From the NCBI GenBank assembly GCA_937872895.1, contig CALMUP010000019.1, positions 124,001 through 188,000 of the forward strand: a stretch of 64,000 nucleotides of DNA, read 5' to 3'. The stretch is from an uncultured Verrucomicrobiota bacterium. Lineage in GTDB: Bacteria; Verrucomicrobiota; Kiritimatiellia; CAIVKH01. Positions 1-64,000 of this stretch are shown here, piece after piece; within the stretch, counting starts at the first letter, position 1, and the number at the start of each line of letters is the position of its first letter. The notes below the pieces were generated by a model. The model was not told the origin of the DNA, made no database searches, and worked only from the letters and a program-made list of their open reading frames with translations. Position numbers and translations under genes: made by a program.

Positions 1-49
1 GGGTTGCGCCGCGAACTCGACGCGGCGTGTCCGCGGTAGCCCGGCGTGT

Positions 50-928
50 TCAGGTCGCGTCGCGGCCAGCGAGGTGCTCGAGGAACCCGCGCACGAGGCG
101 GCCGCTGACCCACTGCCGGTACTCGGCGGTGGAGCGGATATCCGAGATCGGCTTCACCGACGCGGCGGCCACCTGTTCGGCACGGGCGATGGTCGCCTCG
201 TTCAACGGCTGTCCGATCACGGCGCGTTCGACCTCGGGGAGGCGGATCGCGGTCGGAGCGACGCTTCCGAGCGCGACGGCGAACGAGGCGACGACCCCGT
301 CGCGCACCGAACCGCGGTAGCTGCCCATGATCTTCGAGATGGCCTGCGCGGCGCGCGGGCCGAGCTTTCGGAACAACTCGCGTTCACCCTCGCGGCGCGC
401 GGGCACGAGGAAACGCACGATCAGTTCATCGGGCGCGAGGTCGATCCTGCGGTAGCCGAGGATAAACGATGCGAGCGGCAATTCGCGCTCGCCGCGCACA
501 CTGGCCACCACCACGCGGGCCTCGCTGGCCAGCAGGGTCGGGGCGAGATCACCGGCCGGGCTGGCGTTGGCGATGCTGCCCGCGATCGTGCCCATGGCCT
601 GGATCTGCCCCCCGCCCACGGTGGCGGCGGCTTCGGCGAGAGCGGGGATGGCGGTGCGGATCAGCTCCGAGCGGCGCAACGCCGCGTGGGTGATGCCCGC
701 GCCGATGACGACCATGCCGTTCTCCCCGCGCAGGACATGCAGCTCGCACAAATTTTTCACATCGATGGCGCGCACGGGGACCGGGCGCGCACCCGACTCC
801 CATTGCACCATCAAGTCGGTGCCGCCGGCCAGTGGCAAGCCGCGGGTGGCCTCGTTCGCCATCAGGGCCAGCGCTTCGGGCAGGGACGCGGGAAACGCGA
901 CGTCGAGTTGTTCCATCGGCGTGGTCAT
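50..928 (-). CDS. Molybdenum hydroxylase FAD-binding (medium) subunit
   Basis: FAD subunit of a xanthine dehydrogenase/aldehyde oxidase family enzyme, which passes electrons from the Mo and Fe-S subunits to an acceptor. The 292-aa length is usual for the CoxM/XdhB family. An FAD pyrophosphate-binding AGGTDL motif lies near residue 35, and a second loop with MGTIAGSIANASPAGD near residue 115 matches the family's TxGGN..ASPA.D segment. It is the last gene of a three-gene operon: its ATG overlaps the stop of the 2Fe-2S subunit gene by 4 nt. The substrate cannot be read from this subunit. Confidence 0.93.
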   Translation of the reverse strand: MTTPMEQLDVAFPASLPEALALMANEATRGLPLAGGTDLMVQWESGARPVPVRAIDVKNLCELHVLRGENGMVVIGAGITHAALRRSELIRTAIPALAEAAATVGGGQIQAMGTIAGSIANASPAGDLAPTLLASEARVVVASVRGERELPLASFILGYRRIDLAPDELIVRFLVPARREGERELFRKLGPRAAQAISKIMGSYRGSVRDGVVASFAVALGSVAPTAIRLPEVERAVIGQPLNEATIARAEQVAAASVKPISDIRSTAEYRQWVSGRLVRGFLEHLAGRDAT

Positions 929-1428
929 GAGGGCTTCCCTTCATCGGCCGGCCAGCGTTCGGCAGCGGCCTGGACGGCCTCGATGATCTTCACATAGCCG
1001 GTGCAGCGGCAGATGTTGCCGGCGTGCGCATCCTTGATCGACTCCTCGTTCACCACCGGATGGCGGCGCAGGAAGGCATAGGACGAGACGAGCATGCCGG
1101 GAATGCAGAAGCCGCACTGCGCCGCACCCTTCTCGAGGTACGAGCGCTGGATCAGGCGGCCGCCGGGAGTCTTCTCCAGTCCCTCGACAGTCAGGATCTC
1201 CGCGCCATCGCGCACCTGTCCCGCGGCGAGCAGGCACGACACCGCGAGTTCGCCGTTGATCATCACCGTGCACGCGCCGCACTCCCCTTCGCCGCACCCT
1301 TCCTTGGTGCCCTTCAGGTCGAGGTCCTCGCGCAACACGTCGAGCAGGCGGCGGGCGGGCGGGAATTGCACCGTGCGGGATTCCCCGTTGATCTTCCAGG
1401 TCCGTTGGATCTTTTTCATGGTCGTCAT
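925..1428 (-). CDS. Molybdenum hydroxylase [2Fe-2S] (small) subunit
   Basis: Electron-transfer subunit carrying two 2Fe-2S clusters. The N-terminal plant-ferredoxin-type cluster shows CGEGECGACTV followed by a fourth Cys in the AVSC segment. The C-terminal four-helix domain has QCGFCIPGM and NICRCTGY, the standard ligands of the cluster next to the molybdopterin. The 167-aa length is typical of CoxS/XdhC-type small subunits. It overlaps the large-subunit gene upstream and the FAD-subunit gene downstream by 4 nt each, so translational coupling is likely. Confidence 0.95.
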   Translation of the reverse strand: MTTMKKIQRTWKINGESRTVQFPPARRLLDVLREDLDLKGTKEGCGEGECGACTVMINGELAVSCLLAAGQVRDGAEILTVEGLEKTPGGRLIQRSYLEKGAAQCGFCIPGMLVSSYAFLRRHPVVNEESIKDAHAGNICRCTGYVKIIEAVQAAAERWPADEGKPS

Positions 1429-3749
1429 GCGGAGGCGCCGGCGGGTTGGTGCGCGGACAGCGCCTTCAGGATTTTTTCGGGCGTGATGGGCAGGTCGTTG
1501 ATGCGCACCCCGAGCGCGGCCTTCACCGCGTTGGCGATGGCCGGGGCGAGGCCGTCCATCGGCATCTCGCCGACGCCCTTCGCGCCGGGCGCGGCGTGGC
1601 CGTAGGGATATTCGATGAAGGCGATGTCGAACACCGGGATATCGCGCACGGTCGGCACGACATAGGTCTGCATCCGGCTCGCGTCATAGAGCCCGTCCTT
1701 GATGTCGATCTTCTCCATGACCGCGTAACCGAGCGCCTGCACGAGGCCGCCCTCGACCTGGCCCATGGCCAGCACCGGGTTGATCAGCCGGCCGATGTCG
1801 AAGCAGGCGGTGACCTTCTTGACGGTCAGCTCGAGGGTCAAGGCATCGATCTCCACCTCGGCGATGTTGCAGCCCCACGAATAGGACGGATAGGAGTCGC
1901 CCTCGAAGGTCTTCTGGTTCCAGCGCAACGTCTCCGGCAGCTTGAACTGGTTGTACACGCGCAGCGGCCCGTGCTGCTTGAGGTAGGCCGAGGCGACCTC
2001 CTGGAAGCCGCGCGTCGTGCCGGAGAGCTTGCCGGTGAAGCGGTTGTCGTCGAGCTCGACCTCCTCGCCGCCGAACAGGGCCGTGGCGGCGAAGGTTTCG
2101 AGGGCCTTGCGCAGCTTCTCGGCCGCGCCGAAGACGGTGCCGCCGACCACCATCGCGGTGCGCGAGGCCACGGTGGGTCCGCTGTCGGGCGCGTACTTCG
2201 TGTCGGGGAACGGCATGCGGACCTGGTCGATGGCGATGCGCAGGCCGTCGGCGGCGATCTGCGGCATGATGGTCATCGTGCCCTGCCCCATCTCGGTCGA
2301 ACTGATGCGGATGTTCACGCCGGCGCGGCCATCCTCGAGGTATTCGAGGTCGAGGGCGGCTTTCGACTTCAGGCGGCTTTCACCGTCGCCGGTGAAGCCG
2401 GAGCCGTGGCCGAAGAAGGCAAGCCCGACACCGTGGTACTTGCCGTCGCGGGCGATGCCGTGGGAATTGCCGCGCAACAACGCGGCAAAGCGGCTGCGGG
2501 CGAGGTTGTTTTCCAGCACGTCGGGCGTGCCCATCGGCTCGGCGATCACCTGGCCGGTCGCCGTGGTGTCGCCGAGGTGCAGCGCGTTCTTCAGCCGGAA
2601 CGCCTCGGGCGACATGCCCAGCGCGGCGGCCACTTCGTCCATGTGCGACTCGAGGCCCCAGATCGCCTGCGGCGCGCCGAAGCCGCGGAACGCGCCGTTC
2701 GGGAAGGTGTTCGTCCGGTACACTTTACCGTTCACCGACACGTGCGGGCAGCGGTAGCCGAGTGTGGTGTGCAGGATGCCGCGGTACATCACCACCGGGC
2801 TGAGGGTGGTGTAGGCGCCGCCATCGAGGACGAAGTCCACCTGCATCGCGGTGATCGTGCCGTCGTTCTTCACGCCGGTGCGTTGGCGGGTCCATACCGG
2901 ATGCCGCTTGGTGGTGAACAGGATGTCCTGGTGTCGGTCGTAGATGATCTTCACCGGCTTGCCGCATTTCAGCGCAAGCAGCGCGCAGTAGCCGGCGATC
3001 AGCGTGGGGAATTCCTCCTTCCCGCCGAAGGCCCCGCCGACCGCGGTCTGTTTCACGCGGATCTTCTCGAGGGGAAGGTCCAGGGTGATCATCAGTTCCG
3101 GGGCGATATAGTACGGGCACTGCAGGCTGCCCTGGATGAACACGCCGCCGTCGGGCTCGGGAATCGCGACCATGCCCTGCGGTTCGATGTAGAGCTGTTC
3201 CTGGTGGCCGGCCCAGTACTCGCCCTCGATGATCCGGTCGGCCGCGGCGAAGCCCTGTTCGATGTCGCCCTTGACGATGGTCTGCGCCGCGAGTTCCTTC
3301 AGGTCCTTCGCGCCGTCGAGGTAGCGGCTGATCACCTCGCGCAGGGTCAGCAGCGCGGGCAGGTTTTCGATCTCGGGCTTGATGTGCGCGGCGGCTTCGC
3401 GGGCCAGGGCGCGGGTCGGGGCGGCGACGAGGGCCAGCGGTTCGCCGCGGTACTGGATCTCGCCGTCGGCGATGAACGGCATGTCGCGGCCCATCAGGTC
3501 CACGATGTTCTGGCCGGGAATGTCGGGCGGGGTTACCACGCAGACGCGGTTGAAGTCGAAGGCGGGATCGAAGTGCAGGCGGATCAGGCGGCCATGGGCC
3601 ACCGGGGAGCGTACGACTTCGCCGTACCAGGCGTCCGGCACCGGGATGTCGTCGGCATACTGGGCCAACCCCCGGACCTTCTCATCCCCGTCCAACCGCT
3701 CAATGCCTTGGCCGACATTGCGGTATGCCACCCGATCTTGTACCGCCAT
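1425..3749 (-). CDS. Molybdenum hydroxylase molybdopterin-binding (large) subunit, xanthine dehydrogenase type
   Basis: Catalytic subunit of 774 aa. Seen in the sequence are the family's GGAFGGKEE loop, an RGFGAPQ segment as in xanthine dehydrogenases (CO dehydrogenases carry a different Cys-containing loop there), and the C-terminal GAKGVGE motif holding the catalytic glutamate. It is first in the operon large-small-FAD. A GGGAG Shine-Dalgarno stretch precedes the ATG and a plausible promoter lies just upstream. A purine or aldehyde substrate is inferred from the family only. A MocA-like cofactor transferase lies about 16 kb away. Confidence 0.93.
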   Translation of the reverse strand: MAVQDRVAYRNVGQGIERLDGDEKVRGLAQYADDIPVPDAWYGEVVRSPVAHGRLIRLHFDPAFDFNRVCVVTPPDIPGQNIVDLMGRDMPFIADGEIQYRGEPLALVAAPTRALAREAAAHIKPEIENLPALLTLREVISRYLDGAKDLKELAAQTIVKGDIEQGFAAADRIIEGEYWAGHQEQLYIEPQGMVAIPEPDGGVFIQGSLQCPYYIAPELMITLDLPLEKIRVKQTAVGGAFGGKEEFPTLIAGYCALLALKCGKPVKIIYDRHQDILFTTKRHPVWTRQRTGVKNDGTITAMQVDFVLDGGAYTTLSPVVMYRGILHTTLGYRCPHVSVNGKVYRTNTFPNGAFRGFGAPQAIWGLESHMDEVAAALGMSPEAFRLKNALHLGDTTATGQVIAEPMGTPDVLENNLARSRFAALLRGNSHGIARDGKYHGVGLAFFGHGSGFTGDGESRLKSKAALDLEYLEDGRAGVNIRISSTEMGQGTMTIMPQIAADGLRIAIDQVRMPFPDTKYAPDSGPTVASRTAMVVGGTVFGAAEKLRKALETFAATALFGGEEVELDDNRFTGKLSGTTRGFQEVASAYLKQHGPLRVYNQFKLPETLRWNQKTFEGDSYPSYSWGCNIAEVEIDALTLELTVKKVTACFDIGRLINPVLAMGQVEGGLVQALGYAVMEKIDIKDGLYDASRMQTYVVPTVRDIPVFDIAFIEYPYGHAAPGAKGVGEMPMDGLAPAIANAVKAALGVRINDLPITPEKILKALSAHQPAGASA

Positions 3750-3777
3750 TGTTCACTCCCCATGCTATTCGTGTAAA

Positions 3778-3805
3778 ACTATACGCCCCGTCCACCGATA
3801 GGCAA
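3778..3805 (-). promoter_or_regulatory. Putative sigma70-like promoter of the molybdenum hydroxylase operon
   Basis: On the minus strand TTGCCT (3805-3800) and TATAGT (3783-3778) are separated by 16 nt, and the -10 box is about 30 nt before the large-subunit ATG. Only the match to the consensus supports this. Confidence 0.45.
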
Positions 3806-3842
3806 CTGGTTTTCGCCCCGACGCGCCGTGCCGGCCTGCAGG

Positions 3843-4484
3843 TCAGGTCTGTGCCTTGCAGAGGTCCTGCAGGCGCTGGAGTTCGCCGCCGGTTTCGGCG
3901 TTGACCGCGAGGTCCTTGAGCAGGCCGTCGGCGATGTCGTACACCCAGCCGTGGATTTCCAGGTTCTGGCCGCGTTTCCAGGCGTCCTGCACAATGGTGG
4001 TGCTGCCAACGTTGAGGACCTGTTCGATCACGTTCCACTCGCACAGCCGGTTCATCATCGCCCGGGGCGTGGGCAACTGGTCGAGCTCGTCGCGGTGCCG
4101 AAGGTGGATGCGCCGGATGTGCCGGAGCCAGTTGTCCACCAGACCGTGCGGCGTGTCCTCCATGGCCGCCTTGACGCCACCGCAGCCGTAGTGCCCGCAG
4201 ACGATGATGTGCTTCACCTGGAGGAAGTCCACCGCGTACTGGAGCACCGACAGGCAATTCATGTCGGTGTGGTTGACCAGGTTGGCCACGTTGCGGTGCA
4301 CGAACAGTTCGCCCGGGGCCAGGCCGACGATCTCGTTGGCCGGTACCCGGCTGTCCGAGCAGCCGATCCACAGGTATTCCGGCGCCTGCTGGGCGGCCAA
4401 TGCGGGAAAAAAACCGGGATCCTGGCGGTTCATTTCTTCCGCCCAGGCGCGGTTCTTCTCGAACAGGTGGGGTAAGGTCCTCAT
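3843..4484 (-). CDS. can: Beta-class carbonic anhydrase
   Basis: Interconverts CO2 and bicarbonate in the cytoplasm. The protein is 213 aa, usual for bacterial beta-class enzymes. Zinc ligands are visible: C42 and D44 in GCSDSR, and H98 and C101 in CGHYGCGG. I start at the ATG at 4484 because the family's N-terminal helix ([12 protein letters not shown]) follows directly; a longer open frame upstream to 5708 is only the shadow of the ParA gene. It is divergent from the ParA-like gene and has no operon partner. Confidence 0.95.
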
Positions 4485-4610
4485 GGGGCCGCAGTATAGG
4501 CGGCACCTCGCCGGGAGTAAAGCGGCACAGTCACCACCGCCACGAAGGCACCGCCTCGCCCGGGAGCGCGCTTGACACCCGCGGCGGCAACGGCAAGGCT
4601 TGAACCACGC

Positions 4611-5468
4611 ATGAGCACCTGCATCCTTTCCATGGCCAACCAGAAGGGCGGCGTGGGCAAGACCACGACGTCGGTGAACCTCGCCGCCTGCCTCGCCGAA
4701 AAGGGGCGGTCGGTGCTGCTGATCGACTTCGACGCCCAGGCGAACGCGACCAGCGGCCTCGGCGTCGAGAAGACCGAGGGCGTGAGCCTGTACCCGGTGC
4801 TGCTCGGGCAGGCCGATCCGCGCGACTTCATCCGGCCGACCGCGTTCAAGCGCCTCGACCTGATCCCCGCCGAGGTGAACCTCGCCGGCGCGGAGATCGA
4901 GGTCGCCCGGCTCGACCGCTACCTGCACCGCCTGCGCGATGCCCTGCAGCCGCTGCTCGCCGAGAACCGCTACGATGTCATCCTGATCGACTGCCCGCCC
5001 TCCCTCGGCATCCTGACCATGAACGCGTTGTGCGCCTCGCACGGGCTGATCATGCCGATCCAGTGCGAATACTACGCGCTGGAGGGCCTGTCGGTGATGG
5101 TGCGGTTGATCGAGCAGTTGCGGGCGAGCGGCGCAAATCCCGACCTGACCGTGGAAGGCATCGTGATGACGATGTTCGACAGCCGCACCAACCTCGCCCA
5201 GCAGGTGGTCCAGCAGGTAACCGAGTATTTCGGCGACAAGGTGTATGCGACGGTGATCCCGCGCAGCGTGCGGTTGAGCGAGGCCCCGAGTTTCGGCAAG
5301 CCGGTCATCGAATACGACAAGCATTGCACCGGCGCCGTGGCCTACCGGAACCTGGCCAAGGAATTCCTGAAACGGCGCGCCCAGCGCAGTGCAGGGTCCG
5401 TTGCGCCGACCGACGAAGGATCCGCCGCAGACGCGCCGATCGCACCGGATGCCGCGCCGGCCTCCTAA
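4611..5468 (+). CDS. ParA/Soj-family ATPase (orphan)
   Basis: Cytoplasmic Walker-type ATPase of the chromosome/plasmid segregation family, 285 aa. The deviant Walker A KGGVGKTT is near residue 13, the A' motif [10 protein letters not shown] near 40, and Walker [11 protein letters not shown] near 125. The ATG at 4611 gives the usual [18 protein letters not shown] opening; the frame is open further upstream to a TTG at 4572. No parB or parS is visible nearby, so a role in segregation is inferred from the family. Its stop overlaps the stop of the convergent def gene. The last 30 residues are an Ala/Asp-rich tail. Confidence 0.92.
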
Positions 5469-6016
5469 TCCTCGTCGATCTCGCCGGCGGCCAGCCGGGC
5501 CAACCGCCCCTTCAGCATCAGCCGTTTGGCCGCCGACATCCGGTCGATGAACAACACCCCGTTCAGGTGGTCCACCTCGTGCTGGATGACCCGCGCCGTG
5601 AAGCCGCGCACGTCGAAGTCGAGCGGCTCGCCCTTCTCGTTCAGCGCGGTGACGTGGATCTTGTGCGGACGGGAGATCGAACCGCGGATACCGGGGAAGC
5701 TCAGGCACCCCTCCTCGTGCGAGGTGGTTTTCTTCGACGGCGCGGTGATCACCGGATTGATCAGCACCATCGGCATGGCCAGGCCGGGGTTCAGCGGCTG
5801 GCCCGCGTCGTCCTGGTCATAGCCCTCCGGGACCTCGATCACGCAGATCGCACGCGTCTCGCCGATCTGCTGGGCGGCGAGGCCGACCCCCTCCGAGACG
5901 CGCATCTGGTCGATCATCGCGGCGGCCAACCGGCGCACCTCGTCGGTCACCTCGGCGATGGGCGTGGCCGCGGTCCTCAGGACCGGATCGCCGTACAATC
6001 GAATTTCATGATTCAC
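5465..6016 (-). CDS. def: Peptide deformylase
   Basis: Removes the formyl group from the N-terminal Met of new proteins. All three signature motifs are present: GVGLAAQQ (residues 43-50), EGCLS with metal ligand C104, and QHEVDH with H146, E147 and H150. The start is the GTG at 6016, preceded by GGGGAA. The frame can be extended upstream but that adds residues unlike the family. The 183-aa length is typical. It converges with the ParA gene with overlapping stops. Confidence 0.95.
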
Positions 6017-6086
6017 AACACTTGTTCCCCATGGGTATAGTGCAACGCCATGGAGCCCCGGAACCGGTACCGGGCGGCGGAACGCC

Positions 6087-6851
6087 ATGAACGACACGCT
6101 GATTGTCATACCAACCTATAACGAGATTGACAACGCCCGACAAATCGCCGAGGCGATTTTCAAGGAGTTGCCGACCGCGGACATCCTGTTCGTGGACGAC
6201 AATTCTCCCGACGGCACCGGGCAGTTGATCGACACGATGCGCGCCGCCGACCCGCGCGTGAACGTCCTCCACCGCAAGGAAAAACAGGGGCTCGGCCGCG
6301 CCTACATCGCCGGCTTCACCTGGGCGCTGGAGCGGCACTATGAATTCATCTTCGAGATGGATGCCGACTTCTCCCACGCTCCCGCCTCGGTCCCCCACCT
6401 GCGCCGCGCCGCCGAACAGGCCGACCTCTGCCTCGGCACCCGCTACAAGGGCGGGGTGCGGGTGATCAACTGGCCGCTGGCCCGGCTGATCCTCAGCAAG
6501 GGTGCGGCGGTGTACGTGCAACTGATCACCGGCATGCCGATCACCGATCCGACCGGCGGCTTCAAGTGCTTCCGCCGCGCGGTGCTGGAATCCATCGACC
6601 TCGACGGCATCACCTCGAACGGCTACTCGTTCCAGGTCGAGCTGAGCCACAAGGCGTGGATGAAGGGATTCCATATCGAGGAAGTGCCGATCACCTTCGA
6701 GGAACGTCGCTCCGGCGCGTCGAAGATGAGCACGGCGATCGTGCGTGAGGCCTTGTGGATGGTGTGGAAACTCTGGCTGTCGTGCGGCATGAAACGCCGC
6801 CCGCCGAAACAGCCCCACCCCCGTAGCGTCAAGGCCGCGGCCGCTTCATGA
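6087..6851 (+). CDS. Polyprenol-phosphate mannosyltransferase (DPM1-like, GT2)
   Basis: Transfers a sugar, in the family usually mannose from GDP-mannose, to a polyprenyl phosphate at the cytoplasmic membrane face. The 254-aa soluble GT2 domain shows VIPTYNE at the start, VDDNSPDGT near residue 37 and a DxD-type metal site (D92, D94) in FEMDADFSH. The acceptor region ITDPTGGFKCFRR and the EVPITFEER segment are typical of DPM1-like enzymes. No membrane segments follow the catalytic domain. Its end overlaps the next gene by 4 nt, suggesting one lipid-linked sugar pathway. Confidence 0.88.
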   Translation: MNDTLIVIPTYNEIDNARQIAEAIFKELPTADILFVDDNSPDGTGQLIDTMRAADPRVNVLHRKEKQGLGRAYIAGFTWALERHYEFIFEMDADFSHAPASVPHLRRAAEQADLCLGTRYKGGVRVINWPLARLILSKGAAVYVQLITGMPITDPTGGFKCFRRAVLESIDLDGITSNGYSFQVELSHKAWMKGFHIEEVPITFEERRSGASKMSTAIVREALWMVWKLWLSCGMKRRPPKQPHPRSVKAAAAS

Positions 6852-7735
6852 AATCACCGCTCCTGCTGCTGAAGGCCATGCGGCCGCACCAGTGGACGAA
6901 AAACGTCCTCGTGCTGGCCGCGCTGGTGTTCGCCGCGGGCGACCGGTCGCAACAGATCGACTGGACGTCCCTGCTCGGAACTTCCCTGCTGGCCATGCTC
7001 GCCTTCTGCCTGGCCTCCAGCGCAATCTACCTGCTGAACGACATCCGCGACGCGGCCCACGACCGGCTCCACCCGGTGAAACGCTTCCGACCGATCGCCT
7101 CGGGCGAGGTGACCCCCGGCGTGGCGCGGGTGACCGCGGCCGTACTCATCACAGCCGCACTCGGCCTGGCCGCGCGCATCCACGCCGACCTCGCGGCGGT
7201 CATCGGTGGCTACCTCGTCCTGCAGCTCGCCTATGTGTACGGCCTGAAGAAGATCGCGCTGGTGGACCTGTTCGTCATCGCCATCGGGTTCGTCCTGCGC
7301 GCCCTCGCCGGCGCGGTGGCCATCGCGGTGCCGATCTCGCCGTGGCTGCTCCTGTGCACGCTGATGCTCGCGCTGTTCCTCGCCCTGTGCAAGCGCCGCC
7401 AGGAACTGGTGCAGTCGGCCGATGCCTCGACGCGGCCGAGCCTCGAGGCGTACAGCGAGAAGATGCTCGATCAACTGATCGCGATGATCGGCGGCGCGAC
7501 CATCGTCTGCTACGCCCTCTACACCCAGTGGCCGGAAACGGTGGCGAAGTTCGGCACGCACCGGCTCGGGTTCACCATTCCCTTCGTCATGTTCGGCATC
7601 TTCCGCTACATCGACCTCGCCTACCGCCACCAGCGCGGCGAGCGGCCGGAAAAGGTGTTGCTGACCGACGCCCCGCTGCTGGTCACCCTCGCCCTGTACG
7701 GCGCGACCGCGCTGTGGGTGCTGGCGTCGCGGTAA
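6848..7735 (+). CDS. UbiA-family prenyltransferase, decaprenyl-phosphate phosphoribosyltransferase-like
   Basis: Polytopic membrane protein of 295 aa with about eight hydrophobic segments. The N-terminal MRPHQWTKN segment and NDIRDAAHDRLHP, an NDxxDxxxD motif, resemble the group that joins phosphoribosyl diphosphate to polyprenyl phosphate. Translational coupling to the DPM1-like gene through ATGA fits a pathway that makes lipid-linked sugar donors for the envelope. The donor substrate is inferred; other UbiA-type activities cannot be excluded. Confidence 0.82.
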   Translation: MKSPLLLLKAMRPHQWTKNVLVLAALVFAAGDRSQQIDWTSLLGTSLLAMLAFCLASSAIYLLNDIRDAAHDRLHPVKRFRPIASGEVTPGVARVTAAVLITAALGLAARIHADLAAVIGGYLVLQLAYVYGLKKIALVDLFVIAIGFVLRALAGAVAIAVPISPWLLLCTLMLALFLALCKRRQELVQSADASTRPSLEAYSEKMLDQLIAMIGGATIVCYALYTQWPETVAKFGTHRLGFTIPFVMFGIFRYIDLAYRHQRGERPEKVLLTDAPLLVTLALYGATALWVLASR

Positions 7736-7772
7736 ACGCGGGATAAGCAACACACTGCCTTCAACAACCAAC

Positions 7773-8191
7773 CGTTGCATGCGGTCTCGCGGGAGCTCGA
7801 CCCTCCAACACGTCGAAACCGTCTGCGCCGTCACGGGAGGGGCAACCTCCGCGTTGCCCTTTCGTGACGAGCAAGATGTGTCGATTACGTCGAGATCAAC
7901 GTCGAAACCGAGCCGCGGCGTGTCTGTTGCATTCGGTCTCGCGGGAGCTCGACCCTCCAACACGGCGAAACCGGCTGCGCCGTCATGGGAGGGGCAACCT
8001 CCGTGTTGCCCTTCCGCGACGAGAACGAGGTGTCGATGAATATTGTGACAACCAAGGAAGCCGATCCGACCGCGTGTCCGTTGCATGCGGTCTCGCGGGA
8101 GCTCGACCCTCCAACACGTCGAAACCGCCTGTGCCTTCATCGGAGGGGCAACCTCCGCGTTGCCCTTCCGCGAGGAGAACGAGGTGTCGAT
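7773..8191. repeat. Three tandem copies of a ~113-bp intergenic repeat
   Basis: Copies begin at 7773, 7924 and 8079 and run about 113 bp each, spaced 151 and 155 bp apart, with near-identical cores. Each holds a GGGAGCTCGACCCTCC arm and a GGAGGGGCAACCTCC segment that can form local hairpins. Short frames through the repeats have no start or family features. This fills the 482-bp gap between the UbiA-like gene and mutS. It looks like a dispersed non-coding element; its identity is unknown to me. Confidence 0.85.
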
Positions 8192-8217
8192 GAATGTTGC
8201 GCGTAAGCGCCTCGTCG

Positions 8218-10722
8218 TCAGAACAGCGCCATCTGGTCCGGATGGTCCTTGTCCTTCTTGACGCGGGCCTGGGCGAGTTTGGGTTTCCCGCCTTCGCCGA
8301 ACTCGCCTTCCTCGAGGTTCCCGAGGATCTCGTGGGCGCGCTGGATGACCTCGGGCGGGAGGCCGGCCAGCCGGGCGACCTGGATCCCGTAGCTCTTGTC
8401 GGCCGCGCCGGGGACGATCTTGCGCAGAAAGGCGATCTTGTCGCCGCTCTCGCGTACCAGCACGTTGTAGTTCTTCACCCCGGCCAGGGTGATGGCGAGG
8501 TCGGTGAGCTCGTGGTAGTGGGTGGCGAAGAGCGTGCGGGCCTTGCTGCCGGGATGGTTGTGGAGGTACTCGGCGACCGACCAGGCGATGCTGATGCCGT
8601 CGAACGTGCTGGTGCCTCGGCCGATCTCGTCGAGCACGACAAGGCTGCGCGGCGTGGCGTTGTTGAGGATGTTCGCGGTCTCCTGCATCTCGACCATGAA
8701 GGTGCTTCGTCCGCGCGCGAGGTCATCGCTGGCCCCGACGCGGGTGAACACCCGGTCGGTCTCGGACAGGTCGGCCGAAGCGGCGGGCACGAACGAGCCG
8801 ATGTGGGCCATGATGGTGATGACCGCGACCTGGCGGATGTAGGTGGATTTACCCGCCATGTTGGGGCCGGTGATGATGATGACCTGGTTGTTGACCCCGT
8901 CGAGCAGGGTATCGTTCGGCACGAACCGTTCGGCCTGGGGCAGCGTCTCGATCACCGGGTGGCGGCCGTCCTTGATGGCGATGCGGCCCTCGTGGTTGAA
9001 GGAGGGCCGCACGTAGCGCAGCGCGATGGCGCGGTCGGCGAGCGCGGCGAGCACATCGAGCTGGGCGATGGCCGCGGCGGTCTGCTGGATCGAGGCGGTG
9101 TGGGCGACCACGCGGTCGCGCACCTCGTTGAACAGTTCGAGTTCCAGCTCGATCGAACGTTCCTGCGCACCGAGGATCTTGTTCTCGTATTCCTTCAGTT
9201 CGGGCGTGATGAACCGCTCGGCGTTGACCAGCGTCTGCTTGCGCTGGTAGTCGGCCGGGGCCTGCTCGGCGTAGGACTTGCTGATCTCGATGTAGTAGCC
9301 GAACACCTTGTTGTGGCGCACCTTCAGGGTCTTGATGCCGGTGCGCTCCTGCTCGCGGGCCTGCAGTTCGACCAGCCAGTTGCGACCCTTGGTCGAGGCA
9401 TCCTTGAGCTCGTCGAGTTCGGGATGGTAGCCGGGGCGGATGACCCCGCCGTCACGCAGCGACACCGGCGGCTCGTCCACGATGGCCCGGTCGATCAGGT
9501 CGACCAGCTCGGGCAGCGGCGTGATCTCGCCGAGCAGCGCGGTGAACAACGGGCTGGCCGCTTCGCCGGTGCGGGCAATGACGTCGGGCAGCGCGGCGAC
9601 GGATCGCCCGAGCGCGCGCACATCGCGGGCGTTGCCGGTGCCGGCATTCAGGCGGGCGATCAGGCGCTCGAGGTCCTTCACCTCGGCGAGCGCGTCGCGC
9701 AGCGGATGCAGCACACCGCGGTGGTTCACGAGGGTTTCGACCGCATCGAGCCGTTCCCGGATCGCGGCGGCCTCGACCAGCGGGCGGATCAGCCAGTCGC
9801 GCAGCAGCCGCCCGCCCATCGCGGTACGGGTCGCGTCGAGCACGCCGAGCAGGCTGGTCGGCGCACCGCCGGGGGCCCGCGTCGAGCCCTCGACCAGATC
9901 GAGGTTCCGGATCGTCGCTTCATCGAGCAGCATGAACGCGGCGGGGTTCTTCACCCGCAGCGACCGGACATGCTCGACCGGGCGGCGCAGTTGCTGGCTG
10001 ACGTAGTGCAGGACCGCACCGGCGGCACAGACCCCGATCGCCGCGCTGCCGACGCCGAACCCGTCGAGCGAGTGGACCTTGAAGTGGCGGAGCAACTGGT
10101 CATGCGCGGCATCGTAGTCGAACGTCCAGTCGTCGTACGGCGTGATCGTCGTCGCGGCGATCGCGCCGAGGATGTCGGCGAGGTGCGCGTCGTCGCGTTT
10201 TTCCGACGGCACGATGATTTCCGACGGCTGGTAGCGGGCGAGGTTCTCCCGGATCGCCGCCGCATCGGCCGTCTCCTCCAGCCAGAACGCGCCGGTGGAG
10301 AGATCAACGAGGGCGAGCCCGAAGCCGCGCGACCCCGCGCAGAGTCCGGCCAGGTAGTTGTTGCGGCGCGAATCGAGCACCTGGTCCTCGAGCACGGTGC
10401 CGGGCGTGACCACGCGGGTCACCTCACGGCGCACGATGCCCTTTGCGGTGGCCGGGTCCTCCATCTGCTCGCAGATCGCGACCTTCTTGCCGGCGCGGAT
10501 CAACCGGGACAGGTAGTTGTCCGACGAGTGGAACGGCACGCCGCACATCGGGATGCCCTGCCGCTTGGTCAGGGCGATGTCGAGAACCGAGGCGGCGACC
10601 TTCGCGTCATCGAAGAACATCTCGTAGAAGTCGCCCATCCGGAAAAAGAGGATCGTGTCCGGCGGCAGTTCGTTGCGGATCCGCCGGTACTGCTGCATCA
10701 TGGGCGTGCTGGTTTCCGACAT
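8218..10722 (-). CDS. mutS: DNA mismatch repair protein MutS
   Basis: Mismatch recognition ATPase, 834 aa. The N-terminal mismatch-binding domain has the FFRMGDFYEMF motif with the Phe-x-Glu that probes mispairs (residues about 26-36). The connector, clamp and lever domains follow, and the ATPase carries Walker A GPNMAGKST (about residue 615), DEIGRGTSTFDG and ATHYHEL. It lies at the end of a minus-strand gene run and ends with the usual short C-terminal tail (DQMALF). No mutL is in the window. Confidence 0.97.
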   Translation of the reverse strand: MSETSTPMMQQYRRIRNELPPDTILFFRMGDFYEMFFDDAKVAASVLDIALTKRQGIPMCGVPFHSSDNYLSRLIRAGKKVAICEQMEDPATAKGIVRREVTRVVTPGTVLEDQVLDSRRNNYLAGLCAGSRGFGLALVDLSTGAFWLEETADAAAIRENLARYQPSEIIVPSEKRDDAHLADILGAIAATTITPYDDWTFDYDAAHDQLLRHFKVHSLDGFGVGSAAIGVCAAGAVLHYVSQQLRRPVEHVRSLRVKNPAAFMLLDEATIRNLDLVEGSTRAPGGAPTSLLGVLDATRTAMGGRLLRDWLIRPLVEAAAIRERLDAVETLVNHRGVLHPLRDALAEVKDLERLIARLNAGTGNARDVRALGRSVAALPDVIARTGEAASPLFTALLGEITPLPELVDLIDRAIVDEPPVSLRDGGVIRPGYHPELDELKDASTKGRNWLVELQAREQERTGIKTLKVRHNKVFGYYIEISKSYAEQAPADYQRKQTLVNAERFITPELKEYENKILGAQERSIELELELFNEVRDRVVAHTASIQQTAAAIAQLDVLAALADRAIALRYVRPSFNHEGRIAIKDGRHPVIETLPQAERFVPNDTLLDGVNNQVIIITGPNMAGKSTYIRQVAVITIMAHIGSFVPAASADLSETDRVFTRVGASDDLARGRSTFMVEMQETANILNNATPRSLVVLDEIGRGTSTFDGISIAWSVAEYLHNHPGSKARTLFATHYHELTDLAITLAGVKNYNVLVRESGDKIAFLRKIVPGAADKSYGIQVARLAGLPPEVIQRAHEILGNLEEGEFGEGGKPKLAQARVKKDKDHPDQMALF

Positions 10723-10787
10723 GCGCCCGACTATGCACGAGCGGTGTCCGGCGATTCAACCATCAACTTCGGCACGGCGGGGCGCGG

Positions 10788-11270
10788 CTAGAGGCCGTCG
10801 ATGATCCGCTCGGGCGGGATGGCGTCGGGGTGGCGGATGAAATCCTGGTGGCGGGTGCCGGCCCGCTCGACCGGCACCGGCATGTACTTGCCGGTGGTGA
10901 CGGCGATCAACCGGCCTTGGGCATCGAGCACGCGGCCTTCGGTCAGGACCAGGCGGCGCGAGGCGCGGGTGACCGAGGCCTCCACGCGGACCGGGATCCC
11001 GGCGGCTACCGAGGCCTGCAGCCGGGTGGTCATTTCCGCCGCCACCGCAACGCCGCGCAGGGCGAGGATGGCCGACCAGGTCATCACCTCGTCGGCCAGG
11101 GTCATCAGCACCCCGCCGTGCACGATGTTGCGGTACCCGACATCGTGGACCTGCGGGGTGTAGTCGAGCCACACCAGCGGTCCGTCGACCTTCAGGCGGC
11201 AATGGAAACCCTCGGGATTGTGTTCGCCGCAGACCAGGCACCCGCGCGTCCAGGGAAGCGTGCCGCGCAA
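10788..11270 (-). CDS. Hotdog-fold thioesterase (PaaI/YbgC-like)
   Basis: Predicted acyl-CoA thioesterase. A GCLVCGEHNPEG segment opens the domain and is followed by VHGGVLMTLADEVM, the usual hotdog helix containing the catalytic acid. The start is uncertain: TTG at 11270 gives 160 aa, while TTG at 11327 has a GGAG sequence upstream but would translate through a palindrome pair (11291-11335) that is intergenic elsewhere in the window. The true acyl substrate cannot be read. It lies between an unknown zinc-ribbon protein gene and mutS on the same strand. Confidence 0.8.
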   Translation of the reverse strand: MRGTLPWTRGCLVCGEHNPEGFHCRLKVDGPLVWLDYTPQVHDVGYRNIVHGGVLMTLADEVMTWSAILALRGVAVAAEMTTRLQASVAAGIPVRVEASVTRASRRLVLTEGRVLDAQGRLIAVTTGKYMPVPVERAGTRHQDFIRHPDAIPPERIIDGL

Positions 11271-11290
11271 ACGGCCATCGGGGCTGATCG

Positions 11291-11335
11291 TCCAGGGACT
11301 GGAAACAGGCGACGTCGTGGGATCCAAGGACTGGA
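11291..11335. repeat. Paired 13-bp palindromes TCCA-N5-TGGA
   Basis: Two palindromes, TCCAGGGACTGGA at 11291 and TCCAAGGACTGGA at 11323, lie 32 bp apart start to start. The same arrangement with the same spacing recurs at 42799 and 42831. Confidence 0.75.
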
Positions 11336-11343
11336 CACTCCGG

Positions 11344-11985
11344 TTAGCTGCCGGTTTCTTCCGGCGGCAACTCGATGCGCATGGTCGAGGACTTCGATCC
11401 TTCCTCCATGCTGACCACACGTTCCGCCAACGCGGCGATGGCGTTGCGCGCGGAGGCGTCCCCGGCGTTGACCGTGACCACCGGGACTTCCTCGGTGAGC
11501 ATCAGGTACGACGTCACATAGCTCTTCTGGGTCGGGACGAAAAACGTCTTGCGGCATTGCGGGCAATTGCCGCGGCGGCCGGCGTCGCGGTCGCGCACCC
11601 AGAGTTTCTGGCCGCAATACGAGCAGGAGATCTTGAACTCGGATTCCTTCTCGTTGCGGAACAACGCGACCGTCTTGGGCAGGAACGCCTCGGCGGCGGC
11701 AAGGTGGAACACCTCCTTGATGCGGGTCATCGTCACCTGATCGAGGAAGCGGATCAGCAGCAGGGCGGCATCGGCCTTGGAAATGACCGCATCCGCGCCC
11801 TCGGCGGTTTCGGAAAAGCGGAACAGTTCGACCACGGCGGTCCTGGCGCCCAGCGGAACCTCAACCGGTCCGGTGCCCTCGCCCCCGAGCGAGTCGATCA
11901 AAGCCTCCCCTGCCCCTTCGGTAAAACCAAGGACGGGGATGTAGATTTTTCCGTCGCGATAGGTAGGTGTCTGGTTCATGACCAT
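11344..11985 (-). CDS. Unknown protein with C-terminal zinc ribbon
   Basis: A 213-aa protein that I do not recognise. The first 125 residues are mixed alpha/beta without a known motif. A four-cysteine zinc ribbon follows, CSYCGQKLW then CPQCRKTFF, about residues 130-160, and the tail is acidic. The same type of CxxC ribbon opens the Ser/Thr kinase at 43289-45751. It sits between trpG and the thioesterase gene, same strand. ATG at 11979 is an alternative start two codons in. A role in metal or nucleic acid binding is only a guess. Confidence 0.7.
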   Translation of the reverse strand: MVMNQTPTYRDGKIYIPVLGFTEGAGEALIDSLGGEGTGPVEVPLGARTAVVELFRFSETAEGADAVISKADAALLLIRFLDQVTMTRIKEVFHLAAAEAFLPKTVALFRNEKESEFKISCSYCGQKLWVRDRDAGRRGNCPQCRKTFFVPTQKSYVTSYLMLTEEVPVVTVNAGDASARNAIAALAERVVSMEEGSKSSTMRIELPPEETGS

Positions 11986-12042
11986 AGACTACCAACCGGA
12001 CCCGACCGCGACAAGCACGACCATGCGAAAAGCGCGGGCGGA

Positions 12043-12618
<576 letters not shown>

Positions 12619-12619
12619 G

Positions 12620-14146
12620 TCAGGCTCCTTGGCGCGTACGGGCGCCGGCATAGAGGCGGGACAGCGCGATGGCGTTCATCATGCCCCGCGCCTTGTTGCA
12701 GGTTTCCTCGAACTCCATGGCCGGCACGGAGTCGGCCACAATGCCGGCACCGGCCTGCACGTAGGCCTTGCCGCCGTGCAGCATCACCGTGCGGATGGTG
12801 ATGCACGAGTCGAGGCTCCCGCCGAACCCGTAGTATCCGACCGCGCCGGAATAGGGGCCGCGACGGGTGGTCTCCAACTCGGCGATGATCTCCATCGCGC
12901 GGATCTTCGGGGCGCCGCTGACCGTGCCGGCCGGAAAGGTCGCCTTCATGACGTCGAAGGCATCGCTCGGACCGTCCAGCTCGCCGATCACGTCGGACAC
13001 GATGTGCATGACGTGGCTGTACCGCTCGATGATCATCAGCTCAGGGACCTGCACCGACCGGTAGGCGCAGACGCGGCCAAGGTCGTTGCGGGCGAGATCG
13101 ACCAGCATGATGTGCTCGGCGCGCTCCTTCGGATCGGCGAGCAAATCCTTCTCCCGGGCGAGATCCTCGGCGGGGTCGTCGGAGCGGGGCCGCGTGCCGG
13201 CGATCGGCCGGACCTCGACCTTCCGACCCTCCAGCCGGACATGCACCTCGGGCGAGGCACCCACCAGGCGGCGGTCGCCGAACTCGAGGCAGAACATGTA
13301 GGGCGATGGATTGACGCACCGCAGGGCGCGGTACACATCCAAGGCATCGCCATCGTAGTCGGTCTCGAACCGCTGCGACAACACCACCTGGATGATGTCA
13401 CCGGCCCGGATGTATTCCTGGGCCTTGAGGACCGACTGCTCGAACTGGTCGCGGGTCAGGTTCGACCGGACCTCGACCGGGACAGGTTTTTCATGGATGT
13501 CGATGACGGTGTGGTTGGCCGGTTGGGCCAGCGCCTGGCACACGCGGTCGATCTTCGCCATCGCCTCGCGGTAGGCCGCACGCGGATCTCCGTCGATCAG
13601 CACATTGGCCACCACCTTGGCGGTGTGGCGCACATGGTCGAAGATCAGGATCGTGTCGGTCAGGATGAACTGCATGTCCGGGAAATCGTGCTCGCGACGG
13701 ACCGGCAAGCCGACGCGCGGTTCGATCTGCGGGATCACGTCGTACCCCATGAAGCCGACCAGGCCTCCGAAGAACCGCGGCAGCGCCGGGTCCGGCACCG
13801 GCCGGTACGGGGCCAGCAGGGCGCGCAAGGCGTCCATCGGATCGACATCGTCCTGTACCTCGACCGCTCCACCGGCGCGACGAATGGTCACGCGGCGGCC
13901 CTCGCTCTCGAAGATCACCGACGGGTTCCCGCCCACGAAGGAATAGCGGGCGATCTTCTCGCCGCCCTCGACGCTCTCCAGCAGGAAGGTCGGGGCCTCG
14001 GGGTTCTCCCGGCGCAGGAAGGCGCGCAACCGCTCGTAGGCGGACACCGGCGTGTCCTGGTCGGAGAGCAGCTCCCTCCACACCGGCACCAGGTTGCCCT
14101 GCTGCGCCTTCTTCAGGAATGTCGATTCATCCGGTAAATAAGCCAT
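12620..14146 (-). CDS. trpE: Anthranilate synthase component I
   Basis: Chorismate-using subunit, 508 aa, first step of tryptophan synthesis. The C-terminal chorismate-binding domain shows PIAGTRPRS, the [12 protein letters not shown] segment, [16 protein letters not shown], and the YSGAVGYYG loop. The N-terminal regulatory domain contains [16 protein letters not shown], an LLES-type tryptophan site, so feedback inhibition is likely. A PabB role is less likely because trpG follows directly. It is preceded by hisI on the same strand. Confidence 0.94.
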
Positions 14147-14163
14147 ACATCACCTTGGGGAAT

Positions 14164-14189
14164 GGTTGATGGTTCATGGTTCATCAACC
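14164..14189. other. Intercistronic hairpin between hisI and trpE
   Basis: GGTTGATG (14164-14171) pairs with CATCAACC (14182-14189), giving an 8-bp stem with a 10-nt loop in the short gap before trpE. No T-run follows on the coding strand, so it is more likely a processing or stability element than a terminator. Confidence 0.45.
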
Positions 14190-14212
14190 CTCGTGCTACA
14201 TGCGTGCGGCAA

Positions 14213-14620
14213 TCAGGGATCCAGGTTCTCCAGCTTGCCGGTCTCCAGGTTCAAGCGGCGGTAGTAACAATTGCGCGGCTGCCCCTGCCGGTTCTTGGTG
14301 TGGCAGATGCCGCCGCGCCGTGGCCGCACCACCATCAACAGCGAGTTCTGCTCGCAGTTCACGCGGATCTCGAGCACATCGAAGGTCTCGCCGGAGGTCT
14401 TGCCCTTCTCCCACAACTCATTGCGCGACGTGCTCCATAACACCAGTGAACGGGTGGCGATGGTCTTGTCGAGGGCGAGCTGGTTGATGTAGGCGACAAG
14501 GATGACCTCGTGCGTGTCGGCATGCTGTACCGCGACCGGCAACACGCCGGGGCATTTGGCCGCCTTGGCCAGCTTGTCAAAATCCAGTTTCAGCTCGAGT
14601 CCTTCTTCCAGTTCTTTCAT
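14213..14620 (-). CDS. hisI: Phosphoribosyl-AMP cyclohydrolase
   Basis: Third step of histidine synthesis, opening the adenine ring of PR-AMP. The 135-aa single-domain form lacks the HisE domain. Visible are the LWSTSRNELWEKGKTSG segment, the zinc-binding C in VNCEQNSLL, and the GGICHTK motif with a second Cys ligand. It sits 44 nt downstream of hisF. HisE and the other his genes are not in the window. Confidence 0.94.
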   Translation of the reverse strand: MKELEEGLELKLDFDKLAKAAKCPGVLPVAVQHADTHEVILVAYINQLALDKTIATRSLVLWSTSRNELWEKGKTSGETFDVLEIRVNCEQNSLLMVVRPRRGGICHTKNRQGQPRNCYYRRLNLETGKLENLDP

Positions 14621-14664
14621 GTCATGTCCTTCTACGTGTTCGCCGCCCGCGACGAGCGCCTTCG

Positions 14665-15426
14665 TTACAACCGCACTTCGATCCCTTTCGCCCGCATGTG
14701 CTCCTTGGCCTGCCGGATCGTATAGGTCCCGAAATGGAAAATCGAGGCGGCCAGCACCGCATCCGCGCCGCCCTGCCGCACCGCATCACACAAATGGTCC
14801 AGCGTGCCGGCCCCGCCGGATGCGATCACCGGGACACCCACGGCATCGGACACCGCACGGGTCAGCGCGAGGTCATAGCCGTCCTTGGTGCCGTCGGCAT
14901 CCATGCTGGTCAGCAGGATCTCCCCGGCCCCGCGGGCCACACCCTCGACCGCCCAGGCCACCGCATCGCGTTCGGTGGCGCGGCGACCGCCGTGGGTGTA
15001 AACCGCCCAGCCGCGGCCGTCCTCGCGCCGGCGCGCATCGATCGCCAGCACGATGCACTGGCTGCCGAACTGGGCCGAGGTCTCGTTGAGGATGTCCGGC
15101 TGGTTCAACGCGGCGGTGTTCAACGACACCTTGTCGGCCCCGGCCTGCAACATGCGACGGATATCCGCGGCAACCCGGATCCCCCCGCCCACGGTCAGCG
15201 GCATGAACACCTGCTCGGCCACCCGGCGGACGACATCGACGATCGTCTCGCGCGCCTCGTGCGACGCCGTGATGTCGAGGAAAGTCAGCTCGTCCGCCCC
15301 CTGCGCCTCGTAGGCCCGCGCCGCTTCCACCGGATCCCCGGCGTCGCGCAACTCGACAAACTTCACGCCCTTGACCACCCGGCCCCCGGCAATGTCCAGA
15401 CACGGTATGATTCTCTTGGTCAGCAT
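14665..15426 (-). CDS. hisF: Imidazole glycerol phosphate synthase cyclase subunit
   Basis: TIM-barrel cyclase, 253 aa, that closes the imidazole ring with ammonia from His[20 protein letters not shown] with catalytic Asp11-type residue, FLDITAS, VGGGI, LAIDARR and [10 protein letters not shown] phosphate loops follow in order. It is the first gene of the minus-strand his/trp run. Its leader contains a strong intrinsic terminator about 105 nt upstream (15531-15560). Confidence 0.96.
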
Positions 15427-15530
15427 CTTAGTCGTAATCTTAATCGTAATCGTAATCGGCCATTCCTATCCGCTTTCGCTCCGCACCCGCGGGACTTCGG
15501 CGTGATGGTGTTCACCACCGTGGCGGTGAA

Positions 15531-15560
15531 AACAAAAAACCCCGGTCTTCAACCGGGGTT
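15531..15560 (-). terminator. Intrinsic terminator in the leader strand upstream of hisF
   Basis: Stem AACCCCGG (15560-15553) with CCGGGGTT (15545-15538), 7-nt loop, followed on the minus strand by a T-run interrupted once by G. No coding sequence on the minus strand lies upstream of it, so it must end a short leader or a small RNA. A weak promoter candidate (TTGCCT, 16 nt, TAGGGT) lies about 100 nt upstream. The 312-bp gap between hisF and the next gene holds nothing else that I can name. Confidence 0.75.
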
Positions 15561-15738
15561 TCTCACAGGCAGAGCATGACCATCAGGCTCCCGCGGAAAC
15601 CCCTTCATCATGCCAATGCCAGCTCGTAACCATGCGTGATACCCTAGCAATCCCGCCGGGGCAGGCAAGCCCGAAATCGGTCCCGTCAATCGATTCACCT
15701 TATACACCAACGAGATCAACGGGTATGGTCAGGGGGTT

Positions 15739-18700
15739 ATGCGTTTTACCATTCTTGCACTAATCGGACTGATCGCCGGAGCCTCTGTCCAGGGTACCCA
15801 ACTCCCGCTCGATCAGGTTTATGTGGAGTCGGGCGGTTTCGTCGGTGGCGAGGCCGAGGATTACCACGCCACGGTCAGCGCCCTGAACGACACCTGGACG
15901 TTGATCACCAACGGAACGCCCGGCGCGCTGCTGAATGCGCGCGGTACCGGCTACCTGCAATCGCTGCCCGACGGCGACGGCACGATCAAATCCTTCACCA
16001 CCGGCGCGTCCGTCGATTACCGGATCCAGATCAACACTCCCGGCCAATACCGGCTCTGGGTTCGCTGGGACGGCGTGAACGACAGCTCGGATTCGCTGTT
16101 CGCCGGCATCCTGGAACTGGCCGATGGCAACGGCGGCGTGCCGGACTGGTACGAGCTGAGCGGCAACCTCGACGCAAACTTTTCCACCAAACCGTGGGAT
16201 GGCCTTGGCGGCGCCGAGGAGAACCAACCGACCGCCTCGCAGAACCCGCTCGTCTGGACCTTCACCAACTCCGGCATTCACACCCTGCGGTTCGTCGTGC
16301 GCGAGGATGGCTCGGCCCTCGACACCTGGATCCTCCAACTCGCTTCCCGCCCCGCCCCCACCGGCGACGGCTTCGTCGCGGTCAGCCCCGACACCATCAC
16401 CCTGCACCATGGCGCCAAGGCCGGCATCCCGGTGCTGCGCAACGACAGCGGCCTGATCCCACCCGCCAGCGTCACCGTGGTCACCCCGCCCGCCTACGGC
16501 AGCGCCACCCCCACCCCGACCGGCCGCATCCTCTACACCCACACCAACGGCATCCCGGCCACCGACCTGTTCACCTACCGGGTCAGCGACCTCGTCGGCC
16601 TGCCCTCGACCACCGCCGCCGTCACCGTGAACTTCTCCACCGACCTGCGCATCCCGAACACCACCGTGACCATGCCGGCCACCCCGCCGCCAGTGAGCTA
16701 CAGCGTGGTCGATGCGCTTCCCGGCATTACCTTCAGCGCCCCGACGACGATGGAAAGTCCTCCCGGCGACACCAACCGCGTGTTCGTCGGCGAGCGCGGC
16801 GGGCGCATCCAGGTCGTCACCGGCATCAACGGGCCAAACCCGACCAAACTGCAGTTCCTCGACATCAGCAGCCGCGTCCACAACGACAACAACGAACTCG
16901 GACTCAAGGGCCTCGCCTTCCACCCGAACTACGCATCCAACGGCACCTTCTACGTGACCTACTGCCATCTCTCCAGTTCAGGACGCTATGTGCGGCTGAG
17001 TGCCTTCCAGGTGCAGTCCAACAACGCCGACGCCGCCAACGCGAACTCGGAAGTGATCCTGATCAACCAGCGCAACGACGACACCGTACACAACATCGAC
17101 GACGCCCTGTTCGGCCCCGATGGCTACATGTATGTCGGATTCGGCGACGAAGGGCCGCAGAGCGATGGCGCCAACAACAGCCAGCGCATCGACCGGGACA
17201 TCTGGTCAACCATCATCCGCATCGACCCCGACTTCCGCCCCGGCAACCTGTCCCCCCAGGCCCATCCGAGCATCCCCTCGAACCGCTTCCTGATCCCCGC
17301 CGACAACCCGTTCATCGGTACCAATCAATTCAACGGCCTCGCCGTGAACCCCGCCCTCGTCCGCACCGAAATGTACGCCGTCGGCTTCCGCAATCCATGG
17401 ACCTTCAGCTTCGATCCGCTGACCCATGAGCTCTGGGTTGCCGATGTCGGCAACGAACTCTGGGAGGAAGTCACCATCATCCCGCGCGGCGGCAACGGCG
17501 GCTGGGTGTTCTTCGAAGGCACCGCCAACGGACCGCGCGGCGACCGCACCCCACCCCCGGGTTTTGTCTGGGAACGCCCGGTATGGACCTACCCGCACGG
17601 CATGGGCGCCTTCCAGGGGTACTCGATCACCGGCGGCCTCGTGTACCGCGGCACGCGTTATCCCGCCCTCTACGGGCGCTACCTGTGCGCCGATTACGTC
17701 TCCGGCAACATCTGGACCATCACCCGCAGCGAAGGCGCGACCAACGTCGTCCGCATCGCCGGCGAAGCAGGTCTCGTCCAGTTCGGCCTGCACCCCGGCA
17801 ACGGCGACATCCTGATGCTCGACCACGGCGACGGACGCCTGCGCAAACTTGTCGCCGTGTCCGATCCGGCGGCATTCCCCGAAACCCTGACCGACACCGG
17901 GTTCTTCGCCGACCTGACCGACCTCGCCCCGAATCCCGGCGTGATCGCCTACGAACCGAACCTGTCGTTCTGGTCCGACCACGCCATCAAGTCGCGCTGG
18001 TTCGTCATCACCAACACCACCGACCGCGTCGGCCCCGTCGCCGAAGGCCCCTGGCACTATCCCGCCGGCATGATGTGGGTGAAACACTTCGACCTCGAGA
18101 TGGACCGCGGCAACCCCGCCACCGCGAAACGCATCGAGACCCGCGTCCTCGTCCGCACCACCAACGGCGCCTACGGCGTCAGCTACCAGTGGAACACCAA
18201 CGGCACCGAAGCCACCCTGGTTCCGGATGCCGGCGTGGAATTCGACCTCGCCATCACCAACAACGGCCTCGTCGAGGTGCAACGCTGGCCGATCCCGAGC
18301 CGCGCCCAATGCCTCGCCTGCCACCTGCCCTCGGCCGGCCACGCGCTGAGCTTCAACACCCGCCAACTGAACTGCCCCGGCAGCATCGCCGGCGTGACCA
18401 ACAATGTCATCGCCCTGCTCGACCAGGCCGGCTACACCAGCAACAGCCTCGGCAACCCCGCCCGGCTCCCGCGCCACGTCCGCCCCGACGAGACCGACTA
18501 CAGCCTCGAAGTCCGCGCCCGCTCCTACCTCGCCGTGAACTGCGGCTACTGCCACACCGGCCCGCAAAGCCCGGTGCCCGGCGCATGGGACGGCCGCGCC
18601 TTCGTGAAACTCGACCAGACCGGCACCATCCTCGTGCCCGCCTCGAGCAACGGCGGCGATCCGGACAACCGCCTGATCGTACCCGCCGACGTGAACCACA

Positions 18701-19182
18701 GCATCATCTGGAACCGCATCGCCGCCACCAACGGCTTTACCCGCATGCCCCCGCTCGGCTCGACCCAGCTCGACACCGCGAACATCCAACTCCTCGCCGA
18801 CTGGATCTCCGGCGAACTCGCCTCGCGCGAACTGTTCTCGCAATGGCAGATCGTCCACTTCGGCGCGACGAATGCGCTGAACGCCGCGCGCGGCGACGAC
18901 CCCGACCTCGACGGCCGCACCAACGAGGAGGAATTCCTGACCTATACCGACCCGAACGATCCCGCCAGCTACTGGACCGGGTGGATCGATGCCGCAGGCG
19001 TGAACCACGACCTCGCCAACCGCAAGGTCACCGTCGAGGTCAGCACCAACCTGAACGATTGGCTGTTCTGGAACGTACCCGCGAACGACGCCCTGCCGAT
19101 CGCCGCCAGCCAGACCCGCTCCATCGCCCTGCCCACCAACGAACCAACCGCCGCCTTCCGCTTCGTGGTGGAAGAACCCTGA
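15739..19182 (+). CDS. Secreted sorbosone/glucose dehydrogenase-like propeller with diheme c-type cytochrome domain
   Basis: A 1147-aa exported protein with signal peptide MRFTILALIGLIAGASVQG. An N-terminal CBM-like beta domain (about 30-200) and a cadherin-like stretch lead into a six-bladed GSDH/PQQ-type propeller (about 325-700). The next region, with LSFWSDHAIKSRWF, matches the HNE_0200/SO2930-type diheme family and has two haem motifs, CLACH and CGYCH. The C-terminus carries a calcium-type DPDLDGRTNEEE motif and a beta domain. Extracytoplasmic sugar or alcohol oxidation is inferred from the family; no partner oxidase is adjacent. Confidence 0.85.
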   Translation: MRFTILALIGLIAGASVQGTQLPLDQVYVESGGFVGGEAEDYHATVSALNDTWTLITNGTPGALLNARGTGYLQSLPDGDGTIKSFTTGASVDYRIQINTPGQYRLWVRWDGVNDSSDSLFAGILELADGNGGVPDWYELSGNLDANFSTKPWDGLGGAEENQPTASQNPLVWTFTNSGIHTLRFVVREDGSALDTWILQLASRPAPTGDGFVAVSPDTITLHHGAKAGIPVLRNDSGLIPPASVTVVTPPAYGSATPTPTGRILYTHTNGIPATDLFTYRVSDLVGLPSTTAAVTVNFSTDLRIPNTTVTMPATPPPVSYSVVDALPGITFSAPTTMESPPGDTNRVFVGERGGRIQVVTGINGPNPTKLQFLDISSRVHNDNNELGLKGLAFHPNYASNGTFYVTYCHLSSSGRYVRLSAFQVQSNNADAANANSEVILINQRNDDTVHNIDDALFGPDGYMYVGFGDEGPQSDGANNSQRIDRDIWSTIIRIDPDFRPGNLSPQAHPSIPSNRFLIPADNPFIGTNQFNGLAVNPALVRTEMYAVGFRNPWTFSFDPLTHELWVADVGNELWEEVTIIPRGGNGGWVFFEGTANGPRGDRTPPPGFVWERPVWTYPHGMGAFQGYSITGGLVYRGTRYPALYGRYLCADYVSGNIWTITRSEGATNVVRIAGEAGLVQFGLHPGNGDILMLDHGDGRLRKLVAVSDPAAFPETLTDTGFFADLTDLAPNPGVIAYEPNLSFWSDHAIKSRWFVITNTTDRVGPVAEGPWHYPAGMMWVKHFDLEMDRGNPATAKRIETRVLVRTTNGAYGVSYQWNTNGTEATLVPDAGVEFDLAITNNGLVEVQRWPIPSRAQCLACHLPSAGHALSFNTRQLNCPGSIAGVTNNVIALLDQAGYTSNSLGNPARLPRHVRPDETDYSLEVRARSYLAVNCGYCHTGPQSPVPGAWDGRAFVKLDQTGTILVPASSNGGDPDNRLIVPADVNHSIIWNRIAATNGFTRMPPLGSTQLDTANIQLLADWISGELASRELFSQWQIVHFGATNALNAARGDDPDLDGRTNEEEFLTYTDPNDPASYWTGWIDAAGVNHDLANRKVTVEVSTNLNDWLFWNVPANDALPIAASQTRSIALPTNEPTAAFRFVVEEP

Positions 19183-19227
19183 CCGGAACGGATCGCCTCC
19201 GCGCCGACGCGCCAGCAACCGGGACAA

Positions 19228-19821
19228 TCAGCCAAGCAGCCGCGCCAACGCCTCCATCGGCAGGCCGACGACGTTGGTGTACGACCCGTCGATGCCCGCG
19301 ACCATGCCGGCCGCCCCGCCCTGGATCGCATACGAACCGGCCTTGTCCATCGGCTCACCGGTGGCGACATAGGCGCGGATCGCGTCGTCACTCACCGCGT
19401 TAAACACCACCTCGGTATGCACCGCCTCGCCCTGCGCGGCAAAGCCGGCGGCATCACGCGTCCAGACACACAGGCCGGTGATGACGTGGTGCCGCTGCCC
19501 GGACAGCAAGCGCAGGGTCGCCTCGGCCTCGGCGGCATTGGCCGGCTTGCCGAGGATCATCCGGCCAAGCACCACGATGGTGTCGGCCGCAATCACCCGC
19601 ACCGGCTCGCGCGTTGGCAATCCAACCACCACCGCCATCGCCTTCTCGTGCGCCATGCGCAACGCGAAATTCGCCGGGGCCTCGTTCGCCCACGGCGTTT
19701 CGTCGATGCGCGGCGAGATCACCTCGAACGGACAACCCAACCCGGCGAGCAGCTCGCGGCGACGCGGTGATGCGCTGGCCAGGATCAGGCGCAGTGGTTT
19801 CTCGGTTGGTGATGCCGCCAT
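19228..19821 (-). CDS. maf: Maf-family nucleotide pyrophosphatase
   Basis: House-cleaning NTP pyrophosphatase, 197 aa, acting on non-canonical or modified nucleotides such as dTTP/UTP analogues. The family opening LILASASPRRRELL, the VIAADTIVVL segment with catalytic Asp, the GKPANAAEAEATLRLLSG region and DKAGSYAIQG are all present. The gene is divergent from the MocA-like gene with about 20 nt between starts, so they may share a control region. Confidence 0.93.
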   Translation of the reverse strand: MAASPTEKPLRLILASASPRRRELLAGLGCPFEVISPRIDETPWANEAPANFALRMAHEKAMAVVVGLPTREPVRVIAADTIVVLGRMILGKPANAAEAEATLRLLSGQRHHVITGLCVWTRDAAGFAAQGEAVHTEVVFNAVSDDAIRAYVATGEPMDKAGSYAIQGGAAGMVAGIDGSYTNVVGLPMEALARLLG

Positions 19822-19843
19822 GGTGATGCTAGACTACCGGACC

Positions 19844-20437
19844 ATGGCGAACCTGCAACACAAACATGCCGGCATCGTCCTCGCCGCCGGCGCCTCGTCG
19901 CGCATGGGCCGACCCAAGGCGCTGCTCCCCGCACCCTCGGGCAAACCGCTGGCCGCCGACCAGGCCGACCGCCTGCGCACCGCCGGCGCGGCCGATGTCG
20001 TGGTCGTGCTCGGCCACCACGCCGAGGAACTCGCCACCGCCCTCGCCGACCACCACCTGCGCTGCGCCTTCAACGCCGGCTGGGAACGCGGACGCCTCGG
20101 CTCGCTGCAAACCGGCCTCGCCGCCCTCGCCTCGGAAGTCGCCGGCACCGTCGTCGTCCCGGTCGATGCCGCGTTCATCCGCACCGACACCATCGCCGCC
20201 CTGCTCGCCTGCGCCGACACGACCCGCCACGCCGCCGTACGGGCCTGGCACGACGGACAACCCGGCCACCTCGCGTGGATCGCCCGCGACCTCTTCCCCG
20301 CCCTGCTCGGTCTCGACCCCGATCCCTCGTTCCGCCTCGACCAATGGCTCGCCCCCCACCCCCACCGCCTCGACGTGGACGACCCGGCCGTGCGCAACAA
20401 CCTCAACACCCCCGCCGACTGGTCTTCGCCCGGATAA
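19844..20437 (+). CDS. MocA/MobA-like nucleotidyltransferase
   Basis: Predicted molybdenum cofactor cytidylyltransferase or related NTP transferase, 197 aa. The LAAGASSRMGRPKALL loop binds the nucleotide, VVVPVDAAF is the metal site (a DxP/DQP position in relatives) and RLDVDDPAVRNNLNTPAD is the usual C-terminal signature. I chose ATG 19844; ATG 19826 in the same frame is possible. It may mature the molybdenum hydroxylase at the start of the window, but the genes are not linked in an operon. Confidence 0.82.
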   Translation: MANLQHKHAGIVLAAGASSRMGRPKALLPAPSGKPLAADQADRLRTAGAADVVVVLGHHAEELATALADHHLRCAFNAGWERGRLGSLQTGLAALASEVAGTVVVPVDAAFIRTDTIAALLACADTTRHAAVRAWHDGQPGHLAWIARDLFPALLGLDPDPSFRLDQWLAPHPHRLDVDDPAVRNNLNTPADWSSPG

Positions 20438-20562
20438 GCGACATGTCCCGTGATCCGTGGCCTGTCCCCAACGCGTCAGGGGCGACGCATTCCACCTTGG
20501 CGGTTGCCGCGGGCGCAACGTTCCTGTTGTCCGTCCCCATGCCCTCCGGTACACTGCCCCCG

Positions 20563-21168
20563 ATGAACCACCGACCGAACATCTTCAACCAGGTGAAGCC
20601 GATCCCGCGCGCCGAACGCGAGCGGAAACTCGGCGCGCGCGGCGGGGTGTTGTGGTTCACCGGCCTGTCCGGCTCGGGCAAATCGACCGTGGCCCGCGCG
20701 CTGGAACACCGGCTGCTGGATCTCGGCCGGATGGCCTACGTGCTCGACGGCGACGAGATCCGCAACGGCTTGAACCGCGACCTCGGATTCACCCAGGGCG
20801 ACCGCGAGGAGAACATCCGGCGCATCGCCGAGGTCGCCCGCCTGTTTGCCGAATCCGGCGTGGTCTGCATCACCTCGTTCATCTCGCCCCTGCGCCGCCA
20901 CCGCGACACCGCGCGCGGCATCGTCGGCACCGACCGCTTCGCGGAAATCTTCATCGACGCCGACCTCGCCACCTGCGAAGCGCGCGACCCGAAAGGCCTC
21001 TACAAGAAAGCCCGCGCCGGGGAGATCACCCAGTTCACCGGCATCGACTCCGCCTACGAACCGCCCGAACACCCGGCCGTGCGCATCGACACCGGCACCA
21101 CCGCCCCGGACCAGGCCACCGACCTCCTGCTCACCTACCTGCGCGCCAACGGCATGCTGGCGGGATGA
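20563..21168 (+). CDS. cysC: Adenylylsulfate kinase
   Basis: Phosphorylates APS to PAPS. The 201-aa protein has Walker A GLSGSGKST (residues 34-42), the DGDEIRNGLNRDLGF segment, and the FIDADLATCEARDPKGLYKKARAGEI lid typical of CysC. The ATG at 20563 gives the common N-terminal NIFNQ..PI.R.ER extension; the frame is open far upstream but that part is not family-like. No ATP sulfurylase is next to it, but a PAPS-dependent sulfotransferase gene faces it, so the PAPS probably feeds sulfation rather than assimilation. Confidence 0.93.
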   Translation: MNHRPNIFNQVKPIPRAERERKLGARGGVLWFTGLSGSGKSTVARALEHRLLDLGRMAYVLDGDEIRNGLNRDLGFTQGDREENIRRIAEVARLFAESGVVCITSFISPLRRHRDTARGIVGTDRFAEIFIDADLATCEARDPKGLYKKARAGEITQFTGIDSAYEPPEHPAVRIDTGTTAPDQATDLLLTYLRANGMLAG

Positions 21169-21406
21169 GGGATGGGAATGGAGATGGGGATGGGGATGGT
21201 CCGGCCGGGATGCCGGACCCTACCTCCTCGTCGTTCGTAGTGCGCCCGTCAGGGCGCATCCGCACACAGCCATCGCACGTCCAAACGAGAACCCGCGCCG
21301 CCATCAAGGCCACTCGCTTTCGGGATCGGGATCGGGGTCGGAATCGCTTCCCGGAACAAAACCCCAAGGGTCCACCGGCCCCGCCCTCGATCGCCAACGC
21401 CAACGG

Positions 21407-21973
21407 TCATTTCGACGCGCGTTCGCGGTAGAGCGACGGATCGACCATCGCCGCCATCTTCGTCGTGTCCAGTTTCCCGCCGAAGAAGGCGTTGATGCGC
21501 TCGATCTCGCGCACCGGATTGGTCAGCAGGTCGTGGTGGTCGATGAACAACGTCTCGAAGTTCTTGTTGCGGCCCAGCCATTCGCGGATCTGCTCGAGGT
21601 GGCGGTGGAACACGCGCTTCAGTTCCACGTTCGTCACCGGCGCGCCCTCGCGGCCCATCCGGTCGAGCATCGAACTCTGCGACGCGATCACCTCGTCGAG
21701 GTTGCGCACCATGAACACCACCTTGTACTGGAGGTGGGTCGGCAGCTCGTAGATCAGGTGCGAGATGACCTTGATCGCCTTGCCCTCGGCCTCGGGCACC
21801 CACGAATTGTCCTTCTTCAGTGCCTTGACCTTCTCGAACTCGAGGTACCCGCGCGGATTGTTCTTGTCGGGGGCGCGCACGTCGTCGGTCAGCACCGGAA
21901 TGCCCCCCTCGCGCAACATCTGCATCATCAACGACGTGCCGGAACGCGGCAGGCCGGAAACCACGGTAATCAT
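21407..21973 (-). CDS. Sulfotransferase family protein
   Basis: Transfers sulfate from PAPS to an unknown acceptor. The 188-aa protein starts with VSGLPRSGTSLMM, the 5'-phosphosulfate-binding loop, and has VVFMVRNLDEVIASQ, which corresponds to the 3'-phosphate-binding segment. The start at 21973 follows GGAG with 9-nt spacing. It converges with cysC, which makes its cofactor. The 238-bp gap between the two holds short GGGATG repeats and small inverted repeats but no gene. Confidence 0.85.
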   Translation of the reverse strand: MITVVSGLPRSGTSLMMQMLREGGIPVLTDDVRAPDKNNPRGYLEFEKVKALKKDNSWVPEAEGKAIKVISHLIYELPTHLQYKVVFMVRNLDEVIASQSSMLDRMGREGAPVTNVELKRVFHRHLEQIREWLGRNKNFETLFIDHHDLLTNPVREIERINAFFGGKLDTTKMAAMVDPSLYRERASK

Positions 21974-22104
21974 TGTTCGTTCTCCATCGTTCTCGCACGC
22001 ACAGTAAGCCGGGTCGCGCGATTCGGCAAGCGGGACATTTGGCGTTGTGCCGGCCCCTCCGCTTTTGCCATACTGACGGAGCGTCTGCACGCACAAGGAG
22101 CCGC

Positions 22105-23106
22105 ATGGAACCTCGCCGCAAGAAACCGACCATCAAGGACATCGCCCGCGAAGCCGGGGTCTCGGCCACCACGGTGATCAACGCGCTGGCCGGACGCGAT
22201 GCCGAGATGGCGGCGGAGACCGCCGAGCGGGTCCGGATGAAGGCCCGCGAGCTCGGATACGTGCGCAACCTGACCGCCGCCGCCCTGAGTGGCAAGGGCT
22301 CGCGCTCGTTCGCCCTGATCATCACCAAAGCCTACCAGCCGGTCACCGAGGCGCACGAGGCCGACATCAATCCGTACTACGGCGAATTCATCCTCCGTCT
22401 CGAGCACGAGGCCCGCCGCGCCGGCTTTTCGTTCAGCCTGTTCGGGGGCGACGAGGACGACTACGTGAACTTCGTGCTGGAGCGCAACCTCGATGCCGCC
22501 GTTTTGCTCGGCATTCACAAGCCCGACCTCCCCCGTTCGCTGGTGCAGCGCGGCGTGCCGGTGATCCTCGTCGATTCCGCCGTCCACGATCCGCAGTCGG
22601 CCAGCGTGAAGACCGACGACCGCCGCGGCGGGGAACTCGCCGCCCGCCACCTGCTCGCCCGCGGCTGCCGCCGCATCGGCTTTCTCGGCGACATCCACCA
22701 GCCGCCCGACGCCGCTCCCAGCCTGCGGCGGCTCGGGGCCTACCTCACCTGCCTCGACGCCGGCCTGCCCTTCACCGAGCTGCACCGGATCGCCTCGTTC
22801 GAGGAAGGCCGGGCCGCCGCCGCGGACGTCGTGGCGCAGGGACTTGATGGGGTGGTCGCCGCCGCCGACAACCTCGCCGCCGGCCTGGCCGGAGGCCTCG
22901 CCGCACGCGGGGTGCGGATCCCGGACGACGTCGCGGTGATCGGCTACGACAACCTGCTCATCGCCCGGCTCGCCACCCCGCCCCTCACCACGATCGACCA
23001 GGGCATGGCCGAAAAAGTCCGCATCATCGTCGCCATGATCACCAACGGACAGATCGGCGCCATCCACCACGTCCACCCCACCCTCGTCGTCCGCGCCAGC
23101 GCCTGA
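22105..23106 (+). CDS. LacI-family transcriptional regulator
   Basis: DNA-binding repressor, 333 aa. The N-terminal helix-turn-helix TIKDIAREAGVSATTVINALAG is followed by a slightly long hinge, then a periplasmic-binding-protein-like effector domain with GVPVILVDSAVHD and DDVAVIGYDN. A good AAGGAG precedes the ATG by 5 nt. No sugar catabolic genes lie nearby, so the ligand and targets are unknown. It is divergent from the sulfotransferase gene with 130 bp between. Confidence 0.9.
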   Translation: MEPRRKKPTIKDIAREAGVSATTVINALAGRDAEMAAETAERVRMKARELGYVRNLTAAALSGKGSRSFALIITKAYQPVTEAHEADINPYYGEFILRLEHEARRAGFSFSLFGGDEDDYVNFVLERNLDAAVLLGIHKPDLPRSLVQRGVPVILVDSAVHDPQSASVKTDDRRGGELAARHLLARGCRRIGFLGDIHQPPDAAPSLRRLGAYLTCLDAGLPFTELHRIASFEEGRAAAADVVAQGLDGVVAAADNLAAGLAGGLAARGVRIPDDVAVIGYDNLLIARLATPPLTTIDQGMAEKVRIIVAMITNGQIGAIHHVHPTLVVRASA

Positions 23107-23170
23107 CGACCCGCCGAGGAACCGAGCGCCCCGGTCGTGCCCGCGCGACATACGCCCGATCGCCATCCTC

Positions 23171-23290
23171 GACTTTTCAGCTCCGCGAGGTTGAATGCCT
23201 GCTCGCCCCGCACGGCCAATACGAGGTCGATGGCATCATCCGCAATGCGGTAAAACAGCTGGCAGCGCGCGACCATGACCCGGCGACATG
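23171..23290 (-). pseudogene. Possible remnant of a RelE/ParE-type toxin C-terminus
   Basis: A minus-strand frame reads RRVMVARCQLFYRIADDAI followed by a short beta-like end, resembling the last 40 residues of ParE/RelE toxins (R-x-FYRI-DD). No start, no N-terminal half and no proper stop are present. The rest of the 462-bp gap 23107-23568 shows no gene, and base composition falls towards its right end where the cassette array begins. Confidence 0.3.
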
Positions 23291-23511
23291 GAAGGCGTTT
23301 GACTGCGGGTGCATGTGACCCGGAAGGTGGAAAGCGCCCGAGACGCTGTACGGCGTCATACCCCGTCCCGATCAGCGAACAGCGGCATCCGGCATACGTC
23401 GCACCCGACACCGAACACAGGATCTAGCCCGGCGAAGTACGTCGCCCGATCCGTCCATCATTTGTCATGTAAAGGCTGACCCTATGGCATGGGGGGGCAA
23501 GCGCTTCAAAG

Positions 23512-23565
23512 ATCAAACGAAAAGCCTCAGTGCGCCAAAGGGTGAACTGGAGGCGCATGTTCGCA
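23512..23565 (-). repeat. attC-like site closing the Phd/VapC cassette
   Basis: On the minus strand R'' TGCGAAC (23565-23559) leads and GTTTGAT (23518-23512) ends the site; TGCGCC/GGCGCA can pair inside. R'' is the perfect complement of GTTCGCA, the R' box that opens the same cassette at 24275-24269. The outer R' matches the GTTRRRY consensus imperfectly. Confidence 0.6.
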
Positions 23566-23568
23566 TCT

Positions 23569-23982
23569 TTAAACCAATTTGGTTTTGATCCCTTGTTTTT
23601 GCGCAGCCTTCACTTGGTTCTTATCTGATGAGACAAATAGATCTGCCCCCCAAGCTTGTGCAGACGCCACATGAAGGGCATCCATGGCCCGAATCGCGTT
23701 GTGCTCTAGAATGGATATTGAGTGTGCCACAACATCGTCGGTTAGATTGATGATCTCGGCATCACGGACATCGTCGATTAAGTGAGTTTTCGCGGCATGG
23801 TAATCGGATGGAGCAATATGTTTCTCGCGTACTCTACGATTGAGCGCCGAAATAATCTCGGGAATGCATATAACGCACAGGGCCAATTCGTCGGTATCTT
23901 GACAAATATCATCGACAACAGATGATCCTTTTTCGTCCATGTATCGCTTTGCAAAAGCGGATGAATCAAAGAACGTCTTCAC
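23569..23982 (-). CDS. VapC-like PIN-domain toxin
   Basis: Predicted ribonuclease toxin, 137 aa. The PIN acidic residues are visible: D in FFDSSAFAKRY at the start, E in IPEIISAL, D in AMDALHVASA and D in VSSDKN. I start at GTG 23982, which follows GAGGAA at 7-nt spacing and overlaps the antitoxin stop; longer frames upstream run through the antitoxin. With the Phd-like gene it forms a type II toxin-antitoxin pair and an individual gene cassette. Confidence 0.85.
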   Translation of the reverse strand: MKTFFDSSAFAKRYMDEKGSSVVDDICQDTDELALCVICIPEIISALNRRVREKHIAPSDYHAAKTHLIDDVRDAEIINLTDDVVAHSISILEHNAIRAMDALHVASAQAWGADLFVSSDKNQVKAAQKQGIKTKLV

Positions 23983-24205
23983 GTTTTCGTTCCTCGATGA
24001 TCGCAGTAGAAAGTCGACCTCCTTTGGCAACAAGTCGAATACCAGGGCGCTTCCATGATGGGGTGCGCCTTTCGTTGTCGATTACCGGTGTGATTTCCGC
24101 AATGGGGCGACCGTGACGAATAACGAGCAGGGCTTCGCCTTTCTCAACGCGATCAAGCAGGCCTGATGCATTTCGGCGGAATTCGGTGAACGGGATGGTG
24201 ATCAT
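23966..24205 (-). CDS. Phd/YefM-family antitoxin
   Basis: Antitoxin of 79 aa. The N-terminal TEFRRNASGLLDRVEKGEALLVIRHGRPIAEI pattern, read in parts, is the Phd/YefM DNA-binding fold, and the C-terminal half is charged and should bind the toxin. The gene overlaps the PIN toxin start by 17 nt. Autoregulation is likely, since a palindrome covers the predicted -10 box upstream. Confidence 0.87.
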   Translation of the reverse strand: MITIPFTEFRRNASGLLDRVEKGEALLVIRHGRPIAEITPVIDNERRTPSWKRPGIRLVAKGGRLSTAIIEERKREDVL

Positions 24206-24217
24206 ACAAGTCCTTTC

Positions 24218-24254
24218 TGTACAGACGTGTACACTATTGTGATCACCGCGTCAA
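24218..24254 (-). promoter_or_regulatory. Promoter with overlapping operator for the Phd/VapC pair
   Basis: On the minus strand TTGACG (24254-24249) and TACACG (24231-24226) are 17 nt apart. The inverted repeat TGTACA-N4-TGTACA (24218-24233) covers the -10 box, the usual layout for antitoxin autorepression. A cassette with its own promoter fits a stabilising role. Confidence 0.6.
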
Positions 24255-24268
24255 TTCCCCGCTTTTAA

Positions 24269-24338
24269 TGCGAACACCTATATGAGGGGCTTTGTGCCGC
24301 GCAGCGGTATAACCTCTCTCTTGATATCTTCGTTCGGC
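24269..24338 (-). repeat. attC site between the VOC and Phd/VapC cassettes
   Basis: Minus strand: R'' GCCGAAC (24338-24332) and R' GTTCGCA (24275-24269), 70 bp in all. R'' is the perfect complement of the VOC cassette's opening box GTTCGGC at 24725-24719. The site overlaps the 3' end of the VOC reading frame, as is common in cassettes. Confidence 0.75.
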
Positions 24339-24697
24339 AATATTTCGCCGAATACGATCCTGTGCCCATCCGGGGTTACGACAGCAAATTCGCGCATTCC
24401 CCATGGCTTGTCCTCGAGCGTGTGCCAAATTTCCACGCCATTTGTGACGATCTCGTCGTAGAGACCTGAAGCATCCTGGACGTGAAGATAGGCGAACCAC
24501 GAGTGGTCCTGCGTTTTGGACATTGGCAAAGCATCAGGACAATGACCAAGACGCAGCCTGCAAGCTCCACGACTCAAGAAAGCCCATCCGCCGACGCTGA
24601 AGTCTTCTGCGAAGCCGAGCTTTTCCAAATAGAACTGCTTTGATGTAGCTAGATCGTTAACCGCCAGAACAAATGTTGACATGAGAATATCAGGCAT
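24278..24697 (-). CDS. VOC-superfamily (glyoxalase/bleomycin-resistance-like) protein
   Basis: A 139-aa single-domain VOC protein. The beta-alpha-beta-beta-beta pattern is clear: LAVNDLATSKQFYLEKLGF at the start, a second module with LHVQDASGLYDEIVTNGV, and EFAVVTPDGHRIVFGE with the usual metal-site Glu near the end. Its last 20 residues are encoded inside the attC site. The substrate is unknown; such cassette genes are often annotated as resistance or detoxification factors, which I cannot confirm. Confidence 0.83.
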   Translation of the reverse strand: MPDILMSTFVLAVNDLATSKQFYLEKLGFAEDFSVGGWAFLSRGACRLRLGHCPDALPMSKTQDHSWFAYLHVQDASGLYDEIVTNGVEIWHTLEDKPWGMREFAVVTPDGHRIVFGEILPNEDIKREVIPLRGTKPLI

Positions 24698-24718
24698 GTG
24701 GTTAGTCTTTCTTCTTTT

Positions 24719-24789
24719 GCCGAACGTCAGTGGTCACCGGATTCGGAACCCGCCGCGGGTGAGGAATACGGTGAACCATCTTGTCGGGT
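24719..24789 (-). repeat. attC site between the lipoprotein and VOC cassettes
   Basis: Minus strand: R'' ACCCGAC (24789-24783), then AAG, and R' GTTCGGC (24725-24719); 71 bp. Inside, CACCG/CGGTG and ACCCGC/GCGGGT arms form a long hairpin. R'' matches the complement of the lipoprotein cassette's opening box GTTGGGT in 6 of 7 positions. Confidence 0.72.
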
Positions 24790-24930
24790 CAGTTTCCGTA
24801 TCCGTTTCTCCTTCCGTTGTCTTCCGTGATCCTCGATTGCCGCAGCCAGTAGCTGTGTCTTGCTCGCATCTGCGACGAAGTCGTGTCGCCAAAGGTCGGT
24901 GTTCGCTTGTGCGCGTATCAGCCGATTGGA

Positions 24931-25203
24931 TTACGATGCAAGCCCAATTGAGCCGGCCTCCATTATCATGAAGCTGAAAAGCGTGAACCCGTCAAGGATT
25001 GTGACGGTCGTCGGCTTATACCTCCTCAAGACCGTTTCCTCCGGCTGACTATTTGGATTGCGTCCGGTATCAAGGTCTCGCCATATCGAGTGAAATATCC
25101 GAGCCGATTGTTCACGTCGGTCCTCTGGAATTGGCGCATTGATATTCTTCGCGCAAGAGGTCGCGAGAATTGCCATCACGAGTATGGACCCGATTGCATT
25201 CAT
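24931..25203 (-). CDS. Small predicted lipoprotein, unknown
   Basis: A 90-aa protein that I do not recognise. It begins MNAIGSILVMAILATSCAKN, a short signal peptide with an LATS-C lipobox, so the mature protein should be lipid-anchored. The remainder is polar with no motif. The ATG lies 10 nt after the R' box of an attC site, the usual place for a cassette gene. Nothing else is seen in the cassette; the 141 bp between its stop and the next attC site is empty. Confidence 0.55.
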   Translation of the reverse strand: MNAIGSILVMAILATSCAKNINAPIPEDRREQSARIFHSIWRDLDTGRNPNSQPEETVLRRYKPTTVTILDGFTLFSFMIMEAGSIGLAS

Positions 25204-25213
25204 CTATCGTGTG

Positions 25214-25274
25214 ACCCAACGCCAAGCCGCAGAGCCGCCCGCTTCGGGCGTGCTTCTGGCGGCGCTTGTTCGGC
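25214..25274 (-). repeat. attC site between the 70-aa ORF and lipoprotein cassettes
   Basis: Minus strand: R'' GCCGAAC (25274-25268) followed by AAGCG, an inner fold of GCCGC/GCGGC and GCCCG/CGGGC arms, then GCGTTGGGT whose R' is 25220-25214; 61 bp. R'' is the perfect complement of the 70-aa cassette's opening box GTTCGGC at 25678-25672. This is the most consensus-like site of the array. Confidence 0.8.
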
Positions 25275-25408
25275 TTTTCACCTTTTCCTACTCCGTTTCA
25301 ACCAGTAGACACCATGACCACCTTGGGCCTGCATCGTCTGTCTTGGTAACTACTGCATCGTTCGTCAATTCAGACGTCGTCATGACTTCAACACCTTTAG
25401 ACCCCTTC

Positions 25409-25437
25409 AAGAGGGCCGCCGTATCGGCGGACCTCTT
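25409..25437. other. Hairpin after the 70-aa ORF
   Basis: AAGAGG-N-CCGCCG pairs with CGGCGG-N-CCTCTT across 25409-25437, 12 nt downstream of the 70-aa ORF stop on the minus strand. No T-run follows. It may end or protect the cassette transcript. Confidence 0.45.
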
Positions 25438-25448
25438 GTCGTAATTTA

Positions 25449-25661
25449 TCAAAGGGTTCGACTTTTCAAATAACTCTCGCGGATAGATTTTGACGGCGAG
25501 ACAACATCACCAGTCATAACTAGAGCAACCGCACCAGGCTTAACTAGAGCAACCGCCTGCCGACCCAAGTAATCCACACCGACACGTAGCCTGCCTGACG
25601 GCGATCCGCCAAGTTCATAGGGCCCAGCCAATTTGAATAGAGCATCGTCGATTGTGCTCAT
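25449..25661 (-). CDS. Unknown 70-aa cassette protein
   Basis: I do not recognise this protein. Its start at 25661 lies 10 nt after an R' box and is preceded by AGGAAG. It contains a duplicated QAVALVKPG / GAVALVMTG segment coming from a 24-bp tandem DNA repeat. No signal peptide or membrane segment is seen. The supporting evidence is position within a cassette and the ribosome site, so function is open. Confidence 0.5.
   Translation of the reverse strand: MSTIDDALFKLAGPYELGGSPSGRLRVGVDYLGRQAVALVKPGAVALVMTGDVVSPSKSIRESYLKSRTL
25511..25558. repeat. Two tandem 24-bp units inside the 70-aa ORF
   Basis: Two 24-bp units (25511-25534 and 25535-25558) differ at only a few positions and keep the reading frame, adding eight residues per unit. 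This looks like a recent in-frame duplication. Confidence 0.8.
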
Positions 25662-25671
25662 CGGTCTTCCT

Positions 25672-25690
25672 GCCGAACAAGTTGTTAGCT
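25672..25690 (-). repeat. Collapsed attC site (19 bp) between the AbrB/VapC and 70-aa cassettes
   Basis: Minus strand: R'' AGCTAAC (25690-25684), five bases, R' GTTCGGC (25678-25672). R'' perfectly complements GTTAGCT at 26435-26429, which opens the AbrB/VapC cassette. The usual L boxes and central region are missing, so the site has probably lost its middle. Confidence 0.55.
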
Positions 25691-25706
25691 TTTTAAAGAA
25701 TTGTCC

Positions 25707-25746
25707 TTGCGATTGCACAGCGCATCGTATACTCTTACCAGTAAGA
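25707..25746 (+). promoter_or_regulatory. Promoter and operator of the AbrB/VapC pair
   Basis: TTGCGA (25707-25712) and TATACT (25728-25733) are spaced by a short 15 nt. The palindrome TCTTAC-CA-GTAAGA (25733-25746) touches the -10 box and is a likely operator for the AbrB-like antitoxin. The pair is thus transcribed against the array direction from its own promoter. Confidence 0.5.
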
Positions 25747-25763
25747 ATACACAGGAGCGCACC

Positions 25764-26027
25764 ATGATTGCAGTTGCCACAACCAAAATGTCGTCGAAGG
25801 GGCAAGTCGTCATTCCGGAAGACCTTCGGAATCGCTTGAATCTGACAACCGGCTCTCAGTTTGTCGTCGTTGGCGAGGGTGATGTCGTGATTCTTAAAAC
25901 CTTGACCACACCATCGATGCAACAATTTGACGGGCTTATAAAGAAAGCCAGGTTGCAGGCCAAGACTGCGGGAATGAAAAAAGCCGATATCGCTAGGGCG
26001 ATCAAATTGGCCCGAGGCCAACGGTGA
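25764..26027 (+). CDS. AbrB/MazE-type antitoxin
   Basis: Swapped-hairpin DNA-binding antitoxin, 87 aa. TTKMSSKGQVVIPEDLRNRL near the start, read in two parts, is the SpoVT-AbrB signature, and the basic C-terminal half likely binds the toxin. ATG 25764 follows AGGAG at 7 nt. It overlaps the PIN-toxin gene by 4 nt (GTGA). It is the only gene pair in the array transcribed on the plus strand. Confidence 0.87.
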   Translation: MIAVATTKMSSKGQVVIPEDLRNRLNLTTGSQFVVVGEGDVVILKTLTTPSMQQFDGLIKKARLQAKTAGMKKADIARAIKLARGQR

Positions 26028-26434
26028 GGGTCATTTTAGACACAAACGTATTTATCTCCGGTGTGTTTTTCTCTGGTCCACCATCAAAGATACTTGAGGC
26101 TTGGAAAAACAGGGCGATAAAACTCGTGATTTCGCCATCGATCTTTGAGGAATACAGAAGGGTAGCAGGTGAACTTTCCAAACAATTCCCTTCTGTTGAA
26201 ATTTCCTCCATCCTTGAACTAGTTGCGATCAACGCCGACATGGTACCGGACACAACCTTACCGACTCCTGTTTGCACAGATTCTGACGATGACAAGTTTC
26301 TTGCTTGTGCAGTTAACGCAAAAGCCAGAATTGTTTGCAGTGGCGACAAGGCCCTGTTGAATACTTCCGGGTACAGGAATATCCAAGTACTTACTCCGAC
26401 TGTTTTCTGGAAGAATCACATGAAAGAAAGCTAA
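26024..26434 (+). CDS. PIN-domain toxin (VapC-like, COG1569 type)
   Basis: Predicted ribonuclease toxin, 136 aa. LDTNVFISGVFFSG is the first acidic site, a Glu in FEEYRRV the second, and DSDDDKFLACA and SGDKALL hold the remaining Asp residues. It starts with GTG overlapping the antitoxin stop. Its last codons run directly into the next attC site (its stop codon TAA is part of AGCTAAC). Confidence 0.87.
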   Translation: MRVILDTNVFISGVFFSGPPSKILEAWKNRAIKLVISPSIFEEYRRVAGELSKQFPSVEISSILELVAINADMVPDTTLPTPVCTDSDDDKFLACAVNAKARIVCSGDKALLNTSGYRNIQVLTPTVFWKNHMKES

Positions 26435-26482
26435 CATGTGGCTCGTGGGGACACTTCGTGCCCCACAGCCTTTTCGTTGGAT
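26429..26482 (-). repeat. attC site between the retron and AbrB/VapC cassettes
   Basis: Minus strand: R'' ATCCAAC (26482-26476), GGCT/AGCC L boxes, a nearly perfect GTGGGGCAC/GTGTCCCCAC central hairpin, and R' GTTAGCT (26435-26429); 54 bp. R'' matches the complement of the retron cassette's opening box GTTGGCA in 5 of 7 positions. Confidence 0.72.
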
Positions 26483-26498
26483 CGTTTTCTTGTGATCC

Positions 26499-26707
26499 TG
26501 CGATGTTCTACTCGTGCGGTCACAACCTCCTGAAAGACGGGGCGAAGCGTAGCGGGGTTTTCGCGGGGCGTAAAGCGGGAAGCCCAGGCAAGATAGCTTG
26601 CGAGAGGCGGAGGTGGTCGCGCATCGCGTGGTTGCTCATCATGATTCGGAGCATGGGTGCAACACCCCCGTGGAGGTACCGGCAAAACCCGCTCATTCCG
26701 TGGCGAG
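26499..26707. repeat. 209-bp direct repeat, left copy
   Basis: Matches 31306-31515 in the same orientation with about 20 mismatches and no evident gap (hand count). It sits between the reverse transcriptase gene and the attC site. No convincing gene crosses it: frames in both copies lack starts and family motifs. The rest of the gap 26708-26952 shows no feature that I can name. Confidence 0.85.
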
Positions 26708-26952
26708 ACCTGGCTCGAACGATCGGACCGGTGCGCGCGGTGTCGTCCGCAAACAGACGCCCGTATCCATTCGAGGCTAGCCGGACGTTTCTTGGGTTCA
26801 GCCTGGTGATGCCCATACCGGACCTCCCCAACCCGTATCTTTTAAATAGTGAGGACTTACCCGTTGGTGCCCTGATGCCTTGGAGCCTGCTGACCCATTG
26901 GAGTTTATTGTACAATGTCTAGACGTGACCACTCTCCTTTAGGCGTCGTTAA

Positions 26953-27960
26953 TTAATTATGGGCAGATTCTGCGGTTCCAGATCCTTCGGCTCCAGCAAC
27001 AAGGCGAAAATGATACTGTGAAAGTTGTTTATATGAATTATAGTCAACTGATTTACAGTACGAGAACCATCCTGAAATAGATCGGGTGGATGGGTACTCT
27101 ACACAAGGCGAGCCACGCACAATAATTTTATGTAATATTGCCCTCATTTTTCGCTTAGTTTTACGGCCTATCCCAAATTTAGGTTCAGTGCAGTTTTTAA
27201 CGAGGCCCGTGACGCGACATTGTGCCCGCGGACCCATAAATCTTGTTTTACTGTCATTAATCCGGAATTCTTCGTCTTCGATAATATCACGGACGATCGG
27301 CATTACTCGGACAAGCGCATTTCGATTATTCGAGGAAAACGTAAGATCATCTGCGTATCGTGTATATGTGATATTTCTACGCGACAACAAGCCTTGAAGT
27401 CTGCGATCAAGTTTTGAAGCTACGAGATTTGATATGGAAGGAGAAGTAACAGCTCCTTGCGGTAAACCTCCATTACATGTGCACAACTCTGTTAAGAATG
27501 ATGCAACATCTTGAGAGTATCCTAAAGTTTTAAAAACTCTTCGAACTCTATAGTGTGAAATGCTTGGAAAGAAGTCCTCTAAATCGATGCAAATGAAATA
27601 ACGATTTAGAGAATGCGGCTCAACATTATGAATCAGTCCCTTTTTTATAGAGAAAGCGGTTGCAGAGTCTGATGGTGCAAGATTATTGAGAATACCGTGT
27701 AATATCCATCGCTGTATTGCTTTTAATTCTCTTGATGGATGATAAATAACTCTCACTCCGCCAGACTTCTTCGGTATTGAAAACCGCTTATAGAAACTAC
27801 GCGATTTTGTAGCAAGTGTTATTAGTCTTGCTGGATCCAAATGCATGATATCTGCAAGCTCTGGTAACGAATCGAAGATTGGTAGCCCAAACAGACGAAG
27901 TCTTTCTCGATCCGATATCGGCTCCTCGGCAAACTCCTTGAGTGTCTCCCGATATTTCAT
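26953..27960 (-). CDS. Retron reverse transcriptase
   Basis: Makes the msDNA of the retron from the adjacent RNA. The 335-aa protein has RT1-RT7 motifs only, without maturase or endonuclease parts. Visible are IPKKSGGVRVIYHP (about 62-75), catalytic D126 in CIDLEDFFPSI, LPQGAVTSPSISN (166-178) and the active site YADD (202-205). Two retron hallmarks are seen: NVEPH (112-116) in place of NAxxH, and VTG (250-252) in region Y. The ATG lies directly after the a2 arm of the msr-msd RNA. The gene is AT-rich compared with the core genome. Confidence 0.95.
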   Translation of the reverse strand: MKYRETLKEFAEEPISDRERLRLFGLPIFDSLPELADIMHLDPARLITLATKSRSFYKRFSIPKKSGGVRVIYHPSRELKAIQRWILHGILNNLAPSDSATAFSIKKGLIHNVEPHSLNRYFICIDLEDFFPSISHYRVRRVFKTLGYSQDVASFLTELCTCNGGLPQGAVTSPSISNLVASKLDRRLQGLLSRRNITYTRYADDLTFSSNNRNALVRVMPIVRDIIEDEEFRINDSKTRFMGPRAQCRVTGLVKNCTEPKFGIGRKTKRKMRAILHKIIVRGSPCVEYPSTRSISGWFSYCKSVDYNSYKQLSQYHFRLVAGAEGSGTAESAHN

Positions 27961-27965
27961 AATAA

Positions 27966-28163
27966 AAAGAGTGTTGCGGGAGTAGTTTCAATTGGCTCAA
28001 TTGTAGCGTACGGTGCCGGGCACCGTACGTTACGATGCTTTTCGAAGAAAAGCATCGTAATACTCATGATGTCAGCTTTAGTTCGGGGTGGCGAAACACC
28101 ACCTCTGCACGCCTTTCGACGTACAAGACCACAAGTGAATACTAGCTCCACGCAACACTCTTT
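27966..28163 (-). ncRNA. Retron msr-msd RNA
   Basis: The a1 arm (28163-28141) and a2 arm (27986-27966) share a 13-bp perfect complement, AAAGAGTGTTGCG with its reverse complement, extended by GGAG/CTCC. After a1 the RNA shows a TGTACG/CGTGCA stem, then a GGTGG-TGTTTCG-CCACC hairpin; I recall a hairpin with the same loop style in the Eco1 msr. Two strong tandem hairpins follow in the presumed msd: TTACGATGCTTTTC with its complement (28062-28032), and a perfect CGTACGGTGC arm (28031-28009). The branch G is probably in the AGC or TAG near 28142-28148. a1 overlaps the effector's last codons and stop. Confidence 0.88.
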
Positions 28164-29032
28164 CGTCTATAAATACAATTCATTGCCTTGATACGCAAAC
28201 TCCAAATTAATTGACGCGTTTCAATTCTTCGCTTTTCTGTGGGAATAGCACTCACCATCTGCTCAACTGATCGCGGCGGGACATAATACTTTCCAGCTTT
28301 AGTGAAAATGAGCCGTTCGTTGACGAGAATATCGAGCACACTATCCGCTACGAGGGCAGCCTTGCATTTATCAGATGGCGAAAGCACTTCAGCAATTTCT
28401 ATCGCTGCCTTTCTGGTTAGTGGCTCAAGAACAGTTGCGAGAATAAAGAAAAAGTCTTTTGCGTTTAATGGATTTAACAGAGATGGTTCAATAGGGTTTC
28501 TTGCTGCAATAGTTCTAGAAGCATCCGCTACAATTTTTGATAGATCATCTACTGTCGAAATGCTGATTGGTTGATACAATATAAGACTTTTTGTTTGAGT
28601 GCGTAGATGTCTTATGGGGCCTGTGTTAATAAAACTTTTTACAAACCTATATTTGGGGTCTATTATGACGACGAGCTTGTCGCATAGGCGAGGATGGTTT
28701 GAAAATGCGCCCAATTCAGTGAACGTACCTGGACTTTGCAATGGAATGATGACAGCAGAGACACTTTCAGCAAGCAAGTTTTCTAGCTCCAATAAGTTTC
28801 GCCTTTTGTGGCCGAGAATTAATTCTGCGAACATCGTTTCGGGGTAGTGCACAACATAAGTATATTTAGATTTTTTGCCCGCTAGTCGGGCACCCAACGT
28901 TGCTCGCAATTCAGCATCCTGTTTTGAAGCTCCACCGCACAGAAAGAGAGAGATCTCCATGCCGCGTATGCCTGAAGCAAGATAGTGGCTATGAAGCGCA
29001 GTTGCTATAGACATTATGGCTTTACTAATCAT
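28142..29032 (-). CDS. Retron effector: nucleoside 2-deoxyribosyltransferase-like plus winged-helix domain (type II-A, Eco1-like)
   Basis: Predicted toxic effector restrained by the RT-msDNA complex. The N-terminal domain shows ISLFLCGG (residues 27-34), HYPETMFAELI, LLELENLLAESV, and SPGTFTELGAFSN with E106 as likely catalytic Glu, followed by SFINTGPIRHLR. This order of motifs matches my recollection of the Ec86/Eco1 effector. The C-terminal ~130 residues look like a winged-helix DNA-binding domain. I start at ATG 29032 (296 aa), 12 nt after the cassette boundary; the frame to 29083 would translate the attC site. The last codons form the a1 arm. Confidence 0.93.
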   Translation of the reverse strand: MISKAIMSIATALHSHYLASGIRGMEISLFLCGGASKQDAELRATLGARLAGKKSKYTYVVHYPETMFAELILGHKRRNLLELENLLAESVSAVIIPLQSPGTFTELGAFSNHPRLCDKLVVIIDPKYRFVKSFINTGPIRHLRTQTKSLILYQPISISTVDDLSKIVADASRTIAARNPIEPSLLNPLNAKDFFFILATVLEPLTRKAAIEIAEVLSPSDKCKAALVADSVLDILVNERLIFTKAGKYYVPPRSVEQMVSAIPTEKRRIETRQLIWSLRIKAMNCIYRRKSVAWS

Positions 29033-29043
29033 TGTTTTATCGA

Positions 29044-29100
29044 TGCCAACGCTGAAGATCGGCAAGATTGTGAGCCATTTCAACCGGCGTCAGGTTGGGT
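29044..29100 (-). repeat. attC site between the AlbA-like and retron cassettes
   Basis: Minus strand: R'' ACCCAAC (29100-29094), CTGA/TCAG arms, then CGTTGGCA with R' at 29050-29044; 57 bp, the length of a classical short attC. R'' perfectly complements GTTGGGT at 30550-30544, the box that opens the AlbA-like cassette. R' deviates from GTTRRRY at its last two bases. Confidence 0.72.
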
Positions 29101-29104
29101 ACTC

Positions 29105-30526
29105 TCATTTCTGCCCAATGTCAGCCTGCCTCCGCCAGTCCGTGAAGCGCGGACCTCTCTGGTAAGTGGTGCCGCCAGTCCGCGTACCCGGCACACGTTC
29201 AATCAACTGCCTATCCGAGAGCCTCCTGAACAATTCTTTCACGATATAATCACCCTGAATGTGACACAGTTCGCGAGCTTCCTTGTTGCGAATGGTGTCG
29301 TGTGTTTCAAGGTGCTCAAGTATAACGACCTCAGGACTTGCAAGCGCTTCGTGTCGAATTGTCACGAGGACAGCAGCATCAAGATTCTGCACCGTTGGCT
29401 CCTTCAGTCCCATCTTGTGCATTGCCGCAAATGCCGTATTGAGGCCTTCGCCAACATCCTTGTTGGGCGGATTAGGGAACTTGTTCACGAGTCGAACGAT
29501 GGTCCCGTTCCGCGCAAATCGTTCCTCCAGGATGTTCTCCGGCGTAATGTGAGCAGGCAGGCGTCCCGGACTCTGGACTTCAACCCTATTGTCAAAAATG
29601 CGGATGTGAATATCGTCGGCGATGCTGTAATCGCGGTGAAGCACAGCATTCGTGATGATTTCGTGGAGTGTTTCAGGGGGATACATTACCGCTTCGACTC
29701 CGTCTGCGCCAAGCCGTCCGGTTTCTTCGATTGTTCGCGTCGTGAGGGACACGGCCCCGGCAATCTGCGCGTACATGTGTCCCTCGACGGTTGCGGGGTC
29801 GAACGCAAGTGTTTCGCGGGACCCAGCTTTGTCTCGTGTGCGGTAGCGGTAGACTTTGATGCCGCATCTCTTGGGCAGAAGCGCTTGCGGTTCCTCGGCA
29901 AATAGTAGAATTCCAGCTACTGTTGGGCGTCCGTCAAGGATAAGCAGTTGCTTCTCCAACCAGGGTCCGGGTTCTGCCGTAGGAATCACGGCGAGCATGA
30001 ATTCCAGCACCGGGACGGAATTGGCCACGACATCAACTGGAGCGGCTACTGGTTCTGTCTCGAACGACGCTAGTCCTTTCACATACTCAAGTTGCTTCAT
30101 GGTCTCTCGTGACGTCACAGGCAAGTTCTGGGCACCGCGCCTGACGTAAGGTGTTCCGTCGGATGACTTCCGAATGTCCCGCGTCTTTCGTACTTCGCAC
30201 TTGAGAAGAAGCCCCGGCTTCGTATCGGAGGAAAGGAATGTATATTGGAAATCTCGGCTAAGTGGAAATAGCGCCTCGAATATCTGTATGTGGCCATTAG
30301 CTACCTCTTGATCTCGGAAGCCTCGCCAGGTCCGTGTCTTGGTCGCCGTGTCCTCGTCAACTCCGATGAACAGTTCTCCCCCGTCGGCATTCGCGAAAGC
30401 GGCGACTGTCGCCGTCAGTCGGGCTGGCCTCACATCTACGCCCTTCAACTCGTAGAAGTGGCCTTCCTGATAGTTCAGGATGCGGTCTGCCTGTGAATCT
30501 GACACTTTCACCACATCAATTGTCAT
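29105..30526 (-). CDS. Schlafen AlbA_2 domain / HATPase_c_4-type protein
   Basis: A 473-aa protein of the RecG-like/transcriptional regulator group. The N-terminal AlbA_2 domain shows GHFYELKGVDVRPARLTATVAAFANADGGELFIGVDED, quoted in part, (residues about 20-65). The middle holds an ATPase-like region with HEIITNAVLHRDYS and VEVQSPGRLPAHIT, and the C-terminus is a winged-helix-like DNA-binding part. ATG 30526 follows AGGAGG. It is a single-gene cassette. Such proteins occur in regulatory and in defence loci; which applies here is unknown. Confidence 0.82.
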   Translation of the reverse strand: MTIDVVKVSDSQADRILNYQEGHFYELKGVDVRPARLTATVAAFANADGGELFIGVDEDTATKTRTWRGFRDQEVANGHIQIFEALFPLSRDFQYTFLSSDTKPGLLLKCEVRKTRDIRKSSDGTPYVRRGAQNLPVTSRETMKQLEYVKGLASFETEPVAAPVDVVANSVPVLEFMLAVIPTAEPGPWLEKQLLILDGRPTVAGILLFAEEPQALLPKRCGIKVYRYRTRDKAGSRETLAFDPATVEGHMYAQIAGAVSLTTRTIEETGRLGADGVEAVMYPPETLHEIITNAVLHRDYSIADDIHIRIFDNRVEVQSPGRLPAHITPENILEERFARNGTIVRLVNKFPNPPNKDVGEGLNTAFAAMHKMGLKEPTVQNLDAAVLVTIRHEALASPEVVILEHLETHDTIRNKEARELCHIQGDYIVKELFRRLSDRQLIERVPGTRTGGTTYQRGPRFTDWRRQADIGQK

Positions 30527-30543
30527 TCAGTTGCCTCCTATGC

Positions 30544-30620
30544 ACCCAACGACAAAATTCGGCGCACGGAATGGCGCGCTCGGCTCGCTATTCCTTATCG
30601 ACTGCATCCTCTTGTTGGGC
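30544..30620 (-). repeat. attC site between the Cas2-like/2TM and AlbA-like cassettes
   Basis: Minus strand: R'' GCCCAAC followed by AAG (30620-30614), R' GTTGGGT (30550-30544); 77 bp. R'' perfectly complements GTTGGGC at 31285-31279 that opens the Cas2-like cassette. It overlaps the end of the two-TM gene. Confidence 0.77.
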
Positions 30621-30980
30621 ATCCAAGTCCTTTGTATCTTCCTTTGGCACTCGTTTCTTAATGCGGTCAATTATAATGGACGTGGTCTCCTTTGACTTCT
30701 TCCAGATGGCGAGCAAGACGAGACCACCCACGCCGCCGATCACCGCAACGATTACGAACACGCAGAACGTGCGTGTCGACTTGATCTCGGTCGAGAAAAG
30801 GGCCACGAAGAAGGACACCGCGATGGAAAGAAGGAAGATGGCGAAGTTGAGATAAAGATTGCCAGGCGTGCCTCGCTCCAGGTCCTGAAGCTCTGACTCT
30901 GTGACATCGTACACAGTCAAGGAGTCAACCCGTCCGCGACGGACGGTCACCGATTCCGTTGCGCTGGATTGTGAAGTCAT
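30588..30980 (-). CDS. Two-TM membrane protein partner of the Cas2-like protein
   Basis: A 130-aa protein I cannot assign. A polar N-terminus with VTESELQDLERG leads to two hydrophobic segments, about residues 44-63 and 72-92, then a basic and finally acidic cytoplasmic tail. The gene begins 1 nt after the Cas2-like stop and its own AAGGAG lies inside the end of that gene, so the two are co-translated. Small two-TM partners of soluble sensor or nuclease folds are common in toxin and defence modules; this is inference. Confidence 0.72.
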   Translation of the reverse strand: MTSQSSATESVTVRRGRVDSLTVYDVTESELQDLERGTPGNLYLNFAIFLLSIAVSFFVALFSTEIKSTRTFCVFVIVAVIGGVGGLVLLAIWKKSKETTSIIIDRIKKRVPKEDTKDLDAQQEDAVDKE

Positions 30981-30981
30981 C

Positions 30982-31248
30982 TTAGAGATTCTCCTTTAGC
31001 CACTGATCTCTGCAGATGACGTTGCGCCACGCGCCAACATTAGCCGACTTGACCACAATCAGGCGGCTTCCCTTCGGAAGTATTCCGCTGATGTGATCCC
31101 GCACGGCTTTATGGTCGCTCTCAGTCACGATCGCCCATGTTGATTCAGTGATGTGCGCCCATGTGCCATACGACTTGATAGCTTTGTAGAGGGGCTCGTA
31201 GTCCCCTCCCTCGGCCATGTCGTACGAAATGATGTAGCAACTCCTCAT
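30982..31248 (-). CDS. Cas2/SinR-superfamily small protein
   Basis: An 88-aa ferredoxin-fold protein resembling the SinR-type relatives of Cas2: CYIISYDMAEGGDYEPLYKA at the start, GTWAHITESTWAIVT in the middle, and a terminal WLKENL. The conserved Asp after the first strand (ISYD), used for metal in Cas2, is present. No CRISPR array or other cas gene is near, so an adaptation role is unlikely. It is the first gene of its cassette, with AGGAG upstream. Confidence 0.8.
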   Translation of the reverse strand: MRSCYIISYDMAEGGDYEPLYKAIKSYGTWAHITESTWAIVTESDHKAVRDHISGILPKGSRLIVVKSANVGAWRNVICRDQWLKENL

Positions 31249-31278
31249 GCGTTTGCTCCTATGCTTCGGTATTCATCA

Positions 31279-31401
31279 GCCCAACGAAGTATTGGCTCGC
31301 TTTCTTGCGATGTTCTACTCGTGCGATCACAACCTCCTGAAAGACAGGGTGTAGCGTAGCGGAGTTTTCGCGGGGCGTAAAGCGGGAAGCCCGGGTTGGG
31401 T
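31279..31401 (-). repeat. Putative attC site opening the Cas2-like cassette
   Basis: R' GTTGGGC (31285-31279 on the minus strand) is secure through its complementarity with 30614-30620. The proposed R'' ACCCAAC near 31401-31395, inside the 209-bp repeat, would give a long 123-bp site with GGCT/AGCC arms; this left half is uncertain. Confidence 0.5.
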
Positions 31402-31515
31402 TTCTTGCGAGTGGCGGAGATGGTCGGGCATCGCGTGGTTGCTCATCATGATTCGGAGCATGGGTGCAACACCCCCGTGGAGACACCGGCAAAACCAGCT
31501 CGTTCCGTGGTGAGG
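31306..31515. repeat. 209-bp direct repeat, right copy
   Basis: Partner of 26499-26707. It lies between the outermost recognised R' box and the left att site of the tRNA-Thr element. No gene is seen between 31249 and 31732. Confidence 0.85.
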
Positions 31516-31593
31516 ACTGACCTCTGGGCGTTCGCGGTTCCGGCTTCTGAATTCAGGTTCAATCCGCGGTGGACGGCGGGCCGAGGGTGAAAA

Positions 31594-31641
31594 TGGAGCC
31601 AGCAATCGGACTTGAACCGATGACCGCCTGATTACAAATCA
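31594..31641. other. Left attachment site (displaced tRNA-Thr 3' fragment)
   Basis: 48 bp identical to 38436-38483. It contains the CCA end, T arm and part of the anticodon arm only, so it is not a functional tRNA gene. Confidence 0.9.
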
Positions 31642-31677
31642 GATAACCCGCATTGCTATCATTGGCGATTATTGTTG

Positions 31678-31715
31678 ACGTATCGCATATGTATCGTTAC
31701 AAACGGCACTAAATC
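31678..31715. repeat. Putative integrase arm-type site, left
   Basis: 38 bp matching 38308-38345 at 31 positions. Each contains two GTATCG blocks and a TAAATC end. One copy lies near each end of the element, as expected for arm sites. Confidence 0.6.
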
Positions 31716-31732
31716 AACCCGTATGGTGCCGA

Positions 31733-32938
31733 ATGAAAACAGGGAAATCGAAGACCGAGAAGCGCGGCCGCAAACATGCATGGCCGAAAATCGGACCGCG
31801 AGGCAAGGCCTGGCGCGTGGACTGTGGCACGGTGTTCGGCCGTCGCCTCTTCAAGCAGTTCCCGACGCTCCCCGAGGCCGAGGCGTTCGCCGCGCAAATG
31901 CGGACCGCCCGCGAGGAACAGAAGCGCATCCGGCGCATTGAGCACGGCAACCGGGCCGTGAGCCTGTTCAAGCTGACCGACACGCAACGCGCCGATGTGT
32001 TGAAGGCCTACGACCTTCTCGGGGGCTCTGGACGGCTCCTAGAGGCCGTGGAGTTCTTTTTGAAGCACAACCCGCATGCGGCGGGGGGCGTCCCCCTTCG
32101 TGCCGTCCTCGATGACTACGTGGCGTCCAAGGACCGCGCCAATCGGCGCGAGCGGACCTTGAAGGACATCGAGCACAAGGTAGGCCGGTTCGTCGCCACC
32201 GGTCCGAACCGCCCGGTTCACAGCGTGACGACCGACGAAATCGACGCATGGCTCACCCGGCAGGGATACCGGGGGGCATCGTGGAACGCGTACCGCCGCG
32301 CCTTTGTTGGCCTGTTCAACTTCGCCATGACCCGCGGGCAGGTAGCCAGCAACCCGGCCAACCGGCTCCCCATCGTGAAGCTTGATGCCCCGGTCCCGGA
32401 GATCCACACGCCCGCCCAGGTCCGGGTGATCCTTCAAGCCGCCGCGACGCTTCACCCCGAGTTGGTGCCGTACTTCGCCATCGGGTATTTCACCGGCCTC
32501 CGGCCGGCCCGCGAGCTTGGCTTGCTCGACTGGCGCGATGTGGACTTGCGGGAACGGCTGATTCTGGTTTCGGCCCACTCATCGAAGACCCGCGAACAAC
32601 GGTTCGTGAAAATCGCGGACAACCTTCTCGAATGGCTGACCCCGTACCATGCCGGGGAAGGCCGCATTCCTTCCAGTCGCCGCCACTTCCGGGACATCCT
32701 CAAGGCGGCAAAGGTCGAATGGCCCCGCGACGTCATGCGGCACACCTTCGCCAGCTACCACCTTGCCCACCACGAGGACGCCGCCAAGACCGCCCACGAA
32801 ATGGGACACGCGGACGGCGGCAAGATGCTGTTCACCCACTACCGCAACTTGGTGAAACCGAGCGATGCCGGGGCGTTCTGGAATATCAGCCCCGAGGCCG
32901 CGCCGGTGATCCGCATGCCCCGAGCGGTGTCGGCATGA
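31733..32938 (+). CDS. Tyrosine recombinase/integrase
   Basis: Integrates and excises the element at the tRNA-Thr 3' end. The 401-aa protein has an N-terminal arm-binding part, a SAM-like core-binding domain (about 118-210) and a catalytic domain. Catalytic residues are visible: R257 in TGLRPAR, K285, R336 in RDVMRHTFA, H359 in HEMGH and Y370 in HYRN. The box-II His is replaced by Arg (R332), a variation seen in other integrases. It reads inward from the left att site. Confidence 0.93.
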   Translation: MKTGKSKTEKRGRKHAWPKIGPRGKAWRVDCGTVFGRRLFKQFPTLPEAEAFAAQMRTAREEQKRIRRIEHGNRAVSLFKLTDTQRADVLKAYDLLGGSGRLLEAVEFFLKHNPHAAGGVPLRAVLDDYVASKDRANRRERTLKDIEHKVGRFVATGPNRPVHSVTTDEIDAWLTRQGYRGASWNAYRRAFVGLFNFAMTRGQVASNPANRLPIVKLDAPVPEIHTPAQVRVILQAAATLHPELVPYFAIGYFTGLRPARELGLLDWRDVDLRERLILVSAHSSKTREQRFVKIADNLLEWLTPYHAGEGRIPSSRRHFRDILKAAKVEWPRDVMRHTFASYHLAHHEDAAKTAHEMGHADGGKMLFTHYRNLVKPSDAGAFWNISPEAAPVIRMPRAVSA

Positions 32939-33036
32939 GATTTTCCCGCCGTGTGGCGAGAATAGAAGCGGGGACCGGCTCCGATGCAACCGGGACCGGT
33001 CCCCTTGACGGCACAACCCACAGGAGAAACGCCGCC

Positions 33037-33414
33037 ATGAAGACGAAAGTAGAAGGCACAGGCCAAACCCGCAAGGATCGAACCACAAACGCCCAGGGCA
33101 CCACCCCGCCCGCCGTGCTCGACCTCGACGCCCTCGACCTCACCACGCGCCGTGTGGTCAACTACGTGGTGCACCGGATGCCCGACGCGGTGAAGCGGCA
33201 ATTCATCATAGCCGCCAACGTGGAGGCCATCCTAGACCTTGCTCCCGGAGGCGAGACCAAACCATCCGGGTACGCCTGCATGAACTGGGAAGGCCGCGCC
33301 GATCACAACATCATCGACATCCTTTCGGGGTACGATTGCAACCGGTTCGAGCAACCCGCGCCATGGCAGGAGCGGGCAATCCGCACGATTCTGGAAGCGG
33401 GACCGATCACGTAG
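33037..33414 (+). CDS. Unknown protein of the integrated element
   Basis: A 125-aa protein that I do not recognise. It starts at ATG 33037 after AGGAG. A disordered first 35 residues precede an alpha-rich part with RRVVNYVVHRMPDAVKRQF. It follows the integrase gene on the same strand with a 98-nt gap. No membrane segment is seen. Confidence 0.6.
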   Translation: MKTKVEGTGQTRKDRTTNAQGTTPPAVLDLDALDLTTRRVVNYVVHRMPDAVKRQFIIAANVEAILDLAPGGETKPSGYACMNWEGRADHNIIDILSGYDCNRFEQPAPWQERAIRTILEAGPIT

Positions 33415-33842
33415 GCCAGATCACCGCCGCCGCCCCGCGCCGATCCGGCCCGCATACCATCGGGACCGGACCCCGGCGCGAGAGGCGACGACATCCCCGC
33501 GCCGATTCGTCATCGGCAAGCCGCGCACCGAGCCGACGCCACCCCCGCCTGTGATTCCCCGAGGGGCGCACGGCCACACACGGCGCACAAGCGAGAAGGC
33601 CGACACCTACCCACCCCGGCCGGTACGGCATGGAAGCGGCAGCCTCGACCCCACCATCACCAGCGAGGGGCGACCCCGGCCCGCACCAGAGGGCGAACCA
33701 CCTACCCGCCCACCCCCACCCCCGGCACCCCGCCGCGCAAGATTCCCTATCGATAAGTCTCACCTACAACCTCGACCGCTTTTTGCGGTGTATAACTCTC
33801 ATGTGTTGACCGGCAAGGGGCACGATATCAGGATCGATGTAG
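33415..33842. other. Gene-free stretch in the element
   Basis: GC-rich, proline-codon-rich sequence. Open frames cross it but lack a ribosome site and any fold-like pattern. I see no reliable gene, promoter or repeat. Confidence 0.5.
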
Positions 33843-34073
33843 ATGAAGCCGCCAAGTACACCGAGCAACCAGCCGGAGCCGGAACCGGAACCGCAGTTAA
33901 ACGCGGAAGCCCGGAAACTGCTGGCGATACAGAACGCCATTTTGAGGATGAGATCCCATTTAGTCGAAGAAGGGCTCGACCTGAGGACGGCGCACAACGA
34001 GGCGGTGTCGATAGTGGTCCGCAGGATCAGCAAGGCGAGTTCGCCCTCGAATCCCAAACCCCCGACCAAGTAG
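33843..34073 (+). CDS. Small unknown protein, paralogue of the 34206-34385 product
   Basis: A 76-aa protein with a Pro/Glu-rich N-terminus and a helical part, ILRMRSHLVEEGLDLRTAHN then AVSIVVRRI. The same pattern (R-HxxxEG---R-A---AV-I-VRR) recurs in the product at 34206-34385, which supports both as real genes. Function unknown. No clear ribosome site is seen. Confidence 0.5.
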   Translation: MKPPSTPSNQPEPEPEPQLNAEARKLLAIQNAILRMRSHLVEEGLDLRTAHNEAVSIVVRRISKASSPSNPKPPTK

Positions 34074-34205
34074 ACGCCGAGCGCGAGGCCATGCTCGACA
34101 AGCAGAAGGCCAACCCGAAGGCGAAACCGGTCGCGACAAGAGGCAATGACTTATTGTGCTATCCGGTTAGGATGAATAACCGCCGCGCTTGCCGCATTCG
34201 CCCGT

Positions 34206-34385
34206 GTGAACTTTGCCGATCAAGCCCGCGCCGATGGGATTGCCGAAGTAGCGCGCATCAGAAAGCACTTTATCGCGGAAGGATTCCACCCCCGCGATGC
34301 ATACAGGAAAGCGGTTCGTATCTTCGTGCGGCGGCCGGAGGCCCAAGACCAGCGTAAGAAGCAGCCCCCGCCCGACCATCCGTGA
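34206..34385 (+). CDS. Small unknown protein, paralogue of the 33843-34073 product
   Basis: A 59-aa frame starting at GTG 34206. IRKHFIAEGFHPRDAYRKAV then RIFVRRP aligns with the C-terminal half of the neighbour at 33843-34073. The start is uncertain because an ATA-opened extension precedes it and no good ribosome site is seen. A basic helical DNA- or protein-binding role is possible but not shown. Confidence 0.45.
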   Translation: MNFADQARADGIAEVARIRKHFIAEGFHPRDAYRKAVRIFVRRPEAQDQRKKQPPPDHP

Positions 34386-34400
34386 ATGTGCGCGAGAGGC

Positions 34401-34607
34401 TCACCTACGACCGATCAAGAGCAGGATGGGCATACAGGCAAGCCACGATGCAATGCCGCAAAGCGTGATCGATACGAACCACACAATCACTGTGGCAAGT
34501 AGGCCCCTCCCTTCGGAGAAGTGAAGCGCGACCAGCACGCCCGCGACCACTCCGACGACTTGTGAAATCACGTACCCGATCAAGTGAACCGCATCCTCGT
34601 TTTTCAT
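34401..34607 (-). CDS. Small two-TM membrane protein
   Basis: A 68-aa protein beginning MKNEDAVHLIGYV, with two hydrophobic helices (about 8-29 and 36-62) and a short basic end. ATG 34607 has GGAGG upstream. It is the only minus-strand gene of the element, so it may be transcribed separately, for example as an immunity or lysogeny-stage factor; this is speculation. Confidence 0.5.
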   Translation of the reverse strand: MKNEDAVHLIGYVISQVVGVVAGVLVALHFSEGRGLLATVIVWFVSITLCGIASWLACMPILLLIGRR

Positions 34608-34699
34608 GCTCCCGCCTCCCTGATTGCGTGACCGGTGCGACCACCGCGAACCGATCAACAGACGCACCAAGTATTACACCACCCGGCAAGGTGTGTGCC

Positions 34700-34712
34700 A
34701 CAAGCCGCTTGT
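34700..34712. repeat. 13-bp palindrome ACAAGCCGCTTGT, copy 1
   Basis: Found again at 38381-38393 and, with the central base changed to G, at 38407-38419. This copy lies about 100 nt before the Xre-like gene, with an A-tract next to it, in the presumed control region of the replication operon. A second small hairpin, GCTGCA/TGCAGC, lies at 34777-34791. Confidence 0.65.
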
Positions 34713-34807
34713 TACAAAAAAAAAGTTCATCGGGTACTTCACAATAGGTTTTTGCCGGTAAACAGTTTGCCTAATTGCTGCATGGTGCAGCGCAAAAGGT
34801 GAACGAT

Positions 34808-35017
34808 ATGATAAGTACGACACACTTGGGACAATTGCGTGTCCGGCAATTGATGACCGCGCAGGACATGACGGACCGATTGAATCAGCGAGGCGTGAAG
34901 ACTTCGCGTGTGCGCCTGGTGAAGATCGAGCACAACCGAGCAAAACCCACCCCCGAGGAAAAGAAGGCCATAGCCCGCATCCTCCGCGTGAAGGTCAAGG
35001 AGGCGTTCCCGCAATGA
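34808..35017 (+). CDS. Small Xre-like helix-turn-helix protein
   Basis: A 69-aa protein with LTAQ-type N-terminal helices and NRAKPTPEEKKAIARILRV, typical of the last helices of Xre/Cro DNA-binding domains. The ATG is preceded by AAAGGTG. It overlaps the Xis/MerR-like gene by 4 nt. It is likely the switch regulator of the element, possibly acting on the 13-bp palindromes; that target is inferred. Confidence 0.7.
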   Translation: MISTTHLGQLRVRQLMTAQDMTDRLNQRGVKTSRVRLVKIEHNRAKPTPEEKKAIARILRVKVKEAFPQ

Positions 35018-35211
35018 ACCTACCCACCCGCCTGACCGCCGAACAAGCCGAGCAGTATATCGGCACCACCGCCGAGGGATTGAAACGCCTCCGGCAACGC
35101 CGGGCGATCCGGTTCTATCGCCACGGCCACCGGTCCGTTTCCTACGACCGGGAATCCATCGACCAGTATTTGAAATCCATCGCCGTTGAGCCGATGCCGC
35201 GGGGAGACTGA
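35014..35211 (+). CDS. Excisionase/MerR-like winged-helix protein
   Basis: A 65-aa HTH_17-type protein: LTAEQAEQYIGTTAEGLKRL, then RRAIRFYRHG and YDRESIDQYL. This is the pattern of AlpA/Xis-like directionality factors and small DNA-binding regulators. It starts within the Xre-like gene through ATGA overlap. A role in excision is inferred from the family and the element context. Confidence 0.72.
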   Translation: MNLPTRLTAEQAEQYIGTTAEGLKRLRQRRAIRFYRHGHRSVSYDRESIDQYLKSIAVEPMPRGD

Positions 35212-35216
35212 CTTGA

Positions 35217-35678
35217 ATGAGCACCGACAAAGGAAACGCCCCGCAACCGGGCAGGCATACGGGGCGCAATCAACACGACGCACAACCTACCCCCACCGGC
35301 ACACATCAACAAGGCTATTTGATCCCGGTTCCCTTGGTCCCCGGTGAATCCAAGGACTTCGCTTTCCGATCCGGCACATTCAGGATTGAAGGCGACGCCG
35401 ATACCGTCATCAAGCAAATGATCCGGTGCAACGTGTGGGAATCATTCGCGCCTTGCGGCCTCCGGCCCAGGATGGAGAGCGTTGCCCATGGTCAAATCGA
35501 TGGCAGGTTCTACCTGTTCATCTGGAAGGCGGACGCGCTACGGGGAACACTTCAGAGCGTGTCCGGGCCGGATTCCCCCGCAGGTGTCGCCGTCATCCGT
35601 AAAGCATTCGAGAAGCATATCCGCGACGCCGCCACGCAGGGCGCAACCATCGTATGCGGGAAAGGTGAATCGTCATGA
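35217..35678 (+). CDS. Unknown protein preceding the primase-helicase
   Basis: A 153-aa protein that I do not recognise. The first 40 residues are polar and probably disordered; the rest is a mixed alpha/beta region with YLFIWKADALRG. It overlaps the primase-helicase gene by 4 nt, so it may be an accessory replication factor. No zinc motif or membrane segment is seen. Confidence 0.62.
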   Translation: MSTDKGNAPQPGRHTGRNQHDAQPTPTGTHQQGYLIPVPLVPGESKDFAFRSGTFRIEGDADTVIKQMIRCNVWESFAPCGLRPRMESVAHGQIDGRFYLFIWKADALRGTLQSVSGPDSPAGVAVIRKAFEKHIRDAATQGATIVCGKGESS

Positions 35679-37978
35679 GCAGCATATCCACGCAGTTTGA
35701 AACGTTGAAACGAAACACGGAAACCATCATGGATCACATTGCGCGTTGCCGCTCTGTGGGCATCGGCCCCGACATCCCGCACGAATTGACGCGCCTCCCT
35801 TGCTGGCTGACATGGAGCTTCGACCTACGAAACGGCAAGTTGACGAAGATCCCTTTCACTCCCGACGGTATGTCTTATGCGTCATCGACCGACCGCGAAA
35901 CGTGGGGCGCATTCGACACCGCGCTCGAATCGTGGAAATCCGACACCGCGCTTGCCGGAATCGGTTTTGCCTTCGACCCGGATCAAGGGATCCTCGGGAT
36001 CGACATCGACAAGTGTGTCGATCCGATCACCGGCCCGAACGATGAGGCCATGCAGATTGTTCGAAGCCTGAACACCTACACGGAATATTCCCAATCGGGG
36101 ACCGGATTGCACTTGCTGTGTCGGGCAAAGATGCCGGAAGGGCGAGGGCGCCGAAAGGGGGCGGTCGAATGCTATTCGCAAGGCCGATACTTCACCATGA
36201 CCGGCCGCCGCCTGGAGGGAACACCGTCGAACATCCGTGATTGTCAGGCCGAGGTTGACGAGCTTCTAGCCCGCTACTTCGAGCCGGGAGGCCCGACAAC
36301 CGTACCCGAGGACCGCACCCCCTCTGTGAACAACCTCCGAACCCTCCCCGATGACGACCTGTTGAACCGCGCACGGAACGCCAGAGGAGGCGACGAGTTC
36401 GCGCGATTGTGGGCTGGCGACTGGAAAGGCCGCTATCCGAGCCAGAGCGAGGCCGATGCCGCCTTGTTGGGCAAACTCCGGTTCTGGACCGGGGGCGATA
36501 AGGCCCGATCCTTCGACCTGTTCAACCAATCGGGATTGACCCGCCCGAAGTGGGGGCGCGACGACTACCGGGAAAGCACATGGCGGGCCATCGACCGCGG
36601 CCCCGTGTACGACCCGGCCAGCCGCAGCAAGCCCGACCCGATAGACGCCGAGCCGGAAGCACGCGCGGACGTGCCCGAGGAACCCGCCCGACCGACGCCA
36701 CCGGCCACCCCGGCGAAACAGGCCGGCGCAAGTACCGAGACCCGGGAAAACCCGCCGACCCCCGAGGCCGCAGCCGCCCGAGAGGAACGGGAGGCGCACA
36801 CCCTGAAGAGCCTCCGGCAAGTTCACCGCGATATGGGCGCAGCACTCGAGCGCGGCGACTTCGCCGACCTTCACGATGTGGCAAGGGGGCTTGCCTCGAT
36901 CCTCCGCACCCGAAGCGCACCCGCCGTTACGCGGGGGAAGTCGTGGACGGAAATTGCCTTCAGCACCGTGAACGAGGGCGAAACCCTCCTCGGCAATCGC
37001 TACCTGTGCAAAGCGGGAGCCATGCTGCTTATCGGCCCGTCCGGCGTCGGGAAATCCTCCGCGTCGTGCCAGCAGGATATGCAATGGGCCCTTGGCCGCG
37101 AGGCGTTCGGCATCCGTCCATCCCGGCCGCTCCGCATCATGACAATCCAGGCAGAGAACGATGATGGCGATCAAATCGAAATGGCCCAGGGCGTCATGAA
37201 GGGGTTGAAGCTGACCTCCGAGGACATGGACCAGATCGACGCGAACACGCACACCCGGACCAGCTTCAATGTGTCCGACAAGTTCCTCGAAGAGCTTGAA
37301 GCCGAGGTTGAGGCATGGAAACCCGACATCGTGCGCGTCGATCCTCTCAATTCCTACTTGGGAACCGACCCCAAGGACGTCAAGGCCGTGAACGAGTTTT
37401 GTCGTCAGGGCGTCAGCCCCCTACTGTTCAACCATGGATGCGCGGCCATCTTCGTCCACCACACCCCGAAGACCAACTTTCGAGAGAGCACCGGGAAATG
37501 GAGCACGGTTGATTGGGCGTATGCCGGGGGTGGAGCGGCCGACCTGACCAATTGGGCGCGAGCCGTCCTTGTCGTGGATCCCGTGAACATCGACGAAGGC
37601 ATTTACCGATTCATCGCGGCCAAGCGAGGCCGTCGCATCGGATGGAAAAACGAGGCCGGGGAATCCGTCACAGAGAGGTTTTTCCGGTACGCCAGAGAGC
37701 CCGGCTTGATCTATTGGGAGGAGGCCGACGCGCCCGAGGAAGCCACCAAGCCACACAAGAAGACCAAGACCGACCTTCTCGACCTGATACCCGAAACGGG
37801 ATCGATCGAGAAAGCCGCCCTCATCAGCAAGGCCCAGGATGCCGGTATCGGGATCAAAAAGGCCGAAGGATGGATCAACCAGCTTGTCGCCGATGGCGTC
37901 GCGCAGACGGTGAATGTACCACGTCCCGGAACCCGGCCAGCGGTTCACTTGTCCAGACGGACAGCCGGGGATTCCTGA
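35675..37978 (+). CDS. Primase-polymerase / RepA-like helicase fusion
   Basis: Replication protein of the element, 767 aa. The N-terminal part is a primase-polymerase-like domain: GFAFDPDQGILGIDIDKC with paired Asp, then SGTGLHLLCR and GRYFTMTGRR, as in archaeo-eukaryotic primases. A Glu/Pro/Ala-rich linker (about 315-375) leads to a RepA/AAA_25-type ATPase with Walker A LIGPSGVGKSS (about 450), VRVDPLNSYLG as Walker B and IFVHHTPK as sensor. The end looks like a winged helix. Such fusions drive replication of satellites and plasmids. Confidence 0.87.
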   Translation: MSSISTQFETLKRNTETIMDHIARCRSVGIGPDIPHELTRLPCWLTWSFDLRNGKLTKIPFTPDGMSYASSTDRETWGAFDTALESWKSDTALAGIGFAFDPDQGILGIDIDKCVDPITGPNDEAMQIVRSLNTYTEYSQSGTGLHLLCRAKMPEGRGRRKGAVECYSQGRYFTMTGRRLEGTPSNIRDCQAEVDELLARYFEPGGPTTVPEDRTPSVNNLRTLPDDDLLNRARNARGGDEFARLWAGDWKGRYPSQSEADAALLGKLRFWTGGDKARSFDLFNQSGLTRPKWGRDDYRESTWRAIDRGPVYDPASRSKPDPIDAEPEARADVPEEPARPTPPATPAKQAGASTETRENPPTPEAAAAREEREAHTLKSLRQVHRDMGAALERGDFADLHDVARGLASILRTRSAPAVTRGKSWTEIAFSTVNEGETLLGNRYLCKAGAMLLIGPSGVGKSSASCQQDMQWALGREAFGIRPSRPLRIMTIQAENDDGDQIEMAQGVMKGLKLTSEDMDQIDANTHTRTSFNVSDKFLEELEAEVEAWKPDIVRVDPLNSYLGTDPKDVKAVNEFCRQGVSPLLFNHGCAAIFVHHTPKTNFRESTGKWSTVDWAYAGGGAADLTNWARAVLVVDPVNIDEGIYRFIAAKRGRRIGWKNEAGESVTERFFRYAREPGLIYWEEADAPEEATKPHKKTKTDLLDLIPETGSIEKAALISKAQDAGIGIKKAEGWINQLVADGVAQTVNVPRPGTRPAVHLSRRTAGDS

Positions 37979-38023
37979 TAGATGCAGATGGGTATCAGCA
38001 TCCCCCATCCAGATCATCGGGAA

Positions 38024-38087
38024 CAGTGAGGGAGATAGATGCACACCCCCCCTACGTATGTACGGGGGGTATGTATCTATCTCACTG
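38024..38087. other. Large imperfect hairpin after the primase-helicase gene
   Basis: CAGTGAG (38024) and ATAGAT in the left arm match the complement of ATCTAT and CTCACTG in the right arm, and a CCCCCC/GGGGGG stem closes an 11-nt loop. The arms span 64 nt with one four-base bulge and two mismatches. It could be a replication origin structure or a terminator; no T-run follows. The remaining gap 37979-38435 holds no gene. Confidence 0.7.
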
Positions 38088-38307
38088 TCGCGATCCAGAT
38101 GCCGACAGGGAGAAAAACCCGAAGGCCAGCCGGTCGAAACATTGACCAGAACGTTACCCCCAGAGCAGTCTGCAGGAGCACACCGGCACGCGCCGTCCCT
38201 GTGCTACCCGGACCGGGGAACGGTCAGGCCGACGCATCGACCCGCATCCGCGCCCATGGTTGCGATTGTTGACCAATGACCCCGAAGCAACCCGATCAGA
38301 CGGCCAA

Positions 38308-38345
38308 ACGTATCGCTTTTGTATCGCCAAAAATGGCCCTAAATC
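38308..38345. repeat. Putative integrase arm-type site, right
   Basis: Right counterpart of 31678-31715, same orientation, 31 of 38 positions identical. Confidence 0.6.
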
Positions 38346-38380
38346 GGCCCTTTTGACGCTTTTTGCCTTTCGGACAAACG

Positions 38381-38419
38381 ACAAGCCGCTTGTTACTTTT
38401 GCGTTCACAAGCGGCTTGT
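38381..38419. repeat. Two 13-bp palindromes next to the right att site
   Basis: ACAAGCCGCTTGT (38381-38393) and ACAAGCGGCTTGT (38407-38419), 26 bp apart start to start. Together they can also form a larger inverted structure. They lie 17 bp from the right att core. Confidence 0.7.
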
Positions 38420-38435
38420 ATTCAACGTTTTATAT

Positions 38436-38483
38436 TGGAGCCAGCAATCGGACTTGAACCGATGACCGCCTGATTACAAATCA
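38436..38483. other. Right attachment site within tRNA-Thr
   Basis: 48 bp identical to 31594-31641. After this block the two sequences differ at once, which marks the core limit. Confidence 0.9.
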
Positions 38484-38511
38484 AGTGCTCTACCAACTGA
38501 GCTATGCTGGC
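38436..38511 (-). tRNA. tRNA-Thr (UGU)
   Basis: 76 nt including an encoded CCA end. The acceptor arm pairs GCCAGCA with TGCTGGC. The D arm AGCTCAGTTGGTAGAGC, the anticodon stem CTTGA/TCAAG with loop TTTGTAA (anticodon TGT) and the T arm with GGTTCAAGTCC are all present. The integrated element uses its 3' 48 nt as attachment site and leaves this copy intact. Confidence 0.96.
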
Positions 38512-38526
38512 GTGGTGGCAGGAAGG

Positions 38527-40071
38527 TTACGGCGCGGCGGGGGTGGCGTCAACCGCGTCCTGCGGGGCTTCGGCGGGAGCGGGTTCCTCGAGGGCCGGGG
38601 CGGGAGGCGCTTCCTCGGCGGATTTCTTGGCCTTCTTCTTACGTGGCTTCTTGGGCTTTTCACCGGCCGGTACCGGCTCGGACAGGCCGGGTTCATCCGG
38701 GATAACCGGAGCGGCCTCGACCGCCGGAACAGGCTCCACGGCGGGAGCAGCCGGGTCGGCTTCGGGCAGGGCCGCCTCGGGCAGGATCGGGGGATCGTCG
38801 AGCGGGACCGGCTTCATGAAGTCGGGGGTGGGTTCGGGTTTGACCGGTTCCGGCTCCGGCGCGGAAGGCGTGGCGGAGACCGTGGACGGATCAACCAGGG
38901 CCGGATCGCTCCAGAACGGATCGTCGAGCGGCAAGGTTCCGTCCTCCTCCTCGGCGGCCACCGGCGCGGCTGGAACGACCGGTTCGGCCGGTTCGTCGGC
39001 GACCGGTTGTTCGATGACCGGTACCTCCACGATCGGTTCCTCGCCGGCCACCGTCGGTTCCTCTTCAATCGCCACCACAGGTGCCGGCTCGCTCTCCGGG
39101 GCGTCGGCCACGGCGTCCAGCGCGACGTCGGCTTCAACCTCGGTCACGGCGTCGGCGTCCAGGGCCGGAGCCTCGTCGCTCACCGGTCCGGTTTCCGTCG
39201 CGGGTTCGGTCGCGGGTTCGGACTCGACTTCGGTCGCCGGTTCGGTTTCGGTCGCTGCGGGATCCGCGGACAGGGGCTGGTCGATCAGGTCCCAGTCCGC
39301 TTCGCTCACTGCGGGGGCGGCGTCCTCGAGGGCGGCCGGCGTTTCCGGGGCGTCTTGGTCGGGTACGTAGGTGTCGGGTTTCGGTTCGACGTAGCCGTTC
39401 TGCATGGCCATCATCGCGACGATCATGCTGACGAGGTATTCCTGGGAGGGGGTGCGCGATTTTTCCTCGGCGCGGCGCAGGGCGGCATGGATCGACGACT
39501 GGACCTTGCCCATGTGGCCGGCGGCGGGGTCGAACAGGTCGCGCACCGGGACCTTGCGCGCGGTGGCGTAGGCGAACAGGTCTTTCTGGATATCGGCCAT
39601 GATGGCTTCGAGGGCGATGAAGACGCGGTTGTAGGGGTTGGTGGTGATGCTGCGGTTGATCTCCTCGATTTGTTGAACGACGGTCGCGACGTCCTTCTTC
39701 ACCGGTTCGATGGAGCGGATGATGTAGTAATACTGGCGGCCGCGCTGGCTGACCGTTCCGGAGAAGAGGTACGCGTCGCCGGGGGTGGCGGAACGGAGGG
39801 ACTCGACCGCTTCTTCCGCGGCATAGACGTCACCGAGCTCCTCGGTGACGAACCGGTAGAAGGCGCGGTTGTCGAGGCGCAGGGGGCGGTCGCCGGGTGC
39901 TTCCTTGAGCGTGTCCTGGAACACCACGCCGCGGGCCCAGAAGCGCTGGGGCGAGGCCTTCAGCGCGGCGGCTTCGGTGGGAAGGTATTCCTGGGCGGTG
40001 GCCGGCAGGACGGCCATTGAAACGACGACCGTCAACCCCAGCGCGCGCAATGAACGTAGCAATCCCGCCAT
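38527..40071 (-). CDS. Secreted acidic Pro/Glu-rich protein
   Basis: A 514-aa exported protein, otherwise unassigned. A signal peptide ends near TAQ (residue 27). An ordered alpha/beta region (about 28-220) follows, with a coiled-coil-like DVATVVQQIEEINRSIT. The next 260 residues are a Pro/Ala/Glu/Asp-rich low-complexity tail ending in a basic KKPRKKKAKK patch. The tail looks like a flexible spacer in the periplasm or cell wall. It is bounded by the tRNA gene and the pnp terminator. Confidence 0.8.
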   Translation of the reverse strand: MAGLLRSLRALGLTVVVSMAVLPATAQEYLPTEAAALKASPQRFWARGVVFQDTLKEAPGDRPLRLDNRAFYRFVTEELGDVYAAEEAVESLRSATPGDAYLFSGTVSQRGRQYYYIIRSIEPVKKDVATVVQQIEEINRSITTNPYNRVFIALEAIMADIQKDLFAYATARKVPVRDLFDPAAGHMGKVQSSIHAALRRAEEKSRTPSQEYLVSMIVAMMAMQNGYVEPKPDTYVPDQDAPETPAALEDAAPAVSEADWDLIDQPLSADPAATETEPATEVESEPATEPATETGPVSDEAPALDADAVTEVEADVALDAVADAPESEPAPVVAIEEEPTVAGEEPIVEVPVIEQPVADEPAEPVVPAAPVAAEEEDGTLPLDDPFWSDPALVDPSTVSATPSAPEPEPVKPEPTPDFMKPVPLDDPPILPEAALPEADPAAPAVEPVPAVEAAPVIPDEPGLSEPVPAGEKPKKPRKKKAKKSAEEAPPAPALEEPAPAEAPQDAVDATPAAP

Positions 40072-40114
40072 GATGAAATCTCCGCTGATTCGTAGGGTCT
40101 AGAGTAAACAGAAA

Positions 40115-40148
40115 GACCGGGGTGTCAACGTTGGTTAACACCCCGGTC
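40115..40148 (-). terminator. Intrinsic terminator after pnp
   Basis: GACCGGGGTGT pairs with ACACCCCGGTC (11-bp stem, 12-nt loop), followed on the minus strand by TTTCTGTTT. It lies 35 nt after the pnp stop. Confidence 0.85.
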
Positions 40149-40182
40149 GTGGTTGCGGTGAGGATGAATCAGCGCGGGCGGA

Positions 40183-42297
40183 TCAGCCCTGGTTGTCCAT
40201 CTCGGCCATGGCGGCCTTGCGGCTCAGGCGGACCTTGCCGGACATCTCGTCAACGGCCAGGCACTTGACCCACATGGTGTCGCCGATCTTGCAGATATCG
40301 TCGACGGACTTCACGCGGAAGTCGGCGAGTTCGCTGATGTGGACGAGGCCTTCCTTGCCGGGCATGAACTCGACGAAGGCGCCGAACTCCTTGGCGCCGG
40401 TGACGGTGCCCTGGTAGATCTTGCCGACTTCGGGTTCGGCGGTGAGGGCGCCGATCTCGCGCACGGCGATGTCCATCGACTCCTTCTCGCTGGCGAACAC
40501 GCGCACGGTGCCGTCGTCCTCGATGTCGATCTTCGCGCCGGAGAGGTCGGTGATGCGGCGGATGTTCTTGCCGCCGGGGCCGATGAGGGCGCCGATCTTC
40601 TCGGGGTTGATGCGGAGGACCTGGATACGCGGGGCGTAGGGCGAGAGGTCACCGCGCGGGGCGTCGATGACGGTCTGCATGTAGTCGAGGATCTGCTGGC
40701 GTCCCTTGTTGGCCATGGTGAAGGCCTTCTCGACGAGGTCCCAGCGCAGGCCGCGGATCTTGAGGTCGACCTGGAAACCGGTGATGCCCTGGCGGGTGCC
40801 GGTGACCTTGAAGTCCATCTCGCCGCAATGGTCCTCGGCGCCGAGGATGTCGAGGACCAGCTCGGCCTTGTCGGCTTCGCTGAACAGGCCGACCGAGATG
40901 CCCGCGACGGGCTTGGTGATCGGCACGCCGGCATCCATCAGCGCGAGGGTGCCCGCGCAGACGCTGGCCATCGAGGAGGAGCCGTTCGACTCCATGATCT
41001 CGGAGACCACGCGGATGCTGTAGGGGTAGTCGTTCGGGATCACCGGGACGAGCGAGCGCTCGGCGAGGTTGCCGTGGCCGGTTTCGCGGCGGCTGGTCAT
41101 GCCGAGGCGGCCGACTTCGCCGACCGAGTACGGCGGGAAGTTGTAGTGGAGGATGAACCGTTTCTCCTTCGGGCCGCCGGCGACCGCGTCGAGGTCCTGG
41201 ACGTCGTCGCTGGTGCCGAGGGTGACGGTGGCGAGGGACTGGGTCTCGCCGCGCGCGAACAGCGAGGAGCCGTGGGTGCGCGGGAGCACGGCGACTTCGC
41301 CGTAGAGGTCGCGGAGCTGGTCGAAGCCGCGGCCGCCGATGCGGGTCTTCTTCTCGATGACGAGGCGGCGGGTGGATTCGATCTCGAAGGCGTCGAAGAG
41401 GTGGAAGTATTCCTCGGAGGTCAGCTCGGGGAACTTCTCCTTGAGCTTGGCCTCGAGGGTGGTCTTCACCTCGGTGACCTTGTCCTGGCGCTCGAGTTTG
41501 CCGCGGATGGCCAGGGCGGCCATCATCGCGTCGCCGGCGATCTCGTGGGCGGCGGCGAGCTGGGCGGAGTCGGGCAGGGTTTCGGAGACGACCTTCTCGG
41601 GCAGGCCGAGCTGGCGGCGCAGTTCGAGCTGGGCGTCGATGATGGCGGGGATGAACGAGTGGCCGAACTTCATGGCGGCGACCATGTCGGCGTCGCTGAT
41701 CTCGTTCGCGTTGCCCTCGATCATGATCGGGAAGTCGCGGCTGCCGGCATAGGTCAGCTTGATGTCGCTCTGCTCCATCTCGGCATGGGTCGGGTTGACC
41801 ACGAACTGGCCGTTGATGCGGCCGACGCGCACGGCGGCGATCGGGCCGAAGAACGGGATCTCGGAGATGGTCAGCGCGGCGCTGGCGGCGATGACGCTGA
41901 GGATATCCGGCTCCTGCTCGCCGTCGGCGCTGAGCAGGGCGTTGTTGATCTGGACGTCGTTGCGGTAGCCGGCCGGGAAGAACGGGCGCAGCGGACGGTC
42001 GGTCACGCGGGCGGTGAGGATCTCGCGTTCGCTCGGCTTGGCCTCGCGCTTGAAGTAGCCGCCGGGGAACCGGCCGGCCGCGTAGAACTTCTCGCGGTAT
42101 TCAACCTGCAACGGGAAAAAGTCGACGCCCTCGCGGGGGGTTTTGGTGCAGGTGATGGCGGAGAACACGATGGTGTCCCCGATTCGGGCGGTAACCGCGC
42201 CGGCGGCCTGTTTGGCCATCAGACCCGTTTCGAGGGTCAGGATCTTGCCGCCGAGGTTGACCTCGACGCGCTTGCGTAACGAACTGCTACTGCTCAT
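40183..42297 (-). CDS. pnp: Polyribonucleotide nucleotidyltransferase
   Basis: 3'-5' phosphorolytic exoribonuclease of RNA decay, 704 aa. Two RNase PH domains are joined by a helical domain; the second holds [16 protein letters not shown] with the catalytic Asp pair and the [14 protein letters not shown] segment. A KH domain ([11 protein letters not shown]) and a terminal S1 domain ([28 protein letters not shown], read in part) follow. It lies downstream of rpsO, the conserved arrangement in bacteria. Confidence 0.97.
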
Positions 42298-42367
42298 GGT
42301 GTTTCCTTGGTTTTACAGCGGGGGGGGACGTGGCAGGGATCTGGGGTGGCCGGGACCCAACAACAAA

Positions 42368-42410
42368 AGCCGAGTCCGACGTGCGTTTTGGATGCACGCC
42401 GGAATCGGCT
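42368..42410 (-). terminator. Hairpin between rpsO and pnp (terminator or RNase III site)
   Basis: AGCCGA-TCCG-CGTGC arms pair across 42368-42410 with few mismatches and are followed on the minus strand by TTTTGTTGTT. In other bacteria this position holds the rpsO terminator and the processing site for pnp autocontrol; the same role here is inferred. Confidence 0.75.
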
Positions 42411-42433
42411 TGCTGGTGGTTGGGGCAAGAGGA

Positions 42434-42703
42434 TTACCGGCGCAGGCCAAGACGCTGAATCAGGCTCTGATAACGAGCCTCGTCCTTGGAGCGGAGGTAG
42501 TCCAGCAGCTTGCGGCGCTTGCTGACCATGATGATCAGACCGCGGCGGGAGCTGTGATCCTTGTTGTGGGCCTGCAGATGACCGGTCAGCTCCTTGATGC
42601 GCTGGCTGATCAGGGCCACCTGAACCTCGACGGAACCGGTGTCGGTTTCGTGCGTCCGGAATTCCTGTTTGATAGTCGCTTTCGCGGCGTTTTCCATATC
42701 CAT
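42434..42703 (-). CDS. rpsO: 30S ribosomal protein S15
   Basis: 89-aa ribosomal protein binding 16S rRNA. The family core is evident: [20 protein letters not shown], then [11 protein letters not shown], and the end [25 protein letters not shown] (partial). Alone upstream of pnp, as in most bacteria. Confidence 0.97.
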
Positions 42704-42798
42704 ACCGAGCCTCCAAGAGGCCCGCCTTTGCTTTCGTTTATGGTTTTTGTTTGGGGCTTCTTATAGTGAGTCGATCCCGGCTTGTAAACCCCAAACTG

Positions 42799-42843
42799 TC
42801 CAAGGATTGGAAAACGGGCGGCGCGGGTTGTCCAGGGTCTGGA
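42799..42843. repeat. Paired 13-bp palindromes TCCA-N5-TGGA
   Basis: TCCAAGGATTGGA (42799) and TCCAGGGTCTGGA (42831), 32 bp start to start, in the 221-bp gap between rpsO and the PCD gene. Spacing is identical to the pair at 11291 and 11323, with the two variants in reverse order. Confidence 0.75.
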
Positions 42844-42924
42844 CAACCGGGGGCGCGGGCTGGGGTCGGGCGACCGGCGGCGGACCCATCTCTGGCCATC
42901 CCGTTCCCGTAAAACGTGTTGTGA

Positions 42925-43263
42925 CTACGCCTGGCCGAGCAGGGCATCGACCTTGGCGGCGCAGATGAAGTCGTTTTCGGAGAGGTGGCCGATGCTGTGG
43001 GTGGAGAAGCGGACGGTGCAGGTCTTGTAGCCGAAGGTGATGTCGGGGTGGTGGTCTTCGCGGTGGGCGAGCCAGGCGACGGCGTTCACGAAGGCGGTGG
43101 TGTGGTAGTAGTTCTTGAAGGAGTAGGTCTTGACGAGGTGGCGGTCGATGACCTCCCACCCCGGCAGGGCGGCGAGGCCGGTGCGGATGGTGTCGGGGTC
43201 GAGCGGCGGGGTGCCCGCCTCGCAGGGGCGGCAGTGGCGCGTGCGCAGGAGTTCGGGGTTCAT
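42925..43263 (-). CDS. phhB: Pterin-4a-carbinolamine dehydratase
   Basis: Dehydrates 4a-hydroxy-tetrahydropterin, 112 aa. The signature EDHHPDITFGYKTCTVRFSTHS, quoted in two parts HREDHHPDITFGY and TCTVRFSTHS, and the WEVIDRHLVKTYSFKNY segment are present. No aromatic amino acid hydroxylase is near, so a role in pterin recycling or as an accessory to other pterin (for example Moco) enzymes remains open. Confidence 0.93.
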   Translation of the reverse strand: MNPELLRTRHCRPCEAGTPPLDPDTIRTGLAALPGWEVIDRHLVKTYSFKNYYHTTAFVNAVAWLAHREDHHPDITFGYKTCTVRFSTHSIGHLSENDFICAAKVDALLGQA

Positions 43264-43288
43264 GGACGAGGCTCCTCGGGGTGGCGGT

Positions 43289-45751
43289 TCAGGGGATCAG
43301 GCCGGGCACGAGGCGGCGGACCTGGGCGGCTTGGCTGGTGTCGAGTTCGATGGCGCGGCGGGCTTGTGCTTCGGCGAGGTCGGTGGCCCCGTTGATGAGG
43401 GAGAAGGCGGCGAGGGCGGCGAGGGCGCGGGCGCGTTCGGCGGCGGGGATGGCGGTTTGCGCGGCGTAGAATTCGGCGACGCGGACGAGGCTGGCCGGCG
43501 GGAGGGAGTCCCACGAGCGGGTGCTGACGGCGCGGCCGTCGAGGGTGACGCGCAGGCCGAGGGTGGTGGCGCTGATGACATCGCCGCCGAGGTCGCTGCC
43601 GTCGGCGCGGGTGAAGGGTTGGCGGTCGGCGCTGCGGATGATGAAGGCTTTGAGACCGTCGAGGGTATCGATGAGGTTCTTCGTCCAGGTAGCGGCGGCG
43701 CGGCCTTCGCGGGTGGCCATGTCGGAGGGCAGGGTCGAGAGCGAGAGTGCGGCCTTACGGTAGTCGCGGGCGCGCAGGATCATCGGTGAGACGCCGGCGA
43801 GGGCGCGGTCGATGGCATCGAGGTCGGCCTGTACGGTGATCCGTTGGGTCCGCGCCTCGATCGCGGCGCGGTCGGCACGGAGGTCGGTTTGAGCGGCCTG
43901 CACACGTCGCAACGCGTCGTCGGTCCGGACGAGGAACAGCAACGGCAGTGTGGCGCGGGTGGCTTCGAGGTGGTGGAGGGCGGCATCGGCGCGGCCGGCG
44001 GCGATCAAGGTTCCGGTGGCGCGGTTCGCGGTTTCGGTTTCACGGTTGAGATCGCGCCAATGCGCGACGGCCGGGCGCAGGGCATCGACCCAGGCCGGGC
44101 CCTGATCGATGCGGCCGAGGAAACGCCCGAAGGCCTGTTCGGCGGCGGCGGGATCACCGGCGCCGACGGCCCGCAACCCGTCCATCGCAGCGGCGAAGTC
44201 GGTGTACCAGAGCGGCCAGGTGGCGGAACGGGCGGCGAAGGCGGCGGCATCGATGCGGCCGAGCAGGTAGTCGGCCAGCACCTTGGGCATGTGGATCGGA
44301 TGGTCGTCCGGTTGCGCGGCCTTGAAGCGGTCGGACAGCCGCTTGAGGTCGGCCTCGACCTGGGTGCGGTCATCGGCAAGCCACAGCGGGATGGCCTGGA
44401 GCAGCGGCATCCAGGCGAGGCGCGGACCCTGGCGCGGCAGCTTGCGGGTGAGCTCGACCAACGTGCGGTGCACGGCCATCGGATCACCCAGGACCAGGTC
44501 CCCGAACGCGGCGGCGAGGGCGCGTTCCTCGTCGGGTGCAAACAGCGCGACCTGCATGGCCTTGCGCTCGACCCCGTCGGGTCCGGTGAAGGTGGTGAGG
44601 GAAAAGAGATCGTCCTTCTCGGCCTGCGGCGGCGGGGTGGCGGGTTTGACCGGGCGGGTCGGCGCGACCGGAGGTGGCGCTCCGAGGTCATCCATCCCGG
44701 AAAACAACCAGTACCCGATACCGGCCAACGTGGCGAAGGCGATGGTGGCGATGGCCAGCGAGGAACGGGAGCGGGCGGGTTTGTGTTTGGTGCGCGCGGA
44801 GGATTTCCGGGCCTTGGCCGCCTCGAGGGCCGTGGTCATGTCGCTCTTGAGCGAAGCGGAGGTGGGGTAACGCAGGGCCGGATCGGCGGCCATCATGCGG
44901 CCGATCAACGCGACGGTGGCATCGGCGAGTTCGGGGCGCAGGGTCTTGAGGTCCGGCGGCGGATGCTTCAGGCGGGCGAGCACGACATCGGCGGCGGTGA
45001 CGCCGTCGAACGGTGGCTGGCCGGTCAGCGCGTGGAACATCGTCGCGCCGAGGCTGTAGAGGTCGGAGCGGTGGTCGGCCTTGTTGCCGCGGGCGCGTTC
45101 GGGCGAGATGTAGTACGGCGTGCCCCAGATCTCGCCGCGGTTCTGCTGGGCGTTGACGAACTGGGCGAGGCCGAAGTCCACGATCTTCGCGGTGCCGGCA
45201 TGGTCGATCAGCACGTTCTCGGGCTTGATGTCGCCGTGGACGAGGCCGGCCTCGTGTGCGGCCTTCAGGCCTTCGGCGACATCGAGGGAGAGTTTCAGCA
45301 GCTTCACCTCGTCCATCGGCTGCTCGCGCGTGAACAACTGGTTCATGCGGCCGCCGCTGACCAGTTCCATGACGATGTAGGGCTGGCCCTGTTCCTGGCC
45401 GCACGAATAGATCTGCACGATGTTGCGGTGGTTGAGGGCGGCGGCGGCCTGGGCCTCGCGGATGAAACTGGCGACGAGCTTGGCGTCCTCGCCCATCGCG
45501 GCCTTCATGACCTTGATGGCAACGAACCGGTTCAGGGCGGTGTCGAGGCCGCGGTACACCGCACCCATGCCACCGGACCCCATGCGCTCGACGAGCAGGA
45601 ACGAACCGAGCAGGACCGGCACGCTCAACATCGTGCCACAGTGCGGACAGGCCACGGCGGAGAAGGCGGGGCGTCCGGCCACCTCCACCTCTTTCGCGCA
45701 GGAGGAACACACCATGCGGTCCACCGGCGTGGCTTTGAGGTCCTGGTCCAT
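43289..45751 (-). CDS. Zinc-ribbon Ser/Thr protein kinase, membrane-anchored
   Basis: An 820-aa PknB-like kinase. An N-terminal zinc ribbon (C15, C18, C35, C38) precedes the kinase domain: glycine loop GSGGMGAV (58-65), K80, E99, catalytic loop HGDIKPEN with D174, DFG 192-194 and a SPERARG activation end. HGD replaces the usual HRD, so activation control may differ. One TM helix lies near residue 345. The ~450-residue outer part is alpha-rich and unassigned. It precedes phhB on the same strand. Confidence 0.9.
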   Translation of the reverse strand: MDQDLKATPVDRMVCSSCAKEVEVAGRPAFSAVACPHCGTMLSVPVLLGSFLLVERMGSGGMGAVYRGLDTALNRFVAIKVMKAAMGEDAKLVASFIREAQAAAALNHRNIVQIYSCGQEQGQPYIVMELVSGGRMNQLFTREQPMDEVKLLKLSLDVAEGLKAAHEAGLVHGDIKPENVLIDHAGTAKIVDFGLAQFVNAQQNRGEIWGTPYYISPERARGNKADHRSDLYSLGATMFHALTGQPPFDGVTAADVVLARLKHPPPDLKTLRPELADATVALIGRMMAADPALRYPTSASLKSDMTTALEAAKARKSSARTKHKPARSRSSLAIATIAFATLAGIGYWLFSGMDDLGAPPPVAPTRPVKPATPPPQAEKDDLFSLTTFTGPDGVERKAMQVALFAPDEERALAAAFGDLVLGDPMAVHRTLVELTRKLPRQGPRLAWMPLLQAIPLWLADDRTQVEADLKRLSDRFKAAQPDDHPIHMPKVLADYLLGRIDAAAFAARSATWPLWYTDFAAAMDGLRAVGAGDPAAAEQAFGRFLGRIDQGPAWVDALRPAVAHWRDLNRETETANRATGTLIAAGRADAALHHLEATRATLPLLFLVRTDDALRRVQAAQTDLRADRAAIEARTQRITVQADLDAIDRALAGVSPMILRARDYRKAALSLSTLPSDMATREGRAAATWTKNLIDTLDGLKAFIIRSADRQPFTRADGSDLGGDVISATTLGLRVTLDGRAVSTRSWDSLPPASLVRVAEFYAAQTAIPAAERARALAALAAFSLINGATDLAEAQARRAIELDTSQAAQVRRLVPGLIP

Positions 45752-45844
45752 GGTTCAGCAGTTATAGCCGGTGGAACGGGATGGAGGCAACAACCGTCGC
45801 GGCCGGATCACGCGGCGGGGGCCACGGGGGGGGGCGCGGCGCGA

Positions 45845-47890
45845 TCAGTGGCTGTTGACCCACTGGCGGATCACCGCGGCCGAGCGGTCGTTCGGGGCGA
45901 GGCGCAGGAACTCCTGGTAGTGCTGCTTGGCGCGGGCGTGGGTGTCGGGGTTGGCCGAGTAGATGAGTCCGAGCGCGTAGTGGGCAGCGGCATAGCCGGG
46001 TTTGGCGCGGATGATTTCCTCGAGCAGGCGGATGGCGGAGGTGTTGTCCTTGATGTCGCGGTACAGCAGGGCGAGGTTGTACTTGGCGTCGACGAGGTTG
46101 CCGTCGAGGCGGATGGCCCGGCGATAGGCATCGCGGGCGAGGTCGTTGTCGCCCTTCATCGCGTAACAGATGCCGAGGTTGTAGAAGACGCCGGGCAACT
46201 GGTCGTTGTTCTCGAGGGCGCGGGTGTAGAAGAAGATCGCGCGGTCCCAGTCGCGCTGCTCGTGGTAGAACCCGCCGCGCGCGTAGGCATCGGCGGCGGC
46301 GCGGGCGTTGATGACTGTCGGGGGCTTGTACTCGATGCGGCGCGCCGGCGGGGCGTCGGGTGAACGCGGGACGGCGGGGACGGTGGCGACCGGGCGGTTG
46401 GTCGGGGTGACTTGAGGTTTCGGGGTCGGGGCGAGGGCCTCGGCGCGTACCAGCGCAGCCTCGCGGCGCGAGTCGTTGGGAAAGTTGCGCGCGAAGGCGC
46501 GGTAGGCCTTCGCGGCGTTCTCGGCGAGGCCGAGGTTCTTGTCGAACAGCATCGCAAACTCCCACTGGGCGTCGGATAGGGTCGGATCGGACTCGATGAC
46601 CTTGCGAAAGTGGACCACTGCGGCATCGTATTCGGCATTGCGCATGGCCAGCCGGGCGAGACCGAGCTGGGCCGGGGCGTAATCGCCGTTAAGCGTGGCG
46701 GACTGGCGGAACGAGGTTGCGGCCTTGTCGTACTGGCCGCGCTCAAAGAGGTGCTGGCCGAGAAGCGCATGGGCGCGCGGCTGGTCCGCCGCCACCCGCA
46801 CCGCTTCGCGGTAAGCCTTTTCCTGGATGTCCACCCGGCCTTCGTTTGCGGCGGTTTCGGCTGCACGGACGTAGGTGTCGATCGCCTGCTGCACCTGGCC
46901 GGACCGGGCGCGCTGCTCGGCCTGGCGCAGCATCGCATCCACCGCGGCCAGCGAGGCGGGCGGGGCCGGTGGTGCAGCGGACGGCGAAACCGCGGGCATC
47001 GTGACGGCAGGTGGCGTCGGCGGCTCGGGAGTTACCGCTACCGAGGTCGTCCGCTCGTCGGGTGGCGGCGTGGTCTCGCTGACCAGGCTCGTTTCGGGCG
47101 GCGGACTGGCGGCATCGACGAGCGTACGCGGGGTCGTGGCCGCGCCGCGTTCGCCGATCCGGCTCATCGCGGAACGGGCCGCTTCGGCCCGTTCGTCACG
47201 GGGGGCTGCGGAAAGGAACCGTTTGTAATACGCCCGCGCCTGGTCGGGATCACCGGCCAGCGTGTCGTAGGCGACGGCGAGGTTGAACAGGGCCGGCGCG
47301 TACTTCGTGTTGATCTCCAGTGCCATCATCAGCGCCTCGATCGCCTGGGCCGGCTGACCGAGCTGGACATGCACATGGGCGATGTTGTTGTAGATGCGGG
47401 CGGACCGCGGTTCGCGGTCGAGGGCGGAATACAAGGTGTTGCGGGCGGCGGCCCATTCACCGCGCTGCATATGCAGTTCGGCCAGGTACTCCAGCGGGCG
47501 CGAGTCGGTGCGGTTCAATGTCGCGGCCTCGTTGAGGAAGCGCACCGCATTGCGCGCATCGTCGCGGCCGGCAGCCAGCACACCGAGGTTGTAGATCGGC
47601 TCGATCAGGTTCGGGTTGAGGCGGCGGCTGTCCTCGAAGGCCGTGACCGCCTCGTCAAACCGCCCGAGCCGCCACGCCGCGATGCCGAGGTAGTTGTGCA
47701 CCATCGCGTTGTCCACATGGCCGGGCCGGCGGGCGATCGCCTTCTCGAAGAACGATTTGGCGCGGATGTCATTCCCGCGCCGCAATTCGCGCACCCCGGC
47801 CTCGACATCACGTTGCTCATCCGGCCGGGAACAACCGGCCGAGACGGCGATGATCACGCCTGCGGTAAGAATGTGGGCAAACTTCATCAT
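45845..47890 (-). CDS. TPR-repeat lipoprotein
   Basis: A 681-aa exported protein. The signal peptide ends in the lipobox AVSAGC. About six TPR units cover residues 30-250 (for example NDIRAKSFFEKAIARRPGHVD, quoted partly), then a Pro/Thr-rich linker (about 255-325) and a second TPR block to the end. Likely an envelope scaffold. It lies upstream of the Ser/Thr kinase gene on the same strand. Confidence 0.88.
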   Translation of the reverse strand: MMKFAHILTAGVIIAVSAGCSRPDEQRDVEAGVRELRRGNDIRAKSFFEKAIARRPGHVDNAMVHNYLGIAAWRLGRFDEAVTAFEDSRRLNPNLIEPIYNLGVLAAGRDDARNAVRFLNEAATLNRTDSRPLEYLAELHMQRGEWAAARNTLYSALDREPRSARIYNNIAHVHVQLGQPAQAIEALMMALEINTKYAPALFNLAVAYDTLAGDPDQARAYYKRFLSAAPRDERAEAARSAMSRIGERGAATTPRTLVDAASPPPETSLVSETTPPPDERTTSVAVTPEPPTPPAVTMPAVSPSAAPPAPPASLAAVDAMLRQAEQRARSGQVQQAIDTYVRAAETAANEGRVDIQEKAYREAVRVAADQPRAHALLGQHLFERGQYDKAATSFRQSATLNGDYAPAQLGLARLAMRNAEYDAAVVHFRKVIESDPTLSDAQWEFAMLFDKNLGLAENAAKAYRAFARNFPNDSRREAALVRAEALAPTPKPQVTPTNRPVATVPAVPRSPDAPPARRIEYKPPTVINARAAADAYARGGFYHEQRDWDRAIFFYTRALENNDQLPGVFYNLGICYAMKGDNDLARDAYRRAIRLDGNLVDAKYNLALLYRDIKDNTSAIRLLEEIIRAKPGYAAAHYALGLIYSANPDTHARAKQHYQEFLRLAPNDRSAAVIRQWVNSH

Positions 47891-48001
47891 GGTGGATGTG
47901 GCGACATTAAGTCAGCCCCACCGGGGGCGCAAGCGAAGAAACACCCGCAGCGGACCTTCCTGCTTGCCCTCGCCACGAAGTCCTGCCTTAATGCCCCCAC
48001 C

Positions 48002-48808
48002 TTGAACCTGATCACCGACAAACCCCTTGCCTTCTTCGACATTGAAGCCACCGGCATCAATTTCCGCACCGACCGGATCGTCGAACTCGCCATCGTGAAG
48101 CGCCTTCCCGACGGAAGCCGCGAAACCCACACCTTCCGGTTCAACCCGGAACGCCCCATCCCGGCCGAAGCCACCGCTGTCCACGGCATCACCGACCAGG
48201 ACGTGAAGGACTGCCCGACGTTCAGCCAGACCGCCCCGGCGATCGCCGCGATCCTCGACGGCTGCGACCTCGCCGGCTACAACGTAATCCATTACGACAT
48301 CCCCCTGCTCCAGTCGGAATTCGAGCGGGTGGCGGTGCCGTTCAACGTCGAGGGACGCCGCATCGTCGATGCGCAGAAGATCTTCCACAAACGCGAGCCG
48401 CGCGACCTCTCCGCCGCGCTGCAGTTCTACTGCAACGATACCCACACCGGCGCGCACGGCGCGTTGAGCGATGTCGAGGCGACCATGCGCGTGCTCGATG
48501 GCCAGTACCAGCGCTATCCCGACCTGCCGACTGACATCGACACCTTGTCGGAATATTGCGACCAGCGCGACCCGAGCTGGGCCGACCGCAAGGGGCGCTT
48601 CAAGTGGGTGAACGGCGACCTGATCATCAACTTCGGCAAGAAGCAGGGCAAGTCGCTGCGCGAGATCGCCCGCTTCGAACCCAGCTTCCTGCGCTGGATG
48701 CTGAACAGCAGCTTCCCGCCCGACACCACCGCCATCGCCCGCAACGCCCTCGAGGGCAAGTTCCCCGACCCGCCCGGCCCCACCGGCTCGACCGGCACGG
48801 CCGAGTAG
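48002..48808 (+). CDS. DnaQ-like 3'-5' exonuclease
   Basis: DEDD exonuclease, 268 aa. Exo I FFDIEATG with Asp and Glu, Exo II YNVIHYDIPLL and Exo III HGALSDVEATMRVL (HxxxxD type) are all seen, with HGITDQDV between the first two. A C-terminal part (about 180-260) with GKKQGKSLREIA is a small DUF3820-like domain linked to exonucleases. The start is probably TTG 48002, since no ATG or GTG fits. It stands alone, divergent from the TPR gene. Confidence 0.87.
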   Translation: MNLITDKPLAFFDIEATGINFRTDRIVELAIVKRLPDGSRETHTFRFNPERPIPAEATAVHGITDQDVKDCPTFSQTAPAIAAILDGCDLAGYNVIHYDIPLLQSEFERVAVPFNVEGRRIVDAQKIFHKREPRDLSAALQFYCNDTHTGAHGALSDVEATMRVLDGQYQRYPDLPTDIDTLSEYCDQRDPSWADRKGRFKWVNGDLIINFGKKQGKSLREIARFEPSFLRWMLNSSFPPDTTAIARNALEGKFPDPPGPTGSTGTAE

Positions 48809-48813
48809 CCGCT

Positions 48814-50583
48814 TCACGTCGCGGCTTCGAGCAGGCGCGGCCAACCGCGTGGCACGCGGAGGCGCTTGAGGGTGCGGCGCGCCGCGTCCCGGCGGTTGAC
48901 CGACTTGTCCACCGCGTAGGCGGTGTATTCACAATACCACCGGTTGAACTCGACCGTGGCATACCCCCAGTCCTGCGAGTTGAAAAACTGGATATGCGGA
49001 TTGGCCGCCCGCACCACCGGCTCGAACAGGAACCGCTCGGGCATGCCAGCCAGGCCCGACGCCTCCGCGCCACCCGTGGCCAGGCCGCGCGCGATCTCGA
49101 CCAGGTTCGACGACGTGACGGCCGGGGTCATGAATTCGACCCCGATCACATTGTCGGGATCATCGTTCGCCGCAACCCGGTAATCCCGCTTCACGTACGA
49201 CGCGATGTAGCTGTGGAGGTCACCGGTCAGCCAGACGAGGTCGCGCACCCCGGCCGCGTGCACGGCATTGGCGATGCGATGCCGCTCCGCCTCGAATCCA
49301 TCCCAGGCATCGACCGACAGGAAGGTGCGCCCGGTCTCCGGATCCCCGACCGCCAGCTCGGCGAACAACACCTGGTTGCCAAGCGCCTTCCAGATCGCCG
49401 GAGAATGCGTCAGCCCGTCGATCAGCCAGTCCGACTGCGCCGCGCCGAGCATCGTACCCGCCGGATCGGTCCGCCCCGGACAATCCGGCGCGAGCTGCCG
49501 TTCGCCGAAGCCACCCTCGCCGCACGGGTGCGGGGTGCGGTACGTGCGTTCATCGAGCATGAACAACTGGAGCAGGTCGCCGAACACGAAGGACCGGTAG
49601 ATCGCGTAGTAGCCGTGCGGATGCAACGCGGTTTCGTTGATCGCCAACCGCGCCGGCACGTATTCGGCCCACGCCTGCATGGCGTCGCGCTTGAGCCGGC
49701 GCAAGCGATCCGGATCGCCCCCGTCCGGCGTGGCGCGGGTGAATGGATGGTCCGGCGCGCCCAGCGTGTCGCGCGCGTAATCCCAGTAGGTGTCGTTCGC
49801 CGTCTCGTGGTCGTCCCAGATGACGATCCAGGTGTGGCGCTCCATCGCCTCCTGGAACAACCGGTCGGAACGGTACCGTTGGTAGATGTATCGGAAATCA
49901 TGGAGATCCACCGCGACCGCCTGCCCGCTCGGCAAGGCCAGGAACCGGTCCGGGTACGGCAATACCTGCCGCGCCGGATCCGCCGCGCCTTCGTAGATGA
50001 AGTCGCCGAGGTGAACCACGAAGTCGATGCCTTCGTCGTCGGCGACCCGCGCCAGCGCCCCGTAGTAGCCATTGGCAAAATCCTGGCAGGTCAACACCGC
50101 CAGCTTCACCCGCTCGATCGGCGTGCCGGGAACCGGCAAGGTGCGGCAGCGTCCGGTCCGGCTGGCCACCCCGCGGTAGATGAAGCGGTAACAGTACATG
50201 CGACCTGACTGCAGTTGCCCATCGAGGTCAATCCGCACGGTGAAGTCCGTGGCAGCGGTGATCCGTTCCGCCTCGACCAGCCCGCGCACCACCGGCACCC
50301 GGAAGTCCGGATCGGCCGCGACCTCGAAGGCCAGCGGGCGGTCCGAACGCCACGCACGCGGGTTGATCCGCGTCCAGAGCACCACCCCGGACGGCGACGG
50401 ATCCCCCGACGCGACCGACAGGCCGAACACCGTCTCGGACGGGATCGCGCGGTTGAACCGGAACCACCGGCGTTCGCGACTGGCGATCTGGCCATGCAAC
50501 GACGGCGCCAACACGAGGTAAGGAACGGCAACACCCAGTGTGCGAAGGAAATGACGGCGGTTAATGGATCGCTTCATAAGCAA
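48814..50583 (-). CDS. phoD: PhoD-like alkaline phosphatase
   Basis: Exported metallophosphoesterase, 589 aa. A Tat-type leader NRRHFLRTLG is followed by the PhoD N-terminal domain (VASGDPSPSGVVLWTRI). Metal-site motifs are LTCQDF, VHLGDFIYEG, WDDHETANDTY and LTGDLHSY. It releases phosphate from phosphodiesters or monoesters outside the cytoplasm. ATG 50577 is an alternative start two codons in. No pho box is evident. Confidence 0.93.
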   Translation of the reverse strand: MLMKRSINRRHFLRTLGVAVPYLVLAPSLHGQIASRERRWFRFNRAIPSETVFGLSVASGDPSPSGVVLWTRINPRAWRSDRPLAFEVAADPDFRVPVVRGLVEAERITAATDFTVRIDLDGQLQSGRMYCYRFIYRGVASRTGRCRTLPVPGTPIERVKLAVLTCQDFANGYYGALARVADDEGIDFVVHLGDFIYEGAADPARQVLPYPDRFLALPSGQAVAVDLHDFRYIYQRYRSDRLFQEAMERHTWIVIWDDHETANDTYWDYARDTLGAPDHPFTRATPDGGDPDRLRRLKRDAMQAWAEYVPARLAINETALHPHGYYAIYRSFVFGDLLQLFMLDERTYRTPHPCGEGGFGERQLAPDCPGRTDPAGTMLGAAQSDWLIDGLTHSPAIWKALGNQVLFAELAVGDPETGRTFLSVDAWDGFEAERHRIANAVHAAGVRDLVWLTGDLHSYIASYVKRDYRVAANDDPDNVIGVEFMTPAVTSSNLVEIARGLATGGAEASGLAGMPERFLFEPVVRAANPHIQFFNSQDWGYATVEFNRWYCEYTAYAVDKSVNRRDAARRTLKRLRVPRGWPRLLEAAT

Positions 50584-50613
50584 CCCCTAGCAAACTCTGC
50601 ACATCTCCACAAG

Positions 50614-53600
50614 TTACCCTCGTGCAGGCGGAGCGGCCATAACCAGGCGGACCTTGGCCAGCAGGTCCTGCATCGAGAAGGGCTTCCGGATAAAATTGAC
50701 CGCGTGATCAAGAATGCCGTGTGCATCCATCACATCACCCGTGTAACCGGACATGTACAGGCAGCGGATGGAAGGATGAATCTCCGCGATGCGCTCGGCC
50801 AAGACGCGGCCATTCATGTCCGGCATCACGACATCGGTGAGGAGCAGGTCGATGCCTTCGGCCTGCTCGCGCACGCGCTCAAGCGCCTCGGCCGAAGAAG
50901 TCGCCTGAAGCACCCGGTACCCATGCCGCTCCAGCATCCGGCGGACCAGGTGCAGGATGGTGGCCTCATCCTCCACGACCAGGATCGTACCACGGCCGGC
51001 AACCACCGCCTCCGGCTCGACCGCCGCAACCGGCTCCGGCGAGTCCTCGCGGCTCGGGCAACGGGGAAGATAGACCTCAAACCGAGACCCCTGATCCAGC
51101 GCGCTGGACACCTCGATAAAGCCTCCGTTCTGCTTGACGATGCCATACACGGTGGACAACCCCAGACCGGTCCCCTGCCCCAGGGGCTTGGTGGTGAAAA
51201 ACGGCTCGAACAAGCGCATCAGGGTTTCCCGGTCCATGCCGCACCCGTTGTCGCTCACCGAAAGAAGGATGTAGGATCCCGGGGTTGCTCCCGCATGATC
51301 GAGGCTGGCCCGGTCGTCGAGTTCGACCCGCCTTGTCTCGATGGTGATCGTACCGGTGGTGCGTATCGCATCGCGGGCATTGATGCACAAATTGGTGAGG
51401 ACCTGGTCGATCTGGGAGGGATCCATTTTCACCAACGCATCTCGCTCCTCCGGATGCCACACCAACGTGGCATGCTCCCCGATCATGCGACGCAGCATCG
51501 ACAGCAACCCACCCACGGTTTCGTTCAGGTTGAGCACCCGCGGTTCGGTCACCTGCCGGCGGGCAAAAGCGAGCAGCTTGCGGGTGAGGTCTGCGGATCG
51601 TTTTCCGGCCTGTTGAATCTCCTGCAGCTCCGTGCGAAGGGTAGGGTCTTCCGGAACCCGCCCAAGCGCCAGCTCGGCATTGCCGAGAATCACCCCCAGC
51701 ATGTTGTTGAAATCGTGGGCGATGCCGCCGGCCAGCCGCCCGATCGACTCCATCTTCTGCGCCTGCATCAACTGGACCTGCAACCGCTCCCGCTCCTCCT
51801 CCAGCCGCTTCTTGTCGCTGATGTCCCGGGCGGTGGCGATCAGCACATCCTCCCCGAAAAACCGCCCCTTGTGCACAACCACTTCCTTGGGAAAGACTTC
51901 GCCGTTGGCGCGCTTCGCCCAGAAGTCAAACCGGGCGGGAACCCCGGTGCGCAGCACCTCGAACGACATCCGTTGTGTTTCCTCCAGGTTGTTCAGGCCC
52001 GGCGCGGCCAGGGTCAGCGGTGTCTGCCCGATCAGGGATTCGCGTCCGCATCCATAGAAACGGGCGGCGCCTTCATTCACCTCGATGAAGATACCCTCGG
52101 CGTTCTGGATGTAGATCGCCTCGGTGATGGCATTGATCACATCGAGGTAACTCTGCTTGGTCATCTCCAGCAGGGCGACCGCCTCGCGCCGCGCGGTAAT
52201 ATCGGCAAGGAAGAAAAGGTTCCGGTCGTCGCCCAGGCGGACGGCGGACACGGCAACCCAGCGGATGCGTTCCTGCTCCACTCGCAACGACAGCTCTGCT
52301 TCGGCACGACCATCCGCATGCAAACGCTTCATCAACAGGGACAACGACTCGCGCTGATCCGTTGCAAGCATATCGACAAGATTGCCGCCAACCGAGTGTT
52401 CGGTCCTGCTGCCAAGCAATACGCCCACCTGGTCGTTGGCATCCAATACAACACCCTCGCGATCGCACACCAGGATGCCGTACGGTGCCGACTGGATGTA
52501 GCTACGCCATTTCTCCTCGCTTTGCTCAATCGCCATCTCGACGCGGAAGCGCACCCGGACATTGACCAGCATCTGGGCGAATACCTGGAGCAACCGGCGC
52601 TCATCCTCGCCACAGGCATGGGTGGCGCGCACGAAGTCGAACCCGACGAAACCATAGCAGCGCCCGGCCTCCATCAGCGGCACCATGATGATGCTTCGCA
52701 CCTCCTGCCGTATCAGTTCGTCACGGAGCGGATCCCCCTCCGCCATGGCCAGCACGTCCGCGATCTCCACGGACGCGCCGTGGCGATGGGTCTCGACCAT
52801 CCGGCCCAGCGACGTCATCGGCAAGGCCTGCAGCGAGTCGATGACCGGCACGACGCCTTCCGCGCACCACTCGTGGGTGTTGCGGCACACCGACATATCC
52901 TCGTTGTACTCGAACAGGTAGGCCCGATCCGCTCCGACAAAGCGCCCGAGCCGCGCCAACGACTGATGAAGGGCGGGATCAACCAGGCCGAGTGGCACGC
53001 TGATGTAGGTGGAGGCCAGCTCCATCAGGATCGCCTGCAACTGGGATTGCTGGCGCAACGCATGCTCCACCCGGTCGCGCTCGGTGATGTCGCGGCTGAT
53101 GCCGAGGATGCCCAGCACCGCGCCATCCGCACCCTGGTACGGAGTCTTCAAGGTATCCAGCAGCACGCGGCGGCCATCCTTGCGGTACGTCACCCATTCG
53201 TCATAGCGGTGTGGTGCCAGGCGCGCCAGCATCAGCCGGTCGTTCGCGACAAACCCCGCGGCGATTTCCGGATCAAAGAGGTCGGCATCGGTTCGCCCGA
53301 TGATCGCCTCGCGCGGATGCCCGGCAAATTCCGCGAAGGCCGGATTGCAGCCCAGGTACACCCCGTGCTGGTCCTTGAAGAAGATCAGGTCCGGCGTCGA
53401 ATCCAGCAGCGAGGTGATCATCGCTGTCTGCATCCGCACCTGGTCCTGGAACCGCTTGATGTGCGTGATATCGACATCCATGCCGCGATATCCGACCACC
53501 TTGCCTGCGGCATCGCGGATGGGCATGCCGCTGGTATCAACCCACACAACCTCTCCGTTGCGGGTGAGCAAGGGATTCTCCAGATTGCTGAAATCCTCAC

Positions 53601-54639
53601 CCCGGTCCGAAATCGCGAAGGCCTTCTGCTTGAACGCCTCGCGACCCTCCTCCGGATGTAGGTCGTAGAAGTGAAGCCGACCCACCACTTCCTCGGGCTT
53701 CCACCCCAGCAAGTCCTCGATGACCTCGCTTACGTAGGTGTAGAGCCCATCGATGTCGGCCTCCCACAGGATGGTGCGGCTGCGCTTTGCCAACTGGACA
53801 AATCGGGCCTCGCTCTGTGACAGGGCCTGCATCTGCCCCTTCACTGCCGTGCGCATACTATCCAGGGACCGGGCCAGGCTTTTCAACTCGCGGGTCCCGG
53901 CCACCGGCAGCGGCGCATCAAGATCCCCCGAGCTCATCCGGTCGGCCACCTCGGTGAGCAGCGCCACCGGCTTGGTCACCCGTCGGGCCAGGACAAACAC
54001 CGGCACACAGACCAGCGCCATCACCCCCGTTCCAACCGCCAGACCGGCACGCAAGGCGCTGTGCACCAGGGCGGCCCGCCGCTCCGACTGCACGCTGGCC
54101 CCGTGGATATAGGCGCGTCCCCGTGCATCACGGTGCGCAACCAACACCATCCGGCCATGGCCCCATTCGTTTTCAAACCCGGAAAAAACCGGCTGACCGA
54201 CCGCGGCCAACGCCCCGGAAAAGGCCCCGGGATCCTGGTGGGTTTCAAAAAAATGCGCACACGGCGAACTCGGATCCTGGAGGTCCGAATGGGTGGCCGA
54301 CGTGAACACCAACCGGCCGTCCTCAAGCTGCAGGACACTCCACAGGTACTGGAGATCCAAATCCCGGCACATGGCGTCATTGCGCTCGATCACGCGCTCG
54401 AATTCATCTTCCGTCAGGGAATCCGTACCATCCAGGCGGTCATGGAAATCCTCCCCGAGCAACGCCCGCGACATCTCGGCCGCGATCAGCAACCGCTGGT
54501 CATCCGCCTGCACCGCATCGTGGATGCGGAAGTAAGCCAGCAAGCCGGTGAACAACGCGGTAGCCAGACCAACCCCGAACAGGGCGATCACCGTCCAGTC
54601 AAAAAGAATGCTGCGCGATGACCCGTGGACGTTCACCAT
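50614..54639 (-). CDS. Membrane hybrid histidine kinase with PAS/GAF sensors
   Basis: A 1341-aa sensor. Two TM helices flank a periplasmic region (about 12-35 and 180-200), then a HAMP linker. Four PAS-like domains and one GAF domain follow (about 250-900). HisKA has the phosphorylated His in GGIAHDFNNMLG; HATPase shows NLCINARDAI and GTGLGLSTVYGI; a C-terminal receiver has DDE-like EDE, LLLTDVVMPD with the acceptor Asp and a late Lys. I prefer ATG 54639; the frame extends to 54690. No separate response regulator is adjacent. Confidence 0.92.
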   Translation of the reverse strand: MVNVHGSSRSILFDWTVIALFGVGLATALFTGLLAYFRIHDAVQADDQRLLIAAEMSRALLGEDFHDRLDGTDSLTEDEFERVIERNDAMCRDLDLQYLWSVLQLEDGRLVFTSATHSDLQDPSSPCAHFFETHQDPGAFSGALAAVGQPVFSGFENEWGHGRMVLVAHRDARGRAYIHGASVQSERRAALVHSALRAGLAVGTGVMALVCVPVFVLARRVTKPVALLTEVADRMSSGDLDAPLPVAGTRELKSLARSLDSMRTAVKGQMQALSQSEARFVQLAKRSRTILWEADIDGLYTYVSEVIEDLLGWKPEEVVGRLHFYDLHPEEGREAFKQKAFAISDRGEDFSNLENPLLTRNGEVVWVDTSGMPIRDAAGKVVGYRGMDVDITHIKRFQDQVRMQTAMITSLLDSTPDLIFFKDQHGVYLGCNPAFAEFAGHPREAIIGRTDADLFDPEIAAGFVANDRLMLARLAPHRYDEWVTYRKDGRRVLLDTLKTPYQGADGAVLGILGISRDITERDRVEHALRQQSQLQAILMELASTYISVPLGLVDPALHQSLARLGRFVGADRAYLFEYNEDMSVCRNTHEWCAEGVVPVIDSLQALPMTSLGRMVETHRHGASVEIADVLAMAEGDPLRDELIRQEVRSIIMVPLMEAGRCYGFVGFDFVRATHACGEDERRLLQVFAQMLVNVRVRFRVEMAIEQSEEKWRSYIQSAPYGILVCDREGVVLDANDQVGVLLGSRTEHSVGGNLVDMLATDQRESLSLLMKRLHADGRAEAELSLRVEQERIRWVAVSAVRLGDDRNLFFLADITARREAVALLEMTKQSYLDVINAITEAIYIQNAEGIFIEVNEGAARFYGCGRESLIGQTPLTLAAPGLNNLEETQRMSFEVLRTGVPARFDFWAKRANGEVFPKEVVVHKGRFFGEDVLIATARDISDKKRLEEERERLQVQLMQAQKMESIGRLAGGIAHDFNNMLGVILGNAELALGRVPEDPTLRTELQEIQQAGKRSADLTRKLLAFARRQVTEPRVLNLNETVGGLLSMLRRMIGEHATLVWHPEERDALVKMDPSQIDQVLTNLCINARDAIRTTGTITIETRRVELDDRASLDHAGATPGSYILLSVSDNGCGMDRETLMRLFEPFFTTKPLGQGTGLGLSTVYGIVKQNGGFIEVSSALDQGSRFEVYLPRCPSREDSPEPVAAVEPEAVVAGRGTILVVEDEATILHLVRRMLERHGYRVLQATSSAEALERVREQAEGIDLLLTDVVMPDMNGRVLAERIAEIHPSIRCLYMSGYTGDVMDAHGILDHAVNFIRKPFSMQDLLAKVRLVMAAPPARG

Positions 54640-54782
54640 GAGCCCCAGCCTAACAACAGATTTGCCACAGCGAGACAACGCAATCGACAACTGAACCTGT
54701 TTCGGCTTTTCCCCGATACTTTATGACTGCCGTTGCGTTCTTACAAAGGCCCCCGCTTACCCTTAATCAGGTAAGCCCAGGG

Positions 54783-55751
54783 TCAACCAGCCACCAGCGC
54801 CAACGCATCCCGCGCCGAAAGATACCCGACCAGTTTGTTCCGGTACACCTGGTCGAGCACCGTCGCCGGGTCCGCGTCCACCCGCGCCTCGCGGAACAGC
54901 ACGCCGAACACCTCATCGCAAAACCGCGCGCGAAACGTGCGGTTCAGCGCGGCGTGCGCCTCGTGGATGGCCCACGGATCCGGCGCGCGTTCAATCATCC
55001 GCGCCACCCCGCGCGCCACCTCGTCCGGTTCCGGCGCCACCAGCCACGAGTTGTCCCGCGTGTAAAACACGTCACGTCCGCCCCGCGACGGCGTCGATAC
55101 CACCGGGATCCCGCACAACAGGTATTCCGACGAGGCGAAACACGCACCCTCCTCGACCGACAGGATCAACCCGACCCGGCTGCTGCCCAGCAACGCGGCG
55201 ATCCCGCCCTCCGGCAGCTCCCACACGAACCGCGCCCCGGACAACATCGAGGTGTCGACCTCCTTGTGCAGGCTGAACAACGACGCCGGCGCCACCACCA
55301 GATCCTCCACCTTCGCCGCCAGGTGCACCCGCTTGTAGGGCGCCAACTGGCTGACCAGGATGGCCCGGTTGGTCTTCGCCACCGGCTGCGGCCGCAATAC
55401 CCGGTCATCGAGCCACGCATTGTGGTTGACCCATGCCGCACGGAAACCCGCGCGCCGCGCCGCCGCCACCTCCTGCTCGGTGTTCCCCAGCACCCACACC
55501 CGCGACGGCGGCACCGGCGACGCCGCATACCATGCCGCCGCCGCCTCGAAGTACCGCTCGTCGGCATGCCAGAAGGTCATCCAGACGATGTGATCCTCCG
55601 GCCCCATCGCCGCGACCACCCGCCGCCACGCCCCAACCTCCTGCGCATGATACGGATCGAGCCGCGTCGCGTTGAGAAACACCCGCACCCGCCCCTGCCG
55701 GAACAACTCCCGGAACGAAACCATGACGTCCGCCTTCGCCTCGTCGCTCAT
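54783..55751 (-). CDS. Glycosyltransferase, GT4-like
   Basis: A 322-aa sugar transferase. The C-terminal donor-site region has LILSVEEGACFASSEYLLCGIPVVST with the E-x7-E-type acid residues, followed by a GG-R loop; the N-terminal half is shorter than in full GT4 enzymes. ATG 55751 overlaps the stop of the GT2 gene upstream by 4 nt. It belongs to a surface-glycan cluster; acceptor and donor are unknown. Confidence 0.8.
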   Translation of the reverse strand: MSDEAKADVMVSFRELFRQGRVRVFLNATRLDPYHAQEVGAWRRVVAAMGPEDHIVWMTFWHADERYFEAAAAWYAASPVPPSRVWVLGNTEQEVAAARRAGFRAAWVNHNAWLDDRVLRPQPVAKTNRAILVSQLAPYKRVHLAAKVEDLVVAPASLFSLHKEVDTSMLSGARFVWELPEGGIAALLGSSRVGLILSVEEGACFASSEYLLCGIPVVSTPSRGGRDVFYTRDNSWLVAPEPDEVARGVARMIERAPDPWAIHEAHAALNRTFRARFCDEVFGVLFREARVDADPATVLDQVYRNKLVGYLSARDALALVAG

Positions 55752-56521
55752 GGCAGATCCAGCCTCCGCTGCAACCGGATATTCGTCCGCTCGCGCCACC
55801 ACCACGACGGCCGCTGCCGCAGGATGTCCCACGCGAACCGTCGCAACAAGAACCGCCGCGCCGCATACTCGTGCCCGTTGACCGTGCTGACCCCGTCCGT
55901 CTCGTAGTACCGCACGACCGGCTCGGGGATCCGCTCCGCACCAAACCGCCGCGTGAACCGCAGGAAGAATTCGAGGTCCTCGAAACACCGCATCGCTTCG
56001 CGGAACATCCCGATCGACTGGAACACCCCGGCTCGCACACAACAGGTCTGGATGCCCAACCCGTAGGCCGCGTATCCCGAACTCCGGTCATCCATCACGC
56101 GGCCCCGCACCAGGTCCGGCGCCCGGATGACAAACGGCTCGCCCGCCACCGGCACCCGCTCGAGGTCGCCGTACACCATCGCGACCTCCGGCTTCCGCTC
56201 CAACACGTCCACCTGCCGCGCCAGCTTGCCCGGCAACCACGCATCGTCGGAATCCTGGAAGGCGATGAACCGCCCGCGCGCCTGTGCGATCCCGGTGTTG
56301 CGCGCCACCGACTGGCCGCGGTTGACGCCGAGCCGTATGACCCGCACCCGCGGATCCCCCACCGCCTCCGCCACCTCCGGTGTCCCGTCGGTGGACCCGT
56401 CATCCACCACCAGCAATTCGAGATCCGCAAACGATTGCTCCAGCACGCTACGCAGCGCCCGCGGCAGCAGATCCCGCCGGTTGAAGGCAGGAAGGACGAC
56501 GGTGACCGCGGGCGTGGGCAT
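55748..56521 (-). CDS. Family 2 glycosyltransferase
   Basis: A 257-aa GT-A enzyme: VTVVLPAFNRRDLLPRAL at the start, VVDDGSTDGTPEV, and QDSDDAWLPGK as the DxD site. ATG 56521 follows AGGAA; the frame upstream adds a non-family leader. It is divergent from the plus-strand glycosyltransferase run, so the 26-bp gap between 56521 and 56548 must contain control sites for both directions. Confidence 0.87.
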   Translation of the reverse strand: MPTPAVTVVLPAFNRRDLLPRALRSVLEQSFADLELLVVDDGSTDGTPEVAEAVGDPRVRVIRLGVNRGQSVARNTGIAQARGRFIAFQDSDDAWLPGKLARQVDVLERKPEVAMVYGDLERVPVAGEPFVIRAPDLVRGRVMDDRSSGYAAYGLGIQTCCVRAGVFQSIGMFREAMRCFEDLEFFLRFTRRFGAERIPEPVVRYYETDGVSTVNGHEYAARRFLLRRFAWDILRQRPSWWWRERTNIRLQRRLDLP

Positions 56522-56547
56522 GATTGATTCCTGGTTCCTGTTGTGCA

Positions 56548-57516
56548 ATGGTACGCGCCCAAATGGTATCGACGCCCCGGCCAGCAACACAAGAGCGAAG
56601 CATCCCGGACCCACCGCAGGTCAGCGTCTGCATCTGCACCTTCCGGCGCCCCGAAGGACTCCGCCTGCTGCTGGAGAGCCTGACCCGCCAGGAAAACGCC
56701 CCGCAGTTCGAGGTGATCGTCGTGGACAACGAGCCCGGCGAAACCGCGCGCACCGTGGCCTCGTCGTTCCTCGCGCGCCTCGACCTGACCTACCTCGCCG
56801 ACGCCTCCCCGTGCCTCGCCCGCGCCCGCAACCGCTCCGTGCAGGCCGCCCGCGGCGATGTCCTCGCCTTCGCCGACGACGACGAGGAAGTCCCGCCCGC
56901 ATGGCTCGCCACCCACCTCGCCACCCTGCACCGCTTCAACGCCGCCGCGACCTCCGGGCCGGTGCGCTACGTGTTCGATCCGCACATCCCCGACGACATC
57001 CGCGGCTGCCGCATCTTCCAGCGCCCCGCCCTCCCCACCTTCGCCAACCTCCCCTGGTTCTGGGCCTTCACCGGCAACGCCTGCATCCGCCGCTCCGCCC
57101 TGCCCGATCCCGACCACCCCTTCGCCGAACACTTCGGACGCACCGGCGGCGAGGACGTCGATTGCTTCAAGCGCATCGCCGAGGCCGGCGGCCGCCTCGT
57201 CTTCTCCGGCCCGGATACCTGCGTGACCGAACACCGCGACCACGCCCGCGCCAACCATGCCTGGATCCGCCGCCGCGCCCTGCGCAACGGCGGCAACCTC
57301 GCCGACATGCAGTGGCAACAGGAAACGCGCCTCCGCCGCGTGCACTATGCGGCCATGTGCGTGAAGCAGGGCCTCGCCCAGACCTGGCGCGCCCGCGGCC
57401 TCGCCCGCCACCAACCCGTCGAGGCCCTGAACCAGCGCATCGACGCCTGGATGAATTTCGGCCGCGCCCTCGCCGTCTTCGGCTACCGCTACCCGGAATA
57501 CGGAGCGCGCCGATGA
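56548..57516 (+). CDS. Family 2 glycosyltransferase
   Basis: A 322-aa GT2 enzyme. VSVCICTFRRPEGLRLLLES opens the fold, VVDNEPGETA follows and FADDDEEVP is the metal site; GNACIRRSAL and GGEDVDCFKRI are in the acceptor half. The start could also be ATG 56563. It is the first of five overlapping plus-strand glycan genes, each linked to the next by ATGA. Confidence 0.85.
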   Translation: MVRAQMVSTPRPATQERSIPDPPQVSVCICTFRRPEGLRLLLESLTRQENAPQFEVIVVDNEPGETARTVASSFLARLDLTYLADASPCLARARNRSVQAARGDVLAFADDDEEVPPAWLATHLATLHRFNAAATSGPVRYVFDPHIPDDIRGCRIFQRPALPTFANLPWFWAFTGNACIRRSALPDPDHPFAEHFGRTGGEDVDCFKRIAEAGGRLVFSGPDTCVTEHRDHARANHAWIRRRALRNGGNLADMQWQQETRLRRVHYAAMCVKQGLAQTWRARGLARHQPVEALNQRIDAWMNFGRALAVFGYRYPEYGARR

Positions 57517-59750
57517 ACCGCCCCGACTGGTCGGTCATGATCCCGGCCCACCAACCCGACCCGCGCCTGCTCGCCTTCACCCTCGCGTCCATCGCCGCCT
57601 CGGGCCTCGACCTGCGCACGAACCAGGTCGCCCTCGTCCTCGCCGGTCCGCGTTCCCCCGCGCTTGATGCGCTGATCGCCGACTGGCAACCGCGCGGCCT
57701 CGAGGTCCACACCCACCCCGGCACCGGCTCGCTGGCCAACGACTGGAACCACGCCCTTTCCCTCGCCCGCGGCCGCTTCCTCCACCTGCTGCACCAGGAC
57801 GACGCGGTGCGGCCCGGATTCTACGACGCCCTCGCCGCCGGCTTCGCCGCCGATCCACGCTGCGGCGCCGCCTGCACCCAGACCGAATTCATCGACACGC
57901 ACCACCAGCACCTCCGCTTCGGCCACCTCGACCAGCGCGACGCCGGTCCGTTGCGCCGCTGGATCGAACACCTCGTCGTCAACCTCGCCCTGCAATGCCC
58001 CTGCATCGCCGTGCGCCGCGAGGTGTATGAACGCATCGGACGCTTCGACCCCAGCTACACCTATTGCACCGATGCCGATCAATGGGCGCGCATCGCCACC
58101 GAGTATCCCGTCTGGTACGACCCGCGCCCGCTCGCCTGCTACCGCGAACATTCCGCCAGCGCGACCCACATCCTGTTCCCGCTGCCCCGCCGCTGGCGCG
58201 AACGGCGACGCTGCCTGCGCGCCGCCGCCGCCCGCCTGTCCCCGGTGATCCGCGCCACCGCCCTCGCCGCCGGCTCGCACTACCAGACCCGCCTCGCCCT
58301 CACCGAATGGAACAACGCCTGGCGCACCGCGACCCGCCCGCTCGACCGCATCCGCCTGCTGCTCTGGCACACCCGCCTCGGACCGCGCCGCGACCGCACC
58401 GCCATCCGCGAAAACCGCTACCCGGCACCCGTGCCCGGCCGACCGACCGAACGCTCCGCCGATCCCGCCACACCCCGCCATCCACGCGTGATGCTGCTCA
58501 GCGAGTTTTTCCCCCACCCGCCCGACCGCGCCGTCTTCGGCGTCTTCCAGCGCCTGTACCGCACCGTCGAAGGCTTGAGCCGCTACGGCCACCTCGACGC
58601 CGTGTTCTTCTGGTCGGACAACTACCAGGTCCCGCCCGACCAGGTCGCCGCCTACCACCGCCAACTCTCCGCCACCTGGCCGCTGAACGGCACCCTCCAC
58701 CTCGTGTCCACCTCGACCGGCCCGACCGCCGAAGCACACCGCCACCCTGTGCGCGCGCTGTACTGGCTGGTGCGCGGCGCGTTGAGCTTCATGCAGAACC
58801 GCCCGTCGTTCCGCTGCGGCGGTTCCGCCCAGGCCGACCACCTGCGCACCCTGCTGCTGGAACTCCAACCCGACCTGATCCTCGCCCACCGCACCGGCGT
58901 GGCCGGCACGCTGATGCGCCAGCACCTCGACCTCCCTCCCGTGGTGCTCGACCTCGAGGACATCGACCACGTGAAGATCCTGCGCTTCCACCGCGAAGCC
59001 GCCACCGCCCCGCCCGCCTGGCGCGTGCACCTGTGGGCGATGATCGCCCGGTGGTCGACCTTCAACGCAACCCGCTTCGCCAACCTGACCCTCGTCTGCT
59101 CGGAACGCGACCGCGCCACCTTGCGCCGCGTCGCCCCGTTCGCCCGCATCGCGATCCTCCCGAACACCTCCTTCGCCCGCCCGGCCCTGCCCCCCGCGCC
59201 CGGCCGCATCGCCCTGTTCGTCGGCGTCGCCTACTACCCGCCCAACGCCGAGGCCATCCGCTGGCTGGTGACGGACATCTGGCCGCGCGTGCGCGCCCGC
59301 TGCCCCGACGCCGTGGCCGTGATCGTCGGCGAAGGCGCCGCCGAAGCCGCCGGCGAAACCGACCCGCCCGGCATCCAGCTCGTCGGCTTCGCCCCCGACC
59401 TCGCCCTGCACTACCAGCACGCCTCGGTCTGCCTCTGCCCGATCCGCCGCGGCAGCGGCACCCGCATCAAGATCATCGAGGCCGCCTTCAGCGCCCGCCC
59501 GGTCGTCGCCACCACCATCGGCGCCGAAGGCCTGGCCTTCACCCACGGCACCGACATCCTGATCGCCGACACCACCGAGGCCTTCGCCGACGCGATCATC
59601 GACCTGTTCGAGCATCCTGCGCGCCGCGCCGAGATCGGCCACGCCGCCCGCCGCCGCGCCGATACCGACTACGCCCCCTCGGTGATCGTCGACCGCCTCG
59701 TCACCCTGCTCCGCGACACCGCCGCCGCCCGTCCGGAGGGCCGCGCATGA
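57513..59750 (+). CDS. GT2-GT4 glycosyltransferase fusion
   Basis: A 745-aa protein with two complete catalytic domains. Residues about 1-290 form a GT2 domain (SVMIPAHQPDPRLL, LHLLHQDDAVRPGFYD, CTDADQWARIA). After a Pro/Arg-rich linker (about 300-325), residues 330-735 form a GT4 domain with a late LCPIRRGSGTRIKIIEAA donor site. The two steps are thus coupled in one chain. The linker has no frameshift signs. Confidence 0.88.
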   Translation: MNRPDWSVMIPAHQPDPRLLAFTLASIAASGLDLRTNQVALVLAGPRSPALDALIADWQPRGLEVHTHPGTGSLANDWNHALSLARGRFLHLLHQDDAVRPGFYDALAAGFAADPRCGAACTQTEFIDTHHQHLRFGHLDQRDAGPLRRWIEHLVVNLALQCPCIAVRREVYERIGRFDPSYTYCTDADQWARIATEYPVWYDPRPLACYREHSASATHILFPLPRRWRERRRCLRAAAARLSPVIRATALAAGSHYQTRLALTEWNNAWRTATRPLDRIRLLLWHTRLGPRRDRTAIRENRYPAPVPGRPTERSADPATPRHPRVMLLSEFFPHPPDRAVFGVFQRLYRTVEGLSRYGHLDAVFFWSDNYQVPPDQVAAYHRQLSATWPLNGTLHLVSTSTGPTAEAHRHPVRALYWLVRGALSFMQNRPSFRCGGSAQADHLRTLLLELQPDLILAHRTGVAGTLMRQHLDLPPVVLDLEDIDHVKILRFHREAATAPPAWRVHLWAMIARWSTFNATRFANLTLVCSERDRATLRRVAPFARIAILPNTSFARPALPPAPGRIALFVGVAYYPPNAEAIRWLVTDIWPRVRARCPDAVAVIVGEGAAEAAGETDPPGIQLVGFAPDLALHYQHASVCLCPIRRGSGTRIKIIEAAFSARPVVATTIGAEGLAFTHGTDILIADTTEAFADAIIDLFEHPARRAEIGHAARRRADTDYAPSVIVDRLVTLLRDTAAARPEGRA

Positions 59751-60925
59751 GCCGCGCCGCCCACCCGCTCGCCTTCATCGGCGGCACCTCCGAACCCGGC
59801 GGCCTCCACGTGCACACCGCCGACGTCGCCCTCGCCGCCGCCGCATCCGGCCGCCACGTCACCGTGGTCTGCCCGAGCATCGACCACTTCAGCCCGATGC
59901 TGCGCGGCACCCCCGTGCAGGTCCGCGTCGTCCCGCCGCGCGACCTCGCCGAACCCCCGCGCCGCTACTGGCCGCGCGTGCTCGCCGGGCTCCGCGACGC
60001 CGTGGCCGTGCTCTGCCGCGGCAAACTCGCCGAAGGCTGCGCCGGCGACCTGCTCGCCATCCGCCGCGCCACCCGCCGCCTCCTCACCATCGAACACCGC
60101 GAAGTGGACAACCCCGCCCTCACCGCCCGCGACCTGCTTCTCCACGGACTGGCCATGCGCGTGACCGTGTACCGCAGCATCGCCGTCTCCGAAGCCATCG
60201 CCGACCAGGCCCGCCGCGACCTCCGTCTCCCGCGCCGCATGATCGCCTGCTGCCTGAACTGGTACGATCCGGACTTCCGTCCGCCCACCCCCGCCGAACG
60301 CGTCGCCGCCCGCACCGCCCTCGGCCTGCCGCTGGACGCCTGCGTGATCGGCTACCACGGACGCCTCGCCCCGGAGAAACGGGTGGATGCCCTGATCGAG
60401 GCCTTCGCCGCCGCGCGCACCCGCACCGACCAGCCGCTGCGGCTGGCCTTGATCGGCGACGGATGGAAACGGCGCGAACTCGAATCACGCCTGCACGAGC
60501 GCGGCATCGCCGACCTCGCCGTCATCACCGGCTGGCACCCCAACCCGCGCCACGCCCTCGCCGCCCTCGACATCTCCGTGTTGCCCAGCCTCGGCGAAGG
60601 CTTCCCGCTCGGCCTGCTCGAAGCCATGGCCACCGGCATTGCCTGCCTCGCCCACCCGATGTCCAGCACCACCCGCATCATCGACCCCGCACGCAACGGA
60701 CGCCTCGCCGACCTCGCCGATCCGGCCTCGTTCACCCGCGCGCTGCTCGAACTGGTCGCACTCGGTCCCGACGGCCGCGCCGCCCTCGGCCGCGCCGCCG
60801 CCGCGGACACGACACGCGACTTCGCGCGGGCCGCCCGCCTGCCCGCCGTGCTGCGCGCCCTCGGCATCGAACTTCCACCCGCAATGTTGCCCGACCGACC
60901 GCGCCACCTGGAGTTCGTGCGATGA
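59747..60925 (+). CDS. GT4 glycosyltransferase
   Basis: A 392-aa GT-B enzyme. The N-terminal GGLHVHTADVALAAAASGRHV region and C-terminal GYHGRLAPEKRVDALIEAFA, then LPSLGEGFPLGLLEAMATG with the usual catalytic Glu pair, identify the family. Starts by ATGA overlap with the fusion gene. Substrate unknown. Confidence 0.88.
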   Translation: MSRAAHPLAFIGGTSEPGGLHVHTADVALAAAASGRHVTVVCPSIDHFSPMLRGTPVQVRVVPPRDLAEPPRRYWPRVLAGLRDAVAVLCRGKLAEGCAGDLLAIRRATRRLLTIEHREVDNPALTARDLLLHGLAMRVTVYRSIAVSEAIADQARRDLRLPRRMIACCLNWYDPDFRPPTPAERVAARTALGLPLDACVIGYHGRLAPEKRVDALIEAFAAARTRTDQPLRLALIGDGWKRRELESRLHERGIADLAVITGWHPNPRHALAALDISVLPSLGEGFPLGLLEAMATGIACLAHPMSSTTRIIDPARNGRLADLADPASFTRALLELVALGPDGRAALGRAAAADTTRDFARAARLPAVLRALGIELPPAMLPDRPRHLEFVR

Positions 60926-61887
60926 ACCCCTCTATCAGCGTCATCATCCCCGCCTACAACCGGGCGCGCTTCCTCGACGCGGCGCTCGACTCGGTCTTCG
61001 CCCAGCAACACGCCCCGCCGTTCGAGGTCATCGCCGTCGATGATGCCAGCACCGACCGCACGCCCGACCTGCTCGCCGCCCGGATCGCACAGCACAACAC
61101 GCTGCGAGTGGTCACGCGCCGCCGCCGCGACCGCCACGGCCCCGCCGCCGCCCGCAACGCCGGCCTCGCCATCGCCCGCGCCCCGTGGATCGCCTTCCTC
61201 GACAGCGACGACACGTGGGAACCGGAAAAACTCGCGCACTTCCACGCCGCCATCGCCGACGGGGTCACGCTGATCGGAAGCAACTACTGGATGATCGGAG
61301 ACCGGCCCGAAGAGAACCGGACCATGTGGGATTTCCTCGAACAGGTCATGATTCCGTGGTGGCGCGGCGACCCGTTGATCCGGCAGGTCATCCCCGCCGA
61401 CGCCCTCGCCAACGACCGGTCGCGCCTCACCGACCCCTTCACCATCCGCCGCATGACCCTCGGCGGCTACCTGTGGCCGTCAACCACCTCGGTCATGGTC
61501 CGGCGCGATGCCGTGACCGATGCCGGCGGCTTCGATGAGCGCCTCGCCCGCACCGAGGACATGGACCTGTGGCTCAACCTGCTCGACCGCGGAAACTTCG
61601 CCTACATCGACCTGCCCCTCGCCCGCTACAACACCACCGGACGCGATGCCGGCCAAGGCCCCCGCTACGACGAACAGGCGCCCGAGCGGAAACACACCGC
61701 CTACCTGGAAATGAAAGCCCACCTGGATTTCCTGAAAACCCTGCCGCGCCGGTTCGAACTCGACGCCCCGGCCCGCGCCTTCTGGCACGACCGCATCCGC
61801 GCCTACCACGCCTACTGCGCCAAGGCCGCCGAACCCGGCCACCCCTGGCGCGCCCGCTGGCACCATTGGCGCAGCTCCACCCGATAA
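60922..61887 (+). CDS. Family 2 glycosyltransferase
   Basis: A 321-aa GT-A enzyme: ISVIIPAYNRARFLDAALDS, VDDASTDRTPDLL and LDSDDTWEPEK as DxD site, with DMDLWLNLLDRG as the acceptor-side acid motif. ATGA overlap with the GT4 gene. Last gene of the plus-strand glycan run. Confidence 0.87.
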   Translation: MNPSISVIIPAYNRARFLDAALDSVFAQQHAPPFEVIAVDDASTDRTPDLLAARIAQHNTLRVVTRRRRDRHGPAAARNAGLAIARAPWIAFLDSDDTWEPEKLAHFHAAIADGVTLIGSNYWMIGDRPEENRTMWDFLEQVMIPWWRGDPLIRQVIPADALANDRSRLTDPFTIRRMTLGGYLWPSTTSVMVRRDAVTDAGGFDERLARTEDMDLWLNLLDRGNFAYIDLPLARYNTTGRDAGQGPRYDEQAPERKHTAYLEMKAHLDFLKTLPRRFELDAPARAFWHDRIRAYHAYCAKAAEPGHPWRARWHHWRSSTR

Positions 61888-61932
61888 GTACACATCAGGA
61901 ACCCGTAACCGCTCGCCGGCGACGCGGTAACC

Positions 61933-62133
61933 TCAGTCGCGTTCCGCGCTGAAGTGCAGCGCCAGCGACATCACATACATCAGCGGAGGCAGGCAGATCA
62001 GGATGGCAAAACTGTTGCCGCCCGCCGGATTCGGATTCAGCCACGCCCGAAAGGCAAACGCCAACACCACCATCCAGACCAGCGATCCACCGACCAGCAT
62101 AAATCCCGACATCGACGACAGAAAACGCTTCAT
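61933..62133 (-). CDS. Small two-TM membrane protein
   Basis: A 66-aa protein with two hydrophobic helices separated by a short NPNPAGGN loop. ATG 62133 has GAGGAG at 6 nt; a TTG two codons upstream also opens the frame. No family recognised. It stands against the direction of its neighbours. Confidence 0.65.
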   Translation of the reverse strand: MKRFLSSMSGFMLVGGSLVWMVVLAFAFRAWLNPNPAGGNSFAILICLPPLMYVMSLALHFSAERD

Positions 62134-62370
62134 GATCAACTCCTCACGAGGCCATTACCCTACCATCATCCCACCCAAACACAAGCCGCGAGTTAAACAT
62201 TTTATCAAACCGCTTGAAGATGCTTACCCGCAACATCTTGTGCGCACTACACAAGCAGACATCCCTTCCGCCCGCCTCTTCGTTTTCCCTCTTCCCTCTT
62301 CTGTCTTCTGTCCTCCCTCTTCCGTCTTCACCATTGCCCCGCCGCCGCGCTCCCGGCATGATGCGGTCCC

Positions 62371-63498
62371 ATGTCGAAACTCCCGAACACCGGCACAAGT
62401 ATTTTCACCGTGATGTCCGCCCTGGCCGCCGAACACGGCGCGCTGAACCTGTCGCAGGGCTTTCCGAATTTCCCGATCGATCCGCGCCTGCGCGATGCCC
62501 TGCAGCGCGCCGCCGCCGGCGACACCCACCAGTACCAGCCGATGCCGGGGCACCGCGGCCTCCGCGAAAAAATCGCCACCCTCATCGCCCGCTCCTACCA
62601 GCGCATGCTCGATCCCGACCGCGAGGTGCTGATCACCGCCGGGGCCACCCAGGGACTTTTTTCCGCGATCCAGGCGCTGACCGTTCCCGGCGACGACGTG
62701 GTGATGCTCGATCCCTGCTACGACAGCTACGATCCGTCGGTATTGATGGCCGGTGCGCGTCCGGTGCACGTCCCGCTGGATGACCAGTTCCTCCCCGACT
62801 GGGACCGCATCGCCGACACCCTCACCGAACGCACCCGCCTCCTGGTCATCAACAACCCGCACAACCCGTCCGGCCGCGTCTGGCGCACCAGCGATTTCGA
62901 ACACCTCGCCGCGCTGCTCGCGCGCCACCCGCGCCTGCTGCTCCTCTCCGACGAGGTGTACGAGTTCATCACCTTCGACCAGCCGCACCGGTCGGCCCAC
63001 CAGCATCCCGCCCTGCGCGACCGCAGCATCGTCGTGTCGTCGTTCGGCAAGACCTTCCACATCACCGGCTGGAAGATCGGTTACGTGACCGGCCCCGCCG
63101 CGCTGGTCGCGGAGATCCGCAAGGTGCACCAGTTCGTCGTGTTCTGCGTCAACAGCGTCGCCCAGGCCGCGCTGCACGAGTACCTCGACCTCGTTGACGT
63201 CAACGCGCTCGGCGCGTTCTACCGCGACAAGCGCGACGCGTTCCGCGCCTTGCTCGCCGGCAGCCGCTTCGACCTGTTGCCCAGCGAAGGTTCGTATTTC
63301 CAGGTCGCGCGCTACGGGGCGATCTCCGACGAACCGGACACCGATTTCTGCCGCCGCCTGATTCTCGAGCACGGTGTCGCCACCATCCCGCTGTCGGTGT
63401 TCCATGCCGACGGGCGCGACGACCGGATGATCCGCTTCTGCTTCGCCAAGGACACCGACACCCTCACCCGTGCCGCGGAGCGACTATGCGCGATCTGA
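62371..63498 (+). CDS. PLP-dependent aminotransferase (methionine aminotransferase, YbdL-like)
   Basis: Fold-type I aminotransferase, 375 aa. NLSQGFPNFP, the YQPMPGHRGLREKIA segment, NNPHNPSGRVW and SSFGKTFHITGWKIGY with the PLP lysine are visible. The next gene encodes an omega-amidase, a pair known in the recycling of methionine/glutamine keto acids. The 231-bp gap before it contains a C/T-rich tract (about 62278-62332) but no gene. Confidence 0.9.
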   Translation: MSKLPNTGTSIFTVMSALAAEHGALNLSQGFPNFPIDPRLRDALQRAAAGDTHQYQPMPGHRGLREKIATLIARSYQRMLDPDREVLITAGATQGLFSAIQALTVPGDDVVMLDPCYDSYDPSVLMAGARPVHVPLDDQFLPDWDRIADTLTERTRLLVINNPHNPSGRVWRTSDFEHLAALLARHPRLLLLSDEVYEFITFDQPHRSAHQHPALRDRSIVVSSFGKTFHITGWKIGYVTGPAALVAEIRKVHQFVVFCVNSVAQAALHEYLDLVDVNALGAFYRDKRDAFRALLAGSRFDLLPSEGSYFQVARYGAISDEPDTDFCRRLILEHGVATIPLSVFHADGRDDRMIRFCFAKDTDTLTRAAERLCAI

Positions 63499-64000
63499 CC
63501 CTCACCCTCGTCCAGGCCCGCCAGGCCTGGGAAGACAAGGAGGCGAACCTGCGTCGCTACGACACGTTGCTCGCCGGCCTCGGCCCGACCGACCTGATCC
63601 TGCTCCCGGAAATGTTCCACACCGGCTTCTCCTCCGCTGCCGACCGCCTCGCCGATCCGTGGCCGGAAGGTCCGGGCCTCGCCTGGCTGCGCGGCACCGC
63701 CGCGCGCACCGGGGCCGCCGTGTACACCTCGATGATGGCCCGCGCGGACGGACACGCCCGCAACCGCGGCGTATTCGTCGAGCCGGACGGCACCGTGCAC
63801 GTGTACGACAAGCGCAAGACCTTCGGCCTCACCGGCGAGGACCGGATCTTCACCGCCGGCGACCGCGAAACCATCGTCGCGTTCCGCGGCTGGCGCATCC
63901 AGCTCCAGATCTGCTACGACCTGCGTTTCCCGGAAATCGTGCGCAACCGGCTCGAACCCGACGGCACCCCCGCCTACGACCTGCTCCTCTACGTCGCGAA
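63486..64000 (+). CDS. Nitrilase-family omega-amidase, partial
   Basis: Cut by the window end after 171 residues. TLTLVQARQAWEDKEANL opens the fold; the catalytic triad is seen as Glu in LLPEMFHTGF, Lys in DKRKTFG and Cys in LQICYDLRFPE, the order of YafV-type enzymes. It overlaps the aminotransferase gene by 13 nt. It likely hydrolyses alpha-ketoglutaramate or a related keto-amide made by its neighbour. Confidence 0.9.
   Translation, partial: MRDLTLTLVQARQAWEDKEANLRRYDTLLAGLGPTDLILLPEMFHTGFSSAADRLADPWPEGPGLAWLRGTAARTGAAVYTSMMARADGHARNRGVFVEPDGTVHVYDKRKTFGLTGEDRIFTAGDRETIVAFRGWRIQLQICYDLRFPEIVRNRLEPDGTPAYDLLLYVA

Follow-up and report, generated by a model that had tools for sequence, protein, structure and literature searches.

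The element of 6,842 bp (att core to core) found in the window, by which we mean the whole 64,000-nt stretch of DNA analysed, is best read as a PICMI/PICI-like candidate phage satellite, a known kind of element in a new lineage. On balance, the sequence favours a minimal integrative element that is intact and behaves as a small phage satellite, with a plan closest to that of PICMI. Judging from this plan and from terminase-bearing, capsid-less cousins, the element is likely carried in phage particles.

Boundaries and integration site

The element is bounded by a 48-nt direct repeat whose copies are 100% identical and spaced 6,842 nt apart, and the right-hand copy forms the 3' portion of tRNA-Thr(TGT), from the anticodon stem to the CCA end. 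The first-pass annotation had described this perfect att repeat correctly and needs a small correction in the size of the element, which it gave as 6.9 kb. The features are as follows.

31594..31641, minus strand: 48-bp att copy on the integrase side, 3' part of tRNA-Thr
31676..31715, plus strand: arm-type repeat at the integrase end, GTATCGnnTnTGTATCG...CTAAATC
31733..32938, plus strand: tyrosine integrase, reading inward (PF00589 E 1.3e-9; phrog_1 E 6.5e-26)
33037..33414, plus strand: orf125, function not assigned (coding score 41)
33843..34073, plus strand: orf76, small ORF (weak coding score, 7)
34206..34385, plus strand: orf59, small ORF (weak coding score, 11)
34401..34607, minus strand: small putative membrane protein of 68 aa (membrane nature judged by eye)
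34700..34712, unstranded: proposed operator ahead of xre/xis, the 13-bp palindrome ACAAGCCGCTTGT
34808..35017, plus strand: Xre-like HTH regulator (HTH_3 E 0.0014)
35014..35211, plus strand: Xis/AlpA-like HTH_17 protein (HTH_17 E 1.8e-4; phrog_66 excisionase E 0.0029)
35217..35678, plus strand: orf153, overlapping the primase gene by 4 nt
35675..37978, plus strand: fusion of an NrS-1 type PrimPol and an AAA_25 RecA-like helicase, 767 aa (Pfam, PHROGs, PDB)
38023..38088, unstranded: long hairpin, imperfectly paired, following the helicase gene (27-nt arms, 85% complementary)
38306..38345, plus strand: arm-type repeat at the tRNA end, pairing with 31676-31715
38381..38393, unstranded: second copy of the palindrome, next to the tRNA end
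38407..38419, unstranded: third copy of the palindrome, 26 bp from the second and ~17 nt from the att core
38436..38483, minus strand: att copy within the intact tRNA-Thr (direct-repeat search)
38436..38511, minus strand: tRNA-Thr (TGT), intact, the integration target (Rfam tRNA, 71.7 bits)

A 34-nt part of the att repeat occurs at these two sites only in the window when up to three mismatches are allowed (0 expected, 100 shuffles). The 40-bp arm-type repeats are identical at 31 of 40 positions, compared with 23 for the best of 60 shuffles and 24 for the best of 60 other window stretches. Element-free tRNA-Thr genes are present in a genome of the same genus (G001) and one of the same family (G004), in both cases next to a homologue of the gene flanking the tRNA here. 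Blocks of the tRNA-Thr 3' part also occur in G003 (47/48 and 48/48) and G073 and might belong to full prophages; a Gram-negative PICI is characterised by an att site never used by prophages (PMC6092414, PMC10111431).

GC content is 0.615 in the element, 0.505 in the adjoining region and 0.67 in the host, and the low-GC neighbour region falls beyond the att repeats. The compound island proposed earlier stands as an adjacency only: a window search allowing up to three mismatches found no third att copy beyond the far edge of that region.

Gene content and regulatory sequences

The integrase and the primase-polymerase/helicase named in the first-pass annotation are both well founded. By eye, the tyrosine-recombinase motifs of the integrase appear intact; relatives occur in 68 of 345 genomes of the class, the element's own included (E<=1e-20), and on viral contigs of 5-79 kb, where the best-scoring share 33-36% identity. 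The primase-helicase matches the NrS-1 HBD (E 1.9e-12), AAA_25 (E 2.9e-16) and phrog_1829 (E 1.9e-72), and in the PDB the NrS-1 primase and 7ola, which we take to be the SaPI5 primase-helicase; catalytic and Walker motifs are present, as judged by eye. Its relatives were found in 30 of the 345 genomes, again counting its own (E<=1e-20), and only the latter and G074 encode both halves in a single frame. Single-protein scans of viral_contigs and genome_contigs yielded no relative; alignment scans gave at least 80 loci in viral_contigs and one in genome_contigs (39% in the helicase, in a MAG of Verrucomicrobia subdivision 3). Outside the class, the closest helicases belong to phages that also have terminase and portal. 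Among the matches listed, the PrimPol half shares ~37-44% identity with unnamed haloarchaeal-plasmid proteins versus ~34-36% with phage proteins.

The xre and xis genes overlap by 4 nt. The ATG start and ribosome site of xre were picked by eye, the mechanical ORF beginning at 34775. Matches of both products fall under the Pfam cut-off (for the Xis-like protein, PF12728 at 22.1 bits against 27). Equivalents of the Xis-like protein in three cousin elements exceed it, and the protein shares 50% identity over 58 aa with a 65-aa ORF of G003:C54. The earlier naming of an Xre/Xis pair is nonetheless supported, because the same adjacent pair flanks related integrases in other genomes. Among the smaller ORFs, neither orf125, orf153 nor the 68-aa protein matched a Pfam or PHROG family, and orf125 (by single-protein scan) and orf153 had no relative in viral_contigs; structure prediction for orf153 was uninformative (pLDDT 41). 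By eye, orf76 resembles orf59, and about 0.4 kb (33415-33842) holds no well-supported gene.

The 13-bp palindrome has three sites in the window and three in the whole 3.87-Mb genome, all within the element; a reversed-pattern control gave one genome-wide. As a family-wide rule, an operator-att palindrome was rejected: it stands out in one of five elements, the one described here, and is not seen in the four cousins. The hairpin at 38023-38088 has a folding z of -3.8, with none of 200 shuffles equally good, and we propose that it may serve as a replication origin or terminator. Its core has 0 matches in viral_contigs.

The absence of virion genes noted in the first pass was upheld. None of the nine scanned ORFs matches capsid, portal, tail or terminase families (Pfam and PHROGs to E 1) and none is a structural or lytic gene; Pfam and PHROGs likewise revealed no conjugation genes or late-gene remnants, and no packaging gene or packaging site was recognised. 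It had been argued that capsid or terminase genes in a longer copy would mark a degraded prophage; no near-identical copy was found among the 345 class genomes, and the copy here has no terminase match, but cousins hold TerS or TerL without capsid, and on viral contigs a comparable int-HTH-helicase module is followed by terminase, portal and capsid. The element's own genome has 0 PF05065 and 2 PF03237 matches, and its two terminase-bearing loci are a Mu-like prophage (C35) and a fragment (C1). The suggested helper-phage packaging signals were not borne out against these two loci, the only ones compared: DNA matches were of chance level (13-20 nt, none longer than 20) and no protein matched.

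Cousin elements and known systems

Four further att-bounded elements with related integrases, 6.7-11.4 kb long, were found in the class, one of them in the same genome.

G000:C8 (same genome): tRNA-Leu, 41-bp repeat, 6.68 kb; int-orf-xis-DnaB/AAA_25 helicase
G073:C54: tRNA-Thr, 49 bp, 8.8 kb; int-xre-xis-helicase-TerS-MmeI
G071:C7: tRNA-Arg, 41 bp, 9.0 kb
G344:C156: tRNA-Ser, 40 bp, 11.4 kb; with TerL

Scanned proteins of the four include no match to portal, capsid or tail, and terminase without capsid occurs in two, as TerS (plus a restriction system) in one and TerL in the other. The gene set that the first-pass annotation suggested seeking in relatives thus recurs in similar form, with different replication genes. 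The best relative of the fusion lies at a G074 locus (int-orf-xis-orf-primhel, then a PLD/SNF2 helicase), which was left out of the att-bounded set because exact 14-, 12- and 15-mers revealed no att repeat.

Like PICMI (PMC10803314), the element measures ~6-7 kb, carries an integrase, a putative HTH_17-type AlpA/Xis and a primase, and has no capsid-remodelling or virion genes; the defence hotspot behind the PICMI primase has a counterpart in some cousins. PICMI are marked by an integrase gene, present here by PF00589, and by an AlpA of PF05930 or PF12728 (PMC10803314), the latter matched here below its cut-off. In contrast to PICMI, the element uses tRNA-Thr rather than a fis site and an NrS-1 PrimPol-AAA_25 rather than a DUF3987/DUF5906 primase, belongs to another bacterial class, carries Xre beside Xis and has no known helper of the kind whose particles mobilise PICMI (PMC10803314). 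The inward orientation of int and the position of an HTH_17 gene ahead of the primase agree with the general satellite plan (PMC10803314, PMC10111431). Gram-negative PICIs (PMC6092414, PMC10111431) share the integrase, regulator and replication module, the inward int and the lack of structural or lytic genes, with TerS or TerL in the element's cousins; their conserved order is seen here as int - xre/xis - primhel, and the cousins are similar. However, they are typically 12-15 kb compared with 6.8 kb and are marked by phage-dependent induction, interference and packaging, and no packaging or interference gene was recognised in the element. Cryptic integrated PrimPol-PV1 elements (PMC5862659) likewise join an AEP primase to a RecA-type helicase in one protein, integrate in tRNA genes with att repeats and lack conjugation and phage genes. 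Class iii of that paper is marked by an AEP primase, att repeats from a tyrosine or serine integrase and the absence of conjugation and phage structural genes, a description that fits the element; by HMM, the AEP of the element is of NrS-1 type. A literature search on phage satellites in Verrucomicrobia returned, by titles, no paper on such elements.

Origin and proposed mobility

The likeness to phage satellites or integrative plasmids put forward at first reading is supported by the att ends, inward integrase, xre/xis, primase-helicase, vacant tRNA and four cousins. Points for a satellite are the perfect att ends with arm-type repeats at both ends, the element-free tRNA-Thr in two relatives, the element-restricted palindrome, a whole replication operon with its motifs, and four capsid-less att-bounded cousins; points against it are that no packaging site was recognised, that the host terminase loci have no sequence in common with it, that related integrases and helicases occur in phages, and that the palindrome link is not seen in the four cousins.

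We consider it rather unlikely that this is a cryptic integrative plasmid-like element that excises, replicates by its own PrimPol-helicase and has no special phage tie, moving by transformation, passive transduction or another route. The missing phage packaging and conjugation genes and the nearer haloarchaeal-plasmid relatives of the PrimPol half would suit it, but cousins with related integrases hold TerS or TerL, for which a plasmid has no use, and the closest helicases outside the class sit on phage contigs. One of the viral contigs, L106 (IMGVR_UViG_3300044470_000574), matters for a further alternative, namely a trimmed prophage derived from a temperate phage whose early genes were int-xis-primase-helicase and which lost its late genes but by chance kept both att ends. 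In L106, the order int, HTH, primase-like gene and AAA_25 helicase resembles that of the element, which stops after the helicase, whereas L106 continues with the late genes TerS, TerL, portal and capsid; deletion could therefore produce a plan like the element's, and integrase relatives do occur on viral contigs. Yet the main genes look intact and no late-gene fragment remains. Moreover, the capsid-less plan recurs in five att-bounded elements that differ in replication genes, integration site and genome, two with sizes close to 6.7-6.8 kb, so independent decay is not readily its source, and we regard a trimmed prophage as improbable. PMC10111431 describes int genes as pointing outward in prophages and inward in satellites; the inward int here fits a satellite, though as a weak sign because that of L106 also reads inward. 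A dead relic that has lost its mobility is very improbable: the weak coding scores of several small ORFs and the 0.4-kb gap without a well-supported gene would suit it, but the att copies are perfect, the arm repeats are retained, and int and primhel are open and motif-bearing.

As a satellite, the element would behave as follows. The integrase would recombine att sites within the segment of tRNA-Thr that runs from the anticodon to the 3' end, leaving the tRNA intact; the site is seen in the sequence. While the element is quiet, a regulator, in the simplest case Xre, would repress the xre-xis-orf153-primhel operon via the palindrome at 34700. The two copies near the tRNA-end att suggest that the same regulator, or Xis, also shapes the excision complex, and with the palindrome at both operator and att, derepression and excision may thus be coupled. 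On derepression, Xis and integrase would excise a 6.84-kb circle, which the PrimPol-helicase would copy, perhaps starting at the hairpin 3' of its gene. With no recognised capsid, portal or terminase in the element, transfer would use helper-phage particles.

To our knowledge, minimal satellites have so far been described mainly in proteobacteria and Gram-positive bacteria. It is possible, if still doubtful, that the element belongs to an undescribed minimal-satellite lineage with a single integrase family, targets in the tRNA halves to both sides of the anticodon, swappable replication modules (PrimPol-helicase, DnaB-like helicase, D5-type primase, PolA/Toprim), optional TerS/TerL and restriction cargo and, in this member, a palindrome regulator at operator and att that couples expression to excision. 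If so, minimal satellites would reach a mostly uncultured class as modular elements in which a related integrase and xre/xis start is joined to at least four replication modules, and the palindrome common to operator and att would offer a simple model of how a seven-kilobase element couples exit from the chromosome to copying itself.

The att repeat and the genes it encloses

The 48-bp att repeat reported in the first-pass annotation is upheld, its copies being perfect and non-random, and it corresponds to the anticodon-to-CCA portion of the tRNA-Thr(TGT).

31594-31641, att copy at the integrase end
31733-32938, tyrosine integrase (int)
34808-35211, HTH pair (xre, xis)
35675-37978, PrimPol-helicase, 767 aa
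38436-38483, att copy at the tRNA end
38436-38511, tRNA-Thr(TGT)

Between the copies lie, in order, int, orf125, two small ORFs, a small ORF on the opposite strand, xre, xis, orf153 and the PrimPol-helicase. None of the nine scanned ORFs matched virion, packaging or conjugation families (Pfam, PHROGs), which bears out the earlier claim that virion genes are absent. Adjoining the integrase-end att copy, 31642-31666 (GCCAATGATAGC...) resembles by eye a decayed tRNA 5' half; in some relatives the integrase end bears a complete tRNA.

Residues 1-320 of the PrimPol-helicase match NrS-1-type primase-polymerases (PDB 7ola, E 3.7e-30; 6a9w, E 4.5e-23), with DID, SxH and E-x-Y-x-x-GRY motifs found by eye; its second half, an AAA_25 RecA-like helicase, carries a Walker A motif. 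The two halves have different closest relatives. For the primase these are haloarchaeal plasmid proteins (among the named records of plasmids and phages), and for the helicase they lie in class genomes and on phage contigs. None of the phage and plasmid records searched spans 80% of the protein. Some match occurs in 30 of the 345 class genomes, the host's own included, and both halves share one frame only in the host genome and G074.

Att-bounded relatives and use of the tRNA-Thr site

Integrase matches at E ≤ 1e-20 were found in 68 of the 345 class genomes (own included), and 20 integrase contexts were retrieved for comparison. Fourteen loci entered an exact-repeat search, i.e., 13 bearing tRNAs (among them the window and L041, the G074 locus with the primase-helicase fusion) plus L230 from the host genome. 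A half-tRNA duplication bounds the integrase in five; the remaining nine, in which no bounding repeat was found, lie at contig ends, have degenerate sites or are laid out differently.

Att-bounded elements (size; duplicated tRNA portion; genes)
Window element; 6.84 kb; tRNA-Thr 3' part; order as described in the text
G000:C8 (L230 823-7543), same genome as the window; 6.68 kb; tRNA-Leu 5' part; int-orf-xis-DnaB/AAA_25 helicase-second integrase (XerC-like)
G073:C54; 8.8 kb; tRNA-Thr 3' part; int-xre-xis-DnaB/AAA_25 helicase-TerS (phrog_309, E 1.1e-8)-MmeI-type restriction
G071:C7; 9.0 kb; tRNA-Arg 5' part; int-xre-xis-ParB-like-Toprim-PolA-like
G344:C156 (L224 884-12360); 11.4 kb; tRNA-Ser 5' part; int-xre-DUF5906 primase-endonuclease-TerL (phrog_38, E 5.3e-24)-ERCC4 nuclease

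The host genome thus holds a second att-bounded element, on G000:C8, of similar plan and size. Portal, capsid and tail families had no match among the scanned proteins of the four other elements. The G000:C8 xis has a weak match to a terminase small subunit (phrog_57, E 5e-4), which falls in the HTH and is outscored by an excisionase match (phrog_66, E 1.1e-8).

A 40-bp repeat just inside both att cores of the window element, in the same orientation, is identical at 31/40 positions (shuffles reached 23/40, other window stretches 24/40), a pattern to be expected for integrase arm sites. The window has three copies of the palindrome ACAAGC(S)GCTTGT, against 0.05 expected; the 3.87-Mb genome as a whole also has three, all of them inside the element. 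One copy lies upstream of xre/xis and two beside the tRNA end, 26 bp apart; two copies, counting the following TTAC, have 16 bp in common. From this placement we infer that the palindrome would tie control of the xre/xis operon to the att region. Such a link is absent from the four other att-bounded elements and may therefore be restricted to the window element.

The tRNA is free of an element in G001 (same genus) and G004 (same family). In G001 it follows a flanking-gene homologue, and on its downstream side a different gene (lgt by eye) is no more than about 50 bp away; in G004 the tRNA stands beside the flanking-gene homologue and polynucleotide phosphorylase, as in the window. The left flank of the window differs from that of G001, which prevented recovery of the exact empty junction. 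The site is in repeated use, by the 8.8-kb G073 element and in G003, where two partial tRNA-Thr copies are 47/48 and 48/48 identical to that genome's own tRNA; one adjoins an xre-xis pair and an integrase 30% identical to that of the window element. Another G003 mobile region (C136, L078) ends in a tRNA-Thr att block and carries three copies of a different, TTCCAATGATTGGAA-like palindrome (L078 positions 248, 280 and 5286).

Outside the att-bounded set, two further loci, on G003 contigs, pair a related integrase with a related xis. On C54 (int about 44%, xis 50% identical) these are followed by PolA-like, primase-like and AAA_25 helicase genes. On C244 the int-xre-xis set is accompanied by genes for an IstB-like ATPase and an MmeI-type protein, and its int end adjoins a frameshifted TerL gene cut at residue 140 (L213 10300-12446), an arrangement reminiscent of helper-embedded satellites as presented in the available text of PMC10111431.

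Phage kinship and described satellites

The following findings weigh against the satellite reading. Relatives on viral contigs number 222 for the helicase (best 80 of 222 listed) and 141 for the integrase (25-38% identical among the best 80 of 141). One such contig, L104, encodes a 49% identical stand-alone helicase and, as judged by eye, TerS, TerL and portal, and L106 (IMGVR_UViG_3300044470_000574) reads by eye int-HTH-primase-like-helicase-TerS-TerL-portal-capsid. These relatives indicate an early module common to the element and temperate phages, which fits a satellite, as satellites often have genes in common with phages, but also a trimmed prophage; we consider the trimmed prophage unlikely. 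Neither of the two terminase-bearing loci of the host genome, a Mu-like prophage (by eye; G000:C35, about 75-102 kb, L188/L189) and a terminase-portal fragment (G000:C1, about 51-61 kb, L186/L187; terminase by match, portal by eye), was found to share sequence with the element.

The element probably works like a minimal satellite. As far as the available texts describe them, its plan is closer to PICMI, whose six genes (int, alpA, prim and three of unknown function) occupy 6.1 kb (PMC10803314), than to the 12-15-kb PICIs (PMC6092414). However, it has neither the fis site nor the primase type that the available PICMI text gives as defining, and it is therefore not filed as PICMI. It does fit the cryptic integrated PrimPol elements, as the available text of Kazlauskas et al. 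2018 (PMC5862659) describes them.

The adjoining low-GC region

A low-GC region (23100-31593) adjoins the element. It encodes two toxin-antitoxin pairs (Phd/PIN and MazE/PIN_3), a glyoxalase and a Schlafen AlbA_2 protein, and contains the following.

26496-26712 and 31303-31519, 217-nt repeat, 89%
26953-27960, reverse transcriptase
28142-29083, unassigned protein

The reverse transcriptase and the unassigned protein beside it appear retron-like by eye.
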